Source of the DNA: Candidatus Altimarinota bacterium
GTDB lineage: Bacteria; Patescibacteriota; Gracilibacteria; BD1-5; UBA6164
Reading direction: 5' to 3'
DNA length: 64,000 nucleotides
Assembly (NCBI GenBank): GCA_020629795.1
Contig: JAHDCR010000001.1
Location: forward strand, 152,443 to 216,442
Translations under genes and position numbers: made by a program
Notes under the pieces: model-generated
What the model was told of the DNA's origin: nothing
Database searches by the model: none
Seen by the model: the letters and a program-made list of their open reading frames with translations, nothing else
Part shown: piece by piece, positions 1 through 64,000 of the stretch
Position numbering within the stretch: position 1 is the first letter of the stretch
Layout of the letters: each line of letters starts with the position of its first letter

Positions 1-1
1 A

Positions 2-2014
2 TATCTTGAAGCTAATTTTCAAGACAGTTATAATCGTATCAGAACATGAGGAGTAACTGCAAGTGATAATGATTATAAAATTATCAATGAATATTTTAAA
101 TCTATTTGAGTAGTAGAAAAAAGAACTCAGTTTATTGGCCTACTACAGCAATGAATAATAACTTTAGATAGTTTAAATAGTATAATACCTAACTTAGAAA
201 AAACAGAACTTTATCGAGAAGTTGTTATAGCAGGTATTCAACACAGATGAATAAACTTCACTGAGCTATTACCTGCATCATGGCATTCTGACCCAGTAGT
301 AATCAAAGAAACTCTAAAATACTACTTTCATAAACCAGATAACGTTGATAATTCTATCTGGATGCATGTTAAATCTTCATGACTCAATAAAGCTTCAAAT
401 ATATTAAGTATAGAGTCAGCATATGGTTTATATAGTGCTTATGAGGGACTAGAAAAAGATGATGATTTACTATGAGAATTATTTTGGAATAAGTTTGATT
501 CAGAACATTCACTCGAATGAATTATGGATGAAGCAGCTATAGAATTTGATACAAAGTTCTCACAAAGTAAATACAATGAACTTCTAGAAGTAAGTTCTAG
601 TATTTCAGAAAGATTTCAAAAATCAAATGATAACAGAAGGCAAATTTCTGAGATGAAAGAAAGTTTTAATGAAGATTCTTTTAATAAGTGAATACTTGTC
701 CAAAGTCATCTTAACTCATTGTTTAATTCACAAGAAAGCAAGGCACATATTGATAATATACTTGAGGCTTTAAATTGAAACTTATCACCAGATGTATCAG
801 CTATAAAAGTATTGGAGTCGTTTAATCAATTACTATCACTCAACTCTATTGAATGAGTAGAAAGAGAGACATACATATCAAATTTTCTTAAATCTATCGA
901 ACAAGATTCAGCAATTACACTTATTCAATATACGAGAGTGAAACTCCCTGAAGATGAAATCACAGGAGTTGAAGATTTATTTCAGAAAAATCCAGACTGA
1001 AGTTTTAGTGTTTCAAATAGCTTTGAGTACGACGAAAATAATGTTTCAAGTAATCCTCTCATAGCAAAATTTCAAAGAATCCAAGTACTTTACCCAAATG
1101 AATTTGAAACTGCACTTCAAGCTTTCATGAGTGAATACAATATTGAGGCGAATTCAAATGTTTGAAAATTAATTACTTGAGTTTTAAAGAGTGAAACAAT
1201 AAGAACTATAACTCATGTATTACAAGACAATGTTGAAGAACTCACTCATGCTAATTCTCCGGAAGAATATCAAAGAATTATTGAAGTTGTCCAAAGAAAA
1301 ATTGAAACTGGTGAAGTAGATTTATCTAAAATGGTTACACCAGATGTTATTGCTCAAGAGCTTTGAATTACCATAAGTGATTCAGGAAAAATAATCTTTC
1401 CTCCAAAAGAACAAAAAGAAAATATATCAGAAAAATTAAAATCAGAGGATAATAATGCTACTACTAGTAGAGAAAATATGGGTCAAACTATCTGAGAAAT
1501 AAGTTGATCCGATAAGAAACCAATTTTAAAATATGACTGAGAAGAAATATCTATAACTCCAGAAGAAGCAGATTGAATGAGAAGTAATCCTGAAGCAATA
1601 ACAAACTTTATTAATGCTGATAAATATTTTTCAAGTATTGGCTTAGAGAGTATTTGGAGAAACTATAGAAAAGAAATAGCTATGGCTATGAATATGTCAG
1701 GTTGAGATATACAAATCAATCTCAATGATGATAGTTTATGAGAACTTGAGTTTATTAAATTTGCACAATTTGCATATAAAATTGCAAATTGAATAGATTC
1801 TAAGCCAAGTAATAAGATTATTGATTTACAAAATCAGTTTAATGTATATTGAGACATTCATGCTGAAGATAAATCACTTCTTTGAGATAGGTTTATTACA
1901 GACTTAAATACTCTATGAATTAATAAAGAATTAACTTCAGGACAGATTGCTGCAAGATTTTCACAACTTGCAAATTGATCATGACTTACTCAAGAAATAA
2001 AGAATAGTATTTAA
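2..2014 (+). CDS. Unknown protein, 5' end outside window
   Basis: I do not recognise this protein. The open frame runs from the left edge to TAA at 2012-2014, about 670 residues, and holds some 26 in-frame TGA codons, more than all GGN codons together, so it exists only with TGA = Gly. The sequence is hydrophilic and apparently mostly helical, rich in Asn, Ser, Glu and Ile, with no membrane segment or catalytic motif that I can see in the visible part. The start and any signal peptide lie outside the window. It ends at a strong terminator shared with convergent gyrA. Confidence 0.75.
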
Positions 2015-2015
2015 T

Positions 2016-2045
2016 AAAAAAATCCCTCTGGGGGATTTTTTTATT
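2016..2045. terminator. Bidirectional terminator between convergent genes
   Basis: Hairpin AAAATCCC-tctgg-GGGATTTT, flanked by an A-run on the left and a T-run on the right, so it can work on both strands. It separates the unknown + strand gene ending at 2014 from gyrA, whose stop codon on the minus strand (2041-2043) lies in the T-run. Confidence 0.8.
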
Positions 2046-4599
2046 TTTTATCAATATCGAGTGTATCTAGCACTTCTTCATCTTCACTTTCTCTAATTAT
2101 ACTTGCTCTCACTATTTCATCCGTTTTATTTTTAAGTTTTGTAAGTATAACTCACTGCGTTACTCTTGAAGTTTTTCTTACTCATTTTAGGTTCAGTCTA
2201 ATAGTCTGACCTGCTTTAGATATGAGAAGAATATCAGAATTTTCTCTATCTTCGGCAGTAAGAATTTTAGCAGAAACGAGTTTCCCTGTTTTAGCTGTAA
2301 CAGCCATTGCTTTTACACCTGCTCCACCTCGTTTTTGGTTTCTGTACTCTTCTATTTCTGATATTTTTCACAGACCGTTTTGAGTCACGATAAATACAAA
2401 TTTATTATCGTCTCATACTACAGCTACCTCTATGACATAATCATCTTTTTTCAGACCAATTCATTTTACACCTGCTGCAGCTCTTCCCATTGCTCTCACA
2501 TCTTCTTCATGGAACTGTATAGCTTTTCACTCACGAGTTGCGATAAATATACTATCGTGTCCTGTTGTCGTTTTCACCCATTTAAGTTCATCTCATTCTT
2601 TTACACCAACAACTTTAAGTCCATTAGCTCTGATATTTCGCACTTGATCCATTTCAAGTTTTTTCACGATTCACATTCGAGAAACAAAGAAGAGGTATTT
2701 ATTTTCTTCTCTTGTGATATCAAGAATTGCTGAAATTTCTTCTCATTTTTGGAGATTGAGGAGATTCACAATTGCTTGTCATTTTGCAATTCGAGTTGTT
2801 TCCGGTACTTCGTAAGCTGGAAGGGTAAACACTCGTCCTTGGCTCGTAAAGAATAGTAAATCAGCGTGATTTGTAGTAGGAACTACAAGATAGATTTCAT
2901 CATCTTCTTTGGTTGCCGTTGTAATTCATTTTCCACCTCTTCGCTGCGTCCTAAATGCTGATGATTTTAGTCTTTTTACGTAGTTATTTTTGGTAAGTAC
3001 GATAACTACGTCTTCGTTTGGAATGGTATCTTTTGCATTAAATTCTCCTACTTTTCCAGCATTTACTCGAGTTCGTCTCTCGTCACCGAATGACTCACCA
3101 ATAACATCTAATTCATCACCAATAATTGAAATAATTCTATCTGGTTTTGCGAGTATATCCTCTAAATCTGCGATAAGTAGCTTCTTTTCTTTCAGTTCAT
3201 CCTCAACTTTTTGTCTCTCGAGTCCAGCAAGTTTTTGGAGTCTCATTTCAAGAATGGCATCTGCTTGAAGTTGAGAAAGATCAAATCGTGACATGAGGTT
3301 AGATCTAGCTTCATCCCTTGTTTCACTTGCTCTGATGGTTTTGATAACTTCGTCTATATGATCAAGAGCTATTTTGAGTCCTTCGAGGATATGAGCTCTT
3401 GCTGCTGCAATTTTAAGCTCATACTGTGTTCTGCGAGTTACCACTTCTTTTCTATGGTCAATAAACTCTAAAAGCATTTCTTTTAGATTGTAGAGCTTTG
3501 GTTGAATCCCTCTTTCTCATAGAGCAATCATATTGTACCCAAAACTAGTTTGAAGCTGAGTAAGCTTATAGAGCTGGTTTAGGACTTTTTTAGGGAACGA
3601 GTCTTTCTTGAGTTCCACAATAACCCTTACACCATCTGCGTTACTTGATTCATCTCTGATATCTGAGATTCAAACTATTTTCTTATCTCGCACTAAATCT
3701 GCCATTTTTTCAATAAAGGTAGCTTTGTTCATCCCGTATGGAACTTCTGAGATATGAATGAATTTTCTTCCTTTTTTATTTTCTTCTATATTTGCAACTC
3801 ATCTCACTACCACTGATCCTCTCCCGGTAGAGTAGGCTGTTAGAAGTGCTTCTTTATCATAGACGATACCACCAGTTGGAAAATCTGGACCTTTAATGAA
3901 TTCCATAAGATCCTCTACCGTAGTTTCACCAACACTTGGGTGAAGTAAAAGATACTTTATAGCAGCTATGAGTTCTCAGAGATTATGTGGTGGAATATTT
4001 GTAGCCATACCAACCGCAATACCCATAACTCAACTCATAAGCAGGTTTGGGATACGAGCAGGCATAACTGATGGCTCTTGACGTGTTGTGTCAAAGTTAT
4101 CCCTAAAATCTACCGTTTCTTTTTCAATATCTGAAAGCATGAGCTCAGCAATTTTTGTCATTTTTGCTTCCGTATATCTGTAGGCAGCAGCTCCATCACC
4201 ATCCATAGAACCAAAGTTCCCCTGACCATCTACCAATGGGTAACGAAGTGAAAAATCTTGAGCCATACGAACCATAGCTTCGTATACAGACGAATCACCA
4301 TGTGGATGATACTTACCGAGCACATCCCCGACAACCGTAGCTGATTTTCTATATTTTGCGCTTGGACGAAGACCTTGCTCGTGCATTGAATACAAGATTC
4401 TTCTATGAACCGGTTTAAAACCATCTCTCACATCTGGGAGAGCACGCGATACGATAACACTCATCGCATACTCCATATAACAGCTCTCCATCTCATCTGA
4501 GATACTTCGAGCACTATCACCATCGTATTTTACAGAAGTATCAAGCACGAGTGCTTCATCTTCGTTTTGTTTTTCCTCAGGAGTTTCGTTTTCTGCCAT
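2041..4599 (-). CDS. gyrA: DNA gyrase subunit A
   Basis: Catalytic subunit of the type II topoisomerase that introduces negative supercoils; 852 aa, normal for GyrA. The N-terminal half carries the typical core: [19 protein letters not shown] near residue 52, [19 protein letters not shown] near 97, and the active-site Tyr in AAAYRYTE (Y142). The quinolone-determining positions read Ser103 and Glu107 (Ser83 and Asp87 in E. coli numbering). The tower/coiled-coil region lies around 2926-3477 and the DNA-wrapping C-terminal domain after it. Several conserved glycines are TGA, for example in the LMSGVMG stretch near 4030. ATG at 4597-4599 is the only sensible start; no Shine-Dalgarno is visible. 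gyrB is not in the window. Confidence 0.96.
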
Positions 4600-4717
4600 A
4601 TATTTTTATCTAAAAAATAAACATTACTTTTGTGTAATCTATATCTAAAATATACTGAATTTTTGGCTACAATCAAAGGAAAATAGATATATTTACTCCA
4701 AATGTTGTTAAAGTTAT

Positions 4718-4745
4718 TTGACAATATAATTTAATTAATTATAAA
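4718..4745 (+). promoter_or_regulatory. Sigma-70-like promoter
   Basis: TTGACA (4718-4723), 16-bp AT-only spacer, TATAAA (4740-4745). It lies 30 bases upstream of the ATG of the lipoprotein gene at 4776 and is the best promoter match in the gyrA-lipoprotein gap. Confidence 0.6.
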
Positions 4746-4775
4746 GTATTAACTTATTAGAAATAAACTAAACAT

Positions 4776-5144
4776 ATGAATATCCCATTATGAAAAACGG
4801 TATTAGCATGAGTAGCAGCTTTAGGGGTATCTGCATGTAGTGATACACAACAAAGAGCAAATGATATTGTAAATTGATACATATGAGAAAATACTACTAC
4901 TTGAGATATGGCATATCGAGAATGAACTCCTGTCCCAAATTTTGATAGAGCATGTGATACTACTCAACCAATCTTTGATAGGACAACATGAGAAACCTTA
5001 GCTATAATTGATTCAAATATTGGCCAATTAGCAGAAAATAACTGAGATGAGGTAGTAATCCTATGTGATGAGAGTAATAGTTGAACAGATAATATCCCTT
5101 CTGAATTATTATGAAGTATTCCAATGAACTGAGTTTATAGATAA
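4776..5144 (+). CDS. Small predicted lipoprotein
   Basis: 122 aa with 13 TGA codons read as Gly. The N-terminus is a short lipoprotein signal: a Lys-containing start, a hydrophobic stretch, then a lipobox-like LGVSAC around Cys21. The mature part is small, acidic and rich in Thr and Asn, with two further Cys residues. No family recognised. It is a single-gene unit: a promoter sits just upstream (4718-4745) and a strong terminator follows (5178-5213). Probably tethered to the outer face of the membrane; function unknown. Confidence 0.75.
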
Positions 5145-5177
5145 AAGTAGAGTTAATAAAAACATTTTTGCCCTACC

Positions 5178-5213
5178 ATACTTTCTCCTTATAGTAAGGG
5201 AAAGTATTTTTTT
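5178..5213 (+). terminator. Rho-independent terminator
   Basis: Long stem ATACTTTC ... GAAAGTAT, extended inside by CC-TTA-tag-TAA-GG, followed by seven T. It ends the lipoprotein transcript just upstream of the nucleotidyltransferase gene. Confidence 0.85.
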
Positions 5214-5223
5214 ATTATAAAAT

Positions 5224-6405
5224 ATGAAAGCAATCATACTAGCATCTGGGGAGTGAAGTAGACTCAGGCCTCTCACCGATACAACTCCAAAACCACTTAT
5301 CAAAATTCTGTGAAAAAGCATTATTGAATACAACTTAGAAGTCTTGAAAGACTATGTTGATGAATGTATTATAGTTGTGAAATATAAGTCTGAACTATTC
5401 CAAAACACTCTCTGAGAGGATTTTGAGTGAATGAAGCTATCCTACCACATTCAGTGAGACAAGCCAGGCACTGCAGCTGCAATTCAGGATATCAATCTAA
5501 AGGGAGAAAATAATCTAATTATACTCTACTGAGACTCTATTTACCCAGAAAAAGATATTAAAAATATCCTTACTTCTGGAAAATTTTGATGTCTCGTGAA
5601 ACAGGTGAATAATCCAGAAGTATATGGAATATTTGAAGAACATGATGGAAAAGCATTGCGTGTAGTCGAAAAGCCTCAAGATTACATAGGAAACCTCGCG
5701 AATATGGGATGATTTTATGTTTCCAGTGATATAATATCTCTCTGCTGACAAGTAAAGGAATCACAGAGATGAGAATACGAAATCACTGATGCCATAAATA
5801 ATTTCATACAGGAAAATGATTTCTCACTTCACAGACTTACAGAAGATATACTAGATATCTGATATGCATGGAATTTACTAGATGCAAATCAAATTCTTCT
5901 CGGAAAACTTAATCAGTCTGAGATTCAATGAACTATAGAAGATAATGTTCAGATCCATGGAAATATTATTCTCGAAGAAGGTGCTGTAATTAAATCCTGA
6001 ACTTACATAGAGTGAAACTGTTATTTTGGAAAAAATACCGTTATAGGACCAAACGCATATGTGAGAGGAAATACTTCCCTGTGAGAATGATGAAAAATTG
6101 GTTTTAGTGTAGAAGTGAAAAATAGTTATATTTGAGATAATTCAAAAGTTCCTCACCTCTCATATCTGTGAGATAGTATTGTATGAAATAACGTTAACTT
6201 GGGTGGTTGATTTAAAGTAGCAAACTTGCGACATGATGGAAAGAACATGCGAGTAATGGTAAAATGAAAACTTATAGATACAGGGAAAAGAAAACTTTGA
6301 TGTATCATAGGAGACAATGTTAAGACTGCAATAAATACGCAAGTATATCCATGAAGAATACTGGAAACATGAAGCTCTACTCTGCCTTGAGAATCAATTC
6401 AGTAA
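5224..6405 (+). CDS. GlmU-like sugar-1-phosphate nucleotidyltransferase
   Basis: 393 aa. The N-terminal domain (about 1-230) opens with the nucleotidyltransferase signature LASGEGSRLRPLT, whose second Gly is TGA, and contains GDKPGTAAAI and the later VEKP motif. From about residue 240 there are hexapeptide repeats (left-handed beta helix), including a PHLSYLGDSIVGNNVNLGGG block typical of bifunctional GlmU-type or archaeal sugar-phosphate nucleotidyltransferase/acetyltransferases. The enzyme probably activates a sugar 1-phosphate (GlcNAc-1-P or Glc-1-P) with an NTP for cell-wall or surface-glycan synthesis. The exact substrate, and whether the C-terminal domain acetylates, cannot be told from sequence alone. 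Preceded by a terminator; the AT-rich leader shows no Shine-Dalgarno. Confidence 0.85.
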
Positions 6406-6475
6406 AATATCATACTTTTTACTTACAATCCTCTCATATAATAATATATGTATTTTACATATTTAATATTACATT

Positions 6476-6643
6476 ATGGCAGAACAAAATAATTCAGGAA
6501 ATATTGCAATTATAGTTATACTCTTACTTATAATAATTTTCTGAGGATTCTATTTTCTTTCTTGAAATGAAGTAGCAGATACTGATACTGGAAACTCAAT
6601 AAATGTAGAACTTCCTGAAGTTCCACAAGGTGAATGAGAATAA
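6476..6643 (+). CDS. Small single-pass membrane protein
   Basis: 55 aa; too short for many gene callers and split by three TGA. A short polar N-terminus (MAEQNNSGN) leads into one hydrophobic helix of about 20 residues (IAIIVILLLIIIFGGFYFL), then an acidic Gly/Glu tail. It looks like a small bitopic membrane peptide with the tail outside, orientation inferred. It is followed directly by a terminator, which supports a real transcription unit ending here. Function unknown. Confidence 0.6.
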
Positions 6644-6654
6644 TTCTATATATT

Positions 6655-6687
6655 ATAAAAAAGTTAGGCTATCCTAACTTTTTTATT
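6655..6687 (+). terminator. Rho-independent terminator
   Basis: AAAAAAGTTAGG-ctat-CCTAACTTTTTT hairpin with a T-run, just after the small membrane protein gene. The flanking A and T runs may make it bidirectional. Confidence 0.85.
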
Positions 6688-6746
6688 GACTTTAAAATAT
6701 TCACTTATATACTCCTCAAACATTAATAAATTAATCATGTTTAAAT

Positions 6747-6950
6747 ATGTGTGAATGAGTAGAATTTTGTCCTGGAACAGGAGAATCAATTGAGAATGCA
6801 CCTTGTAAAGTTGCAGTAAATTTCTTTACACCATCTGAGACAGTCGATACAGTCTGAGATGAATTATTGGCAATTTTAGAAAGGGATGAAATATCTATGT
6901 CAATGTCATCAGAAATAGCAAGTCATATGATAAATAGAAATGCTCGATAA
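6747..6950 (+). CDS. Small unknown protein
   Basis: 67 aa from ATG 6747 to TAA 6948-6950, with two TGA (one at codon 4). Acidic, two Cys near the N-terminus, no family recognised. An upstream ATG at 6737 is in another frame and stops quickly. Its 3' end overlaps the next ORF by 11 bases, which suggests translational coupling. The alternative is that 6747-7296 was once one gene split by a frameshift near 6940-6950. Confidence 0.5.
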
Positions 6951-7296
6951 TGCAAGTTTTGAATATTCAAATTGGAATCAATGGAAACAATCAGAATGAA
7001 AGCTCTTAGAGTTTAAATACTTTCTTTGAAATCAACGAGTTGTTTCTACAGACACAAAACCATTTCTCATTACAGAGTGAACAAAACTTCAAGTAGAAGA
7101 AGTTATCTTATGAGAAAGAATAGATGTACTTGTATCTGGAATAAAATATAAGGTTTTAAGGATCATTATAGATGCACCCAAGAAAACAGTAGATTATAAA
7201 AATGATACCGGCCAACTAAAATACGAGACAGCTTGAACGACTCAAGAAAACTTTATGCGAAGTTGGTTTACTGAAAGTTTAAAAGACTCATATTAA
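6940..7296 (+). CDS. Unknown protein, overlaps previous ORF
   Basis: 118 aa from ATG 6940, with five TGA. Mixed alpha/beta composition with a basic central part (VSGIKYKVLRIII) and a Trp/Phe-containing C-terminus. No domain recognised. The start overlaps the stop of the preceding 67-aa ORF in another frame, so the pair may be a coupled two-gene unit or a frameshifted single gene. The stop lies inside the stem of a terminator (7280-7311). Confidence 0.55.
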
Positions 7297-7311
7297 TATG
7301 AGTCTTTTTTA
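7280..7311 (+). terminator. Rho-independent terminator overlapping stop codon
   Basis: AAAAGACTCATATTAATATGAGTCTTTTTT, a near-perfect palindrome with a T-run. The TAA of the preceding gene (7294-7296) is in its loop. It also separates the + strand cluster from the convergent tRNA-Thr gene. Confidence 0.85.
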
Positions 7312-7320
7312 GGCATTATC

Positions 7321-7395
7321 TGGAGCCACTATTGGGGATTGAACCCAAGACCTCTCCCTTACCATGGGAACGCTCTACCACTGAGCTATAGTGGC
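7321..7395 (-). tRNA. tRNA-Thr (anticodon GGU)
   Basis: The minus strand folds as a standard tRNA: acceptor GCCACTA/TAGTGGC, D-arm GCTC-AGTGGTA-GAGC, anticodon stem TTCCC/GGGAG with loop ATGGTAA (anticodon GGT at positions 34-36), variable loop AGGTC and T-arm TTGGG-TTCAATC-CCCAA. The 3' end TCCA encodes CCA. GGU reads ACC and ACU threonine codons. It lies downstream of rpmA, after that operon's terminator. Confidence 0.95.
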
Positions 7396-7427
7396 AAAAA
7401 AGTCCTTAACTTAAGTTAAGGACTTTA
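7396..7427 (-). terminator. Terminator of the ribosomal-protein operon
   Basis: AAAGTCCTTAAC-TTAA-GTTAAGGACTTT palindrome; on the minus strand it is followed by a T-run. It lies directly after the rpmA stop (7434-7436) and before the tRNA-Thr gene. Confidence 0.8.
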
Positions 7428-7433
7428 AATGAA

Positions 7434-7706
7434 TTATACTACTGATACATAAGTATCTTTGTATACTCTTCCATCAAATCTTGTTCTCTTCTTTTCGAAG
7501 AATTTTACAGTTCCTTCTACTTGAGCGTAAAGTGTGAAATCTGTACCTTGTCCAACTCCTTCAGCTGGCCAAAATTTATTTCCTTTTTGTCTAACAATAA
7601 TTCCACCTGCGAGAACTTTTTGTTGTCCATATACCTTTACCCCTAAACGCTTCGCGTTACTGTCTCTACCATTACTCGTAGATCATTGAGCTTTCTTGTG
7701 AGCCAT
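7434..7706 (-). CDS. rpmA: 50S ribosomal protein L27
   Basis: 90 aa. The N-terminus is [19 protein letters not shown], where the Gly after Gln is TGA; this is the conserved Gly of the AHKKAGGS motif, direct evidence for UGA = Gly. L27 reaches into the peptidyl-transferase centre and helps place tRNA. The rest matches the family ([14 protein letters not shown]-like IIVRQKG, GRDxTLxA-like segment). There is no N-terminal cleavage extension of the Firmicutes type. Last gene of the long ribosomal operon, 39 bases after rpsG, followed by a terminator. Confidence 0.97.
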
Positions 7707-7745
7707 AGCTTAATTTTTTATGAAATAATCTTTAAAGTTTGTTAA

Positions 7746-8186
7746 TTATCTGTTTGCAAATCTAGCAAATGCTTTGTTTGCTTCAGCCATTTTGTAAACA
7801 TCTAGTTTTTTCTTAAATGCTGTACCTGATTCATTAGCTGCTTCGATAAGTTCGTTTGCAAGAAATTTAGAGAAATCAGCACCTTTTTTACCTCTTGCAG
7901 AAGCAATTATCCATTTAGATGCAAGAAATAATTGTCTCGTTGGTTTAACTTCTTGAGGTACTTGGAATACTGAACCTCATACTCTCTTTGCTCTAACTTC
8001 AATTCTTGGCATAATATTTTCAAGAGCTTTGAAGAAGATACCTTGAGGATTTTTTTGTCCTTTTGCTTCAATTTCAGCAAATGTATCTTGCATAATTCTT
8101 TTTGCAACGGATTTTTTACCGTCGAGCATAACATAGTTTGTAAATTTTACAATCATGTCTGCATTATTTTTTTCTGGTAGTGCCAT
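7746..8186 (-). CDS. rpsG: 30S ribosomal protein S7
   Basis: 146 aa, slightly shorter than the usual 155. S7 binds the 3' major domain of 16S rRNA and nucleates head assembly. Typical elements: VKFTNYVMLDGKKSVAKRI, then AKRV-Gly-SVFQVPQEVKPTRQ, where the Gly in the RVGG-QVP motif is TGA. The first ATG (8184-8186) gives MALPEKNN. It lies downstream of rpsL as in the classical str operon, but with a 154-base gap containing a hairpin, and EF-G/EF-Tu do not follow. Confidence 0.97.
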
Positions 8187-8284
8187 GTTTTAATATTGCA
8201 ATAATCAAATAAATATATTTCTGTAGAAGGTATTTTCAGTTATTGCCAAACTTACTCCCCTAAAGAATATCATAGAATACTATG

Positions 8285-8330
8285 AAGCAGATAGCGATAA
8301 ACCTATACTTTTATCGCTACTATGCTTTAT
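8285..8330 (-). promoter_or_regulatory. Hairpin in rpsL-rpsG intergenic region
   Basis: AGCGATAA (8293-8300) and TTATCGCT (8311-8318) form a perfect 8-bp stem, with imperfect extension outside (GCAG/CTATGC). It lies in the 154-base gap between rpsL and rpsG, the longest inside the operon. No T-run follows on the minus strand, so it is not a plain terminator. It could be an mRNA processing or translational control element, such as the S7-binding site known between rpsL and rpsG in E. coli. That is inference from position only. Confidence 0.4.
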
Positions 8331-8340
8331 AATATTTTTA

Positions 8341-8763
8341 TTAATTTTTTGGTTTTTTTGCTCCGTAAAGTGATCTTCCTTGTTTTCTGTCTTTAACACC
8401 TTCACAGTCAAGTACTCATCTTACAACATGGTATTTTACCCCCGGTAGATCTTTTACTCTCCCACCTCTAATTGCAACAACAGAGTGTTCTTGAAGATTG
8501 TGACCTTCACCACCGATATACGCATTTACTTCGTAACCGTTTGTAAGTCTTACTTTTGCTACTTTACGTAGGGCAGAGTTAGGTTTTTTAGGAGTCATAG
8601 TTGTAACTTTTGTACAAACACCTCTTTTCATAGAACATCCTTTAGGAAGTTCAACGATTTTCCCTTTTTTAATTGAATTCTTAATAACCTGAAGTGCAGG
8701 AGATTTAGATTTTTTTACTTTATTTTTTCTCGGTTTTTTTACGAGTTGACTAATAGTAGGCAT
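8341..8763 (-). CDS. rpsL: 30S ribosomal protein S12
   Basis: 140 aa decoding-centre protein. It starts [15 protein letters not shown] and carries the conserved [17 protein letters not shown] (streptomycin-site Lys in KKPNS), [12 protein letters not shown] and [10 protein letters not shown], the last Gly being TGA, then [18 protein letters not shown]. Under the standard code it would stop 25 residues early at an invariant Gly. A modest basic insertion before RGVCTKV makes it longer than E. coli S12 (124 aa). It follows rpsI on the minus strand with a 27-base gap. Confidence 0.97.
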
Positions 8764-8790
8764 TTTTTAAGTAATTGATAAATAAAAATA

Positions 8791-9183
8791 TTAACGTTTT
8801 GACCAAGATGGAGATTTTCTCGCTTTCTTGAGACCTGGTTTCTTTCTTTCAACTTTTCTCGCATCTCTTGTAAGCATACCTGCTGCTTTAAGAACTGGTC
8901 TATTTGCTACATCTTTTTCACTAAGAGCTTTTGCAAGACCGTGAGCTATTGCTGATGCTTGAGAGCTTTCTCCTGAACCTTGCACTTCTACAGTGAAATA
9001 GGTTTTATCATCAAGCTTACAAAGTTTAAGTGGAGCAAAAATAGTTTCGAAAAGATCTTTTCTGGCTATGTATTCACCAAGAGGTCTTCCGTTGATAGTA
9101 GAGTCACCTTTACCATCAAATAGTTTTACTTGAGCAGAAGCAGTTTTCTTCTTCCCAAGTGAGTATGTATAGGTTTGAGCCAT
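8791..9183 (-). CDS. rpsI: 30S ribosomal protein S9
   Basis: 130 aa with no TGA. It starts MAQTYTYSLGKKKTASAQVKL (family G-x-RK-xxxA-x-V pattern) and ends in the basic tail PGLKKARKSPSWSKR, whose last Arg contacts P-site tRNA. The GxGExxQAxAIxHGLAxAL-like motif is present around residues 70-90. It follows rplM by 15 bases, the usual rplM-rpsI pair. Confidence 0.97.
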   Translation of the reverse strand: MAQTYTYSLGKKKTASAQVKLFDGKGDSTINGRPLGEYIARKDLFETIFAPLKLCKLDDKTYFTVEVQGSGESSQASAIAHGLAKALSEKDVANRPVLKAAGMLTRDARKVERKKPGLKKARKSPSWSKR

Positions 9184-9198
9184 GGGTAATAAATAATA

Positions 9199-9630
9199 TT
9201 ATAATGTTATAGTTTCTGGTTTTTGAGCAGCAAATGTATGTTCAGCATCTGAGAAAAGTTTTAATCTAGCCATCATATCTGAACGCAATTTGTTTTTTGG
9301 AAGCATACCACTTACAGCAGCTTCTAGTGCTCTAGTAGGTTTCTTAACAAGAAGTTTATTAAGAGGAGTAGAGATAAGACCACCTAGATACCCAGTATGT
9401 CTGTGGTATAGTTTTTGTGTCATCTTATTTCCAGTTACAGCAAATTTATCTGCATTAATAACAATGACATTATCACCGTTATCCATGTGTGATGCAAAAT
9501 CTACTTTGTTTTTTCCTCTCAGAGTAGTAGCAATAACAGTACTCAGACGACCAAGAGTTTGCCCTTTAGCATCTATCACGTACCATTTTCTTTCTGCTCC
9601 TGTGAGTTGTTTTGGTGTTATAGTTTTCAT
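9199..9630 (-). CDS. rplM: 50S ribosomal protein L13
   Basis: 143 aa from ATG 9628-9630, which begins MKTITPKQLTGAERKWYVID as in the family. An in-frame TTG at 9660 would add ten residues (KLKNTSSRI) not expected in L13, so I chose the ATG. Motifs include GQTLGRLST, HTGYLGG and GMLPKNKLR. It has no TGA codons. Lies 35 bases after rplQ and directly before rpsI. Confidence 0.96.
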   Translation of the reverse strand: MKTITPKQLTGAERKWYVIDAKGQTLGRLSTVIATTLRGKNKVDFASHMDNGDNVIVINADKFAVTGNKMTQKLYHRHTGYLGGLISTPLNKLLVKKPTRALEAAVSGMLPKNKLRSDMMARLKLFSDAEHTFAAQKPETITL

Positions 9631-9665
9631 AATTCTCGAGCTAGTGTTTTTAAGTTTCAAATAAA

Positions 9666-10028
9666 TTATACGAGGCTGATTGATACAAGTTTTGCATTAT
9701 CCCCATCTCTATATTTTATTGGAACAATCTTTGTAAACCCTGAAGTCTTTGTTCCTTTATATTTAGGAGCTACGTTTTTAAAAAGTTCTTTAGAAGATTC
9801 TTCTGTAAAAAGGTATTGCATTACATATCTTATAGCATTCATTTCATCTTTTGTATTTACAGCGTTGATTAGTTTATCAATCATTGGTACAATAGATTTA
9901 GCTTTTTTCTCAGTAGTTTGCATACTTTTATGCATAAAAAACGAAGTTAATAAGTTTCTTTGCATTGATTTTCTGTGTTGAAAATCTTTTCTGTTAAACT
10001 TGAGATGTTTTCTGACTTTATGTCTCAT
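9666..10028 (-). CDS. rplQ: 50S ribosomal protein L17
   Basis: 120 aa with no TGA. It starts MRHKVRKHLKFNRKDFQHRK, the L17 pattern with HRKSMQRNLLTSF (family HRxALLRNLATSL). L17 lies near the polypeptide exit tunnel. It follows rpoA by 43 bases, the conserved rpoA-rplQ order of the alpha operon. Confidence 0.95.
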   Translation of the reverse strand: MRHKVRKHLKFNRKDFQHRKSMQRNLLTSFFMHKSMQTTEKKAKSIVPMIDKLINAVNTKDEMNAIRYVMQYLFTEESSKELFKNVAPKYKGTKTSGFTKIVPIKYRDGDNAKLVSISLV

Positions 10029-10071
10029 AACTCTGTAGTTAAGTAAAATTAAATTATTTGTATTTTGTTTA

Positions 10072-11052
10072 TTAGTCGTCTCCTAGAAGTTTTAGTCCTC
10101 TTTCATTTAGAGATGCTCTTATTTCTGTCATTGCTTTCTTACCGAAACCTTTAATAGAAGAGAGTTTCGTCTCAGTACACTTAGTGAGTTGTTCTATAGA
10201 AAGAATATTTCCATTAATAAGCGCATTAAGTGTTCTTGGAGAAAGTCCCATAATTTCTATTGGAGTATAACTTTCTTTTTCTAATTCTTCTTTTACTTCT
10301 TCTTTTTCTCTATCGAGTAGATCTTTTATACTTCAGATGAATTGACCTTCTACTTGAAGTGCATCTTCATTTATAAGACTAAAGTAAGAAGTGAGCATAT
10401 CACCAGAAAATTTAAATACTTCAGTTGGAGAAAGAACTCCATTAGTTGAAATTTGCATTTCAACTGCATCTAAATTAGTTATATCACCAACTCTTGTAGT
10501 AGTAATATCATATTTTACATTAAGTACTGGAGAAAAGTTAGCATCTATGAGGAGAACATTTACATCTTCTTCTCTTTCTTTTAAATCTTCGTTACTCATA
10601 TAACCTACTCCTTTTTCAACTCGTATTTCGATATCTAGTTCAAGCTTATCTTGATCAATTTCTGTTATATACATATCAGGATTGAGGATTTTGATATCGC
10701 TTGGTACTTTGATGTCTGCAGCAGTAACTTTACCAGCTTTATTTTTTGAAAGTGAAATCCATTGAATTCATGTTTCTTGTTTATCTACAACTAGATTTTT
10801 AAGATTTAGCATTATATCAACTACTGAATCTCTAATTCCAGGAAGTGTTGAATACTCATGTGATACTCATTTTACCTTAATCCCAGTAACTTTAGATCCT
10901 GGAATAGATGATAGTGCAACTCTTCTCATAGAGTTTGCAAGTGTTATACCGTAACCTCTTGGAAGAGGAGACATAGTAAATACTGCTGCGTTTTCACCTG
11001 TAGGATTTTGAGTAATTTTTGGAACTCCGATAGTATTATGAAGAATGTGCAT
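10072..11052 (-). CDS. rpoA: RNA polymerase subunit alpha
   Basis: 326 aa. The N-terminal assembly domain shows [20 protein letters not shown] and, across a [22 protein letters not shown], matching the invariant G-V-x-HEFS-xxPG block. The C-terminal domain (about 250-326) carries [14 protein letters not shown] and [16 protein letters not shown], the HhH-containing DNA- and activator-binding domain. It dimerises and nucleates the polymerase. It is flanked by rpsD (50 bases upstream) and rplQ, the classic alpha operon. Confidence 0.97.
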
Positions 11053-11102
11053 GTTTTTTTATTTGAAAATGTAATATTATGAAACAGTGATAATTTCTTT
11101 TA

Positions 11103-11726
11103 CTATTTTGAGTAAAATTCTACGATTTTCTGAATATCAATTACTTGTTCAAAGTCTTCTTTTTCAGGAAGAGCTGTTACTGTAATCTTTAGGTTTTTTA
11201 CATCTACATCAATCCACTTAGCACTTGAGATTTTACCCTTAGATTCTTTTGCGAATTCCTCTAACTCTTCTAGAAGAGATTTATAAAGTGGTGATTCTTT
11301 TAATTTTGTTCTCAGTTCGATAACATCTCATACTTTTAAAGCAATAGATGGTACAGAAACTTTTACACCGTTAAGTGTAAAATGAGCATGACCAACAAAT
11401 TGCCTTGATTGCATTCTAGTTCTTGCAAATCCAGATCTATATACAACGTTATCAAGTCTTAATTCAAGACCTTTTAACATTTTTTCTCATGTAGTTCCTT
11501 CAGCACCTGATTTTTGAGCTTTTGTAAAGTAAGAGAAAAATTGTTTTTCACTCAGTCCAAACATTCTTTTAGCAAGTTGTTTTTTTCTTAATTGTGTTCC
11601 GAATTCTGAAGTTTTTCTACTTCTCATCACACTTCTTTTCCCTTTTTCTAGATCATATTTTTCTGTTCCAAAAAGGTTAATCCCTTCTCTTCTACAGAGT
11701 TTTTTCTTAGGTCAAGTATATCGCAT
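11103..11726 (-). CDS. rpsD: 30S ribosomal protein S4
   Basis: 207 aa, normal length. It starts [20 protein letters not shown]; the Gly of the RYTGP motif is TGA (codon 5), so the standard code would give only four residues. The S4 RNA-binding domain shows [20 protein letters not shown] and [13 protein letters not shown]. It ends with TAG. S4 initiates 16S rRNA folding and in many bacteria represses the alpha operon; the sequence gives no direct sign of such control here. Confidence 0.97.
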
Positions 11727-11806
11727 GTTTTCTAAGTTTTAAGATACAAATTATTGTGCTGAATGATTTCAGCTATTTTAAATTTTTTATTTAAATGTGA
11801 AGCAAA

Positions 11807-12184
11807 TTACATTCTTCTCACTTTCTTTTTTCGGCAACCGTTATGAGGAACAGGAGTAACATCAAATATACTTCTGAGATCTATTCAAGCACCTATAAGT
11901 CCTCTAATTGCTTGTTCTCTTCCAACACCAATACCTTTTATATAAACATCAACTGTTTCCATTGAGTGAAGTTGTTTTGCTTTTTCAATTGCTTGTTCAG
12001 CAGTGATTTGAGCTGCATATGGAGTTGATTCTCTCGCTCCTTTAAATCCTGCAGATCATCCACTTGCCCATGAAAGAACATTTCCTTGTTCATCAGTAAT
12101 ACTCACTATAGTATTATTAAATGATGCAAGTATGTGAGCTTGTCCAACTTGAACAATTTTTTTGGTTTTTTTACTTTTAGCCAT
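11807..12184 (-). CDS. rpsK: 30S ribosomal protein S11
   Basis: 125 aa. Conserved blocks: [41 protein letters not shown] (first or second Gly as TGA), [17 protein letters not shown] and [17 protein letters not shown]. It has two TGA codons, both at Gly. S11 forms the platform near the E site. It lies between rpsM and rpsD as in the standard alpha operon. Confidence 0.97.
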
Positions 12185-12215
12185 AATTCTCTAAATATAA
12201 ATATTGTATATAAAA

Positions 12216-12584
12216 CTATTTTTTCTTTCCTGCAATTGCTACTGACTTACCTTTTCTTGTTCGAGCATTTGTCTTTGTATTTTGACCTCTAACCGGAAGT
12301 CTTTTTTGATGTCTAATACCTCTGTAACATCTAATTTCTTGAAGTCTTTTGATGTTTCCGTTTACAAGTCTTCTTAAATCACCTTCAACGATATATTCTT
12401 TAATAACATCACGAATGAGATCAAGCTCAGTTTCTGAAAGATCATCGATTTTTCTTGTTTTTTCGATTTTTACTCTTTCAAGTATAAGCCCAGAAGTAGT
12501 TTTCCCAATACCATATATGTATGTGAGAGCAATTTCAGCATGTTTTCCACTTGGGAGTATTACCCCGGCAATTCTAGCAGCCAT
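12216..12584 (-). CDS. rpsM: 30S ribosomal protein S13
   Basis: 122 aa, no TGA. It starts [20 protein letters not shown] and contains [54 protein letters not shown] and the basic tail [14 protein letters not shown]. The head protein contacts P-site tRNA and bridges to the large subunit. Located between rpmJ and rpsK. Confidence 0.97.
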
Positions 12585-12619
12585 ATGCGTTATAGTTTAA
12601 ATAAATAGTAAAATTAAAA

Positions 12620-12748
12620 TTATCCTTGTCTTTGTTTATGCTTTGGATCAGTTGGGCAGATTACTCTTACACACTTTCTCCCTTTAAATCTTCGAGTCAC
12701 AACCTTACAGTTTTGACAGATTTTCTTTGCAGAAGTTCTTACTTTCAT
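12620..12748 (-). CDS. rpmJ: 50S ribosomal protein L36
   Basis: 42 aa, absent from simple ORF lists because it is short. [20 protein letters not shown] and [17 protein letters not shown] carry the zinc-ribbon residues C11, C14, C27 and H33 of the C-type L36. It lies between infA and rpsM with short gaps, as in most bacteria. Confidence 0.95.
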
Positions 12749-12775
12749 AATTCTTGTAATAATAAGTTATATTTT

Positions 12776-13027
12776 TTATGTTTGTGGATTCATTTTTTCT
12801 GGTTGAAGCCTATAAGTTATTCTTCATTTACCAGGATCGTATGGAGAAAGCTCAATAGTCACTTTATCTCACTCAATAAGTTTGATATAGTTTTTACGCA
12901 TATTCCCACTGAGATGACCGCGAACGATACCTCATCATAAATCCTCTGGTAATTGAACTTCAAAAACCAGACCGGGTAGGGATTGTATTATTGTTCCTTC
13001 TACCTCTATTTTATCTTCTTTTGACAT
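12776..13027 (-). CDS. infA: Translation initiation factor IF-1
   Basis: 83 aa. It starts MSKEDKIEVEGTIIQSLPG and carries the S1/OB-fold pattern [51 protein letters not shown]. It contains four TGA codons, two in tandem, so it is a striking case of recoding in a small essential gene. The family has an N or D at the first of those Gly positions, so this part has diverged. First gene of the long ribosomal operon, with a promoter just upstream. Confidence 0.95.
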
Positions 13028-13061
13028 GTATTTTAGCGTCTAAAGAGTTAAAAGCCCGCGA

Positions 13062-13089
13062 ATCATATCGAAAAAATAAGATATGGCAA
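13062..13089 (-). promoter_or_regulatory. Sigma-70-like promoter of infA operon
   Basis: On the minus strand: TTGCCA (13084-13089), 16-bp spacer, TATGAT (13062-13067). It lies 35 bases upstream of the infA ATG in a 125-base gap, and is a plausible driver of the infA-to-rpmA operon. The rest of this gap holds a short TAGAGT/ACTCTA hairpin (13134-13150) and homopolymer runs. Confidence 0.55.
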
Positions 13090-13152
13090 ATGTTTTTTTT
13101 AAAAAAGTCATAATAGACATAAGCTGCTATTTTTAGAGTATCAAACTCTACA

Positions 13153-13551
13153 TTAACTTGATCTTACTTCAATAATATTTTTCACTTTATTGTATAAATC
13201 TGGATATTTGTTCATCATTTGCTCTATACCAAATTTAATTATCACTATCACAGTAGATTCTTCTTGAGCTATCACCGTAGCATTTCTAGTTGGAGGTTCA
13301 CCGAAAAATGCTATTTCTCATACTAGATCTCATGCTCACAGAGTTGCAACATCTTTCGTCTCTCCTGAGTCTGATTGTTTTCTCACCAGGAGCAGCCCAT
13401 CTGAAACAACATACATAGCTTGAGGTTCATCTCACTGTTGAAAGAGTACATCTCCTGCCTGGAGAGTTTGAGTTTGACAGAAATCAGAAAGGCTATTTTG
13501 ATCTTGCGGTGATAAATCAGAAAATAGCTCTACACCTTCAAAATAATTCAT
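13153..13551 (-). CDS. Cyclic-nucleotide-binding-domain protein
   Basis: 132 aa made almost wholly of one cNMP-binding fold (CAP/PKA regulatory type): QQGDEPQAMYVVSDGLLLV at about 39-57, and the phosphate-binding cassette GDLVGEIAFFGEPPTRNATV around 85-104, similar to the family FGExALLxxxPRxATV. Several of these glycines are TGA. There is no helix-turn-helix, so it is not a CRP-type transcription factor; it may sense a nucleotide or be a stand-alone regulator. It starts one base after the infB stop and is clearly co-transcribed. Confidence 0.85.
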
Positions 13552-13552
13552 A

Positions 13553-15979
13553 CTACTTTTGTATTGTTAGCTTATAAACTTCAAGAGTATCACCAAGCTC
13601 TACATTGGTTACTCAAGTTAATTTTATACCACATTCCGTTGGTCATTCTATTTTATTTACTTCTTCTACTCATTGTTTCAGTGACTCTATTTTTCACTTT
13701 CCTATAAATTTATCTTTTCTAATAACACGCACTAAAGCTTTGTTTTCTATAACTGAATCTTCTCCTTTAACCTGAAGCCCAACTATAAGGAATTGCTTAG
13801 ATGTATAAAAAATTCATCCTACATTTGCCTCACATAGAGAAACTTCTACTTCTTTTGGATCGAGCATCCCTGTAACTATTTTTTCAATCCTCTCTGTAAT
13901 ATGATAGATAATTTTACTTTCTATATATTCTACTCCAGAATCTTCGAGCGTACGTTTTGCGTTTGGTCAAACTGACACAGCAAACCCGATTAGAACTGCT
14001 GAACTTCCACCACACATAAGTACATCACCTTCGGTAATATTACCAACTCAAGAATGAATCACAGAAACCGATGTTTCATCAGTTGAGAGATTTACAAGAG
14101 CATTTTTAATTGCCTCCAGACTACCATTTGTGTCTGCCTTAAGCACAACTTTTAGATGTTTTAAATTACCTGATTTTATCTTAGACATAAGTATATCTAA
14201 TTGAGATGATTTAAGCTGTTTTTGATTTGAAAGATATTCACTATATTCAATAGATTTTTGTCTTGCAGTATCTATTCAACTCATCACTTGAACTACATCT
14301 CAACCTCACACAACTTTATCTAATCATACAATGAGAGCTGGCTCACCAGGTCATACGCGTTTTACAGATTTTCCAGTATAATCACGTAACACTTTTACTT
14401 TACCATACGAATCACCACATACAATAGATGATCATTTTTCTATTGTACCTGTATTTACTAATACGGTAGCAACTGGTCCTAATTGAGTATCAAGATGAGA
14501 TTCTATAATCGTAGCTACACCGTTTCTGTCTGGATTAGCCTTTAGTTCTTGCATTTCTGCCATAAGCAGGATAATTTCTAAAAGCTCTTCTATACCAAAT
14601 CCTGTCTGGGCTGATACAGGAACCATTGGAGTATCTCCACCCCAATCTTCTGGAGTAAGCCCGTTTTCCGCAAGTTTTCCTTTTACGTGATCTGGATTTG
14701 CTCATTCCTTATCCATCTTATTAATAGCAACAATAATTGGTATTCCTGCCTCTCTTGCATGAGAAATCGATTCTACTGTTTGCGGTTTTACTCATTCGTC
14801 TGCTGCCACAACAAGAATCGCTATATCTGTAGATTTAGCCCCCCTAGCTCTCATAACAGTAAATGCTTCATGTCCTGGAGTATCTAGGAATGTTATTTTT
14901 TTTCCGTTATGTTCTGCTTGATACGCTCAAATACTTTGAGTTATACCACCAGCTTCACCAGCAGCTACTTGTTCTTTTCTTATATAGTCAAGCAGCGAAG
15001 TCTTACCATGATCAACATGCCCCATAATTGAAACAACAGGAGCTCTCTCTACTAATTTTGAACTATCATCCTCAATAAGTAGATCTTTTATATTTCCTGT
15101 AGCAATCTCACTTGCTGAGATTCCTGCAGAATTATCTTTTTGAAGTTTTACATCAAAAGCTTCAGCAATAAGGGTAGCTGTATCAAAATCCACCTGAGCA
15201 TTGATGGTCATCATCATACCGTTTTTCATGAACTCAGCTATAAGCTTTGGAAGTGGTACTCCGATTTTTTCTGAAAATTCTTTGATTGATAAAAATTCGC
15301 TCACTACTACGGTTTCACCAGTTTTAGCTGTAAGATTTTGCTCTATATCTTCAATTGCTTTTTCTTCTTTCTTTTTGTGCTTGATTTTATTTGAACGTGT
15401 AAACCCATCGTCCTCATAATTATTTTTATATTTTCCTCTTTTTCACCCTGAAAAGTTTTTACCTTTTTTCCCACCTCTATCGTCCGAGTTGTAACTTTGA
15501 CCTGGTTTTGGAGCATTTTTAGAAAAACCTGCTTTAAATTTCGGTGCAGATGAGTTTGAATCACTTGTGGATCCTTGACTCGTTGAAGCTGATGATCCTC
15601 TCGTCTTATAAGTAGTAGAGTTTTGAGATCTTGAATCATTGTCATTAGTTTCAGCTCGTTTTACAACAGTGAAACCTGATTTTTTAGGATTTCTCCTGTC
15701 TAGAGCGTCATTTAAAGTATGAGTTTTTTCACTCACCTCTTTTTTAGGATTTTCAGATTTTTGTTCTGGTTTTTTTGGAGATACTGGAGTAACTTTTGAT
15801 TCTACTTTAGGAGACTCAGGAGTTTTTTCTACAGTTTCTACTGGATCTACTTTTTTTACTACTTTTTTAGCCTTTACAATAATTTTTTTCTTAATTACCA
15901 GCTTTTTTTTGTCACTTTTAGAATCATCAGAAGAATCTGATGACATATTTGAATAATAATCGTCAACGTTTGCGCTCAT
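13553..15979 (-). CDS. infB: Translation initiation factor IF-2
   Basis: 808 aa GTPase that brings initiator tRNA to the 30S subunit. The first ~180 residues are low-complexity Ser/Lys/Asp, then an IF2_N-type segment ([18 protein letters not shown]). The G domain has G1 GHVDHGKT near residue 319, GGITQSIGAY with the conserved Gly as [11 protein letters not shown] and NKMDKEGA. Domains II-IV follow, ending [16 protein letters not shown]. Stop is TAG. It has a good promoter (16023-16050) with a short leader, and couples to the cNMP-binding gene downstream. Confidence 0.96.
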
Positions 15980-16022
15980 ATATGTTTGAATTTTTTGACA
16001 CGGAAATAAAATGATAGAGCGA

Positions 16023-16050
16023 ATATTAAGCCTTTTTTACTCATTGTCAA
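16023..16050 (-). promoter_or_regulatory. Sigma-70-like promoter of infB
   Basis: Minus strand TTTTTTGACA with TTGACA at 16045-16050, 16-bp spacer and TAATAT at 16023-16028, 44 bases upstream of the infB ATG. It lies in the divergent gap between infB and the jag-like gene. Confidence 0.6.
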
Positions 16051-16129
16051 AAAATTATAAAAACTTGTAAAAAGCAAAATTAGCAATATTTTATAGTGAG
16101 ACAAGTATATCAATAAAGATTATTTGAAC

Positions 16130-16618
16130 ATGCAAGAAATAGTAGAAAACATCTGCCATAATTTTTTCACCAAGCTTTGAACTGACTTCTCAAACCTACA
16201 AATAGAAAAGCAAGGTGATGAAATTTTTAAAATTTCTCTTAAAAGTGAAGATTCTCACCTACTCATAGGCCCACACGGAAAAAATCTCGATACACTCACT
16301 CACCTGCTAAAACTTATCATATCAAAACAGTCTCACTCATATATAAATATTCACCTAGAGATTAATGACTACCTTGAACAAAAAGACCAAAAACTCATGA
16401 ACTTTATAGCTTCAAAAATATCTTTAGTGAAAGATTCCTGAAAAGAAGTGATTCTACCATTCTTTACAGCCTATGAGAGAAAAAAAGTTCATTCCTATGT
16501 GAGTGAACACTGAGGCAACATAATAACTCAAAGTATCTGAGAGGGAAAAGATAGAAGAATACATCTCACAAAAAAAGAGGAGAAAATGACTATCGATATA
16601 GATGGAGACGATATTTAA
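16130..16618 (+). CDS. Jag/KhpB-like RNA-binding protein (KH + R3H)
   Basis: 162 aa. A KH domain with the GxxG loop in LLIGPHGKNLDTLTHLL (about 45-61) is followed by a C-terminal R3H-like stretch: YERKKVHSYVSEHG, then ITQSIGEGKDRRIHL. This is the layout of SpoIIIJ-associated protein/Jag/KhpB, an RNA chaperone linked to cell-wall growth and division in Gram-positives. The N-terminal Jag_N domain is missing. In many genomes jag sits beside yidC; here it is 12 kb away, divergent from infB. Gene symbol withheld because of the missing domain. Confidence 0.8.
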
Positions 16619-16641
16619 TACATTGATTCAAAAATAAACAT

Positions 16642-17811
16642 ATGAAAAAGAGTGTCCTAAAGAAAATAGTATTATTTCTAGCATTATGAATATTACTATG
16701 GTCATTTTATAATATAAACTATAATAATTACGTCCAGCAGAAACAAATAGATGCTGTGAATGTAAAACATCCTGAAAATCTCCCAACATCTCAGTCTGCA
16801 AAATTTCGTAGTTTTGGGTTTATGAATATCAATGCTGATATATATTGGCTCAAGGCAATTCAATATATATGAACAAATGTCATCAAAGAGGATTATAAAA
16901 AATACTTATGAGCAATGATGGAGCTTATAACAGATTTAAATCCATATTTTGAAAGTCCATATGTCATTGGTCAGCTCTTACTTCCATGAGATAAATACAA
17001 TAGAGATGAAGCTGATAGCGAACAAACAGAAAAAAATCTGGAGCAGGCTGAGTTACTCTGACTGAAATGAGTACATAATTTTTGTGACACAGAAAAAGTA
17101 AATGCCATAATTGCTGAAGAAAACTTATGAGCAGTGCTCACAGATGAAAAATATAAAAATCCATGCCAAAGTTATAAGATTCCCTATTATCTTGCTTATA
17201 TTTATTATTTTTATTTAAATGATAACTCAAGTGCTGCAAACTACTACAAAGTAGTAAGTGCTCAGGAAGACGCACCAGGTGGAGCAAAAGTACTTGCAGC
17301 CATCATGCAATGAAAATGAGGCCAGAGAGAAAAATCACTCTATATGTTTCTCTCACTCGCTGATTCTACAGGATCTGATGGTGAAGCCTGTACCTTTATG
17401 AGTAATGAGCTACAGATAGTATATGAAGAAATAAAAAATAAAGCTCGTCCTTTAGATGGAAAACTCGTCCAAGACATTCAAACACTGTGAAGACAAGTCC
17501 TTCCAGAACTTACAGAGGAAAATGAGAGCGAAGTACTCGATGATACAAAATGTACTAACTATCTAGCAAAAGCTATCAGAGAAATAAATCTCATGTATAT
17601 TGAAAATGCTGACGCAAAATATGTTTCTGACAATCCAGGTGAAATATCTGCTTACTCACCAGAAAAACTTTTTGAAAACTGATATATAGACTTTATACCA
17701 ACAGACTATCAGCAGTATGCTGATAAATGATATGGAATACACTATAAATACAGTGAAGATACGAAACGTTTCGACTATGAAATGGATTATAGTAATTACG
17801 AAAATAAATAA
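16642..17811 (+). CDS. Membrane-anchored protein, possible helical repeats
   Basis: 389 aa. One N-terminal hydrophobic helix (about 6-24) after a Lys-rich start anchors a large domain outside the membrane. The domain is rich in Tyr, Asn and helical pairs (for example YYLAYIYYFYLNDNSSAANYY), which resembles tetratricopeptide-type repeats but with no clear consensus. A few Cys occur (around residues 138, 160, 250 and 303). It follows the jag-like gene by 23 bases and ends in a terminator, so the two form a unit. Function unknown. Confidence 0.7.
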
Positions 17812-17840
17812 TAAAAAGAGCGTATAGCTCTTTTTATTAT
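17812..17840. terminator. Bidirectional terminator
   Basis: AAAAAGAGC-gtata-GCTCTTTTT with A and T runs, between the convergent genes 16642-17811 and trpS. The trpS stop (17837-17839) lies at its edge. A second overlapping stem (GAGCGTATA/TATACGCTC) can form instead. Confidence 0.8.
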
Positions 17841-18808
17841 ACGCTCAGTCATACGATTTTTTTCATTTCTTCATACTTTTTACAGTGAATTTTTTCTGCT
17901 ATATCATTTCCAGCATCTAATTTTTCTTGTACTAAATCGTAATTATCCATATATTTTTGATATTTCTCTCTTGCTGGTCAAAAGTATGTCAGCATCATAT
18001 CTAAGAGTTCTAGCTTCGCATGGCCATATCAGTATCATCATGCTCTATATTTATCTGCAATGGTATTGAGCTGCGTGTCTGAAGCAAAGAACTTCATGAG
18101 AGCGTACACATTACAAGACTCTGGATCTTTTGGATCTTCTAAAGACTCACTTCCAGTAACAATAGACATTATTTTTTTCTTGAGAGTTTTCTCATCATCA
18201 AAAATTCAAATAAAATTATCATAACTTTTACTCATTTTTCTCCCATCTGTTCCAGGTATTAGTTCTAGATTACTATCTATATATGGCTCTGGGAGTTTAA
18301 AAAAATCAGTGTTATATAGTCTATTAAAATTTCCTGCTATATCACGCGTAAATTCTAGGTGTTGTTTTTGATCTTTTCCTACAGGCACCACATCAACATC
18401 ATAGCCTATGATATCAGCAGCCATAAGTATAGGGTAGTTAAATACAGCCATATTTATATCTGAGTTCTTATTTTGACTGTCTTTAAAGCTATGAGCCCTG
18501 AGCATAAGACTATAAGGAGTGACGCTCGAAAGTATCCATGACATATCATTTATATGTGACATTTTAGACTGCTCAAAAATAGTAAATGGAGCATCCTCCG
18601 GCATCAGAGCAAAGAGCTCAGCTGCGAGTCTGTGCTTATTTCTTTGCATTATTTCAGGATCATGAACAGATGTAAGAGAATGAAAATCTGGAAGAAATAA
18701 AAATCCTTCGTTTCATTTCGCTTTCTCGATAAATGGGAGGTACATTCAGAGATAATTTCAAAGATGCATTCCATTTCATGTCGGTTTTACTCCTGTGAGT
18801 ATTCTCAT
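17837..18808 (-). CDS. trpS: Tryptophanyl-tRNA synthetase
   Basis: 323 aa class I synthetase. N-terminus MRILTGVKPTGNGMHLGNYL holds the HIGH-like HLGN; four of its glycines are TGA, including those of the PTG and LGN motifs. The KMSKS signature is exact (GTDGRKMSKSYDN, about residue 195), preceded by PVGKDQKQHLEFTRDIA. Trp codons are TGG throughout the window, so TGA has not been taken over by Trp as in mycoplasmas. A TATAAT-like -10 element is at 18839-18844 upstream. Divergent from the methyltransferase gene. Confidence 0.95.
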
Positions 18809-18865
18809 AGTTTCATACTAAAAAATATTCTTAGCCTTATTATAGGGAAAATTACAGCAATTCAA

Positions 18866-18893
18866 TTTACATTTTCTCTATTTTTTCTATCAT
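18866..18893 (+). promoter_or_regulatory. Sigma-70-like promoter
   Basis: TTTACA (18866-18871), 16-bp pyrimidine-rich spacer, TATCAT (18888-18893), 30 bases upstream of the ATG of the membrane methyltransferase gene. Confidence 0.45.
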
Positions 18894-18923
18894 AAATATA
18901 TTAATACCTATTACATATCTTGT

Positions 18924-19958
18924 ATGAATTTCTTCAAAAATTATATCTCTACAATGAGTTTCCTCTATTTTGCATATTTTTTTTACTCAACAAATACTCA
19001 TTTCTTAAATTTTAGTTCATGATCTGTAGGTTTTGTATTTAATGATTTTAGTTTTGAAATTGTACTCATTTTTAATCTTATTTTTACTGCATATTTCATA
19101 CTACTCATTCCATACTATCTCATTTATAAAACTCCCAGTAAGGCACGACTGGTATATAACTATCTATGGGAGATAATGAAGTGAGGAGATAATTATAATG
19201 AAAAACATACAACTGCGCTACTTGCCTGGATTGTAAAACTTTTTTTTCTCCCTCTTATGCTTGTTTGGATTACAAATCATTGTTTCAATCTCATAAATAG
19301 TAGTTATACCAGTTATCAAAACATAGGGAGTCTCAACACGGATTTTCTCACTTTTTTTAATACGCATTTTTTTATGTGGGCATTTACAGCCATACTCCTT
19401 TTTGATGTATTGTTTTTCACGCTCTGATACTTACTCGAAGCTCCTATTTTTAAAAACACAATAAAAAGCGTTGAACCAACTCTCATCTGATGGGCTGTAG
19501 TACTCATATGCTATCCTCCTTTTAACTCTCATCTTACAAATATAGTTGGATGGTATTCAAAAGATTTTCCTCAATTTGCAAGTGCATACATACATATCCC
19601 TCTTAATATTGGTATTTTAATACTTATGGCTATCTATGCGTGGGCATCGATAGCATTATGACTCAAGGCTTCCAACCTTACAAACAGATGAATCGTAAGA
19701 AAATGACCATACAAATATATTAGGCATCCAGCATATATATGTAAAAATACTGCCTGGCTTATTTGAGGAATTCCTATTTTAGTAATGTCATTTACTGACG
19801 CAACAATTAATACACTTGCTGTTTTACTATGACTTGGATCATGGGCTTTTGTATACTATATGAGAGCAATGACGGAGGAGGCTCATCTCTCACTGGATCC
19901 TGATTATGTAGATTATAAAAAACAAGTACCATATAAATTTATTCCTAAAGTATGGTAA
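18924..19958 (+). CDS. ICMT-like membrane methyltransferase
   Basis: 344 aa with about six or seven hydrophobic helices. The C-terminal part has the isoprenylcysteine carboxyl methyltransferase/phospholipid methyltransferase pattern: GIVRKGPYKYIRHPAYICK (about 250-268, GxYxxxRHPxY motif) and MRAMTEEAHLSLDPDYVDYK with the EEExL-type acidic motif. SAM-dependent methylation of a lipid or small hydrophobic substrate at the membrane is likely; the substrate is unknown. The N-terminal half is a longer membrane region than usual for bacterial ICMT proteins (about 180-200 aa). Confidence 0.75.
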
Positions 19959-19965
19959 ATAAAAT

Positions 19966-20003
19966 CCCTAAAAAAGACTCCATGAATGGAGTCTTTTTTA
20001 GGC
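19966..20003. terminator. Bidirectional terminator
   Basis: CCTAAAAAAGACTCCAT-ga-ATGGAGTCTTTTTTAGG perfect palindrome, between the convergent methyltransferase gene and the large secreted-protein gene ending at 20015. Confidence 0.9.
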
Positions 20004-20014
20004 TATAATCGAGA

Positions 20015-23000
20015 CTATTTTGCAACCTTTTGAGATGCATTGTATTCTGATTTAAACTGCGCTACGAGTGGAGCTGGTTTAGAGAGAAGTCTTGATCCAA
20101 AACTTACAATCGTACCTACTGATAACTGATTACCAGTCTTTTCAATATAATATCTGTTTGATACTAACTCACTTAGATTTCAGAGAAGTGATCCATATAC
20201 AACAAGTTGTTTATTAGAAGATTCACTTATTATTTTTCAGTTTGTATCATTAGTTGGGATTGCAATATACGTTCCAGAGAGTTTTTCTACATCTTCCTTG
20301 ATAGTAATATTTCATCCTTTCACAACAAATGCAATATTTTCATTTGTGACAATATCTTTTGTAAGTGTTAGATTACCACCTTCTACTATATAAGTAGTTG
20401 GAGTGTTTATTCAAGCAGGTAATTCTGCTAGAGTAATATTTTTTCCTTTTAGGATATAGACATTATCTAGACCATTAAAGTTAGAGAACTCATCATATCC
20501 AGAAACATTTGCTACTGATGTAGTAGTATTTTGTGTTACATCATTTACATCTTGTGTATAATTATCATTTTTTGCTTCAGTATCTTCAATAACAGTCGTA
20601 TCTGTATTTGTTTCAACAGAGCTAGAAACTCCATCATCACCTACTGAGACTCATACAAAGTTAGTATTGTCCTCAAATCCTGCAATGTTATCTGTAACTT
20701 TTTTAATATCACCTGTAGTTTCTGAACCATTTTTTATATATGAAGTTCATCCACCAATAGTAGCGATAGATGGTTTAGCTACTCTTACATCTAGATCTGC
20801 TGCAAAATAAGCGCTATATAACTCGTCAATAGTACCATTTCTATCAATGTCATGTTTCATAGAAGTAGTCAGTATAGCTTGTCAATAATCTTTATTAGCA
20901 TGAATTGCATCTTTATTTGACATGAAATCTGGATATTTATACACAGGATTTGCAGATATTTGGTCTCTATCTATCTCATGACCACTAAGTGCAACGTATG
21001 AATTATCAGATTTTTTCTGAGCAATAACAAACTTTTCATACCCGTATAGCATTCTATTAGATAAGCTAATACATATTTCATTATTTGAAAGTGTTGGAGA
21101 ATTTACTGAATTATCTCCATCAGTTTTCTTTATACAAAGTTCATCAAAACTATAATCATATTCTGAAGTATTTTGTATAAATGGAAATTCTGGAATACTC
21201 TCTAAAATATTTTTAGCATGTCCAACAATAGTACCACCGAATGGTCCAAATACAATTTCTCCTCCAGTTGGAGTCGTAGTAACACTACAAGTCTTCACTT
21301 CTGGGTCACAGATTATCTCTCATCCTCCTGATGATGAAGTAGAGCTTCATCCTGAAGACCCTCCAGATGATGATCCTCCTCCTGGAATAGTACACTGTGC
21401 TGTACAGGTAAATCCTGGTTTTCCATTATTAGTTCATGCATCACATACCTCTTGTGTTCCGTCTGCTCTGAATCACACTACACCATCTCAACAGAAACCA
21501 GCTGAGTATTCGCAGGCAGCTGAATCCACCCAGTTATTTTCATTTGTCGGAGTAGGAGCTCAAGGTACTTTTCTAACAATACATTTTGGTACCGCATCGC
21601 TACACGTAAAGTTTGCTGTTCTTCTATTATCAGTTCCAAGAACTCATGCTTGAGTTGGAAGATATACAGTATTTCCAGTATCTGGGTTTGTACCACATCT
21701 CATAGAAATAGAGTTTGCATCATCATCTCAAATACATTGGTATGTATCACTCCCTGTTTTGATGATATCTAAACATGATGCTGTACTACCTCCTCAAGTA
21801 TTATTACTAATACTCAATGATTGTTCACAACTATTACTTGTAATAGTATTATTTACAAAACATTTTGCAGTAAAGTTTGCAGTAGAAGCAGCCCCTCTAT
21901 TGAGAGTAACTTGACCAGTTGCTGCATTAATAGTATTAACGAGATTACCAGCTTCGTCTCTCACTTCTATTCTATATGTATCTACTGCGGTTCAATTACA
22001 AGTCAGAGTAGTTGTAAGACTATTTCATCTTCCTGAGTTTGGACTTGCAGTAACACTATCACATGATGGATTTACTACATCTCCATCTTCAATAACAATT
22101 GGTGCAATATCGTGATCATCTTCATCTCCACCAGGTTCACATCCTGAACCAATTTGGTCATCTACTAGATCTGTAGATTCACCATCTCAGTTTCCATTAA
22201 CGGAATCTGGAGTAGAGTCACAATCATCTCAATTGTCTGATGAAATTTCAGCAAAGTTATTTATATTTTTCGGAGCATCGTTATCTATAGTAAATGCAAT
22301 ATCTACAGGAGTATTTCCTCCAGCTGGTATGTTTGCAATAGTTCTCACTGCAATGCTACCTGACTGAGTCCATGTTGAACCTGTAAGAGTTAATCCATTA
22401 GGGATATAATCTGTGATTTCAACTACACCTGAATCAATTGTACCTTGGTTAAATACTGTAATTGTAAATGTAACCGTATCTCATTTATTAAGTAGTCCTG
22501 TAGTTTTAACTACTTTTCTCAGAGCGAGGTCGTATGATGGTTCAACAATTGTAATGACTTCGATATCATGATCATCCTCATCTCCTCATTGTTCACATCC
22601 TGAACCAATTTGGTCATCTACTAGATCTGTAGATTCACCATCTCAGTTTCCATTAACGGAATCTGGAGTAGAATCACAATCATCTCCATCATCTGATGAA
22701 ATTTCTGCAAAGTTTTCAATCACTCCAGTAGCCGTTTCAGAAACAATAAAGTTAATTTCTACGGTTTTTTGTTCTCCAGGATTTAAAGTTATATCTTGAG
22801 TATATCTAGCAATACCATTAGATTCTGACCAGTTAGTATCGTTTAGCTCTAAACCTGTAGGGATATAATCAACTATTTCTTTTACTGTTGCAACAACATT
22901 TCATTGATTTGTAAGTGTTATTATAAATCTTACATCATCATTTGCAGTAAACGTATCTTGAAGTGACGAAAGCGTCTTAGTAAGTGCTAAATCATATACT

Positions 23001-24766
23001 GTGTCTTCTAAAGTAATTCCTGCGATGTCATGATCATCTTCATCACCTCCTGGCTCACATCCAGTTCCGATAGCATCATCCACAAGACCTGTAGTTTCAC
23101 CTGTACCGTTACCATTCGTTGAGTCTGGAGTACTATCACAATCATCTCCATCATCTGATGAAATCTCAGCATAATTGTTTATTGTCCCTGCCGTAGTTTG
23201 AGTAATTTTAAATGTAATACTCAACTTTTTTGTTTGACCAGCAGATATTTCATACATTTTTCTTGTTGCTTTGTTGCCAGATTGTGTCCAAGCTGTATCG
23301 TTGAGCTCTAGACCTGTAGGAATATAATCAGTAATTGTTATTTCCTGAGCATCTACTGTTCCTTGGTTTGTTACAGAGATATCAAATGTAACGTTGTCTC
23401 CTGATTTAAATGGACCTGTAGAATTAACTGAAAGTTTTTTTACTAGCGCTAAATCATATACAGGGTCTTCTAGGGTAATAACTGCAATATCATGGTCATC
23501 TTCATCACCTCCTGGCTCACATCCAGTTCCGATAGCATCATCTACTAGACCTGTAGTTTCACCTGTACCGTTACCATTCGTTGAGTCTGGAGTACTATCA
23601 CAATCATCTCCATCATCTGATGAAATCTCAGCATAATTTCGAATCGTTAGATTAGAGTCAGAAACTATTTTAAATCTAATATTTACCGTGTAAGAATCGT
23701 TTTTATTAAGAGTTTTACTGATATTTTTTGTAGCTTTATTTCCAGATTGAGTCCAAGCTGTATCAATAAGCTCAAGTCCAGCAGGAATATAATCAGTTAT
23801 AGTAAAGTTTCTAGCTACAGCTTCTCACTGATTTGTTACAGTTATTGCGAAAGTAACATTTTCACCAAGTTTGTATCCAGATTTTTTACCTACTATTTTT
23901 TTATCAAGTGCTAGATCATAAACAGGTGGAACTGTTGGCTTAGCTGTAATAGTTTGTTTACATTCTTTAGATGTAACAGTATTATTTACAAAACATTGCG
24001 CAGTGTAAGTACCATCAGATGTAAATTGGTAATTTCCAGTTTTAGAGTTTATTGTCTTAACTATTGAGTTACCTTTTTTAATTTCAATTTTGTAAGTATC
24101 AGCATTTTTACCTGTACAACTAATATTAGAACTAAATGGAACTGTTCCAGTAGTTGGTTTCACATCAATATCTGTACATGATGGAGGTGTTGGAGCCGTA
24201 ACTGGTTTACAGCTATTACTACATCCACCTGTTCCCCAATTTTTCTTTGATGAATCTGCTGGATCACATGTTTCTACTATTTTTCCAGCTCCATATGGAT
24301 CAGTATAGTTATCTACTATACCATCTCCACACCATGTTATTTCATATGGTTGATACTCTGTATGTGTTGTTATTTTTCAATTTGAAAGTACTTTATCAGT
24401 AGTTTCATATATTATTTCTATATTGTTGCTTTTTCTCGTAACAGGATGTCTTTTAATCCCATATGCAGGAGAAGATTCTAATATTACTTTCTTTTCCCCT
24501 GGACTAAAAACTTTGTCATTCTTGACTGCTTGAGTAGGAGAAAATGTAGGATTAGCTCAATTATTAAAATTAGCCTCCTCTCTAAAAGTAACCTTAAAAG
24601 ACTGAAGTTCTAGAGTTGTATTTCATGTATTCTTAAAGGAGTCATTAAAATAATAACTTTTTCCATATCTCAACTTTACAGAATCAAAAACTTGGTCGTA
24701 AGAGTTTACGATTCAATGAGAAAAAAATAATAGCACAAGTACGACGCAAAATTTGATTGTATTCAT
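20015..24766 (-). CDS. Large secreted protein with DUF11-like repeats
   Basis: 1583 aa, one open frame with TGA = Gly, ATG 24764-24766 to TAG 20015-20017. N-terminal signal sequence (about 1-22). After a PKD/Ig-like segment with paired Cys (about 200-265) come four tandem repeats of about 155 aa (about 277-895). Each has a YDLALxK start, a DUF11-type beta core with ITDYIPxGLEL, and an acidic tail with SSDDGDDCDSTPDS, GCEPGGDEDDHD that may bind calcium. A second Ig-like copy, a Cys-rich middle, a Ser/Gly linker (about 1130-1155) and a C-terminal domain ending near KPAPLVAQ follow. No sortase motif or C-terminal anchor is seen. It is probably an adhesin or surface-layer component; downstream of a small lipoprotein gene. 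Confidence 0.85.
22100..23640 (-). repeat. Tandem ~465-bp coding repeats (four units)
   Basis: Four units spaced about 464-467 bp. The acidic segment is nearly identical at DNA level between copies at about 23029-23178 and 23493-23640, and between copies at about 22103-22250 and 22570-22715; the two pairs differ more from each other. The pattern suggests an old duplication of one unit followed by recent duplication or gene conversion. The repeats may allow copy-number change by recombination. Confidence 0.8.
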
Positions 24767-24775
24767 GTATGAATA

Positions 24776-24979
24776 TTACTGAGTAAAATCTGAGAAACTA
24801 CCATTAACCTCGGAGACACTTCAAGAACCATCTACTACTCATTGTTCTTCAATATTAAGCTCTAGAACTACTCCACTACTAGCTGCTTCGACTTCCTTTT
24901 CATCTATATCTTTATCAAAACAAGATGTTACGAGTAGTGAAACTACTAATAATAATATTATATATAATTGTTTATTCAT
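24776..24979 (-). CDS. Small predicted lipoprotein
   Basis: 67 aa. The N-terminus MNKQLYIILLLVVSLLVTSC is a classic lipoprotein signal with the lipobox LVTSC at Cys20. The mature part is about 47 acidic residues with two TGA glycines. Stop TAA at 24776-24778, nine bases upstream of the ATG of the large DUF11-repeat protein, and 23 bases downstream of the 966-aa protein gene. The three are probably co-transcribed. It may be a membrane partner of one of them; no function known. Confidence 0.7.
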
Positions 24980-25002
24980 TTTTGTCAAATTTTAATTTAT
25001 AA

Positions 25003-27903
25003 TTAAAATGTTCCTTCAGATGTAGATTCTGAACCAGAATCTGCTTCTGAAACTCATCCAGTATCTACATCTCAACCTGATGATCAACCAGTTTCTGTTG
25101 CTCTACCGTCATTATCATTATCTCAACCATCCCTATCCCTCTCTGGCTCTGGCTCTGGTTTTGGAAGAATGTTCGGATCAAATTCTGTTGAAGTGTAGGT
25201 TCGATCTCTTTCAGAATCATTCACAGTTACTTTACATAGAGCTCCAAGTACACCACACGGAAGACCATTTCTCAGGAAGTTATATCATTCTGCTAGTATA
25301 GGTGGAGCATCATTGAGTAATACAACTTTTTCTGATGGCCCACATCTAATAAGTCCTTGATCATCTGCCATTCTCAGACCACCTTCTGTATTTGTTGTTA
25401 CTACACCAAGATATCTATATGAACTTAATGTAAGCGCTTGTTGACCTAAATCAGAATTCATTCGTTCTTCTTTTGTCGCAAACTCTTGTCTTTGTGTTAC
25501 TTCTCCAGTTGCAGCATTGAAAATACCAATTGTATATTTACCACTTTCTGAGTCAATACCTCACATGATGTATGTATCTTCGGATCTATCTCATGTTTCG
25601 GCATGTTTCAGTCCAAATGATATATCATCAAGAGCAAGGAAATTCGCTTCATTTTCATCCATAATTTCTCCATATCTTTCTGGATTTTCTCTTCTCACTT
25701 CAGCCATGGCACCTGATAGAGTTTTAGCTGATATATTTACACTTGTATCAGTTGCAGCTTCTGCTTGAGCATCGTGGTAGGCTGTATAATCAACTTCTCC
25801 ATCCGCATCAGTATATTCTTGTATATCAACGAGTCCATCTTTATACTCTCTAAGTGCTGTATACCATGATTCTTCTTCGAGAGCTCCTGTTTCTGGATTA
25901 ATATCATAGAGCCTGTCTATGGCTGATCTACTGAGCTCTAAAGTCATATTACCTGACATTATCTCTCATGAAATTCATTCACGAGAAGCACCTGCAGCAG
26001 ATAAATCAAACCAAGTTCGGGTAGTTTCTAGTCTTTGGTCTACAAGACGTGTTCTCCAGTATTCTGGAGTTGATGTAGTTGCACCATCGTAACTAATAGT
26101 TTCTCCAGTATGATCTCTTGTAGATCTATGGGTTGTAACATTTCTATAATCATTTTGGAATGTTCTAAATAGAGTTTTTTCAATAATTGGTCTTCCTCTG
26201 AGTCCATTATTAATTTCTCCACGTACTCATGCTCCATCAACAACAACAGCATCAGGATATCATACTGAAACTCATAGTAATGCTCCGAGAGCATTCATAC
26301 CTGTATCTAAACCTCCTCTCACATTTGCAGCTTTGATAAGCTCACCAATTTGTCCAGATTTAGTAAGATATGAGTCATGTATTGTAGTAATAAGTTTTGA
26401 AGTGTTCTCATCGAGAGTGAGTTTTTCTCCAGGTTGGTCCGCAAATATATCACTGCTCATTTTCACTACCGCAACTACAAGTCCTCAAGTAATTTCATTT
26501 TGTTGTAGGTGAGATCCAGTATCTCCAAAGAATACTAATGCCTCCCTTAGAGCAAGAATTTGTTCTGGATTCATATCCCTCATTCCCTCAATGACAGCTC
26601 TCACTTCTTCTGGATTTGATTCTAAAAGAGATGTTAGTTCAGTATTTGCTCCTCATTGAGTTAACACATTGATGTAAGCATTCAGTTCCTCTTGCTGTAA
26701 TCTTGTGACTTCATTTTGAGCGTCAGTTGCCTCTTCTACTGCTAATCCAGCCGCAAGTCTAGCAGTATTTTCTGCCTCTAAATTTTCATTTGCAACTCGT
26801 TCTTGTACTCTTGCAAGATTAAGTGCTGCTTCAAAGTAATTATCATCATTATCACTCAATATATTATATCGTGTTTCTTGAACTCTCTCAGCAAGTGTTC
26901 CATTTTCTGATGCTCTTCCATAGTTACTTTGAGCAGTATTAAATAGAGCTTGTGCTTCTTCTAGAGACAATCCTGAAACATCTTGATCTAAATCAAAATC
27001 ATTAGTATACCAATTTCGAACTTTTTCTTCTATAGATACTCTGGTAGACTGAGCTTGAGAAGCAGCTAACTGTAGTTGTGAATATTCTCATTCTGATAAT
27101 AACTCTCACTGTCTTTCAGAGACTGCTGCTACGTTTAGTCATACTTTAGCTGCTGCCTCTTCTAATGCTCTAGCAGCTGCTACTGCTGCTGCTTGTCTTT
27201 CTCTGTTTCCAGAATTAGCTTGATATTCAGCGAAAGCAGCTGTAGACATTGGTCCAATAGAACCTGCAGTTCCACCAGTGTCGAATCCAAGCGTGTTTAG
27301 AGCTTGCTGAGCTGCAATCCTATCATCAACTGAAAGAGCCTTAATTTCTTCAATTGAAGAATATTTAGATAGTAGAGTATTTGCATTTGAAACTTTAACT
27401 TCATTTTCTTGTCTTTCTGCGTGAACTTGAGAAATTTTTGTAGAAAGTTGAGAATTAGTCATCTGTATGAGTAATGAAATCCTACTTTGGTCAATAACTC
27501 AACCATCATAATCTGGCATTATACTTTTAAGTACTCTTTTAGTTCCTCAACCTATTCGACCATCTACAACTAATGTAGATTCGTCTGATGCTATAAGAAA
27601 TAGATTCATAATAAATTGAAGTGTTTTTTGTTCTGGCATCGTAGGATTTCCTTCGCTACTATCTGGTGTAATATCTCAAAGTTCACCTGCAATTTCTCCT
27701 GCAAGAGAAAGTTGTCATTCCATTCTTTCTAGAATTGTAGCTTGCATTTCTGCTGGAAGTTCGCTTAAGTCTTGTATTTCAGACAAATTTAATTTTTCAT
27801 CTTGAATAGCCGTATCAACTGTAGTTAGTCCATCTGGTGCCTCTTGGTAATTAGCAACTGTAAGCATAAACATTGCTCTCAAGTTTCTTAGTAGTGTAAA
27901 CAT
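25003..27903 (-). CDS. 966-aa helical protein with peptidoglycan-binding-like segment
   Basis: Built from many frame-consistent pieces separated by TGA. The ATG at 27901-27903 is preferred over an in-frame TTG at 27954. The N-terminus (MFTLLRNLRAMFMLTVANY) is weakly hydrophobic. At about residues 195-225 the stretch AAQQALNTLGFDTGGTAGSI followed by GPMSTAAFAEYQ looks like a peptidoglycan-binding (PG_binding_1) repeat; a looser copy may exist near 105-125 (VDGRIGGGTKRVLK). Long Ala/Glu-rich helices follow (230-430), then a mixed domain and a disordered Glu-Pro/Asp/Gly-rich tail. There is no clear signal peptide. Probably envelope-associated, but that rests mainly on the short motif and neighbours. 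Confidence 0.75.
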
Positions 27904-28045
27904 AATTATATTGTTATTAGTTAAATATATGTTTGCGTTATTTGCCCGAAACAAATTTACTCCTATATGCTAACATATAATAAACAATCTATGCAATAAA
28001 AATAAGTTGACGATATAAGTCTTTTTAGGTATTGGGAATTTTTAA

Positions 28046-28082
28046 CAAAAAAACACTCTCCAAATGATGGAAAGTGTTTTAG
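28046..28082 (-). terminator. Rho-independent terminator
   Basis: AAAACACTtTCCAtcatTTGGAgAGTGTTTTTTT on the minus strand, directly after the stop of the LPETG protein gene (28102-28104). Confidence 0.75.
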
Positions 28083-28101
28083 TTATATATCACTGTATAT
28101 T

Positions 28102-28785
28102 TTATTTGTTTCTGAATTTAAGGAAACCAAAACCTAACATAAGAGCAACAAGAGCAAGTATAAGATGTTCTGGTCCAGTTTCTGGAAGTCTAGGAGTTTC
28201 TGGTACAACTGGAGTTTCTCCTGGAGTTCCTGAAGTAAAGAGAACACATTCTCTATGTTCATCTGCTTGTGTAGCAGGTATACCATCAGCATCAACCTCA
28301 TGAGTTACTATGTCGTAAAGAATCATACCAACATTATCTCCTTTTGGAGCAGGGTTAGATTCTAATTGGTATGCACTCCCCACTGTAGACTCTATCCAAG
28401 TAACTGTTTCACCAGCTGGAAGTACGTTTCATAGTGCATCTTCTTCATAAAGATTATCAAGATCTTCTGTATACATCCAGAAATCAACACTGTCACTTGC
28501 TTTTACCTCAGCCCATGAAGCCCCTCCAAGAGAAACTATTTGAGGCATTTCTTGTTCTTCTTTAAAAAGAACGTGATCAGATTCAGTATAGTTTTCCCAT
28601 ACATCAGTAAGAAGTCCTTTGTTATCTCCTTGAGCTACTTCACCACCAGTAAAACATTGACTACAACTTTGTGCCCCGTAAGCCGGATTACTATCACAAG
28701 ATACTTCTTCATAAGCCGCATATGTACTTGTAGACATATACATTGCTAAAAGCATTACAGAAAATATTTTTTTGATATTCTTCAT
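28102..28785 (-). CDS. LPETG-anchored surface protein
   Basis: 227 aa with one TGA. It has an N-terminal signal peptide (about 1-23, ending TYAA), a Cys-containing acidic domain with SCSQCFTGG around residue 40, a Pro/Thr-rich spacer, then a C-terminal sorting signal: LPETG (about residue 202), a hydrophobic helix and the basic tail KFRNK. This is the layout of sortase A-type substrates, in which a sortase cuts between Thr and Gly and links the protein to peptidoglycan. No sortase gene is in the window. It has its own promoter and terminator. Confidence 0.85.
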
Positions 28786-28819
28786 ATAAACAAATTAATA
28801 GATATAGATTACGTAGCTT

Positions 28820-28848
28820 ATAGTAAGCGAGAACAGCTAATCTGTCAA
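28820..28848 (-). promoter_or_regulatory. Sigma-70-like promoter of LPETG gene
   Basis: Minus strand TTGACA (28843-28848), 17-bp spacer, TACTAT (28820-28825), 35 bases upstream of the ATG. The T-run of the preceding yidC terminator runs straight into the -35 box (TTTTTTTTTGACA). Confidence 0.65.
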
Positions 28849-28878
28849 AAAAAAATAGGTCATCTGACCTATTTAATA
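28849..28878 (-). terminator. Terminator after yidC
   Basis: AAATAGGTCA-ga-TGACCTATTT stem with a T-run on the minus strand, three bases past the yidC stop; it abuts the promoter of the next gene. Confidence 0.8.
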
Positions 28879-28881
28879 TAT

Positions 28882-30054
28882 TTACTTTTTAATTATTTTA
28901 TTTACAAATAACTGCTGAAACACAGCAAAGAGAGTAGACATCCCCCAATAGAGTCATACTCATGCAATAAGAGTAAAGGTAAATATTCCAACCATTACAG
29001 GCATCCCATAGAGCATTATTTTATTCATCATTTCAGGGTCTGGCATCATTGGATTATATCACTCTTCTCACTTCTTCTTTTCTAGTACAACTCATGACTT
29101 AGAATCCGATGATTCTCTTCATGCAATAGAAAGTCTAACTTGAGTATATTGTATTGCAGCAACAGATAAACCAAGTAACAGACCAGTAATTCAACCTGCT
29201 CATAGTAAGTCTATACCAAAGAAATTATAATCAATTTGAGAAATACGGAAATCAGGGAGAAAATCATATAGATAAAATTCATTGCTCAGAGAAGTAATAT
29301 TCATAATAATATTATAAATTACTATGAGAAACGGCATTTGTATAAGGAGAAATCCACACGATCACATTGGGTTTACTCATTCTGCTTTATAAAGCTTCAT
29401 AAGCTCCATACCCATAGCCTGCTGGTTTCATTTGTGTTTTTCTTGAAGTTTTTTGATTTTTGGCTGTATGGCTTGCATTTTTCTCTGAGAAACCATCATT
29501 TTATGTTGAGGAAAGAGCAGTATCACACGAATAACTACCGTGATTGCGAGTATTGCAGCTCAAAGAGAGTTAGCAAAAAATCCTATAAGATACGCAAGGA
29601 GGTTGTAGAGAGGAGCATAAAATACTCATACAAAAATTTTTCATATTGTTCCTCTATAGGTAACATCGACCGTTTTAATATATTGTTTTTCTCAAACAAT
29701 ATAGCTGAATATATATTCTCCTGGAGTAATAAATAAATCATATTGTGATGATAAATCAAGAGTATGCGCTTCTCTCAAGGCAAGTTCTGTTTCTGAGCAT
29801 AGAGTTTCTGGCAATATTACTTCTTCTCAGCTTTGAGACGATCGAATAGTTATGTCTTCACAAGTATTAAGACTTAATACTTCATTGGTATTATTCGTTA
29901 TATTTAATTCTATTGCAGCTGGAACTTTATATGAGTTTTTCGTTGTTTCAAATACTACACCTGTAGGTACGTTTTGGTCTGTAGGAGTTGAAAAGTACGA
30001 AAATATAAAAAAGAATAAGAGTGAGAATATGAGTATGTCTAAGTATTTTTTCAT
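28882..30054 (-). CDS. yidC: Membrane protein insertase YidC/Oxa1
   Basis: 390 aa. An N-terminal membrane anchor (about 5-20) and a small periplasmic-type domain come before the conserved core (from about residue 140): transmembrane helices with VIRVILLFPQHKMMVSQRKM, IQPKIKKLQEKHKGN, and GCGFLLIQMP-like SCGFLLIQMPFLIVIYNII. The core helices and basic C-terminus (FVNKIIKK) match YidC. Its start overlaps the end of rnpA by 16 bases. It inserts and folds membrane proteins together with or without SecYEG. Given the many membrane and surface proteins in the window it is likely heavily used. Confidence 0.93.
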
Positions 30055-30386
30055 AATTTTTTTTCAAAAAGGTAATTAATTTCAGATTGTATTTTATTTT
30101 GAGTTATCTGTGTTTTATCGAGTTTCGTTTGTTTTTTCACTACACACACTACATCTCACAGATTGCTCTGTGTATACTTGTATGCAGCATTGTAATACAT
30201 CCTTCTGTATAAATTCCTCACTACTGCGTTTGGCACTGATTTTCATCAAATAACTACTGCAAATCGACTATGTCAGAGTTTATTAGGAATAACGTTAAAA
30301 ACAACACTATAAGAAAAAAAAGGTTTTCCTTTATGCAAAACCTTTTTTACTTCACGTTCATGTAGCCTGAATTTTTTTGCAAGCAT
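30039..30386 (-). CDS. rnpA: Ribonuclease P protein component
   Basis: 115 aa basic protein. It starts MLAKKFRLHEREVKKVLHKG and carries RFAVVIGGKSVPNAVVRN followed by LYRRMYYNA, matching the family motif RNxxKRRLRE in divergent form. Two adjacent TGA give the GG of VIGGK. It ends TAG, 16 bases inside yidC. The cluster rpmH-rnpA-yidC is highly conserved near bacterial origins. It assists the catalytic RNA in maturing tRNA 5' ends. Confidence 0.9.
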
Positions 30387-30398
30387 GAAAATATGAAA

Positions 30399-30641
30399 TT
30401 ATTTTCTCTTAATATAATTTCCTTTTCCATCAAAAGGAGTTTTTTTAGCAGTTCCTCCAGCAACAATATGCATTTTACATTTACCGTTGATTTCTTGATA
30501 TCTTTTTGGGTAACTTACTGTAAGCTCGTGTCTTCCTTTTCTTCTTCTGTTCTTAAGTACTTTTCTTCCAGAAGCAGACGCGCTTCTTTTGAGGAATCCG
30601 TGTACTCTAAGTCTCTTTCTCTTTTTTAGTTTTCCTAACAT
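30399..30641 (-). CDS. rpmH: 50S ribosomal protein L34, extended
   Basis: 80 aa from ATG 30639-30641. Residues 1-45 are L34: [36 protein letters not shown]. The family normally stops here at 44-47 aa; this protein continues about 35 residues ([17 protein letters not shown] onward), basic and ending NYIKRK. An upstream in-frame ATG (30683) overlaps the -10 box of a good promoter, so I reject it as start. It lies 12 bases before rnpA. No TGA codons. Confidence 0.93.
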
Positions 30642-30681
30642 AATCTGATAGATTTTTGAATAAATTTTTGTAAGCCGAGAC

Positions 30682-30709
30682 ATCCTATTGCAAAAAGCTT
30701 AATTGTCAA
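30682..30709 (-). promoter_or_regulatory. Sigma-70-like promoter of rpmH-rnpA-yidC
   Basis: Minus strand TTGACA (30704-30709), 16-bp spacer, TAGGAT (30682-30687), 40 bases upstream of the rpmH ATG. A T-run precedes the -35 box, an AT-rich possible terminator of pyrH. Confidence 0.65.
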
Positions 30710-30725
30710 AAAAAAATATATTTTT

Positions 30726-31418
30726 TTAACTAATTTTTGTCCCTATGTTTTTTCCTGCAATTAAATCGATTATTTGTTGAGTATCTCAGAGTGCAGCGAC
30801 ATATATTGGCAGATTATTATCACGAGCCATAATTACACCTGTTTGATCTAGAACCTGTAAGTTCTGAGCAATAAATTCATCATAAGAAATTGTTTCAAAC
30901 TTTTTCGCGTCTGGATTCTTTTTTGGATCACTATCATACACACCATCAACTTGAGTTAACTTAATCATAGCATCACAATTTGTTTCGAGCGCTCTTACTA
31001 CTCAACCTGTATCAGTCGTAAAAAATGGTGTTCCTGTACCACTACTACAAATAACTATTTCTCCACTGAGAATTGATTTTCGGGCCTTCATGGCAGAATA
31101 AGTCTCTAAAAATTCAACTCACAGAGCATCCATCACTATACTTGCTACACCTATTTTATCTAAAAAATTTTTGAGACTTACTGCGTTAAATACGGTAGAA
31201 AGCATACTCATATTGTGAGAATCAGCAGGATTTACTCCTGCTGCTATGAGACTTGAACCTCTATAAATATTTCCACCTCATAAAACTATTACAAGTTCTA
31301 TACCCGTCTTTTTAATTTCTTGAATCATTGCAGCGAGTTTGTGAGCTTTATTTGGATCTATAGCCAGTGAGTCAGACGAGAGAGCTTCACCAGAAATTTT
31401 TAATAATATTCGTTTCAT
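30726..31418 (-). CDS. pyrH: Uridylate kinase (UMP kinase)
   Basis: 230 aa amino-acid-kinase-fold enzyme that phosphorylates UMP to UDP. Start KRILLKISGEALSSD, then VIVLGGGNIYRG, where the first Gly of the GGG is TGA, ADSHNMSMLSTVFNA, and the C-terminal KLTQVDGVYDSDPKKNPDAK with the substrate-binding loop. The ATG overlaps the stop of the upstream lipoprotein gene by one base (TAATG), so translation is probably coupled. Confidence 0.96.
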
Positions 31419-32419
31419 TATGCTTGCAATATGTCTTTTATAAGGTCATCTACTATCTCTATAGTTGGAAATTCTTCCTCTTTTAGTTCATCATTTTTTT
31501 CCTCTATATTATCTTTATCAACACCTGTTCCTGTTTCCAGTTCATACGTTCCATACAGTCACTTAGTAAAATCTATATAATGTCTTTCATAAATATATTC
31601 ATCTCCTGCAAGTCTGATAACATTAAACTTTATTCATTTATCTTTTACGATATCTCTACAAGTATTCCAAAAATACCAAGTGCTTAATTTTTCTGTTAAG
31701 TAGTCAGTAACTTCATCACAGCTAATTACTCAAAGAGCCTGTTTTTGTATTTCTAAACCTTTAATTTGAGTATAAGTAAAACTATCCTCTCACAGTAAAA
31801 GTGGTTCTCCGTATTTTGTTGAGGTAGGAAGATCAATAAGTAAGCTATCTGACTCACCACCAATTAGTTGAGACTCTACTCAATTATCTTCTTTACTTGG
31901 AGCATCAGTAGGCACTTCTAAAATAATTTTTGTTTCATTTTCAGCTATACCAGAATACGCTCTAAATATATATTCATTTATACCGTAATCTAATACTTTA
32001 TTTTTAGATGAGGCTATGTATTTAAAATCTCATTCTCATTTTATATAAGTTTGAAGTACATATCTATCATCTGAGAAAGTAGAGTTTGAATTTGTAAAAA
32101 ATACCTCTATTTTATCAACATCAGGTCATGCAATACCACTAATTACTACTTCTCATGTAGTGAGTACATCTTCAGAAATTTCATTAAACTCTAAAGGTGA
32201 GTTGGCATCAAGAGGTATAATCTGAATTAGTGAGTTATTAGCAACCATTTCTTCTAGATCAGTAATTTCTTCTTCGAGATTATCAAGCTCTCAAGATCAA
32301 GCAGCATTTTCACTAATTGTATTTCAAAGTAGTTCTTGCTTTGCGCTATCAATCTCAGTTTTGTTTGCACACGAAACCAAAAGCAGTCAAAGAATAAAAA
32401 GTATTACAATTTTTTTCAT
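31418..32419 (-). CDS. Predicted lipoprotein, unknown function
   Basis: 333 aa. The signal sequence MKKIVILFILGLLLVSCAN has a lipobox at about Cys17. A short coiled-coil-like acidic stretch (DNLEEEITDLEEMV, about 46-59) follows, then a mostly beta, Asp/Ser/Thr-rich domain, with a pair of Cys near residue 240-265, and an acidic C-terminal helix. No family recognised. It overlaps pyrH by one base. Putting a surface lipoprotein next to a nucleotide enzyme has no clear functional meaning. Confidence 0.75.
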
Positions 32420-32471
32420 AAATTTTGTGTCATAAAATAACGATATATATTATACCCCTTAAAAATAAAAT

Positions 32472-32503
32472 GCAAAAAAAAGCCCCCAATGGGAGGACTT
32501 TTA
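32472..32503 (-). terminator. Terminator of the RNase J gene
   Basis: Minus strand AAAAGTCCTCCC-att-GGGGGCTTTTTTTT, a GC-rich stem with small mismatches and an eight-T run, three bases after the stop at 32506. Confidence 0.75.
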
Positions 32504-32505
32504 TT

Positions 32506-34524
32506 CTAAACTTCAGTAATCATTGGAATTATCATTGGTTCTCTATCAATTCTCTTGAGTAGGAAATTTTCTAGATCTGTTCTAATAATTTTAAGGAGAT
32601 CTTTTTCTTCCATATCTGGGACATCTTTTACTGTATTTTCATATGCTTCACGAGCCTTTTTAATGATGATTCTATGAATATATCGTACTTCATCAACATA
32701 TACAAGTCCTCTTGTCTCGAGCTTTATATGTCCAATAATAGCCTTTGATTTTTTATCAACTTTGTACATAAGTACAAGTACTCCAGAGTTCATCATTTGT
32801 TCTCTCGCTCCAAGCACATGAGATCCCATAAGTCCCATACCATTTCCATCTACAATATACTCCTGAAGTGGAACTCTAATTTTTGATTTGAATACGCTTC
32901 CATTTGGAGCGAAGTCAATTATATGCCCGTTGTCAAGCAGTAGTATATTACTTTCTTTTATCCCTACTGACATTGCAGTCTCTGCGTGACGAGTACGGAA
33001 ATATAAGTCCCCATAAATAGGCATAAAATATTTAGGTTTAAAAAGTCTTGCAAAAATCTTTTGTTCTTCTTGGTAAGCATGACCTGATGTATGAACTGGT
33101 CTATCTGCTTTCGTAATGATTTTTACTCCATATTTGATGAGTTTATTGATTACTAAACTCACTGATCTCTCATTCCCTGGAACTACAGAGCTTGAGAATA
33201 CCACAGTATCACCTGCCTGAATAGTCATAGCTGGATGTTTTCCTTCTGCCATTCGAGAAAGAGCAGAGTATTCTTCTCACTGAGAACCGGTTGTAATAAT
33301 AATTTGTTTATTTGCTGGAGTCCCGTTTGTATTTTTTGGTGTCAGTTTTTTGATTGTCCCTGGCTTCATAGTAATATATCCAAGCTTTTGAGCTATTGCT
33401 ATATTTTCTGTCATTGATCTCCCTGACAGATAAATAAATTTATCGTATTTTTCAGCTATATCTACGAGCTGTTGTACTCTTGAAATCCAAGAAGAAAATG
33501 CTGCAATTATAAGTCGTCCTCCTGTATGCTCTGATACTATTTTTTCAAGCTCATCTCATACTTCTTTTTCAGACATGGAGAATCCTTTTGTAGTAGAACC
33601 AGTAGAGTCAGAAAGAAGCATAGTAATACCTCTGTTACCAATTTCTTCATATCTTTCAAAATCAGCTGGCTTATCAAGTCTTGGAGTATGATCGATTTTA
33701 AAGTCTCATGTATGAACAAATTTTGCTCCACCTGGTGTCTCTATATATAAACCGGCACAATCAGGAATTGAGTGATTTACAGAAAAGAACTCAACATCAA
33801 ATTGGCCAATTTTTGTTTTATTTTCCACACCTGCATCAATCTCGACGAACGTTGCATAAGGCATTAATCCGGCCTCTTGGATAGATTTTTTAATCAGGCC
33901 AATAGTAAGCTTAGTCCCGTAGAGAGTTGGCATATCTAGTACTGGAAGAATATCCTTTAAACATCCAATATGATCTAGATGCGCATGAGTAATAAGAAAT
34001 CCCTTTATGTTTTTAGTATATTTTTTGAGAAATGACACATCAGGAACACTATAATCAGCTCCATACATATCTGGCTCTGCGAATTGTATTCCACAATCAA
34101 TTAGAAGAATTTCTTCTCCAAACTGAACCATAGACATATTTTTTGCACCTATTTCATTGTTTCATCCAATTGGAATATATCTCGTATATCCCTCTCTAAG
34201 AGATGGAAGGAAGAATTTAGTATCTGGAAAATCCAATGTTTTTCTTCCATACTTATGAGTTTTTCTCTCAGCAGATGACGAGCTTCATTGTGTCTTTTGA
34301 GATTTATTATTTTGTTTTTGATTTGGATTCTTTCATCCAGTTTTTTTACTAGCAGCTGGCTTATTATGATTGTGAACTGGTTTTTTATGTGCTGGAGCTG
34401 AATGAGCTTTTTTAGCTTGAGCTGCTTTGGGAGCATCTTCACTCTGACGTTCTACTGCACCTGATTCATTTTTAGCAGTAATATCGCGAACCTCCATATC
34501 GAGTTCGTCTAAGAAATCTTTCAT
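32506..34524 (-). CDS. rnj: Ribonuclease J
   Basis: 672 aa metallo-beta-lactamase/beta-CASP ribonuclease (5'-3' exo- and endonuclease) for mRNA decay and rRNA maturation. The first ~110 residues are a Lys/Ala/Ser/His-rich disordered extension (for example SAPAHKKPVHNHNKPA). The catalytic part has RYIPIGGNNEIGAKNM, the zinc motif HAHLDH near residue 178, HTGDFKID and LLSDSTGS, then the beta-CASP and C-terminal domains (PVHTSGHAYQEE near 450). All pieces share one frame, joined by TGA. Its 245-base leader has unusual features (see 34525-34769). Confidence 0.95.
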
Positions 34525-34769
34525 GTATTAAAATTACATAAATAAAATATTGAAAACTTTATATTGCGAAATTTTGAGCTTTGTCTGTATAAAAACCGCT
34601 TTCAAAAAGTGCTGTTGTGGTTTATAAAGTTTAGAAGTCATCCATCAATTTTCTGCAAAAATTTGATGTCACGCATTTGCGCTCTTAATAACTTAATAGG
34701 CTCTACAAACTGGTCTTATTGAAAAATTCTAGAAACGAATTCATTACTCTTTTTAGAGTTATGAGAGTA
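34525..34769 (-). promoter_or_regulatory. Structured leader upstream of RNase J
   Basis: No ORF supported. On the minus strand a 20-base stretch (34678-34697) reads ATTAAGTTATTAAGAGCGCA, close to the conserved 5' end of bacterial 23S rRNA, but similarity stops there and no rRNA gene follows. Just downstream a strong hairpin CATCAAATTTT-tgcag-AAAATTGATG (about 34641-34667) can form. This may be a 5' UTR control element for the nuclease, or an rRNA fragment; both are guesses. Confidence 0.35.
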
Positions 34770-35669
34770 TTATATGTCTTCTTGCATGTATTGCAAAAAC
34801 TTTTTTACATCTACCGGTATCTTAGTTATATCCCAGTAATATGGCAATACGTCTTGAAGCGAATATGAACTGAGCGTTGGACCAGATCATACATTTGCAT
34901 ATGATCTCATAAAATCATATTTTTTTTGTAAAGCAAGATTTGAGAGTGATTTAAATGCAAAATCCTCATTATGAAGTATGTAATACAGATACGTTTCTGC
35001 AAAATCCTCATACTGATTTGTCATACTATACCCGGAAACAAAATCTTCTTTGGTAGAATTTGGCTTCATAGTAGTGACAGACTGCCATGATATATCATAA
35101 AAATTTTGACTCACATCTCAAAATGCACTCCCTTTTAAAGAGTGAATATCATAATAGTGTCAAAATTCATGTATAAGCACAGCTAAAAACTCACTATCCG
35201 TAAGTGATTCTGGGTTATACATATGTATATGTCCGTTTTTCATTCTCCCTCTCGTATGTCCTGCATTTTTATAGAGAATAAGTCACATATCATGAATTCT
35301 TGATAGTATTTTTTTATTATATAAAAACACTTCAGCTATAGGAAGATATGAGTATTTAATATCTTCGCGTAATGAACTAGGAATAAATCTAAAATCAACC
35401 TTATCCTTTTCTCACTGTGAATATTTCTTGCTATAGTTTTCGTAGATCAGTTTTTTAATAGTACTGTCGAGCTCTTCTTGCGTTACAGCATCAAAATCCT
35501 CAAAATGCTCATGTTCTAAGTCATAAAAATGAGAGCTTAATTCAGGCTCAACGTATTTTTCTTCGTGGATATGGCTTGGAAAAATAAGCTCTTTTCAAAT
35601 AAAAATTAGTGCAGAAAACAAAAAAGTATACACGCTAATGAAAACTATTTTTTTTGTAGTTTGTTTCAT
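34770..35669 (-). CDS. Membrane-anchored zinc metalloprotease-like protein
   Basis: 299 aa. One N-terminal hydrophobic helix (about 8-29) after a basic start. The catalytic-looking motif is HEFGHYYD with the HExxH histidines at about 167 and 171, and downstream acidic residues (DFAETYLYYILHNE) with an Asp/Glu that could be the third zinc ligand, as in gluzincins. The domain is probably outside the membrane. It is the last gene of a five-gene unit, nine bases after four pilin-like genes, so it may act on the same envelope machine. The family is not identified and the substrate is unknown. Confidence 0.75.
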
Positions 35670-35678
35670 AGGGATTAA

Positions 35679-36089
35679 CTAGCTTGCAACTGAAAACATA
35701 AGCTCAATAACTATTCTCACGAGAGCACCAGCAACTAGCAGTCATAAAAATCACAAAATGGCCCATTTAATAACATCTTTTCATTTTTTGATTTTTTCAT
35801 CATCTCACATTGATACAGTCATAAGACCAGCTCCATACACTACTGCCCCGATTGATATGAGACTCAAAACGGTCGCAAGTTGTCAGGTCCAATAGATGAT
35901 TTTATTTTTGACTCCTCACTCTATCAGTCCATCTCAAGGATTTACAAGAGCTGAGTCAGCTAAACAGTTGTCCAGATTTTGTGATACACTTCAATCCTCA
36001 TTGTACTCACAATCTGCCGATACGATTTGCGTCTGAAAAAGACTCAACGATACAAGCAAGAAACATAAGACAGTAATTATTTTTTTCAT
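35679..36089 (-). CDS. VirB2/TrbC-pilin-like small membrane protein (copy 4)
   Basis: 136 aa. Signal peptide (about 1-25, ending VSA), a short Cys-containing loop (DCEYNEDG, DNCLADS), then two hydrophobic helices (TGQLATVLSLISIGAVVYG; ILGFLGLLVAGALVRIVIE) separated by the charged GDDEKIKKGKDVIKW. This two-helix hairpin with a basic loop is the VirB2/TrbC pilin layout of type IV secretion systems. Nine TGA codons. It starts one base after the preceding gene's stop; the four copies share layout but have little sequence identity. Confidence 0.7.
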
Positions 36090-36090
36090 A

Positions 36091-36474
36091 TTATAGTATA
36101 TCTATTCAAGCAATAAAAGTAACAATAGCATATGCAGCTGAGACAACAAACAATCCAATACCTGCATGAACTAGGCTTATCATAGCCTTTTTAAATTCCT
36201 CAGGATTTCACCTCGCTATGAGGAGTCGTCCTCAAACAAATAAAAACACCCCTAGAGCAATAAGCAATAGCAAATCAAATATAGTATCTCTCACAAATCC
36301 TAAAGCACCATCAACAGCTTCCTCATCTCACTGAGTTGCTCTAATGACCTGTTCTGTGTTTGTAGGTGACATTTGCTGCTGCAATTGCTCACTTGTTAAA
36401 GGATCTGCAGCAAATATATTATAAGTAAGAATATTTGAAATCAGAGCAATCAGAATGAATACATATTTTTTCAT
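36091..36474 (-). CDS. VirB2/TrbC-pilin-like small membrane protein (copy 3)
   Basis: 127 aa. Signal peptide ending near IFAADP, a Gln/Thr-rich linker, and two helices (DLLLLIALGVFLFVGG; ISLVHAGIGLFVVSAAYAIV) flanking RGNPEEFKKAM. Same topology as its neighbours: N-terminal signal, helix, short charged loop with Glu and Lys, helix. It is more Gln-rich and lacks the Cys residues of the others. Ten bases after copy 2. Confidence 0.7.
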
Positions 36475-36483
36475 AGTTTTATT

Positions 36484-36834
36484 TTAGCTTATATTGAAGT
36501 TATTTACGATACCAATTATTGACCACGCTGAAACAGAAAGAAACACTCCAACAAGAGACCAAATAATAATACTTTTAGCTTTTTTTGCTTTTTCTTCGTC
36601 TCACAGAGCAAGGAGATACATTATCCCTCAAATCATCACAGCAAGTACAGCAAGTACTGTAATATACTGTATCATAAGAGCAATAATATTTCCTATAACT
36701 CCATAAATACTATCAACATTATTTGCACTATCAGAGCATCATGGAAGCCCTCCACAGTTGACCGTTGGTGCTGCAGCATGTATTTTTCCTATCCATACAT
36801 AGGTCATTGCAATGAAAAATGCTATATATCTCAT
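36484..36834 (-). CDS. VirB2/TrbC-pilin-like small membrane protein (copy 2)
   Basis: 116 aa. Signal peptide ending HAAA, two Cys (NCGGLPGCSDS), then helices IIALMIQYITVLAVLAVMIG and IIWSLVGVFLSVSAWSIIG around the loop LGDEEKAKKAKS. The GDEEKxKKxK loop is closest to that of copy 4. The arrangement fits the pilin family often called TrbC/VirB2 or 'pilin' in CPR genomes. Confidence 0.7.
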
Positions 36835-36844
36835 AAGTCGTAAT

Positions 36845-37237
36845 TTAATATAAAAGAAATGAAAAGAGTCTGACAATTATTCAAGCAGAGAGTGCTACTA
36901 CGAGAGCGATTATACCTGACATAAAGATAGATTTTCACTTAGAAAGAAATTCATCCTGACCATGATAAATGATCATATATCATGCTCATATAGTCATAAT
37001 AAATATCGCGCAGGCTCAAAACACTAAAATCAGTTTCTCCAGCACAGTCATAAGTACATTGTTTACGGTACCACCTGCGCTATCTTCATCTATGAGTGTA
37101 GTACTTCAAAATGTTCAAACTGGAATTGTGAAGTCTGGGCTTGTAATATCAGTACTAGCCTGCACAAGACTCTGCGATCACAAAAAGAATATTCCAAGGG
37201 AAAGAATAAGTATGCTGAGCTGAATGATTTTTCTCAT
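36845..37237 (-). CDS. VirB2/TrbC-pilin-like small membrane protein (copy 1)
   Basis: 130 aa. Signal peptide (MRKIIQLSILILSLGIFFLG), a polar segment (about 28-55), then helices (LEKLILVFGACAIFIMTIGA and MSGIIALVVALSAGIIVRLF) around the loop YHGQDEFLSKGKS. First gene of the five-gene unit, divergent from the glycosyltransferase gene with 107 bases between. Eight TGA codons, mostly in helices or near loop turns. Confidence 0.7.
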
Positions 37238-37344
37238 AACAATGCCGCGTAATGAAGTAATTAAAAAAATAATAACTATTATTTCTCAAAAAACAAAAAA
37301 ATATTATCCTAGAAGGAACTAATTCTCACTTTACCGAAAAATAT

Positions 37345-38481
37345 ATGAAAATTGCTATCCTCCATGAAATGCTCGTTAAGCTTGGATGAGCCGAAAAAGT
37401 TGTTGAAAGCATTATGAAAATATTCCCAGAATCTGATATTTTTACCCTCATATATGATGAAAAAACTGTATGAAACATATTCCCAGCCACACAGATTCAT
37501 TCAAGCTGCAAAAAACTCCCAAGTCAAAGAGTTTATAATCTCACAAAAAAACAACGTCTCTGTCTTCCGTTTATGAAAAAATCCGTTGAACAGTTAGATT
37601 TTTCCAATTACGACAGAGTTATAGTCTCATCTAGTTGATTTGCTCATGGTCTTAAAACTTGAAAAAACACCAAAACTATCGTCTATTATCATGCTCCTGC
37701 CAGGTATATGTGGGACTGGACTCACGAGTATCGAAAAGAAATAAAAATGAACACAGGGATACAATGATATCTCTATGGAAATTTTATGAAAAAACTTAGA
37801 GTTTGGGACTATTATGCTGCGCAAGATAACGATATCTTACTCGCAAATAGCGCTACAACGCAGTCTCGTGTAAAAAAATATTTTAAAAGAGATTCTCAAA
37901 TTGTGTATCCACCAATCGAAACGCAGAGATTTGCAAAACAACTCCCATCAGCTCCTACAAAGCAGTATTTTGCTAGTGATAAATACTATATTATACTCTC
38001 CGCACTTACTGAATTTAAAAAACTCGATATTGCTATAGAGGCATTTAAAAATATCACTGATGCTAATCTCCTTATTATCTGAGCCGGTGAATATAGAAGT
38101 GAACTCGAGAAACTATCACTAAACTCAGACAATATAAAATTTGCAGGAGCACAGTACTGAGATGACTTAGTAGCACTAGTTCAAAACTCCCAATGACTTA
38201 TTTTCCCAGGTGAAGAGGATTTTGGTATAGTACCAATAGAAGTCATGGCTGCAGGCAAGCCAGTGTTTGCATTATATAAGTGAGGGCTCACTGAAACAGT
38301 TCTTGCAGGAAAAACATGAGACTTTTTCTACAATGCTGATGGGTCTGATTTTATTAAAAATTTTAACACCTTTCATGCAAATAATCTAGCCTGAAAATAT
38401 ATCCCGCAAGAGTGCATGAAACAAGCTGCAAAGTATGATACTCGCATATTTATAGATATAATAAAAAATATCGTAAAATAA
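37345..38481 (+). CDS. GT4-family glycosyltransferase
   Basis: 378 aa. The N-terminus MKIAILHEMLVKLGGAEKV has the GGAE-type loop (first Gly as TGA) of GT4 enzymes. The C-terminal Rossmann half has ILSALTEFKKLDIAIEAFKN, the nucleotide-sugar motif in PGEEDFGIVPIEVMAAGKPV (E-x7-E motif) and GGLTETVLAGKTG. It transfers a sugar from a nucleotide sugar to a lipid-linked or surface glycan; specificity unknown. Eleven TGA. It heads a three-gene surface-glycan cluster. Confidence 0.9.
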
Positions 38482-38563
38482 CGCAAGCTAAGGAGAGTAC
38501 TTTGACTTTCTTTATATCATTCGTATTATTTTAAAAATTCTCTTACTCTATACTCACTACTCT

Positions 38564-39904
38564 ATGAAAAACATTCTTGGAATATTTATTTTTCTGCTTC
38601 CACTTCATGCATTTTTAGTCACAGTACTGAAATGTAAATATGGACTAGATACAAACTATATTAGATTTTGGAAAGAGATTATTGTAGTCACTGTCTGACT
38701 ACTGGTGTTTTTCCGAGCTTACGCGCACCATAATTATTCTCTCAAAAGTATGCTTCAAAAAAATACTTTATTTGGCCTCACTCTCGCATTTATAGCCTGC
38801 ACGGCAATATATATGTATTTCCCTTATTTTGAGCTAAAACCAGCATCAGTCCTCGGATTTAGATATGACGCGTTTTTCTTTCTAACATTCCTTATTGGTT
38901 TGTATTGCGGGATGATATGAGAAATAAGATATTTTTTGAAAACTCTCTTTATATCTACCTTTGGTATACTTATAGTATTCTTGCCATGGTATCTATTTTG
39001 AGACATATCAGCGCTTGCTCAAATTTTTTGATATTCCGATGAAGTATCTACTTACACAGCGAATCAATGTATTAGTTTTTCTCAAAATGTAGATGGACAT
39101 CATAGGTTCCAGGCAACATTTGGAGGACCGATTAGAATGTCCGTGTTTTTTACCATAGTTTGAAGTCTCTTTGCTGGATGGGCACTTTCAAGTACAAGGT
39201 TTTCTCAAAAACAGCAGTACGCTATGATGGGAGGCTTTGGAGTACTACTTGCTACAGGGATATTCTTTTCATACTCAAAAACATCCATGCTCGGAGCAAT
39301 GTTTGCTCTCGCAATGTTTGTACTGCTCAGTTATAAATATGTATATAGAAAAAAAATAACAAGGAAATTCTATGCAATTCTCTGAGGAATTGTCTCGCTC
39401 CCTATAGTTTTAGTAGCACTCTTTAAGTGGGAATTATTTCTCCATTTGGGGTCAGTCTTAAATAGGCTCGATAATCTATCAAAATCATGGGAAATGTTCT
39501 TTTATAATCCAATAGGATACGGTCTTGGTATTGCTGGACCAGCAAGTCAAATCGGAAACTCAATTGAGTCAGCAGGATCATGGCAAGTAGCAACTGCCTC
39601 TGTTTTAAGAGTACATAAATTCCTCCCAGAAAACTGGTACGTACAAATACTGCTAGAACAGTGAATTATAGGTTTTGCTCTGTTTACTAGCCTGATAATA
39701 CTCATCTGATATAGACTCATTGATCTCATAAAGAGAAAAAGAGACTTCCTAAGTGTATGAATTACAACTGCATATTTCTCACTGTGTTTTATGGCTCTCT
39801 TTACTCACGCTTTCGAAGAAGCAGCTACGAGTTATATACTCTTTTTCATAATTGGTTTAGTACTTGCTGAAAGTATGAATAGAGAACAAGCATGAAAAAA
39901 ATAA
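38564..39904 (+). CDS. O-antigen ligase/polymerase-like membrane protein
   Basis: 446 aa with about ten or more hydrophobic helices. The layout matches the Wzy/WaaL (O-antigen ligase) superfamily: many helices, then a large outer loop with YNPIGYGLGIAGPASQ and LPENWYVQILLEQGIIGFAL (about 370), where PEN-xxx-LExGIIG is typical of the Wzy_C segment. It probably polymerises or ligates glycan chains outside the membrane. Its stop overlaps the start of the next gene by 13 bases. Confidence 0.8.
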
Positions 39905-41640
39905 AAAATATCTCTCCCAATATACTCCTGTGACTCATATGTCTTATAGGAACTATCTTTCACTGAGCATTTTTGAGTCTCAATGATGTGATGAAAATCG
40001 CAGATAGCTTTGCATATTTACTCATGAGCTATCATTTTTGAGATTTCTCATCACAATGACTTTGAAATGGATGGTTTGGATTTATTTATTCTCTTCCTAT
40101 TGCTCTGGTAAATCTTATTACAAACAATGACTTTCTCGCAGCTCAAATAGTAAATCTCATCCTCCTCAATGTGTCAGCAATCTTGCTTTGGAAAATTTCA
40201 AGAAGTCTTCTCTCTCCCATATATTCACTCTTTGTAATAGTCCTATTTTTTCTCTCTCCGACACTCCTACATTTTAACATACATATTCTCACTGAAAATA
40301 TATATATACCTCTTTTTTTGGGGCTTTTTATTTTATTGCAAAAGTTAATAGCCAAACTCCACCCCCTCCGTCCTTCGGACACCTCCCCCTTACATAAAGG
40401 GGAGCTAAGACCTATTATATATATTGGTTGCATGATTGGACTTATGTACCTCACACGTGCTGAGGCATTTATATACCTCTCTTCGATTGGAATAATATCT
40501 CTCATCTTGCTCTTTCAAAAGAGACTCAGTATATGAAAATTTTTCTGATATGCTGGAGTATTTTTTATAAGTTTTTTCATATTTATATCTCCCTATCTTA
40601 TCTATCTCAATGGACTCACAGGAGAATGGGGACTCACAAATAAATGAGCTAGTAATCTCAGGCAAGCTGAGCTGAGAGGACAAGAAAAGATGGACGATGC
40701 CTGATTTGAGCAGGCTGTAGCAGAGCTGACGGCTGATAAACACCATCTCATCGCTGGTTTTGCTGGTGGAATGCCCTATGATGCACCATCGATAGAATGA
40801 AGTCTCTGAGAATATGTGTCAAAAGATCCAAACGCATTTTTCAAAAGAATTATGAGCAATCAAAAAAAGCTCTATACTCAGAACTTTCCTGAAATAATAC
40901 TCTGAAAGTCTCCAAGTCTGTACTACTGAGATGATAGTAGATTTTCAAATATATTTTTTCTCCTCTACTGCCTGGTTCCATTTTTAGTTTTAATATTTGG
41001 GATATATAAAGTATTTCAAAAACAGAGAGATTTTTTTGTCATTACAATTGCGTTTTTTATACCTGCAAGCATATTCTTTACTCTCTTTTTTACGCTCAAC
41101 AGATATTTTCTCATATTTCTTCCTCTGATTTTTATAACGCTATGATTTGGGCTCTCACAAATACGTATCTGAAAATACAGTAAACTATTACAAATCTGAC
41201 TCTCTGTGCAGCTAGTATCTCTCCTACTACTCTCTACGCTCGTATATTACAATACCGAGTCACCAAAAGATGACTATTACAGACTCAAAAAAACTGCTGG
41301 GGAATGGTTACAAAGTTATTGTACTCAAGAAATATCTCCAGAAATATGCCCAAATAGTAGTACTCTCGATCTTAAAATTATGGAACGTTTTCCAATTGTT
41401 AGCTATTACAGTGGTTCAAAAACTCGTTACATCACTCCGTATACCAACGATATAGCAGATATTTATGAGTATGGAAGCTACCATAATATAGATATTCTTG
41501 TGGTAGATACTATGGATTTCAAGACCTACAGACCAGAACTTAGTATATATCTCGACACTACACCAGATAATTTCATTCGACTCCAAGAGTTTACAAATCC
41601 AGAGTGACAGAAAGTAATTTTGTATCAGCTTAAAAAATAA
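39892..41640 (+). CDS. PMT/ArnT-like membrane glycosyltransferase
   Basis: 582 aa with about ten or more hydrophobic helices, a soluble C-terminal domain, and the layout of GT39/GT83 dolichyl- or undecaprenyl-phosphate-sugar transferases. The first outer loop has the acidic SLNDVMKIADS. A GC-rich palindromic element sits in frame near residue 155-173 and adds a peptide LHPLRPSDTSPLHKGELRP. The C-terminal domain (about 450-582) is soluble. About 18 TGA codons. It overlaps the preceding gene (ATG inside its last codons) and ends at a terminator. Confidence 0.75.
40355..40412. repeat. GC-rich palindromic element inside a coding region
   Basis: Two hairpins in a row: GTCC-ttc-GGAC (about 40369-40379) and CTCCCC...GGGGAG (about 40383-40404). 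The base composition (C-rich, over half GC) is unlike the surrounding AT-rich gene. It keeps the frame and lies in a loop between membrane helices. It resembles the coding palindromic repeats (RPE-type) of Rickettsia and REP-like elements. Confidence 0.7.
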
Positions 41641-41668
41641 TATACTGAAAAGGTATATTATTTTTTTA
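41634..41668 (+). terminator. Rho-independent terminator
   Basis: AATAATATAC-tgaaaa-GGTATATTATT followed by a seven-T run, after the glycosyltransferase operon and upstream of the secreted-protein gene at 41679; it overlaps the stop codon of the former. Confidence 0.75.
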
Positions 41669-41678
41669 TAGTTTCCAC

Positions 41679-43832
41679 ATGAAAAAAATCCTGAGCATTT
41701 TGATGATACTAGGAGTTATGTTATCAAGTATAACACCGGTACTTGCCCAAAGCACTTACTCTGACTCTCTCCCAAGAGTCCAAAAAGCTATTGAAAAGAT
41801 GTCTCCAAGTGAAATTATAAATTTTCAGCAAAAAATAGCAGACCTCATAGTTGAAAATGAAAATCAAGAAATAAAAAACTTTCTTAAAACCATCCTCCTA
41901 CTTACGGCAGACTATAAAACAGAATCTGTTCAAGATATTGAGCCTATAGTAAAAGAAGTAGAATTTGAAGAAAATATCACAGAAACACCTAGCTACAGTC
42001 AGTTGAGTGAGTCTGCACAGAGAGCTGCAGAGTATGAGATATCAAAACTTCAAGGGAACCTCAAAGACGAGACTACATCTCTCCTCTCTCAGATTATTAG
42101 TTCGTGGAACTCCCTCACAAACTATACAGAAAAATGAAGTATGACAGCTGAGATGAATATGAACATAGAGGATTTTGGTTCTGCTACAGCAGGGATGGAT
42201 ATCTCAGAATATATAGCACAAAATCAGAGTTTAGATAGCTCATTTTCTGCTGATATAAGTGGGTATTTCAATGCAAGCTCTAGATATGCTGATCAAGTAG
42301 AGTTTTCTGGAGAAACTGATTTAGAATTTATTCAAAAAGAACAAAACACCTACCTCTTGATGAATAATACTCAAATGAGCTCAAGTGATGAATCTATCGA
42401 GATCGAACTCACTCCAATGATAGAAAAACTATCAGAGCTGGCTCGTGATAACACCTATATATCTTTTGGTAATGAAAATTCATTTAACCCACAAGACGTA
42501 CTCGCATACTTTACGCAAGACAATATAGAGTCAGAAATAAATATGCTGTTTTCTGAAAATCTTATGGAGGTATATGGACAAAATGAAAATTGATATCTCC
42601 TCAGACCTACAAAACATTTTTGTGATACAGGAAAAAGACTCACAAATGTATTTGATCCATTTAATGGAAAAGAGTGTAGTGAAAAACAATACCAAAATAT
42701 GCTCGAGGATTTCATGGAGTCAGGAGTAGATATTACTCTCTCTACAGGAAACGAAGTAAAACTCAGTATATCAAACCTTTCAGATGTAAATGCGTATGAA
42801 CTCATCGATATAGAGCTCACATGGAAAAATGCAAGCTTCCACGAGCTTACTATGGTGATGATAGATAGCTATGATGCAACAGAATATATGAACGTTCATT
42901 ACATCGCAAACGATAAACTACAAATCCACGTTCCAGAGCAGCCATATGATCCAGAGTTTATGCTTGATGTAGAGTTTGATAGATATGGAGGGATTAAAAC
43001 CATAGATCTCACATCAAGCTTTGAAGAAGAAGTAGTATTTATCTGAAACTATAATAATGGCTCACTTACTACGAGCTTAGAAATAGATACTCCAGATATA
43101 CAAGCATCATGTAGTTTTATGTGAGACGCGTACCAGAGCTATCTCAAAGTTGATGGTTGATGTGAAATATCATCATATCTCATAAATACTGACAGTCAAA
43201 CACTTACGATAGAGAGCTCTATCCTCTACAATGGAGTGAGCTCGAGAAATGATTTCAATTGGGATTTTCAGGCCGTTTCAGATAAAGACAACTATCTCGA
43301 TTTCAATATTAAAAGTTCAGCACAGAGATTGAGCTCTGGAAGCTATGAAATCAAAGCTCCAACAAGCACTATAGACTATCTAGATTTCCTCAAAGAAGTA
43401 TCTCCTGAAAGTAGAAGCTACTATGATGATTATAACTATGAAACAAATTATGAGTACGAGTACCATACCTATGACGAGTATGATGAAGCTTGTTATATCT
43501 ATGATTCAGGAGACACTACCTGTTACGAGTACCATGACAATAAAACTGTAACATGTAATTATATTGCAGAAACTGGAAAAGAAGCTTGTGATACATATGA
43601 GTATGGATACTCTTTAGAAGAAACATCATTTGATGATTTTGATAGAGTATGTTACAACTACGATAGTGGAGACAGGACCTGTTATGACTATTATGATGAC
43701 AAAGACATCACTTGTGAGTATCTCATCGAGACAGATGAAGAAACATGTGAAACATACGAGTATGATACCTATAATTATTACTATGATGAAATAGAGGATG
43801 CAGAAGAAGTTAAAGATGCAATGGAGCAGTAA
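41679..43832 (+). CDS. Secreted protein with Cys/Tyr/Asp-rich C-terminal repeat
   Basis: 717 aa. Signal peptide MKKILSILMILGVMLSSITP ending about VLAQ. A long domain (about 25-590) of Ser/Asp/Glu-rich helices and beta strands follows; no family recognised. The C-terminus (about 580-710) holds two ~53-residue repeats very rich in Tyr, Asp, Glu and Cys, each with YxYDSGDxTCYxYxDxKxxTC and CxTYEY patterns. Cys spacing is the same in both copies. An acidic tail ends the protein. It is its own unit, between two terminators. Might bind metal or form cross-links by disulfides or Tyr; that is a guess. Confidence 0.8.
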
Positions 43833-43844
43833 TAATTTTAGAAT

Positions 43845-43884
43845 AAGTAAAAGCCCTTTCTAGTTTAGAAAGGGCTTTTACTTA
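43845..43884. terminator. Rho-independent terminator
   Basis: AGTAAAAGCCCTTTCT-agttt-AGAAAGGGCTTTTACT, strong stem with flanking A/T runs, after the secreted-protein gene and facing the convergent giant gene. Confidence 0.85.
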
Positions 43885-43918
43885 TCACTAAGAGGGCATA
43901 ATTATTACTCTTACTATA

Positions 43919-43958
43919 CCAAAAAATGCCTCTTCCTCAAGGAAAAGCCATTTTTTAA
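43919..43958 (-). terminator. Terminator of the giant gene
   Basis: Minus strand AAAAAATGGC... with inner stem TTCCT/AGGAA and pairing AAAAAATG/CATTTTTT, followed by T-rich sequence, 14 bases after the stop (43972-43974). Confidence 0.6.
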
Positions 43959-43971
43959 GATAATTTTAATA

Positions 43972-46900
43972 CTATCTGAGTATATAACTCGCATTTGTTT
44001 TAAAGAGTATATCAGCAACATCACTGTTATCAGAGAGTTTCTGGAGTTTGAATCCTGCATACTCACCAAATGATGTGTATCTGAGCCTATACTGCGTCCT
44101 ATCTAGCTCTATACGACCATCTGCAAATATAGTCATAAGTGGAATCTTGTTAGTATCACTTTGAGAGAATACAGCCAGACTTCATGGATTATAGGCAACT
44201 CATAGTGGGACACTAAAGCTTCCATATTGCTCAGCATCTACGAGCTTCATGTAGATACCAGTGTCTTCTGCTCTATCAAGAGAAGATACTTGCCTCACTC
44301 TGCCTTCTGGCACCTTGAGGAACTGTTTAAAGACTGTTTGCCCGAGCCTCGTTACAAGTATTTCTGGATATACAGAAGTATTATCTGGATTATTGGTAGC
44401 CAAGACTCTCGTAGTCACAAATGGATCTACGATATCTACTCGACCAGTATATTCATCGATATTTGCTATAACAGATCATGAGTATGTGAGCTCTAGTCCA
44501 TCTGTATTGCTCGATGTTTCAAAGTTATAGTTTCAAATATCATCTGTAGCTATCACATCCTCTCCATCAGCTGACTGAAGCTTCTCTATCACTCATCCTC
44601 TATATCTATAGAGCCGTACCGGCTCATCTATGAGATCCTCATCTATCACTCACGTTATGATAGTATCGTCGATATCTATAATACTTGGAACTGGAGGATA
44701 TACCTCAAATGGAACTCGTTTCGTTGCCAAATTTCCATTATCATCAGTCAGAGCGATGATGATATCTCTCTCAAATATTGAGTCATATGGACCAAACTCT
44801 ATAGAGATTTTTGTAGCTGTTTGCGAGATAATAATATTTTCATCATCTCTATCATTTGCTGGATTTCCATCCTCATCATTATCTGTGAGGAGATCGAAAT
44901 CTACCCAAACATCAGATATACCAGAGAGACCACTATCTTCATATATATATGGAGTCAGATCAACCTCTTGAGACTGATATACTGGGATTCTAATTTTTTG
45001 ATTGAGTCCAATCTGAGGAGCGAGTCTATCTGCCTGAGTTTGTGGTGAGAGAAGAATCTGATGAGAAAGAGTAGAATCAATATTTTCTGCAAAGCTATGA
45101 ATTCTTGCATAGTAGAAGTCATTTTCTACTTGTTGCCTAATGGTATAATCACTACGTGTACTACTTCATAGGTCATAGAGTGTATAGCTCGTAATATCTC
45201 TCATATCTAGGAATACCTGAGAACCATCATAATATCTAATATCTATATGGTCATTTGATCAAAGTAAATCTTTATTCCCATTAAAACTGATTTTCGCTCC
45301 TGGGAGAATTGGCATACCAATATGGTCTATAATATCTGTATCAACGATATCCTCATTTATTTCGAGAGAGACATACGCGTCTCAGCTCAGAGCAAGCACC
45401 TCAACTGGACGAGTGAAACTGAGAGTTTTGTATCTCGCGAGATTTACTTTTTTTTCTTCAGTTTTTCAGACTCTATAGGTCAGTTCAAACGGAGATCCAC
45501 CAGAGTAAATATGAGTGTTTGAAGTAAGCGTTATGAGCTTACCTGCCTGTAAATCATCTCTCAAATTTATGAGTTTTTCTGTTGTGAGTTTTGCTCATCT
45601 AATAGCTCAAGCGTATGAGATTGTTGCGAGATGCTCCGTAACTTCATAATCTTCATTTTGCGAAAGTATTGGAAGATCATCCATATCTGCTATTGCATCA
45701 ACCACATGTGTCTCAACTGTTTCTGGAGTATAACTATCACTATCATCCAAGTATCTATCTACTATAGTATGATATGTAAGTCTAAAGTTTTTAAGAAGGG
45801 TATTCGTTGGCTTTGTAAAAATAACATTCATATATCCATCACTTACTGAGGCTTCTCTAAAGCCATTTACAGATTCATGATACACATCACCATTATAAAA
45901 TTCATTATCTCCTGGAGACACTATCAGTGGTGGAAGAGAAATATAGTTCTTAGCCTCAGTATTTTTTCTATTTTCTTTGAAATATAATTTTCCATTTGTG
46001 AGATAGAAAACATCATCATCTCCATCATTATCACTATCTACAAGTTCTATTTCTTCATTTCATTTTAGGTGATCTACATAGTCAAAGAGCCTATAGTTTT
46101 TATCGTCTTGGAGAACATAGATTCCTTCGTACACGTATTCCATTGCTCCATTTCACTGACATACTCATCCTGCTGACTCACTTGCAGGAGTATCACCTCA
46201 GACTGCTGATAAGAGACTTGACTCTTGGTATGCTGTGAGACCTCCTCTCACTCTATTCATAATACTCTCCCCCTCAGCTTTAATATCGCTTGCAAATAAT
46301 TTACTCTCCTCACTCTCTCCACTCACTAGAGCAATTGCAGCATCAAGAGTATCTTCATTATACGCTCTAAGAGATTCATCATACTGAGCAAATCTATCTT
46401 GAGAATCTAGAGATGTTTTTATAAATTTTTCTGGAGTTTCTAGATTTTTAAGGTCATTTTGCTGCTGTTTTGAGTACTCGATTTCATTTCTGAGAATATC
46501 TTCAAAAGTATCAAATTTAGCTTTATTTTTATTTCTCAGTTCATCAATAAAGTCCTGCTCTTTTGTATATCTCATGTTACTCACCTCTTGCCAGAGATTT
46601 TGAATCTCTGCCGTTCTTGGATTGCTTGTAAAACTACTACTTGCAAGACCACTATTTACGTAGCTTATAAACTCTCTGTTTGTCATAGTTTCATGTGCGT
46701 TTTCTCACATATATGTAATAAGCTCTACAAATTTTGCGCTGAAGAGTCCAACAAGTGTCAGGATAGATTCTGGATTTTCATTCAGTGGAGCAAATGATAT
46801 ATCAGCCTCAATAGATCCATCAGATTCTAAATCTATATCGATATTTTCAGGAACTGACTCTACGAGATTGATATCAGAAAGAGAAATATCAAACATATTC

Positions 46901-49900
46901 ACTACATTGTTAGTGAGGTCATCTATAGGAGCTGTAATAGCTCTTACAGCCTCAAGGAGGAACTCCATTTCAAACTCTAGATTTACGTAAGTTGTAACCT
47001 TGATAGCTGAAACAGCAGAATATGAAAATGCTGGTGGTTGAACATCAATAAAGTCTGTTGGGAGATATCCGTTTCTCTCCGTTAGGAATGCTATCTGATC
47101 ACCTGCTCTCCACTCTGGTACAAACGGTGACTGTTTGAGGAAACACATTGCTTTGGTAATCAGTTTTATGATATTGAGCATTCATTCAACAGCACCAAAG
47201 AGTTTTGGTATTTTAGGTGGTGGTGGTAAATCTGGTAGCTCTACAGTAGGGAGACTTGGGAGCTCAGGAAGTTCTGGAAGCTCAAAAGTAGGAAGCGTTG
47301 GGAGTGCTGGAAGTGAGAAGCTCGCGTCAGGTACATCTGGAAGTTGTAATTTTGGAAGAGTCGGTAATACTATAGGACGTTTATTAATCTCAAAATCTGG
47401 CATATACACAGTCAGACCAGCACGAACATTGTGCAAGTCGAGAATAATATCTGGCCATTTAGGGAACTCTATAATAGGAGCTGAAGGTATCGCAACAGAA
47501 ATGAGTTTAAAAGTAAAGTTTTGTAGGTCTTGTCTTTCATTTTTACACTCATGACACTCCGCTTCGTATCCAGCAAATACATCTATAAATAACTGCCATG
47601 ATTTTAAAATAGCTTTTATAAGGAGATAGAGCTCAACCCAGGCTTTGAATCTCTCTCCATTAGTATTTATCCACTCACCCATAAGTTTCGAAATAGCTTC
47701 GACATTACAAAGTATTTGCTCAAGCCATACTTCTTTTATATTTACGAGTTTTGCAAGCTTATCAGGAAACTCTTTATATTCTTCGAGTATTTGTATATTT
47801 CTCTCAAGCGAATTTACAAACTCTCTTGCTTCTAGAGACGCTTTATCTTTGATGTCATTTTCTTGCTCACATCTCGCTATTTGAGCTGGAGTTCATTCAC
47901 AGGTAGCTCCTGACGACCAAGATCGTGATTTTGATTCTACTTCAGCCTTCCATTGCTCTGCAGTAATTTTCCAATCGAGAATAAACCTATTTAATTCGAC
48001 TTGCTCCATCCATGGAACATTTACTGAAATAACTTCTGATTCAACATTTAGTAGAGGTATATTTCCCATAAATTCATATACCTCTCTAATTCATGAAAGA
48101 GTTTCTTTTCCACTATTTCCATATTGTTGTCACTGTGCTGAAATGATTTTTAGATCAATTGATTTACAGGCTAGAGAGTCGCTACCAGAACAATCAAGAG
48201 TAGATTTTTGAGCTCTCAGCGCATCTATACTTGCTTGAGACTCTGCTCTGTCTGATCAAGAGTTTTCTTTTCAATCATTGAATGCTTCTGAAAGGCCATC
48301 TCAAAAGTTATCGAAACTAAAATCAAATATTCATCAAAAATCTGGAAGTATCACGAATAACTTAGGAAGATTGGTAAGTTTTGAAGTTATCTCATCTAGC
48401 TGTCTTTCTACCCAGTCCATCATAAATCAAGGGAAAGCTGCCACTCTCGTGTTTTGTATATCAACAACATCTCCATTTCCAGTAAAAATAGCTGATGGAT
48501 CAATATCTACAGATCATCACATAGCAGTAGTTCCTCCACCTCATATATTTATAAGTGGTTCTGTTGGAAGTATGTAGTTCGCAGCTCACTGATCAGCTAT
48601 AGTAGAAAATGAATCTCTATAATTCTCATAGAGTCCAGTAGGTTGCACTCAAGTTTCTAGATACTCTAGGTACTCACGTACAAACTCAGACTCAATTTGA
48701 AGAGGAGTACGCAAGTCCTCTTGCGTAGTGCCATCACAATTAGCATGTATGAGTCCAAAACCATTTCCAGGATATGGATATCAGAGTACTCAGGGATCTC
48801 ACTCTCCTCACTCACAGCTCATCAGTGGCATAGCAGCAACAATACAATTTCATCCAGGAACAATTGGATGTACTCATCGAGGGTTTCCATTTCCAGCTAC
48901 ACTCGCTGGTCACCCAAAACATACTGCAATACCAAAACCACCCGTGAGAGTTGGAGTAGCAAATACTCTCACAAAATTAGTAGCTGAATTTGTTCCAAGT
49001 CTTCAACCAGCTCCTGCTGGTCATCCACATCGACCATCAAATTTATTTGTGGACATTGGGTATGCGGTAGGTACCTCAAAACACCCAGAACTTGTATATA
49101 TTGATCTTCAGGTTAATGCTGAAAATATAGGTACACCTTCTCAAACTCTCAGACCATCACCAATAGGGTTTCCAAATAATGTTGGATCATTTCATGGAGC
49201 GAGTGGAGCCCAGTTGAGAGGTGTTGCTATACACGAACCTCCTCAGAATCCACAACTCAGTCACTGTATCAGCTCATCTATATCTTCTGATATCTCATCA
49301 ATTGCCTCATTAATATTATCTAGGGCTCACATAAAGTCTGTAGCACCACTAGTATTATCCATAGTATCATCACTATCTGGAATCCCGTCTCCATCACTAT
49401 CTACTCATAACTCAGTCAAGATATCGTCACTATAATCTCTTATTCTGTCTAAATCAGATGCAGATATATCATCAACATTTTCTGTTGCTCCTGCATTTTG
49501 CGCTGACGATAATAAGTCACTAATATAATCAGGAACACCATCTCAATTTGAGTCTTCTATATTTCAAAACTCACTTCATACTTCGATATCACTCTCTCTA
49601 CACTCAGGAACCGTTGTTCCTCACTCATATGATCTCACATCTGTTGATCTATAAATATCTGCTTGTGCTCAACAGTTTTTTTCATCTTCTTTGAGAATAA
49701 TATCTCCATAAATATCATCTCATAATTCTCACTGTTCATAGAGTCAAACCTGTAAAAATCAATACGAAAGAGGGAGAGTTTCTAATTCATATCGCACAAT
49801 AATTTCCTCTCCTGGTTCTAAAAAGAATCCATCCAATAATATACTGTAATTGTTAATTCCAGGGTTTCGAATAACTTCTAGATTATCCTGCGTGAGTACG

Positions 49901-52900
49901 GTAAATGTATTTGAAGTAAAATGAAAATATTTAGGAATACTGTCAACATATGCAACGTTGTTCTTTCTTGTTGCGCTGGTATTTTTTATACTAATATCAT
50001 AATAAACTCTGTCTCATGATTGTAGGAAATCTGGACTTGTATCCGTAAATGTTTTTGAAATTTCTATTCCTTGCTCCTGAGCATATTGTCATCTCAGAAA
50101 ATATGTTTCTGTCTCTTGCACTGACTCAAATCAAGTATACGAAATATAACTATCGTAAGAATTTAAAAAATCATTAACGCTAGCAGCAGTAGCATCTGCT
50201 GCCTGTGAGTCACTTGATAACTCTCCAACTAATCAGTCACTGACTATTTGTCCATTTGTTCTATTTTCTAAGAATCATTTTGGAGTATATGGAAGAGATA
50301 GATATAAAAAGCTCTCAACCAGAGATTGATCAATAAACTCTGGAGTAGGCTCATCTACCCCAGCAGCTTGAGCATCTGCTATCTCTTGGAGATACTGCTG
50401 AGAATTTGTGAGAATTTGAGTTGCTCTATCGTCAGATAGCTGTACTAATCCATCAAAATATACTCATCCACCATGATTGGTAGCAATCTCTGACAGCTCT
50501 ATGGCATATCCGTCACCAATAAATTTCTTTGTAAAGCTAGGATTGAGTGATGGACCATTACCATAAAAAATATGTATTTGACCTGCATCATCAAGCGTCA
50601 CTATATCATCTCTACCATCAGCGTCCATATCAAAAGTTTCTGCTTGTATAATCGCTCAACTCAGTGAAATACTTTCTGAAATATCAAACCTAGCAAAGTC
50701 TTTTTGCACATTGTTAAAGAGAGCTGGTTTCCCATTTTCTGTCACAAAAAATATATCATCATGTCCGTCACCACTAAAGTCTCATGTTTCTACTAATCTT
50801 ACTGATCAACCATCAGCTGCAAATACGAGATCTCTTTGGTATATATAATCACCATGTATATCTTCATTTTCATACAACGAAACATAGCCATCTCTATGAA
50901 TCGTAAGTACGTCTTGACGTGTATCATTATTGTAATCTAGAATTTTATATCAAATGAGTCCATCATCTGATTCTATCAAAGTCCCAATAGTAGAATCAAA
51001 ATATTTTTCTTGCGTCGAGTTATTAAAAGTATTTATAAGAGGCTTGAGAGAGATAACTGGATCTCATAAATGAACCAATGAGAAACTATGGAAATTCTTT
51101 GATGCTTCTCAAACAGATTCACCAGCAGCAAAGTTAAGCAGCGCAGTATTGCTATCTTGCCAGCCAATTCAAGCCTCACTAAGTGTAGACTCTATTCCAG
51201 AAATATCATTATTATGAAACTCATCGAGTGAGTATCTACTCGCAAAAGGATCTTGATAGTATACACTCAGTGAACTATTTTGTCCGTCATCTTTCAGTCT
51301 TGTTGAGTACTGATTTGAAGAGATATGAAGTATGATGGTATTTTCAAGCGTTGCTAGTTTTGCATCCAAAAGTGTAGTATCACGAGTAACATTTGTTTCA
51401 AATCTCCCTCCTATAGTCATGTGCGCAACATAATTTTGACCATCCATTATTCGGAGTTGCAGTCATGGATTTATAGAATCAGCATCTATTTCTAGATACG
51501 TAGAACCCTTTCTTGTAAATCGCGCATCTTCACTGATCTCAAATACAACTTGGCCAGTCTCTCAAAGTATTTGTATTCCACTATTATTTTCAGATATAGT
51601 GTAGTTTTCATCAACAGGATCAATTGTTATCTCAGTAGCACGTGAAGTATTATAATATCATCTCCCCAGATAGGTCTCAAGAGCATTATTATGTATATCA
51701 ACAATTATTCTTCCCTCACTATCTATGTTTGGTTTTAGCTCAATATCCTGACTAATATCTCCAGAATATAATCCTCGCAGTGTACCTGATTGTTCTATCA
51801 GTAGCACATCATGAAATTTATAAGGAGTATTTAAAAGACTACTTACTGCAAGAGCTGCATTTTCTCTATCAAATAAAACACTTCCTGCAAGATAGTCTTG
51901 TTGGGTAAAATCACCATACTCTGCTCATAACATCATAGAATACATACTGTTGTATGCATTTCATGAAATATTTTCCTTATCCCAAAAGAAAAATGTTTCT
52001 ATACTCCCCGCATTTTTTCATAAACCATTTACACTAAGACTATTTGTTTCATCCCAAAAATCTGAAAGTCTATCTCAAATAGTAGTAGGGAGAGAGTTAT
52101 AATCTTGAGAGGCTTCTAATATAGCTTTAGAATAATATTTTGATAAAAATTTAGTATCAGAAAATACTGTGAAAAATTTTCTCCCGGTTTCTGTAAGCTC
52201 TCACTGAGCAGTAGTAAAGCTTGGTATAGTTAATCTCTCTTTATCAAATGGAGCTTGTCCAATGAGTTCAAAACTATTGTTTGCAAGGTCAGGATCAGTC
52301 GATACCGAAAAATATCCAAGTCATGGAATATCAGTACCAGAAATCTCAAACTGAACTTTTCAATTTGAGCTCACCTCTCGCGTTGATCAAGCTGTGATTA
52401 TATCATCACTTCTTGGGTGTATTTCAAGGTTGATAGCTGTCGCATTATCATTAAATACATCATTATTATACCTATCTTTTAAAACAGCTTCTAAAATCGA
52501 GGAATCCTCACTACTTGCCTCTATCTTATCTCGTGATAATCTCAAGTCTACCTTTATTGGTACTTCTGGCAGTATAGTAATATCTTTTCTGTAAATATCT
52601 ACTCACCCCTCTAATTGAACTTCTATACTAATATTTTTTCATGCCAGAGTAGCTGTTGTAAACGATATCTGGGCTCTACCATTTTCAACCATAACATATG
52701 GCACATCAACTCTTCCATATATACTTGGTACTGTAAGATATACTCGTGAGTTCAAATCTGAAAGTACAGCTCAATTTATATCATTAAATACAATATCATA
52801 AGTGTATTTTCAACCTCCTACTTTTGGAGTATCTCAAACGAGCGTTAGTTCTGGAACTATTTTCTCAATAGTTCTTATACTGAGAGATTTTCGCTGTATT

Positions 52901-55900
52901 ACCTGACCAGAAAGATTTTTCACCTCAATTTCCAAAGTATTATTATCCTCTCTATTGGTACTTGAAAGTCTCATTGCTTTGTATCACTCTATAACTTGAT
53001 ATTCGATTTCTTTTGCTCCGTTATCTGTAAAAGTGAGCCCATCTCAACTCAGAGTAGCTTGCACAGTATAAATCTCTCCACTTGCAGCATTTCAATATTG
53101 ATCAAGTATATTTATAAGATGAGTTGATATATTTCACCCCGTCTCAATAATATTACTACCAAGAATGACATCAATATTACTCGCACTATCTGGCAATACA
53201 TCAAACACTCTATAGCTGTGAAAGTTTTCACTGTCTCTCACATGAACTTCATATCTTCATGAAGTAGAAATATTCAACAGGCCATAAACTGATTCTAAAT
53301 TTCACTGAGAAACTTCCTCCTGTAAGAATACTCTTTCACCAGAACGAAGTACTTCTATACTCAGTGGATAATTTAAACTAAGATTGTTTCAGGCTCTCGA
53401 ATAGTTTTGAAACATAAGTAAGAGCTTCTCCTTTGCCTGAGAGAGAGTATCAGCTTGAAGTACAGCCTCTCAAAGACTTGCACTGTTTGAATCAATAGCA
53501 CATACATTTTGCTCAGACGATGCTGTAATAGTACTGTCAATTGTGTACCTAGCATCTTCTCAGACTCGATATCCACCTATAAAGAGCCTATCTCATCTAA
53601 TTCCTACTTCTAAATCATTACTTTCTAAGCTAATAGTAACGTTTCAATCTATATCTCTTGTTTCTAGTTTTGCATTAAATGTGATATCAGCATCTTGTCA
53701 CTTTCCATAAAAGTAGGTTTTTGTTTTTCATCTCATTGAGCGTATCTCAGCATTATTGTAGCTAATATACTGCTGAGCTTCCTCTAATGCCTCATCAGTT
53801 GAGAGTTCTGGAATAGTAATATCATAAATGACTTTTTCATTTGCGCTATCAAACTCTAATTCAGAATCTTCCGGAACAACAACTCGAGATATATTGTGAG
53901 AGATATAGCTACTACTATCAAATTTAGCGAGCTCTCCTGCATTTGTAATAGTCTGAGAAACTATCGTTCAAGTGGTGAAATAATAATACCTTCACGAATC
54001 TGAAAGAAGCTCAAGCTCTCCACCAATAAGATTCTGCTCTAAACAGTCGTTTATTCCATTTTTATTATCATCTTTATTACATGCGTCAATCTCTGCTTGC
54101 TCCTCTTCGGTGAACAGTGATTCTCAACAGTTACCATCAGTAATTTTAATAGTTGGAGGCAACATTTCTGTGAGCCAACAAATAACAGCAGGGATCCACT
54201 GGAAAATATTCACTCCATCTGGTGGAGCACACTCAAAAGTAGGTTCATCTAAAGACTCATCTCACACATTAGCTCCAGCAATAGTAGTATTGAGCGATAT
54301 GTACTGAGAAATAATATCAGCATATGGATGTATTCCTTTGAGCTCTGGATCAAGTTTCACATACATATTTTGAGCATCACCTGGAGCTGCAAAATATGCT
54401 ATTTCATATGATTTCTTAGATTTTGGAAGATGGAAATTATAATCATTTCACTCAAACTGATTTGAAAGATATTCCTCAAATATGAATTTATATTTTGAAG
54501 CGACGCTATCTAAATTATTCCAATAAATTGAGAATACGAGAGTATCGAAGTATGATATTTCTTTACTCTCATTTTGGAGAGTGAAAACTTCAAGTGGTTT
54601 ATTTTTTAAACTTTCATATAAATCAATATTAGCTTGAGGGAAGTCTCCTGTTTTTAGAATATTATAAATACTTAATTCCTCTCCTGTTAAACTACTTGGA
54701 TTTGAGTCTAATATAGTTGCATTAATTTGATCAGAAATTGTATCAAGATATTCCTTTGTTACTTGCTCTATATTTTCAAGACTCAAGTTATTTGGATCAT
54801 TTCACTGCACCCTAAATAACTGAGGAAAATCTATTCTCTGATATCCATACTCTGGAGCAGGTCAACCTGCAGCTCATATAAAATCTATATATCTATCGCT
54901 GTCAATTGGGAGAGACGGTGTAAATCGAGAATTTATTTGAGCTCCAAACTCTTCATCCGTAGGAGATGTATGTAAAATATCAGATGGAATAGTTTTATAT
55001 TCATAGCCAGTTAATGGTGAGACACATGAATTTCATTCTGAACCCTCACTAAATTGAGTATTAAGAGTCCACTCAGGCTTAGAAATACCATTGACTGTAT
55101 ATGTTTTATTAACACATGATGTTCCAACTATACTCCCTGTACTTGATCAAGATTCATTTAAATCAGCGAGAAATACTCAAACATTATCTCAAATATCATT
55201 ATTTTCAGATGCACAGGTCCAATTAACAGCCCTCGCTCAATTAATAGGGACAACAATATCTGTAATACAATCCGTCCCTCCATCATTATCTTCTCTAGTA
55301 TGTTTTTTTAATGTTAAAAATGTACTTACTTCTGAAAAACAATCCAAAGGACTAGGATTTAGAGATGCATCTTCAACTTCTTTTGATCATAAAATATCAA
55401 ATATTGGTCTAATTGCTCCATCAATATTTGATTCATTTAGCTCTAAGTTCACAAATGACCCCTCTCATCACGTAAGTCCAGCTGGTGAGTTTCCTCCCCA
55501 ATATCATTCTAATCATCTATATACTCATCAATCATTACTTCTCATTTGCCCTCAACATAAAAGGACATCTTCATCAGTATTATTAATATTATATCCACGA
55601 TTTGCCTCTACAAGTGTTCAACCATTAGTATTTCCTCTGTATATACTACATTGAGAAGCCTGAGTAATCGTATTTGCTTGCTTACCAGAATAAAAAGATG
55701 TATATACTGATATATCACAAGCACCTCCTATGGTTTTAGATACAGGAAGCATAATATCTCTTGAAAGACCATTTTGCACCAAATCAGTGATTTGTTTTTC
55801 TAGTGATGTATTCACATTTTTTATAACCTCACTACTTACCTGGTCAAGTACTGAAATGAGAAACGGAGGCATATCCATATTTACAGTTGACGCATTTTGA

Positions 55901-56955
55901 TTATATCTCCCAGCATTATACACCTGTTTTCTCATTTCTCAGAGAGTAGAACCGTTAAATACTTCTAATAATTTTTTAGTAGAATTATCTGTTATATACC
56001 TCGTAAGTATATCTGAAGAGCTTTGCGCGTTTGGAGAATTTTGAATTCCAGAAATATCAAAATCTGGATCTACCTCTGCGAGTAAATCTGCTATATCTGC
56101 ATTTTGCACTCAAAGTATTTTTTCAGATACCTTTTCAGCAAGTTCTTTAGAATATCTGTTATATGTAATGTCTTCGATATTTTCTAAATATGATTCATAA
56201 CCGATATAGTTCTGATATTGGAGTGCCTGATTTTCTCTGAATTGATCATAATAAAAAACATATGGTTCATAATCATCCTTTGCTGGTGAAAATAAACCAT
56301 CTAGGATTCATTTTTCTTGCTCAAAAACTCCCTCTCCAGTATAAAAGTCATGATTTTTATCAAAGAAATCTTCAATTGCTTGTATGTCATCATCTTCATC
56401 TCATGTGTTTGGAGAAATAACCCCATGCCATATCTCAGGAGAAAGTTTGGTATCTGAATCAGTATTTTTTTCATATTTCCCTGATTCATGATTATAGACA
56501 TAAGCCTTATCAACAAAATCAATATATGGAAGCATTGTTCTCGATGAATCAGAACCATCAAAAACAGTTGGGAGTGGAATCTTTCACACAAACACTGTTC
56601 ATATAAGTCGAGATTCATAACTGACATCGGAAAGCGAATTATATCATTCTAGATAGAGAGACTCTCCAAGCGAAGCAATATCTATAACGCTCGCATCTGC
56701 TGGAGTTGGGAGAATCACCACTCTTGTATTTTCCAGAACTCCTTGAATATCTCGAGAATATCTCACGAGCTTTGTACGAACTTCATCATATGTATCCTCG
56801 TCAACTACAATAGATACAAGATTTACAAACTCTTTTTCAAGCGCGTAAGCTCGTGACCCGAAAAAAAGCTCCATTGGTATTTGAAGCGTAAATGAAAACA
56901 TAAGTGAAAATATCAGCAAAAACGAAAGGATTTTTTGGATTTTTTGTTTCCACAT
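43972..56955 (-). CDS. Giant secreted surface protein (4327 aa)
   Basis: One reading frame, ATG 56953-56955 to TAG 43972-43974. I split the whole interval into codons and found no TAA or TAG. Signal peptide about 1-39. Rough order: a 500-residue N-terminal region; an Asn/Ser-rich beta region with Ig-like domains (Big_1-like RLSRDKIEASSEDSS near 1475); FG-GAP/VCBS-like repeats with DYNNDTRQDV, DFSGDGHDD, DMDADGRDD (about 2000-2130); a DUF11-like segment (about 2290-2360); Asp-rich DSDGDGIPDSDD (about 2520); a Cys/Gly/Pro-rich block starting near 2560 (CIATPLNWAPLAPGNDPTLFG-like, similar to blocks I recall in other CPR giants); coiled-coil helices; a PELPxLP repeat (about 3200-3260); SDNDGDDDV (about 3640); Ig-like C-terminus. 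No LPxTG or C-terminal membrane anchor. Probable adhesin. Confidence 0.88.
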
Positions 56956-57164
56956 AATTTGATGGGTTTTCTAGGAGTACAAAGGAAAAAAGAGACTTTT
57001 AAACATACTATCAGAAAAGATGTTGAAATCAACAGAAAAGTGAACAAATAATGTGTACAAAACCTCAAAAAATGTCACTCTAAAAGGCATAACAATCATT
57101 TTCTTGATTTTTATCTCAAACTATGAGAAAATATAATAGAAATTTAATATATAATTTTAAAATT

Positions 57165-57512
57165 ATGTGAATAGAAAATTGCGAACCTGTAGAAGAAATT
57201 GAAACTACCGATAATCTAAGAGACAATATTTTTTGTGAAATGGAGAGCTCTATGAGAGAAAAAATGGGAATATGATATGATTACTCTCTAGACAGAAATA
57301 CTTTTCCTGATGAACCTGAGAACATAGTAATAGCTTTAAAGAATCTTGAAAATAGAGCTGGGGCAAGAATAAAAATTCCTATAGCATTATTACATGAGGC
57401 AAATAATTATATAGTATTAAAACTACAAGACCCCTTACTCGATTGAGTAGTAAGTGAAGCATTTCTTCCTTATATGCAAGCCCTCAATGAAAAAATAGAT
57501 CATATTAGATAA
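57165..57512 (+). CDS. Small unknown protein
   Basis: 115 aa with three TGA, one at codon 2 (Met-Gly). Acidic and soluble; a C-terminal helical part (about 70-115) with hydrophobic spacing. No family recognised. It sits alone between the 5' end of the giant gene (divergent, 209 bases of intergenic DNA with no feature I can support) and a shared terminator. Confidence is limited because there is no homology evidence. Confidence 0.6.
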
Positions 57513-57524
57513 TTCTTTTCATCA

Positions 57525-57556
57525 AAAAAAACTCCCAAAATTGGGAGTTTTTTTGT
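57525..57556. terminator. Bidirectional terminator
   Basis: AAAAAACTCCC-aaaa-TTGGGAGTTTTTTT palindrome between convergent genes (57165-57512 and mscL). Confidence 0.9.
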
Positions 57557-57571
57557 AAAATAATTTTACAA

Positions 57572-57976
57572 TTATTTTTTAAGAGCGTCTCTAATTTCAG
57601 TAAGAAGAACGATGTCAGCAGCTGGAGCAGCTGGTTTTGCTTCTTCTTTCTTTTGTAATTTAGATATCATTCTTACGAGCATGAAAATAACAAAACCAAG
57701 AAGAACAAATCCAATAGCATCGTTAATAAATGTACCGTATTTGATAGCTGGAGCACCAGCTTCTTCTAGAGCAGCAAGAGATTCATACGTATTCCCATCA
57801 AGAGCAATAAATAAATCTGCAAAATCAACATCTGCCATAAGCATTCCAATAGGAGGCATCACAATATTTGTAACTAGTGACTTAACAACAGTAGCAAATG
57901 CAGCACCAAACATGAAACCAACAGCAAGATCAACAACGTTCCCTTTAATAAGGAAAGCCTTAAAATCATTAAGCAT
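57572..57976 (-). CDS. mscL: Large-conductance mechanosensitive channel
   Basis: 134 aa from ATG 57974-57976; an in-frame TTG 27 bases upstream would add MYLFFIYKI, not typical. N-terminus MLNDFKAFLIKGNVVDLAVG matches MscL, followed by TM1 with FGAAFATVVKSLV, a periplasmic loop, TM2 (DAIGFVLLGFVIFMLVRMI) and a charged helix KLQKKEEAKP. It releases solutes under hypo-osmotic shock. No TGA codons. Own transcription unit, downstream of the TSUP terminator. Confidence 0.95.
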   Translation of the reverse strand: MLNDFKAFLIKGNVVDLAVGFMFGAAFATVVKSLVTNIVMPPIGMLMADVDFADLFIALDGNTYESLAALEEAGAPAIKYGTFINDAIGFVLLGFVIFMLVRMISKLQKKEEAKPAAPAADIVLLTEIRDALKK

Positions 57977-57987
57977 AATTTTATAAA

Positions 57988-58026
57988 TAAAAAATAAGTA
58001 CAAAAAATGTACTTATTTTTTTTGTT
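57988..58026 (-). terminator. Terminator after TSUP permease
   Basis: AAAAATAAGTACA-aaaaa-TGTACTTATTTTT stem with T-run on the minus strand; located between the TSUP stop (58037) and mscL start. Confidence 0.8.
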
Positions 58027-58036
58027 TTTTCAAGAT

Positions 58037-58792
58037 TTATATAAATAGCTGAATTACAAGGTATGCAGCTAGTAAGATACTCAAATATGTAAGTGCCTTA
58101 TTAAGTATATCACTATGGATTTTTTCTACAAAATACCCCGCTATCACTCAAGCAAATAGAGCAGTTATAAACATAGGAGTATAAAAATTCATATCAATGA
58201 GTCCAAGTCTAAAATATTCCAGAGTACCGACAGCCCTTGCAAATACAAATCCAAAGCTGAGTAAAAATAAGGCTCTGTGATACTTAAAGTGAAAGACACT
58301 CGTTAAAACTAACAAGCCTATTATAAAATCTCAAATTGAAAGGAATGAATTATACGTAGCAATAAAAAAACTCGCAATACACAGTAATACCAGGTTTCTA
58401 TTACTTACTACAAATCCTGTTTGTTTAGGTTTCCTAGATGAGAAAAATAAGTTTTTTATAACCAATCAAACGACTGCTAGAGTAAAAATAATTTTCATTA
58501 TTTCACTCGGAACGATATTCAAAAGATTCGCTCAAAATAATGCTCATAGAGATGAAACTACAACAACGTACCACATCCATTTCTCTATTTTTTGCTTGCG
58601 TAGCAGCATGCAAAGTAATCAGATTTCACTTCACAGCACTGCAGCATTATCAAGCGCGATAGCATTTTTTATATCAAATCCTATAATATTTTGTAGAAAT
58701 ATTTGCGTCACTAAACTCCCTCATCAAACAAAATTTCCATACAGTTCTCCTAAAAATATCCCTATGCAGGCAAGAAGTATATCAAAATCCAT
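58037..58792 (-). CDS. TSUP-family membrane permease
   Basis: 251 aa with about seven or eight hydrophobic helices. It starts MDFDILLACIGIFLGELYGN and contains FVGGGSLVTQIFL, the TauE/SafE (sulfite exporter/TSUP) Gly-rich motif, plus a repeat of it after the middle (about 150-180: ATYNSFLSIGDFIIG). Probably an exporter or permease of small anions or organic acids; substrate unknown. It starts five bases after lysS and is co-transcribed with it. Confidence 0.8.
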
Positions 58793-58797
58793 ATTAT

Positions 58798-60816
58798 TTA
58801 ACTATATAATTCTAAGTCTTTTGTGAGTTTTTCAACGTGTTTTTTCTCTCCTGCAATAAGTATTCAGAGATATTCAATATCTTCTATATTTTTACTGACC
58901 GTATTTTGTGAAACCTTTTTATCATCACTTGTCTCAAGCATTTCTCGCGTAAATGGAACTACTTCGAGTCAACCATTTTTTGCGATGTTATACAGTTCTT
59001 GGATTTTATTATTATTTTCAGCCTTTTTTATCATAATTGCATGCTGGATATTCATAGGAATTTGTACTCCATCAGCAGAAGTAGCACTTTCTGTTTCAAA
59101 GAGATTATTTCATCTCGCAGCATAACTCGCTGAGAGGTGCGCTATAGTATTGAGCTCTTGCCACTTTTCTAAATTAGAATCATTATTAAGAATAGAAACA
59201 ACTAATTGTGTTTTCTGAGTTTTAGTCTCATTTGTGTCTGGCTTCATAAGTGGAAAGAGTACAACATCTCTAAGATTTTCTTGCCCAGAAAGTAGAGAAA
59301 CTATTCTATCAATTCACATTCCCCATCCTGATTGACATGGCATACCGTACTCCATTGCCAATACAAAATCATCATCTCATGATGTAGCCTCCTCATCTCC
59401 AGCCTCTAGTGCTCAAGATTGTTCATCAAAATTTTCTTGTTGGAGTTTTGGATCAACCAGCTCACTATAGGCTTTAAGAACTTCCCATCCGTTAAGCACT
59501 AATTGGAACTGTTCTACGATATTTTCATCGCTATCAGAGGCTCTTGCGAGAGGTTGCATCGTCTTTGGGTAGTTATATACAAATGCAGGACCAGTAATAC
59601 TTGGACGAAGTACTTTTTTGTATAAATAATCTATCATAGTAGCCGTAGCCTGTTTCTCCATTCATTCCCACTTATATCCCGCAGCCATGATGTCTGCTCT
59701 AAATCTATCTTCATCAGCAGCACTGTAAGAATCTATGTCTATTCATGACTTTTCTTTTACTCCTGCAATGTAATCAATTCTCTTCCATGGAGTCGTAAAA
59801 TCAACTGTTTTAGCATTTCCATCCTTATCTATTACTTCTCTTTTCCTCTCTAATCATAGAGTATCAAAAATATGATCAAACATGTCTTCTGTAAACTTCA
59901 TATTATCTTCAAAGTTCCAGTATGCAGCATAGTGTTCAAACACTGAAAACTCTTGCATATGAGAAGGGTCAGAGCCTTCATTTCTAAAGTTTTTACCCAT
60001 TTCAAATACTCTTTCAAATCGTCCAACGGTAGCTTTTTTGAGACCTGTTTCTGGTGCGATTCTCAGGAAGAAGTCTTCATCAAAGTCATTATGATGCGTT
60101 ATAAATGGAGCAGCAGCAGCACCGGAAGCTGAGTTTCAAAGAATAGGAGTCTCAATCTCTATAAAGTCATGTTGCCAGTAAAACTCTCTCACTGCTTTTA
60201 TGAGTTCGCTTCGCATTTTAAATCGGTCAAAACTGTCCTCATTCATAATAAGGTCCAAATATCTTTGTCTGTATATTGCTTCTTGATCTTTTATTCCATG
60301 CCATTTTTCTGGAAGTGGTCTCACAGCTTTTGAGAGTATTTGCAGCTCAGTCACAAAGAGAGTAAGTTCTCCATGCTTTGTTTCAAACAAGTCTCATTTA
60401 ACCCCTATATAGTCACCAACTTGGCAAAATTTTTCTGCAATTTTGTAGGCAGATTTTTCTTCTCCAGCTATTTCTATACTCTCAACTATTTCTCTCCCCG
60501 TATTAAACTTGATGAGGTCTCTCATGAAGCTCACTTGCAAGTCTCAGCTATGGTCTCTGAGCTTTGCAAATGCAAGTTTTCCGTGAGATTTATGAGTTAT
60601 GATTCTCCCTGCAGTTTGAAATTCACTGATGCTTCATCCTGCCATAAGATTTTCAATATCTCTTATATATCATCCTTCTGTATCATTTTCACTTCGTGAT
60701 CTAATTTCAGCAATATCTATCTTTCCGTGATAGTTATTTGCGTAACAAATAACTCCAGCATCTTTGAGATCCTGAATCTTTTTCATTCTGTCTTGCGATT
60801 CTTTTGAGTAGTCCAT
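58798..60816 (-). CDS. lysS: Lysyl-tRNA synthetase with C-terminal DUF2000 domain
   Basis: 672 aa, longer than the usual ~500. Residues 1-530 are class II LysRS: N-terminal OB fold (GRIITHKSHGKLAFAKLRD), motif 2 ERVFEMGKNFRNEGSD, PAFVYNYPKTMQPLA, and motif 3 GMGIDRIVSLLSG. From about 535 a second domain begins after PDTNETKTQKT: QLVVSILNN, ELNTIAHLSASYAARG, QIPMNIQHAI and EYLGILIAGEKKHVEKLT. This matches the DUF2000 family, which has a peptidyl-tRNA hydrolase 2-like fold. No stop or restart separates the two. The DUF2000 part might act on tRNA or an aminoacyl product, inference only. Confidence 0.92.
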
Positions 60817-60837
60817 TTTTAGTTATTATTTTAGTTA

Positions 60838-60868
60838 TAAAAAAACTGCTTTCTTATCGAAAACAGCA
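60838..60868 (-). terminator. Rho-independent terminator
   Basis: Minus strand CTGTTTTC-gataa-GAAAGCAG followed by seven T; ends the unknown gene 60977-61606 just upstream of lysS. Confidence 0.75.
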
Positions 60869-60976
60869 TATCATTTCTCACGTGAAAAACAAGCCATAAT
60901 CGAAATTATCTGCAGTGTTTGCTCGCGTGTTTGAGAAATTTATTTTTCATAAAGCTATTATATTGATTCTAGATTA

Positions 60977-61606
60977 TTAGGCAACTATTTGGCCAGAATT
61001 TTGTTCAACTCATTGAGGATAAATAACCTCCGTATAATCAGTTGATAATTTTCCAAAAGCTAACAATATTGCATTAGATTCTTGCTGAAAATATTGCAAC
61101 CCTAATTCAAAAGTTTTCATGGCTTCATTCTTACTCACTACTCTAGGTAAATCAGTAAAAAGATTTTTTTCAGGTCTTAAATCTATGCATCCTCTTTCCA
61201 TAAATTTAAGATAATTGTCTAATACATCCTTAGCCCTTGATTGTAATTTAGAAACTTTTTCTCTATACTTATCTAAAAAACTCACCTGAATAGGGTTTAG
61301 ATTTCATCTAACACTAAAATCACCAATAAAAATTATATCAAGATTACATACTTGCCTAGTAGCAGTATAGATATTTGTTTCATCAGTAGCTTGATTTATG
61401 CTATGATTTAATCCAAAATCTTTTTCTATTGCCATACTTAAGCCTTTAATTGATTTCGTAAGAGTTCAAATATCAGCTCCATCTTCATTAGAATCATCCT
61501 TTCAAAGTAATCCAGTAATTGCACTTCTTATAGTATCTACTGGTCAAAAATTAATTTGCTTAATTCAAACTGGGGAAAATGGCTTAGGTCAATTTAATTG
61601 GCTCAT
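60977..61606 (-). CDS. Unknown 209-aa protein
   Basis: 209 aa from ATG 61604-61606 to TAA 60977-60979, with six or seven TGA. No signal peptide; Asn/Gln/Lys-rich N-terminus, then a long helical segment (about 108-150) with alternating charged residues (DKYREKVSKLQSRAKDVL) and a hydrophobic C-terminal stretch. I do not recognise it. It lies divergent from the T4SS-like ATPase gene and ends at a terminator before lysS. Confidence 0.65.
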
Positions 61607-61737
61607 TATTATTTTTTAACTATAAAATACTTATTAAAAGTATAGTAATATTTTATAAGACTTCGTCAAGCCCACTTCTTCGCATATATAGTAAATATCT
61701 GATATTCTAAAACAAATATATATTTTTCTGAAAATAC

Positions 61738-64000
61738 ATGAAATACATTATTAGCATTTTCTCTCTATTACTCGCTTTTCATAGCTCAGCATATGCAGCA
61801 TTATGAAGAACGATTCAACAAACTCCTGGCTGAAATCAAGCTTCTGAAAGCAGTAAAGATACATCCGGATGACTTTTTAGTGGTTTTGGAGAATCCATGT
61901 GAGGAGCATTTGATAGCTTCACTAATGTAGCTCTCAATGTATTAGGAATCCTTATTGTATCTTATATAATTTATAAATCCGTTCGTTTACTCTTTGAAAT
62001 TTATTATTCAAAAAATCTCAGATACTTACAAATCACTCTTCCTAGGGCTGATTCAAAACTCGACAAAGAAAAAGAAACAAAAAAAGATTTCAAAGAAAAA
62101 ATAGGGCAAATGTCGATGTTTTATAAGGCTATCCATAAACTTGCTGAGGCCGGACTACGAGATACATTGCTCAATTTCATCTTTGGTCACTCTAAAATAT
62201 CTCTCGAGCTGGTATATGAATGATGAGAAGTAACATTTTATATAGTTACGTATGAAAACTATGTAAATCTTGTATCCCAGCATATAACATCTATTTATAA
62301 TGATGCTGAAATACTCAGAGTAGAAAAAAAAGACTATATCAATCTGACTCAAGCGTGATACAAAATGAGAGCTGCCTCTCTCGGAAAAGAAAATGATGAT
62401 TATTTTCCTATTAAAACCTTTAAGTACCTCGAGGATGATCCTATAAACAACTTTACTAATGTATTTGGTGGTCTGGACAAAGACGATAAAGCCGTATACC
62501 AGGTTGTTATAAAACCTATAAGTTCTAAGTGGAATCAAAAAGCTATGAGAGCCGCAAGTATGGTGGCAAAATGAAAATACAAAAAAAATAAAAAATACGG
62601 TCTGATTGGAACAATACTCAAACCCCTTACATGGATATGGAATCCTCTCGTTGCTATGATAGAAGGTCCTGAAGATATGGTATGAGGAAATAGCGCTCCT
62701 GGAGCGAGTGAATGAGATGCATATAAGATATTCAACCAGGCTGAAACAGAAAGTCAAAAGGTTATGGGTGAGTCAGCAGCTCAACCATGATTTCAAACAT
62801 CGATACGTATCATAGTTGCCTCTAAAACTCATAAACAAGCTGAAAATGCAGTGCATGCAATAGTTGCTGCTGCTAGTATATTTACCGATGAGTACAACAA
62901 TGCTCTGGATAATCCTCAGATTTATGAAGATTCACTTCCATGGATATTTACTCCTATTCGTCATTTTGCTTTTCGGCATAAACTCGTAGGGTTTTTCCAA
63001 AATAAATCTGTTTTTTCAGCTGATGAGGCTTCAACGCTATATCATATGCCAGACATTAACTACAACAAATCACCTATTATTAATTGGCTTGAGTACAAAA
63101 AACTCCCGGTTCCACATAATCTCAAATATCCGAGCAATCCAACTATGCTCGAAGAAAAAGACCCCACAACAGGAGAGACTAAACTCGTTCATAGACATCT
63201 ATGAGGATTCCCGGTTTATAAAGATGGAGTACTCCTTGGATGGAACGAATATAGAAATAAAAAAACTCCAATTTATTTTGATAGAAAAGATAGAGGACGA
63301 CATCAATATATCATCTGAAAATCTGGTTGAGGTAAGTCAGTATATATCTGATATCTTGCCCGTCAGGATGTTTGGAATGGTGATGGTATCTGTGTTATCG
63401 ATCCGCATGGAGATCTCGTAGAAGACGTACTAGCATTTGTACCAAAAGAACGAGCAAAAGATGTCATCATATTTGATCCATCAGACACAGAAAGACCAAT
63501 GGGGCTCAATATGCTCGATATTATTTCTACTGATCCAGACATTAGAAAGCGTGAGATGGATAGGGCTGCTATGGATGCCACTGAAATATTTATTAAAATA
63601 TTTGGGGATGAAGTATTTGGTCCACGTATACAACACTACTTCCGTAATGGATGTCTGACACTCATGGAAGACGAGGAAGATGGTGGTACACTTATCGATG
63701 TACCAAGACTCTTTGTTGATGAAGCGTTTATGAAATACAAAACTCGAAATCTCAAAAATCCTGTTGTTAAGTCATTCTGGGAACATGAATATGCCAATAC
63801 AGGTGATAGAGAAAAACAAGAAATGATTCCGTATTTTTCTGCAAAATTTGGTCCATTTATTACCAACTCAACCATTCGTAATATTATTGGTCAGCCTAAA
63901 TCCGCATTTAACTTGCGTGACGTGATGGATAACAGAAAGATTCTTCTCGTTAATCTCTCAAAGGGTAAAATCTGAGCCCTCAATGCGCAACTTCTTGGTT
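61738..64000 (+). CDS. Type IV secretion/conjugation-type ATPase, 3' end outside window
   Basis: At least 754 aa. A signal-like helix (1-20) ending AYAA, a Gly/Ser-rich linker, a second hydrophobic helix (about 62-82), then a large cytoplasmic-type part. The Walker A is GKSGGGKS near residue 526, with two of its glycines as TGA; it is preceded by a DRKDRGRHQY segment and followed by CVIDPHGDLVEDVLAF and IIFDPSDTERPMGLNML, the pattern of CPR TraG/VirD4-like and DUF87 ATPases. The C-terminal half, including Walker B, continues past the window edge. It likely powers DNA or protein transfer. The pilin-like genes lie 24 kb away. Confidence 0.88.

Follow-up and report, generated by a model that had tools for sequence, protein, structure and literature searches.

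Within the window (the whole 64 kb stretch of DNA that was analysed), a gene for a membrane glycosyltransferase carries a short GC-rich palindromic element in its coding region (Table 1). An open reading frame check showed that the gene is open only under genetic code 25, where TGA is read as glycine. Pfam PF13231 (PMT_2) matches residues 70-238 of the protein with an E-value of 8.5e-4, which is under the Pfam cut-off, and orthologues sharing 41-66% identity occur in 28 of 48 genomes of the same family. The GC content of the element is 63%, versus 34% in the rest of the gene, and it is the highest in the 64 kb, given that just 3 of 63,954 segments of 46 nt reach this value, all of them at the element. 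The match to the family model has an E-value of 1e-13 over approximately 80 kb. An earlier sequence-only reading of this DNA had reported two hairpins, C-rich on one strand, in an AT-rich gene, and the sequence at 40360-40405 is as it described.

Table 1. Coordinates of the palindromic element, its parts and its host gene in the window.
Feature	Position	Strand	Basis or remark
Palindromic element, match to family model R1	40360..40405	+	cmsearch 53.4 bits; encodes HPLRPSDTSPLHKGE in the host frame
5' C-rich arm ACCCCCTCC	40361..40369	+	Mirrors the 5' strand of hairpin 2
Hairpin 1, GTCC-TTC-GGAC	40370..40380	+	Sequence; both stem strands vary together between copies
Hairpin 2, (C)CTCCCC-loop-GGGGAG(C)	40382..40405	+	Inverted repeat I12
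Host gene, multi-span membrane glycosyltransferase, PMT_2-like	39892..41640	+	582 aa with TGA=Gly

The core of the element follows the scheme CTCX, hairpin 1, A and hairpin 2, where X is the base before hairpin 1, and is about 34-40 nt long, with 39 nt being the most frequent length in the best-loaded genome. The inner stem of hairpin 2, CTCCCC...GGGGAG, occupies 40383-40404. Its outermost pair is a C-C mismatch in the window copy, and elsewhere it shows matched changes across copies (C-G, T-A and G-C). Hairpin 1 is likewise found in matched variants, namely GCCC..GGGC, GACC..GGTC, GGC..GCC and GTCAC..GTGAC. Folded alone, the window copy is only modestly more stable than shuffled sequences (z -1.76, 13/200). 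The argument for a structure comes from the co-variation across copies. The outer part of the 5' arm probably belongs to the target, as can be seen by comparison with the AAAAACCCC that pre-exists in the empty ThrRS site described below.

The peptide encoded by the element, KLHPLRPSDTSPLHKGELRP, is an insertion relative to the homologues in the alignment. In the closest glycosyltransferase homologue (L157, 65% identical), the loop is 42 nt (14 codons) shorter than in the window gene and reads ...LILSISKFIEKPNIQNTVIISCVLGLMYLTRAEAF... versus ...LFILLQKLIAKLHPLRPSDTSPLHKGELRPIIYIGCMIGLMYLTRAEAF... in the window protein. The inserted peptide was not found in the other aligned homologues from the same genus and family, so it is not conserved throughout these transferases, whose loops vary in length. 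The gene being open under code 25 and the homologues lacking the peptide, the in-frame insertion that had been proposed is confirmed. Its location in a loop also stands, and its size is corrected from about 19 residues to a value nearer 14-15. Peptides that span the insert, in the glycosyltransferase or in metG, are exemplified by HPLRPSDTSPLHK. In the G439 homologue (L177), the same loop carries another in-frame coding palindrome, YHCECNEAIQ...GLLRTSQGQ, encoded by TCATTGCGAG...CTCGCAATGA, which is apparently a CGTC-REP-like dimer. Since this is a different palindrome in the same loop, the loop appears to be a permissive site that was struck independently.

A BLAST of the window's own genome (G000) retrieved a second strong copy (G000:C10:5415-5460), 91% identical over 46 nt. 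This copy sits in the gene for methionyl-tRNA synthetase (metG), in the same reading frame as the glycosyltransferase copy (SPHPLRPSYTSPLSKGEE), so that unrelated genes of one genome hold the element; the same is true of many genes in G401. With the covariance model, which was built from length-matched copies, 7 copies were found in G000 at E <=0.01, plus weaker candidates. The metG site is empty in two congeners (L210 and L211), which carry no insert of any kind. In the metG of G381 (L207), a 51-nt segment is present at the codon where the window genome has its insert, and after the common first 7 nt it matches the element at 20 of 44 sites (shuffle p 0.001). This insert and that of G380 (L208), which is at the same codon, resemble old copies that have decayed, or else separate insertions. 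Weak matches (17 bits) were also seen in two conserved genes of G000, one TsaD-like (L285) and one FemAB-like (L286), and these are possibly decayed intragenic copies.

Occupied and empty versions of the same site were compared in two further genes. For RNase R, the insert is present in G381 only and the site is empty in seven congeners, one of them being the window's own genome, with DDAISLEKTDSG-YILYVHIAD or close variants at the empty site versus DDAISILPLDKGEMSEGQRGWKLYVHIAD in G381. Given that the net gain is 24 nt, an extra deletion of 15 nt in the flank must be assumed for this gene. For ThrRS, the site within one genus is occupied in G407, G447 and G445 and empty in G389, at approximately 80-89% nucleotide identity. 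The net gain is here 39 nt, exactly 13 codons, next to an AACCCC that was already there. Read along the element strand, the sequence is GGAAAAACCCC/TTCC when the site is empty and GGAAAAACCCC/CTCTGTC...GGGGAGA when it is occupied. No target duplication is visible at this occupied/empty pair, which is the sole clean pair. The native tract goes on with TTC versus CTC in the element, and the left junction may therefore sit a few bases further inward. In the orthologous ThrRS copies, hairpin 1 has changed on both sides, GTCT..AGAC versus GTCC..GGAC. The ThrRS of G389 (L317), a species without the studied element at this site, carries a third type of insert at residues ~180-195, KKPHPNPLLKGEG, which looks like another coding palindrome. 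An insertion relative to homologues is shown for the glycosyltransferase, MetRS, RNase R and ThrRS.

The survey of intragenic copies covered 45 copies and then approximately 50 more. Many of them lie in frame within conserved genes, in either orientation and in several frames, and at least 15 host genes are represented. The element lies inside a single domain match of Pfam in MetRS, UvrD helicase, RNase R (RNB), an RluA-type pseudouridine synthase (PseudoU_synth_2), an HflX-like GTPase (MMR_HSR1), a P-type ATPase hydrolase and CoA_binding_2, and inside DUF5915 in an IleRS-like protein. In photolyase, Tex, PBP, MutL, ThrRS and a glycosyltransferase, the element lies between domains of one protein, and photolyase holds two copies in opposite orientation. 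The inserts in UvrD and RNase R correspond to gaps in the alignment to solved structures. The element would be read in the sense direction as LRPSDTSPLHKGE or LCPSDISP, in the other sense frame as PPSFGHLPPHKGE, and in the antisense direction as LPLDKGEMSEGQRG, the commonest of its peptides. Among the intragenic copies alone, the core length is divisible by 3 in 11 of 18 (p 0.014). Genes for DUF559 proteins often directly adjoin the element (L231, L309 and L313), and at L231 and L313 the DUF559 reading frame continues across the element and into the gene that follows (SDR and MiaA).

With the covariance model, copies were found in 45 of the 77 genomes of the order to which the window's organism belongs. 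The highest numbers are those of G401 (73), G407 (37) and G389 (35), with 27 in G447, while species of the window's own genus have between 0 and 14 copies. Many copies are apparently intergenic, and in G432 several elements form a tandem cluster within 800 bp (G432:C6:128241-129005, L129/L246). Across the GTDB genome collection, at least 118 stretches contain the 20-mer core CGTCCTTCGGACACCTCCCC, and the phyla represented are Chloroflexota, Bacteroidota, Patescibacteria, Spirochaetota, Synergistota, Neomarinimicrobiota, Chlorobiota and others. Among these hits, the named relatives closest to the code-25 organism of the window are Candidatus Gracilibacteria. Many of these records are MAGs and individual ones may therefore be misbinned; the breadth across phyla includes isolates (Lewinella, Muricauda and Flagellimonas). 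Long forms in Chloroflexota often carry an extra 3' strand, GGGAGGGGG or GGGTGGGGG, that can pair with the 5' arm, and this pairing would give a closed three-way junction. No Rfam family matched six element loci. Carriage by plasmids or phages was rejected because blastn gave no match to the element in either; in IMG/VR, the core is present in one contig. The core strings and the peptides were not found in published papers, in a search of mainly open-access literature. The element is regarded as an apparently new family of coding palindromes, a kind for which the Rickettsia palindromic elements (RPEs) and intragenic REPs are precedents.

Besides the pairing within the hairpins, a second type of coupling was observed. 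If Y is the first base of hairpin 2 and y' its partner, then X, Y and y' change together in 166 distinct copies, as C/C/G in 137, T/T/A in 18 and A/G/C in 4, counts that are inflated by related copies. The T/T form is seen in Bacteroidota (L028) and also in the window's order. Across seven positions, the 5' arm mirrors the 5' strand of hairpin 2, with an identity of 5.90/7 versus 4.94 in re-paired types (30 distinct arm/strand types, p 5e-5). Watson-Crick pairing accounts for the coupling of Y with y', but not for that of X with Y. A pyrimidine mirror repeat of this kind fits a triple-strand form or a guide-like recognition of the target. A broader reading would have these as a previously undescribed, pan-phylum family of three-part palindromes, in which the mirror co-variation between the arm (or target) and hairpin 2 implies triple-strand or guide-like recognition of the target by some further enzyme, with recurrent in-frame insertions in Patescibacteria; it is advanced tentatively, as a possibility that we rather doubt.

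From the scattered copies together with the occupied and empty sites, we infer that the element is mobile. The feature in the window very probably represents a copy of a mobile palindromic element that is small and non-autonomous, that inserts beside short C-rich tracts, and whose in-frame copies survive in genes. An enzyme acting in trans would place the element next to the C-rich tract, and this may be a single-strand hairpin-recognising (HUH-like) enzyme or one of another kind. A candidate enzyme would bind or cut single-stranded CCCCTCCGTCCTTCGGACACCTCCCC-hairpin DNA. A copy in a coding region would survive if the total length change keeps the frame, presumably under selection for frame. 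Such a copy would add 13-14 mostly hydrophilic residues at a tolerant loop, with a peptide that is likely to be neutral for the host protein.

It is characteristic of IS200/IS605 and REP/RAYT systems that the ends bear hairpins and that insertion occurs next to a short fixed sequence, with no target duplication. At the one clean site, the gain of 39 nt in ThrRS beside AACCCC may reflect such behaviour, with which the RNase R site would agree only if its extra 15-nt flank deletion is assumed. It was considered that the element is of REP/REPIN type and is moved by a resident RAYT or an IS200/IS605-type Y1 transposase, a reading that agrees with the small imperfect hairpins, with the insertion by short fixed sequence lacking target duplication and with the subfamilies that have coupled changes. 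Nonetheless, we consider it unlikely, because the most heavily loaded genomes have no Y1 transposase genes. PF01797 (Y1) was not found in G000, G401, G407, G389 or G447, and no match is present in 5 of the 8 genomes with at least 20 copies, whereas G400 has five Y1 matches and yet 2 copies. The PF01797 scan, over 12 genomes and then the whole order, revealed no association with the element. The Y1 genes are not flanked by elements, none being found beside those examined.

The REP elements of the GTAG and CGTC superfamilies are short tagged stem-loops found in many phyla (Di Nocera 2013, PMC3733652). Some of them are intragenic, including in uvr genes and tRNA synthetases of other genera, which would also favour a REP-type origin, and those of the CGTC superfamily have a CGTC tag, a stem of 8-9 bp that nearly always starts with AT, a loop of 4-5 nt and a CCA-like tail (PMC3733652). 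The studied element has instead two hairpins and a mirror-symmetric arm, and it conforms to neither superfamily in tag, stem and loop arrangement. Its CGTC falls in the 4-bp hairpin GTCC-TTC-GGAC, X varies between C, T and A, and the GTAG tag was not found in its consensus. By the features examined, the element is not a member of either superfamily.

It is improbable that the copies have a function as nucleic acid, such as a terminator, an mRNA stabiliser or an uptake signal, and owe their spread to gene conversion with DNA uptake and not to transposition. The very strong sequence conservation across phyla, the abundance of apparently intergenic copies and the matched hairpin changes in the orthologous ThrRS copies would all speak for such a function, but the insertions in both orientations in housekeeping genes and the occupied/empty site argue for de novo insertion, as does the range in copy number among species of one genus. 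That the transferase simply has a conserved loop here, of low complexity or rich in proline, which happens to be palindromic, agrees with the variable loop lengths and the modest folding score, but is scarcely credible and was rejected, given the copy in an unrelated gene, the core shared by several phyla and the homologues that share no such peptide.

Palindromes that code for protein are known from textbooks as a peculiarity of Rickettsia. The small mobile element proposed here works like these, as a functional kind, an analogy that is well supported. Indeed, the comparison to RPEs made by the sequence-only reading is borne out as an analogy by the homologues without the peptide and by the further copies, which comprise the one in metG, others in G000 and those in dozens of relatives, many of them in frame in conserved genes. 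The Rickettsia palindromic elements (Ogata 2000, 2002) are outlined in a review as dispersed palindromic repeats of ~150 bp, in frame inside unrelated protein genes (PMC10969869). Both types lie in frame within unrelated genes and add a peptide at tolerated sites, but the studied element differs in its short core with two hairpins, in its lineage and in the use of both orientations and several frames. An apparently unrelated element does RPE-like insertion in streamlined code-25 Patescibacteria. Housekeeping hosts such as MetRS, ThrRS, RNase R, MutL and photolyase suggest that in-frame insertions arise quite generally from small palindromes where genes are indispensable, and the congeneric occupied and empty sites allow direct tests of target choice, frame selection and peptide tolerance.

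Two other genes of the window, both on the reverse strand, encode large proteins. The one at 43972-56955 encodes 4327 aa with 128 TGA=Gly codons, and its Pfam matches are limited to an FG-GAP repeat and a weak hit to CsgA; it is a putative giant secreted or surface protein. The other, at 20015-24766, encodes a surface adhesin-like protein of 1583 aa with four DUF11 repeats.

Follow-up and report, generated by a model that had tools for sequence, protein, structure and literature searches.

A giant secreted protein conserved across most of the class Gracilibacteria is a candidate scaffold of the cell surface

Introduction

Does a 13-kb open reading frame in the genome of a BD1-5 bacterium encode one giant protein, and is that protein a factor by which the cell contacts its host? 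The frame lies in the stretch of DNA analyzed here (64 kb; hereafter, the window), and a sequence-only reading proposed that it is a single gene for a surface protein, a strong candidate for host attachment or contact. We examined the gene, its product, its orthologues and its genomic neighbors, and we propose, at a probability of about one half, that the protein serves, in low copy, as the structural scaffold of a surface or contact apparatus peculiar to the class.

Results

Gene structure and reading frame

The giant gene occupies one frame on the minus strand, from an ATG at 56955 to its end at 43972, and encodes 4327 aa under translation table 25.

43972..56955, minus strand: giant open reading frame, table 25, single copy (open reading frame list, TGA/Gly test)

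The frame holds 128 in-frame TGA codons, read as Gly, and no TAA or TAG; at its own composition, the chance of such a frame lacking TAA and TAG is 3.3 × 10−108. The plus strand over the same interval is full of stops. These results agree with the initial description of a single 13-kb gene of 4327 aa free of TAA and TAG, to which we add the strand, and the share of the window that it fills (20.3%) is the fifth first estimated. The standard code would break the frame into ~130 pieces, 21 of which reach the 60-aa cut-off, close to the predicted number of about 20. Use of table 25 is supported by the columns in which the gene has TGA, where orthologues low in TGA carry Gly in 53% of cases, compared to a background of 8%. 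The gene is present once in the source genome (1.11 Mb, 95% complete) and accounts for 1.2% of the DNA of this 1.1-Mb genome.

Misassembly or an overlooked stop codon had been named as what could overturn the claim of a single gene. Intact frames are found in independent assemblies, one of which is the complete, curated genome 28_42_T64 (L055/L079), and together with the probability given above these orthologues rule out an artefact or a chance frame. Because orthologues that use the standard code are open over 4000–5800 codons and collinear with the window gene, an origin of the frame in the alternative code or in misassembly is excluded. We regard the existence and conservation of the gene as near certain.

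Protein anatomy

The following parts of the protein were recognized (window coordinates).

56842..56955, minus strand: residues 1–38, Sec-type signal peptide with a conserved Q-K-x-x-S-x-x-L-I-F-S-L-x-F-S motif (hydropathy, conservation)
55276..56826, minus strand: residues 44–560, N-terminal alpha/beta (Rossmann-like) domain of no Pfam family, conserved class-wide (AF2 model, Pfam, alignment)
54001..55008, minus strand: residues 650–985, second conserved block of the N-terminal model, with Cys 909/926/943 (AF2 model, alignment)
52291..53439, minus strand: residues 1173–1555, invasin-type Ig-like modules (weak profile match to 4e9l, E = 1.4 × 10−4)
51046..51993, minus strand: residues 1655–1970, conserved region ending in GEAxKxYxSFSxxNLGDPVxSL (GDP motif; conservation)
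50431..50949, minus strand: residues 2003–2175, three FG-GAP repeats with conserved D-x3-D-x3-D Ca-type loops (PF13517)
49606..50067, minus strand: residues 2297–2450, DUF11-like Ig domain (in the window protein, under the Pfam cut-off; the AF2 model has beta strands of good pLDDT)
49276..49608, minus strand: residues 2450–2560, acidic Asp-rich linker, 31% D+E (composition)
48721..49275, minus strand: residues 2561–2745, Gly/Cys-rich block of no known family, 21% Gly, 8 Cys, several of them invariant (composition, alignment)
47521..48303, minus strand: residues 2885–3145, long helical hairpins with C-x-x-C at the end, in the best-conserved core (AF2 at moderate to low confidence, conservation)
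47200..47487, minus strand: residues 3157–3252, Leu-Pro-rich spine (LPxLPxLP...PPPPK) with prolines near-invariant class-wide (conservation)
46921..47199, minus strand: residues 3253–3345, PEWxAGDxIAxxTERxGxLxxDF block (conservation)
43975..46143, minus strand: residues 3605–4327, C-terminal region with further Asp loops (PKD/Ig-like matches in single members only)

The signal peptide noted earlier is evident as a hydrophobic stretch at residues 9–27 followed by A-x-A near 36–38. FG-GAP is the sole family above a curated Pfam cut-off in the protein (PF13517, 32.1 bits against a cut-off of 26.9, in three stretches), and it was matched in 23 of 23 orthologues. The Asp triads of its loops (D2007/2011/2015, D2059/2063/2067 and D2109/2113/2117) are 94–100% conserved across 53 orthologues, and the FG-GAP-like and Asp-rich, Ca-type parts of the first description thus stand, as does its Cys block, with 8 Cys in 2560–2745. 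The Ig-like parts fared less well: PF01345 (DUF11) reached 17–18 bits in the window protein, short of its cut-off of 24.6 and of membership in that family, and the invasin-type Ig modules were recovered by profile. A Pfam match to CsgA at 3448–3502, below cut-off and in a helical stretch of low conservation, was taken as chance.

Together, the FG-GAP and DUF11 parts make up less than 10% of the protein. Its best-conserved blocks, namely the N-terminal alpha/beta domain, the Gly/Cys domain, and the helical and Leu-Pro-rich core, belong to no known family, and the Leu-Pro spine is probably polyproline-II like. The AF2 model of the N-terminus has a pLDDT of 73.7 overall and mostly 80–96 over the first 470 residues, and that of the core is weak (56.5). 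Foldseek found no PDB match at E ≤ 0.001 for either model, and a PDB profile search returned FG-GAP and invasin-type Ig only, the remaining matches being coiled-coil-type.

The protein is strongly acidic (net charge about −364) and contains 33 Cys. A sequence scan detected no LPXTG motif, lipobox or C-terminal transmembrane segment, and the protein therefore has neither a sortase anchor nor the mark of a lipoprotein, in keeping with the earlier remark that no anchor was visible. Pfam likewise gave no match to SLH or any other S-layer domain. The signal peptide, the Ca-type FG-GAP loops, the Ig parts, the disulfide-type Cys and the lack of a cytoplasmic domain argue well for the surface protein first proposed, whereas its retention at the surface is putative.

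Sequence evolution and codon usage

Compared with the orthologue of the same genus (L067), the protein has no internal indel of at least 15 aa along its whole length, and identity per 100 residues ranges from 36 to 86%, with minima near 500, 1800, 3500 and the C-terminus. The gene contains one 42-bp repeat in 2 copies, and no tandem domain array of the RTX/BapA type was found in it. This pattern of indels and repeats is not that of mosaic adhesins.

Codon adaptation of the giant gene is average (rank 14 of the 27 window genes), which disfavors a bulk coat protein and suggests that the product is probably not an abundant coat. TGA makes up 39% of its Gly codons, compared to 32% in the other window genes and 6% (4/63) in ribosomal protein genes, a reference consisting of four genes only. 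Separately, TGA as a Gly codon seems to be avoided in highly expressed genes (6% in the ribosomal genes of L231 7397–9582 vs. 32% in other window genes).

Distribution and descent

Another 52 genomes with intact contigs have collinear orthologues of ~4000–5850 aa. In the BD1-5 genomes among these, the orthologue is one open reading frame of 4011–5306 aa that aligns end to end at 29–67% identity. The same architecture recurs at 20 more distant loci within the class, of which 19 can be read throughout in the standard code (3985–5845 aa, one of them truncated where the extracted stretch ends) and one, from Absconditabacterales, needs table 25 (4169 aa). Two BD1-5 orthologues are longer than the rest by ~700–1000 aa: L047 (G016) 3021–18119, of 5032 aa, and L062 (G045) 3091–19011, of 5306 aa.

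Residues 1–2000 used as a query gave a match in 78 of 79 close relatives. A profile of residues 2285–3350 matched at least 196 of the 288 genomes of class Gracilibacteria, a lower bound since a broader core profile detected the gene in a few genomes that had seemed to lack it, and almost none elsewhere in the phylum; the broader profile matched 23 of 381 phylum genomes, comprising 21 in the class and 2 marginal cases outside it. Across 53 class-wide orthologues, 130 positions are at least 93% conserved, most densely at 3101–3300, and this conserved core and the end-to-end collinearity make the window protein a member of the class-wide family. Loci that carry names belong to Candidatus Gracilibacteria, with Peregrinibacteria and Absconditabacterales at the edge. 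By these searches the family appears restricted to the class, where it spans BD1-5, Absconditabacteria and Peregrinibacteria-type lineages. Three families (f7, f10 and f16) mostly lack the gene. Near-complete genomes without it occur in f7 and f10 (e.g., G079, G082 and G117), and those tested also lack D3, a gene described below; G117 (f7) has a weak core match (E = 1.4 × 10−12) in a 1063-aa frame.

In the gene tree, the two BD1-5 families each form one group, Absconditabacterales is their sister, although this single row sits on a long branch and its placement is less sure, and the standard-code rows lie apart. These groupings fit vertical descent and a gene older than the BD1-5 code change; most simply, the giant gene would predate the recoding of UGA to Gly in BD1-5. 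A giant gene in the standard code would then have survived recoding and, across most of the window's family, gained 100–300 TGA codons. Its product looks like an ancient core component of the cell surface and not a one-off adhesin.

Genomic neighborhood

In the source genome the giant gene stands alone, with a hairpin after its stop and a convergent gene downstream, and is part of no operon.

43930..43947, minus strand: terminator-like hairpin just past the stop of the giant gene
41679..43832, plus strand: convergent gene for a 717-aa secreted Asp/Tyr/Cys-rich protein of no Pfam family, recurrent beside the giant gene in BD1-5

The upstream genes (mscL, tauE and lysS) are common to close relatives only and therefore uninformative. 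Several other window genes are worth recording. Genes at 37345..41640 (plus strand) for a glycosyltransferase, an O-antigen-ligase-like protein (Wzy_C) and a weakly PMT_2-like protein adjoin the giant gene and form a possible surface glycosylation cluster. The gene at 20015..24766 (minus strand) encodes a protein of 1583 aa in which four DUF11 stretches pass the cut-off; its codon adaptation is high (0.70), and it may be an abundant surface protein. That at 25003..27954 (minus strand) encodes 983 aa, has fairly well-adapted codons and shows a weak peptidoglycan-binding match. At 58798..60816 (minus strand), a 672-aa protein of the class II (D/K/N) aminoacyl-tRNA-synthetase type, probably LysRS, carries a C-terminal DUF2000 (E = 3 × 10−22) and looks like an unusual fusion.

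The distant loci are arranged differently. In 16 of 20, the giant gene heads a same-strand operon with genes that we call D1, D2, D3 and often D4, and the first gap is mostly below 110 bp. D1–D4 encode small secreted proteins; the representatives scanned had no Pfam family above cut-off, and the idea that they are paralogues of the giant core was rejected when hhalign found no homology. Homologues of D2 (1.7 × 10−6) and D3 (2.6 × 10−8) also follow the giant gene at the Absconditabacterales locus. In BD1-5 genomes they lie at other loci (D3 in 56 of 70 genomes, D2 in 33 of 70). The D2/D3 matches in the source genome are weak (E = 3 × 10−6, 7 × 10−7); its D3 (L207:5530-7149, 539 aa) precedes a gene for a 434-aa secreted protein, a pair that recurs in four other BD1-5 genomes, and a profile comparison of D3 with D3' gave homology at 99.4%. 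Of 15 genomes that carry the giant gene, 12 have D3, compared with 0 of 30 that do not carry it; the in-class genomes of the second kind belong to few families (f7, f10 and f16), and the co-occurrence therefore reflects only about three independent losses. The conserved order and the co-occurrence indicate that the giant gene and the small secreted proteins were ancestrally linked, with the operon apparently broken up in BD1-5, and make D1–D4 defined candidate partner genes.

Discussion

We propose that the giant protein provides, in low copy, a structural scaffold for a surface or contact apparatus specific to the class, which we hold to be the best reading at a probability of roughly 0.5. 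The conserved collinear architecture, the lack of large indels within the genus and the ordinary codon bias point to such a scaffold. After export by Sec, the protein would take the shape of a long rod of several domains, given stiffness by Ca2+ loops and disulfides. The most constrained part of it, the helical and Leu-Pro core, would offer an interface on which the small, helical secreted partners D1–D4 assemble, and these could keep the giant protein on the cell surface in place of a membrane or sortase anchor. The whole would be a low-copy, non-diversifying scaffold, and the faster-evolving Ig and C-terminal parts would meet the host. Given the poor core model and the lack of a significant PDB match, the proposals of a rod and an interface are drawn from sequence.

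A role in host attachment or contact, as first suggested, is plausible for the protein, but a variable adhesin is not the best fit, since the cores are near-invariant and there is neither a repeat array nor domain turnover within the genus. A usual host-attachment adhesin, that is, a ligand-binding protein exposed at the surface and devoted mainly to recognizing the host cell, ranks next after the scaffold, although we think it rather unlikely. Ig/DUF11, FG-GAP and invasin-type matches are common in adhesins, giant proteins of the related predator Vampirococcus have been attributed to attachment (PMC8080830), and Gracilibacteria proteins with VCBS repeats were detected in a metaproteome (PMC11452946). 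Against this stand the solitary two-copy repeat, the lack of large indels within the genus, the single conserved copy across most of the class, and best-conserved parts that are cores of no family and not adhesin-like modules.

It is doubtful, and a lead rather than a result, that the giant protein is a surface component of a divergent patescibacterial type IV secretion system (T4SS), in the slot of a missing PrgB-type adhesin. In Absconditabacterales, the giant operon is closely followed, on its own strand, by three tandem TrbL/VirB6-like genes (847, 619 and 791 aa; L239 4458-11264, minus strand), and TrbL-like homologues lie ~17–19 kb downstream of the giant gene in four standard-code genomes. 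PF04610 support for these proteins is, however, marginal (E = 3.7 × 10−4, below cut-off), no TrbL-like gene occurs in the 64-kb window or the BD1-5 flanks, and VirB4 was not identified near the giant gene. In the standard-code genomes, moreover, genes that we take from their first residues, not from profiles, to be uvrA-, recF- and thrS-like intervene. According to PMC12102498, divergent T4SSs occur across Patescibacteria, no PrgB-type adhesin was found, and Microgenomatia and Gracilibacteria have little or no VirB6.

A main S-layer or bulk coat protein would also be secreted, acidic, single-copy and class-wide with Ca-type loops, and S-layer proteins or domains have been reported in BD1-5 and Peribacteria. 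We nevertheless judge this very unlikely: average codon usage and a TGA share of 39%, against 6% in the four ribosomal genes, are unlike those of a very abundant protein, the 1583-aa DUF11 protein of the window is clearly better adapted in its codons, and no S-layer family was matched in Pfam. A secreted C25 (gingipain-like) protease or other alpha/beta hydrolase built into the giant scaffold is hardly credible, for although the N-terminal model has an alpha/beta fold and the motif VLVGxIPLP...PYxDF and the GEAxK...LGDPxxSL end presumably recall C25 enzymes (a lead only), no Pfam hit is common to the 32 members, PF01364 had no match in 40 genomes in a search whose positive control was also silent, no C25 entry is among the 50 fold matches listed, and no class-wide Cys-His pair was recognized.

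Several large proteins described from related lineages invite comparison with the scaffold candidate. Those of Vampirococcus lugosii, from the sister lineage Absconditabacteria, share its size class and inferred surface location; by size and description, the only terms of the comparison, the longest has 4163 aa against 4169 aa for our Absconditabacterales orthologue, and the source gives them integrin-, DUF11- and fibronectin-type domains in a list of its ten longest proteins, not as an orthologous family (PMC8080830). The huge proteins of Candidatus Peregrinibacteria exceed 5000 aa, have no COG and come from a host-associated lineage, comparable to our standard-code orthologues of 5011–5845 aa; the survey, as far as available, gives no family grouping and no link to BD1-5 (PMC11573180). 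Cys-rich extracellular proteins of Ca. Peribacter riflensis are likewise very large and secreted, with two annotated as FG-GAP, but form a multi-gene set with ~7% Cys, several of which vary between strains (PMC4736985), whereas the giant protein is single-copy, has less than 1% Cys and is poor in indels within its genus. The PTD-repeat protein of Gracilibacterium 28_42_T64 is of the same class, extracellular and proposed to act in attachment, but it is repeat-based and hypervariable (PMC6851277), and the same genome also has a giant orthologue (4171 aa, L055). FG-GAP/DUF11 repeat proteins (PF13517, PF01345) share the three FG-GAP repeats and the one DUF11-like Ig, modules that are a minor part of the giant protein, whose best-conserved cores are of no family. 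In the literature searched, from which supplements and preprints were outside scope so that priority is not certain, we found no description of the class-wide family or the operon.

More tentatively, the giant protein and D1–D4 might form an undescribed, class-specific surface machine, tied to the divergent T4SS, for docking to and feeding on host bacteria, one that predates UGA recoding in BD1-5; we rate this as rather unlikely, about as probable as the adhesin. The family may unify the Vampirococcus giants and the Peregrinibacteria huge proteins without COG into one orthologous family. Its single copy and class-wide collinearity suggest that the giant gene is central to the lifestyle of Gracilibacteria, and the family offers a concrete target for studying how these bacteria contact their hosts.
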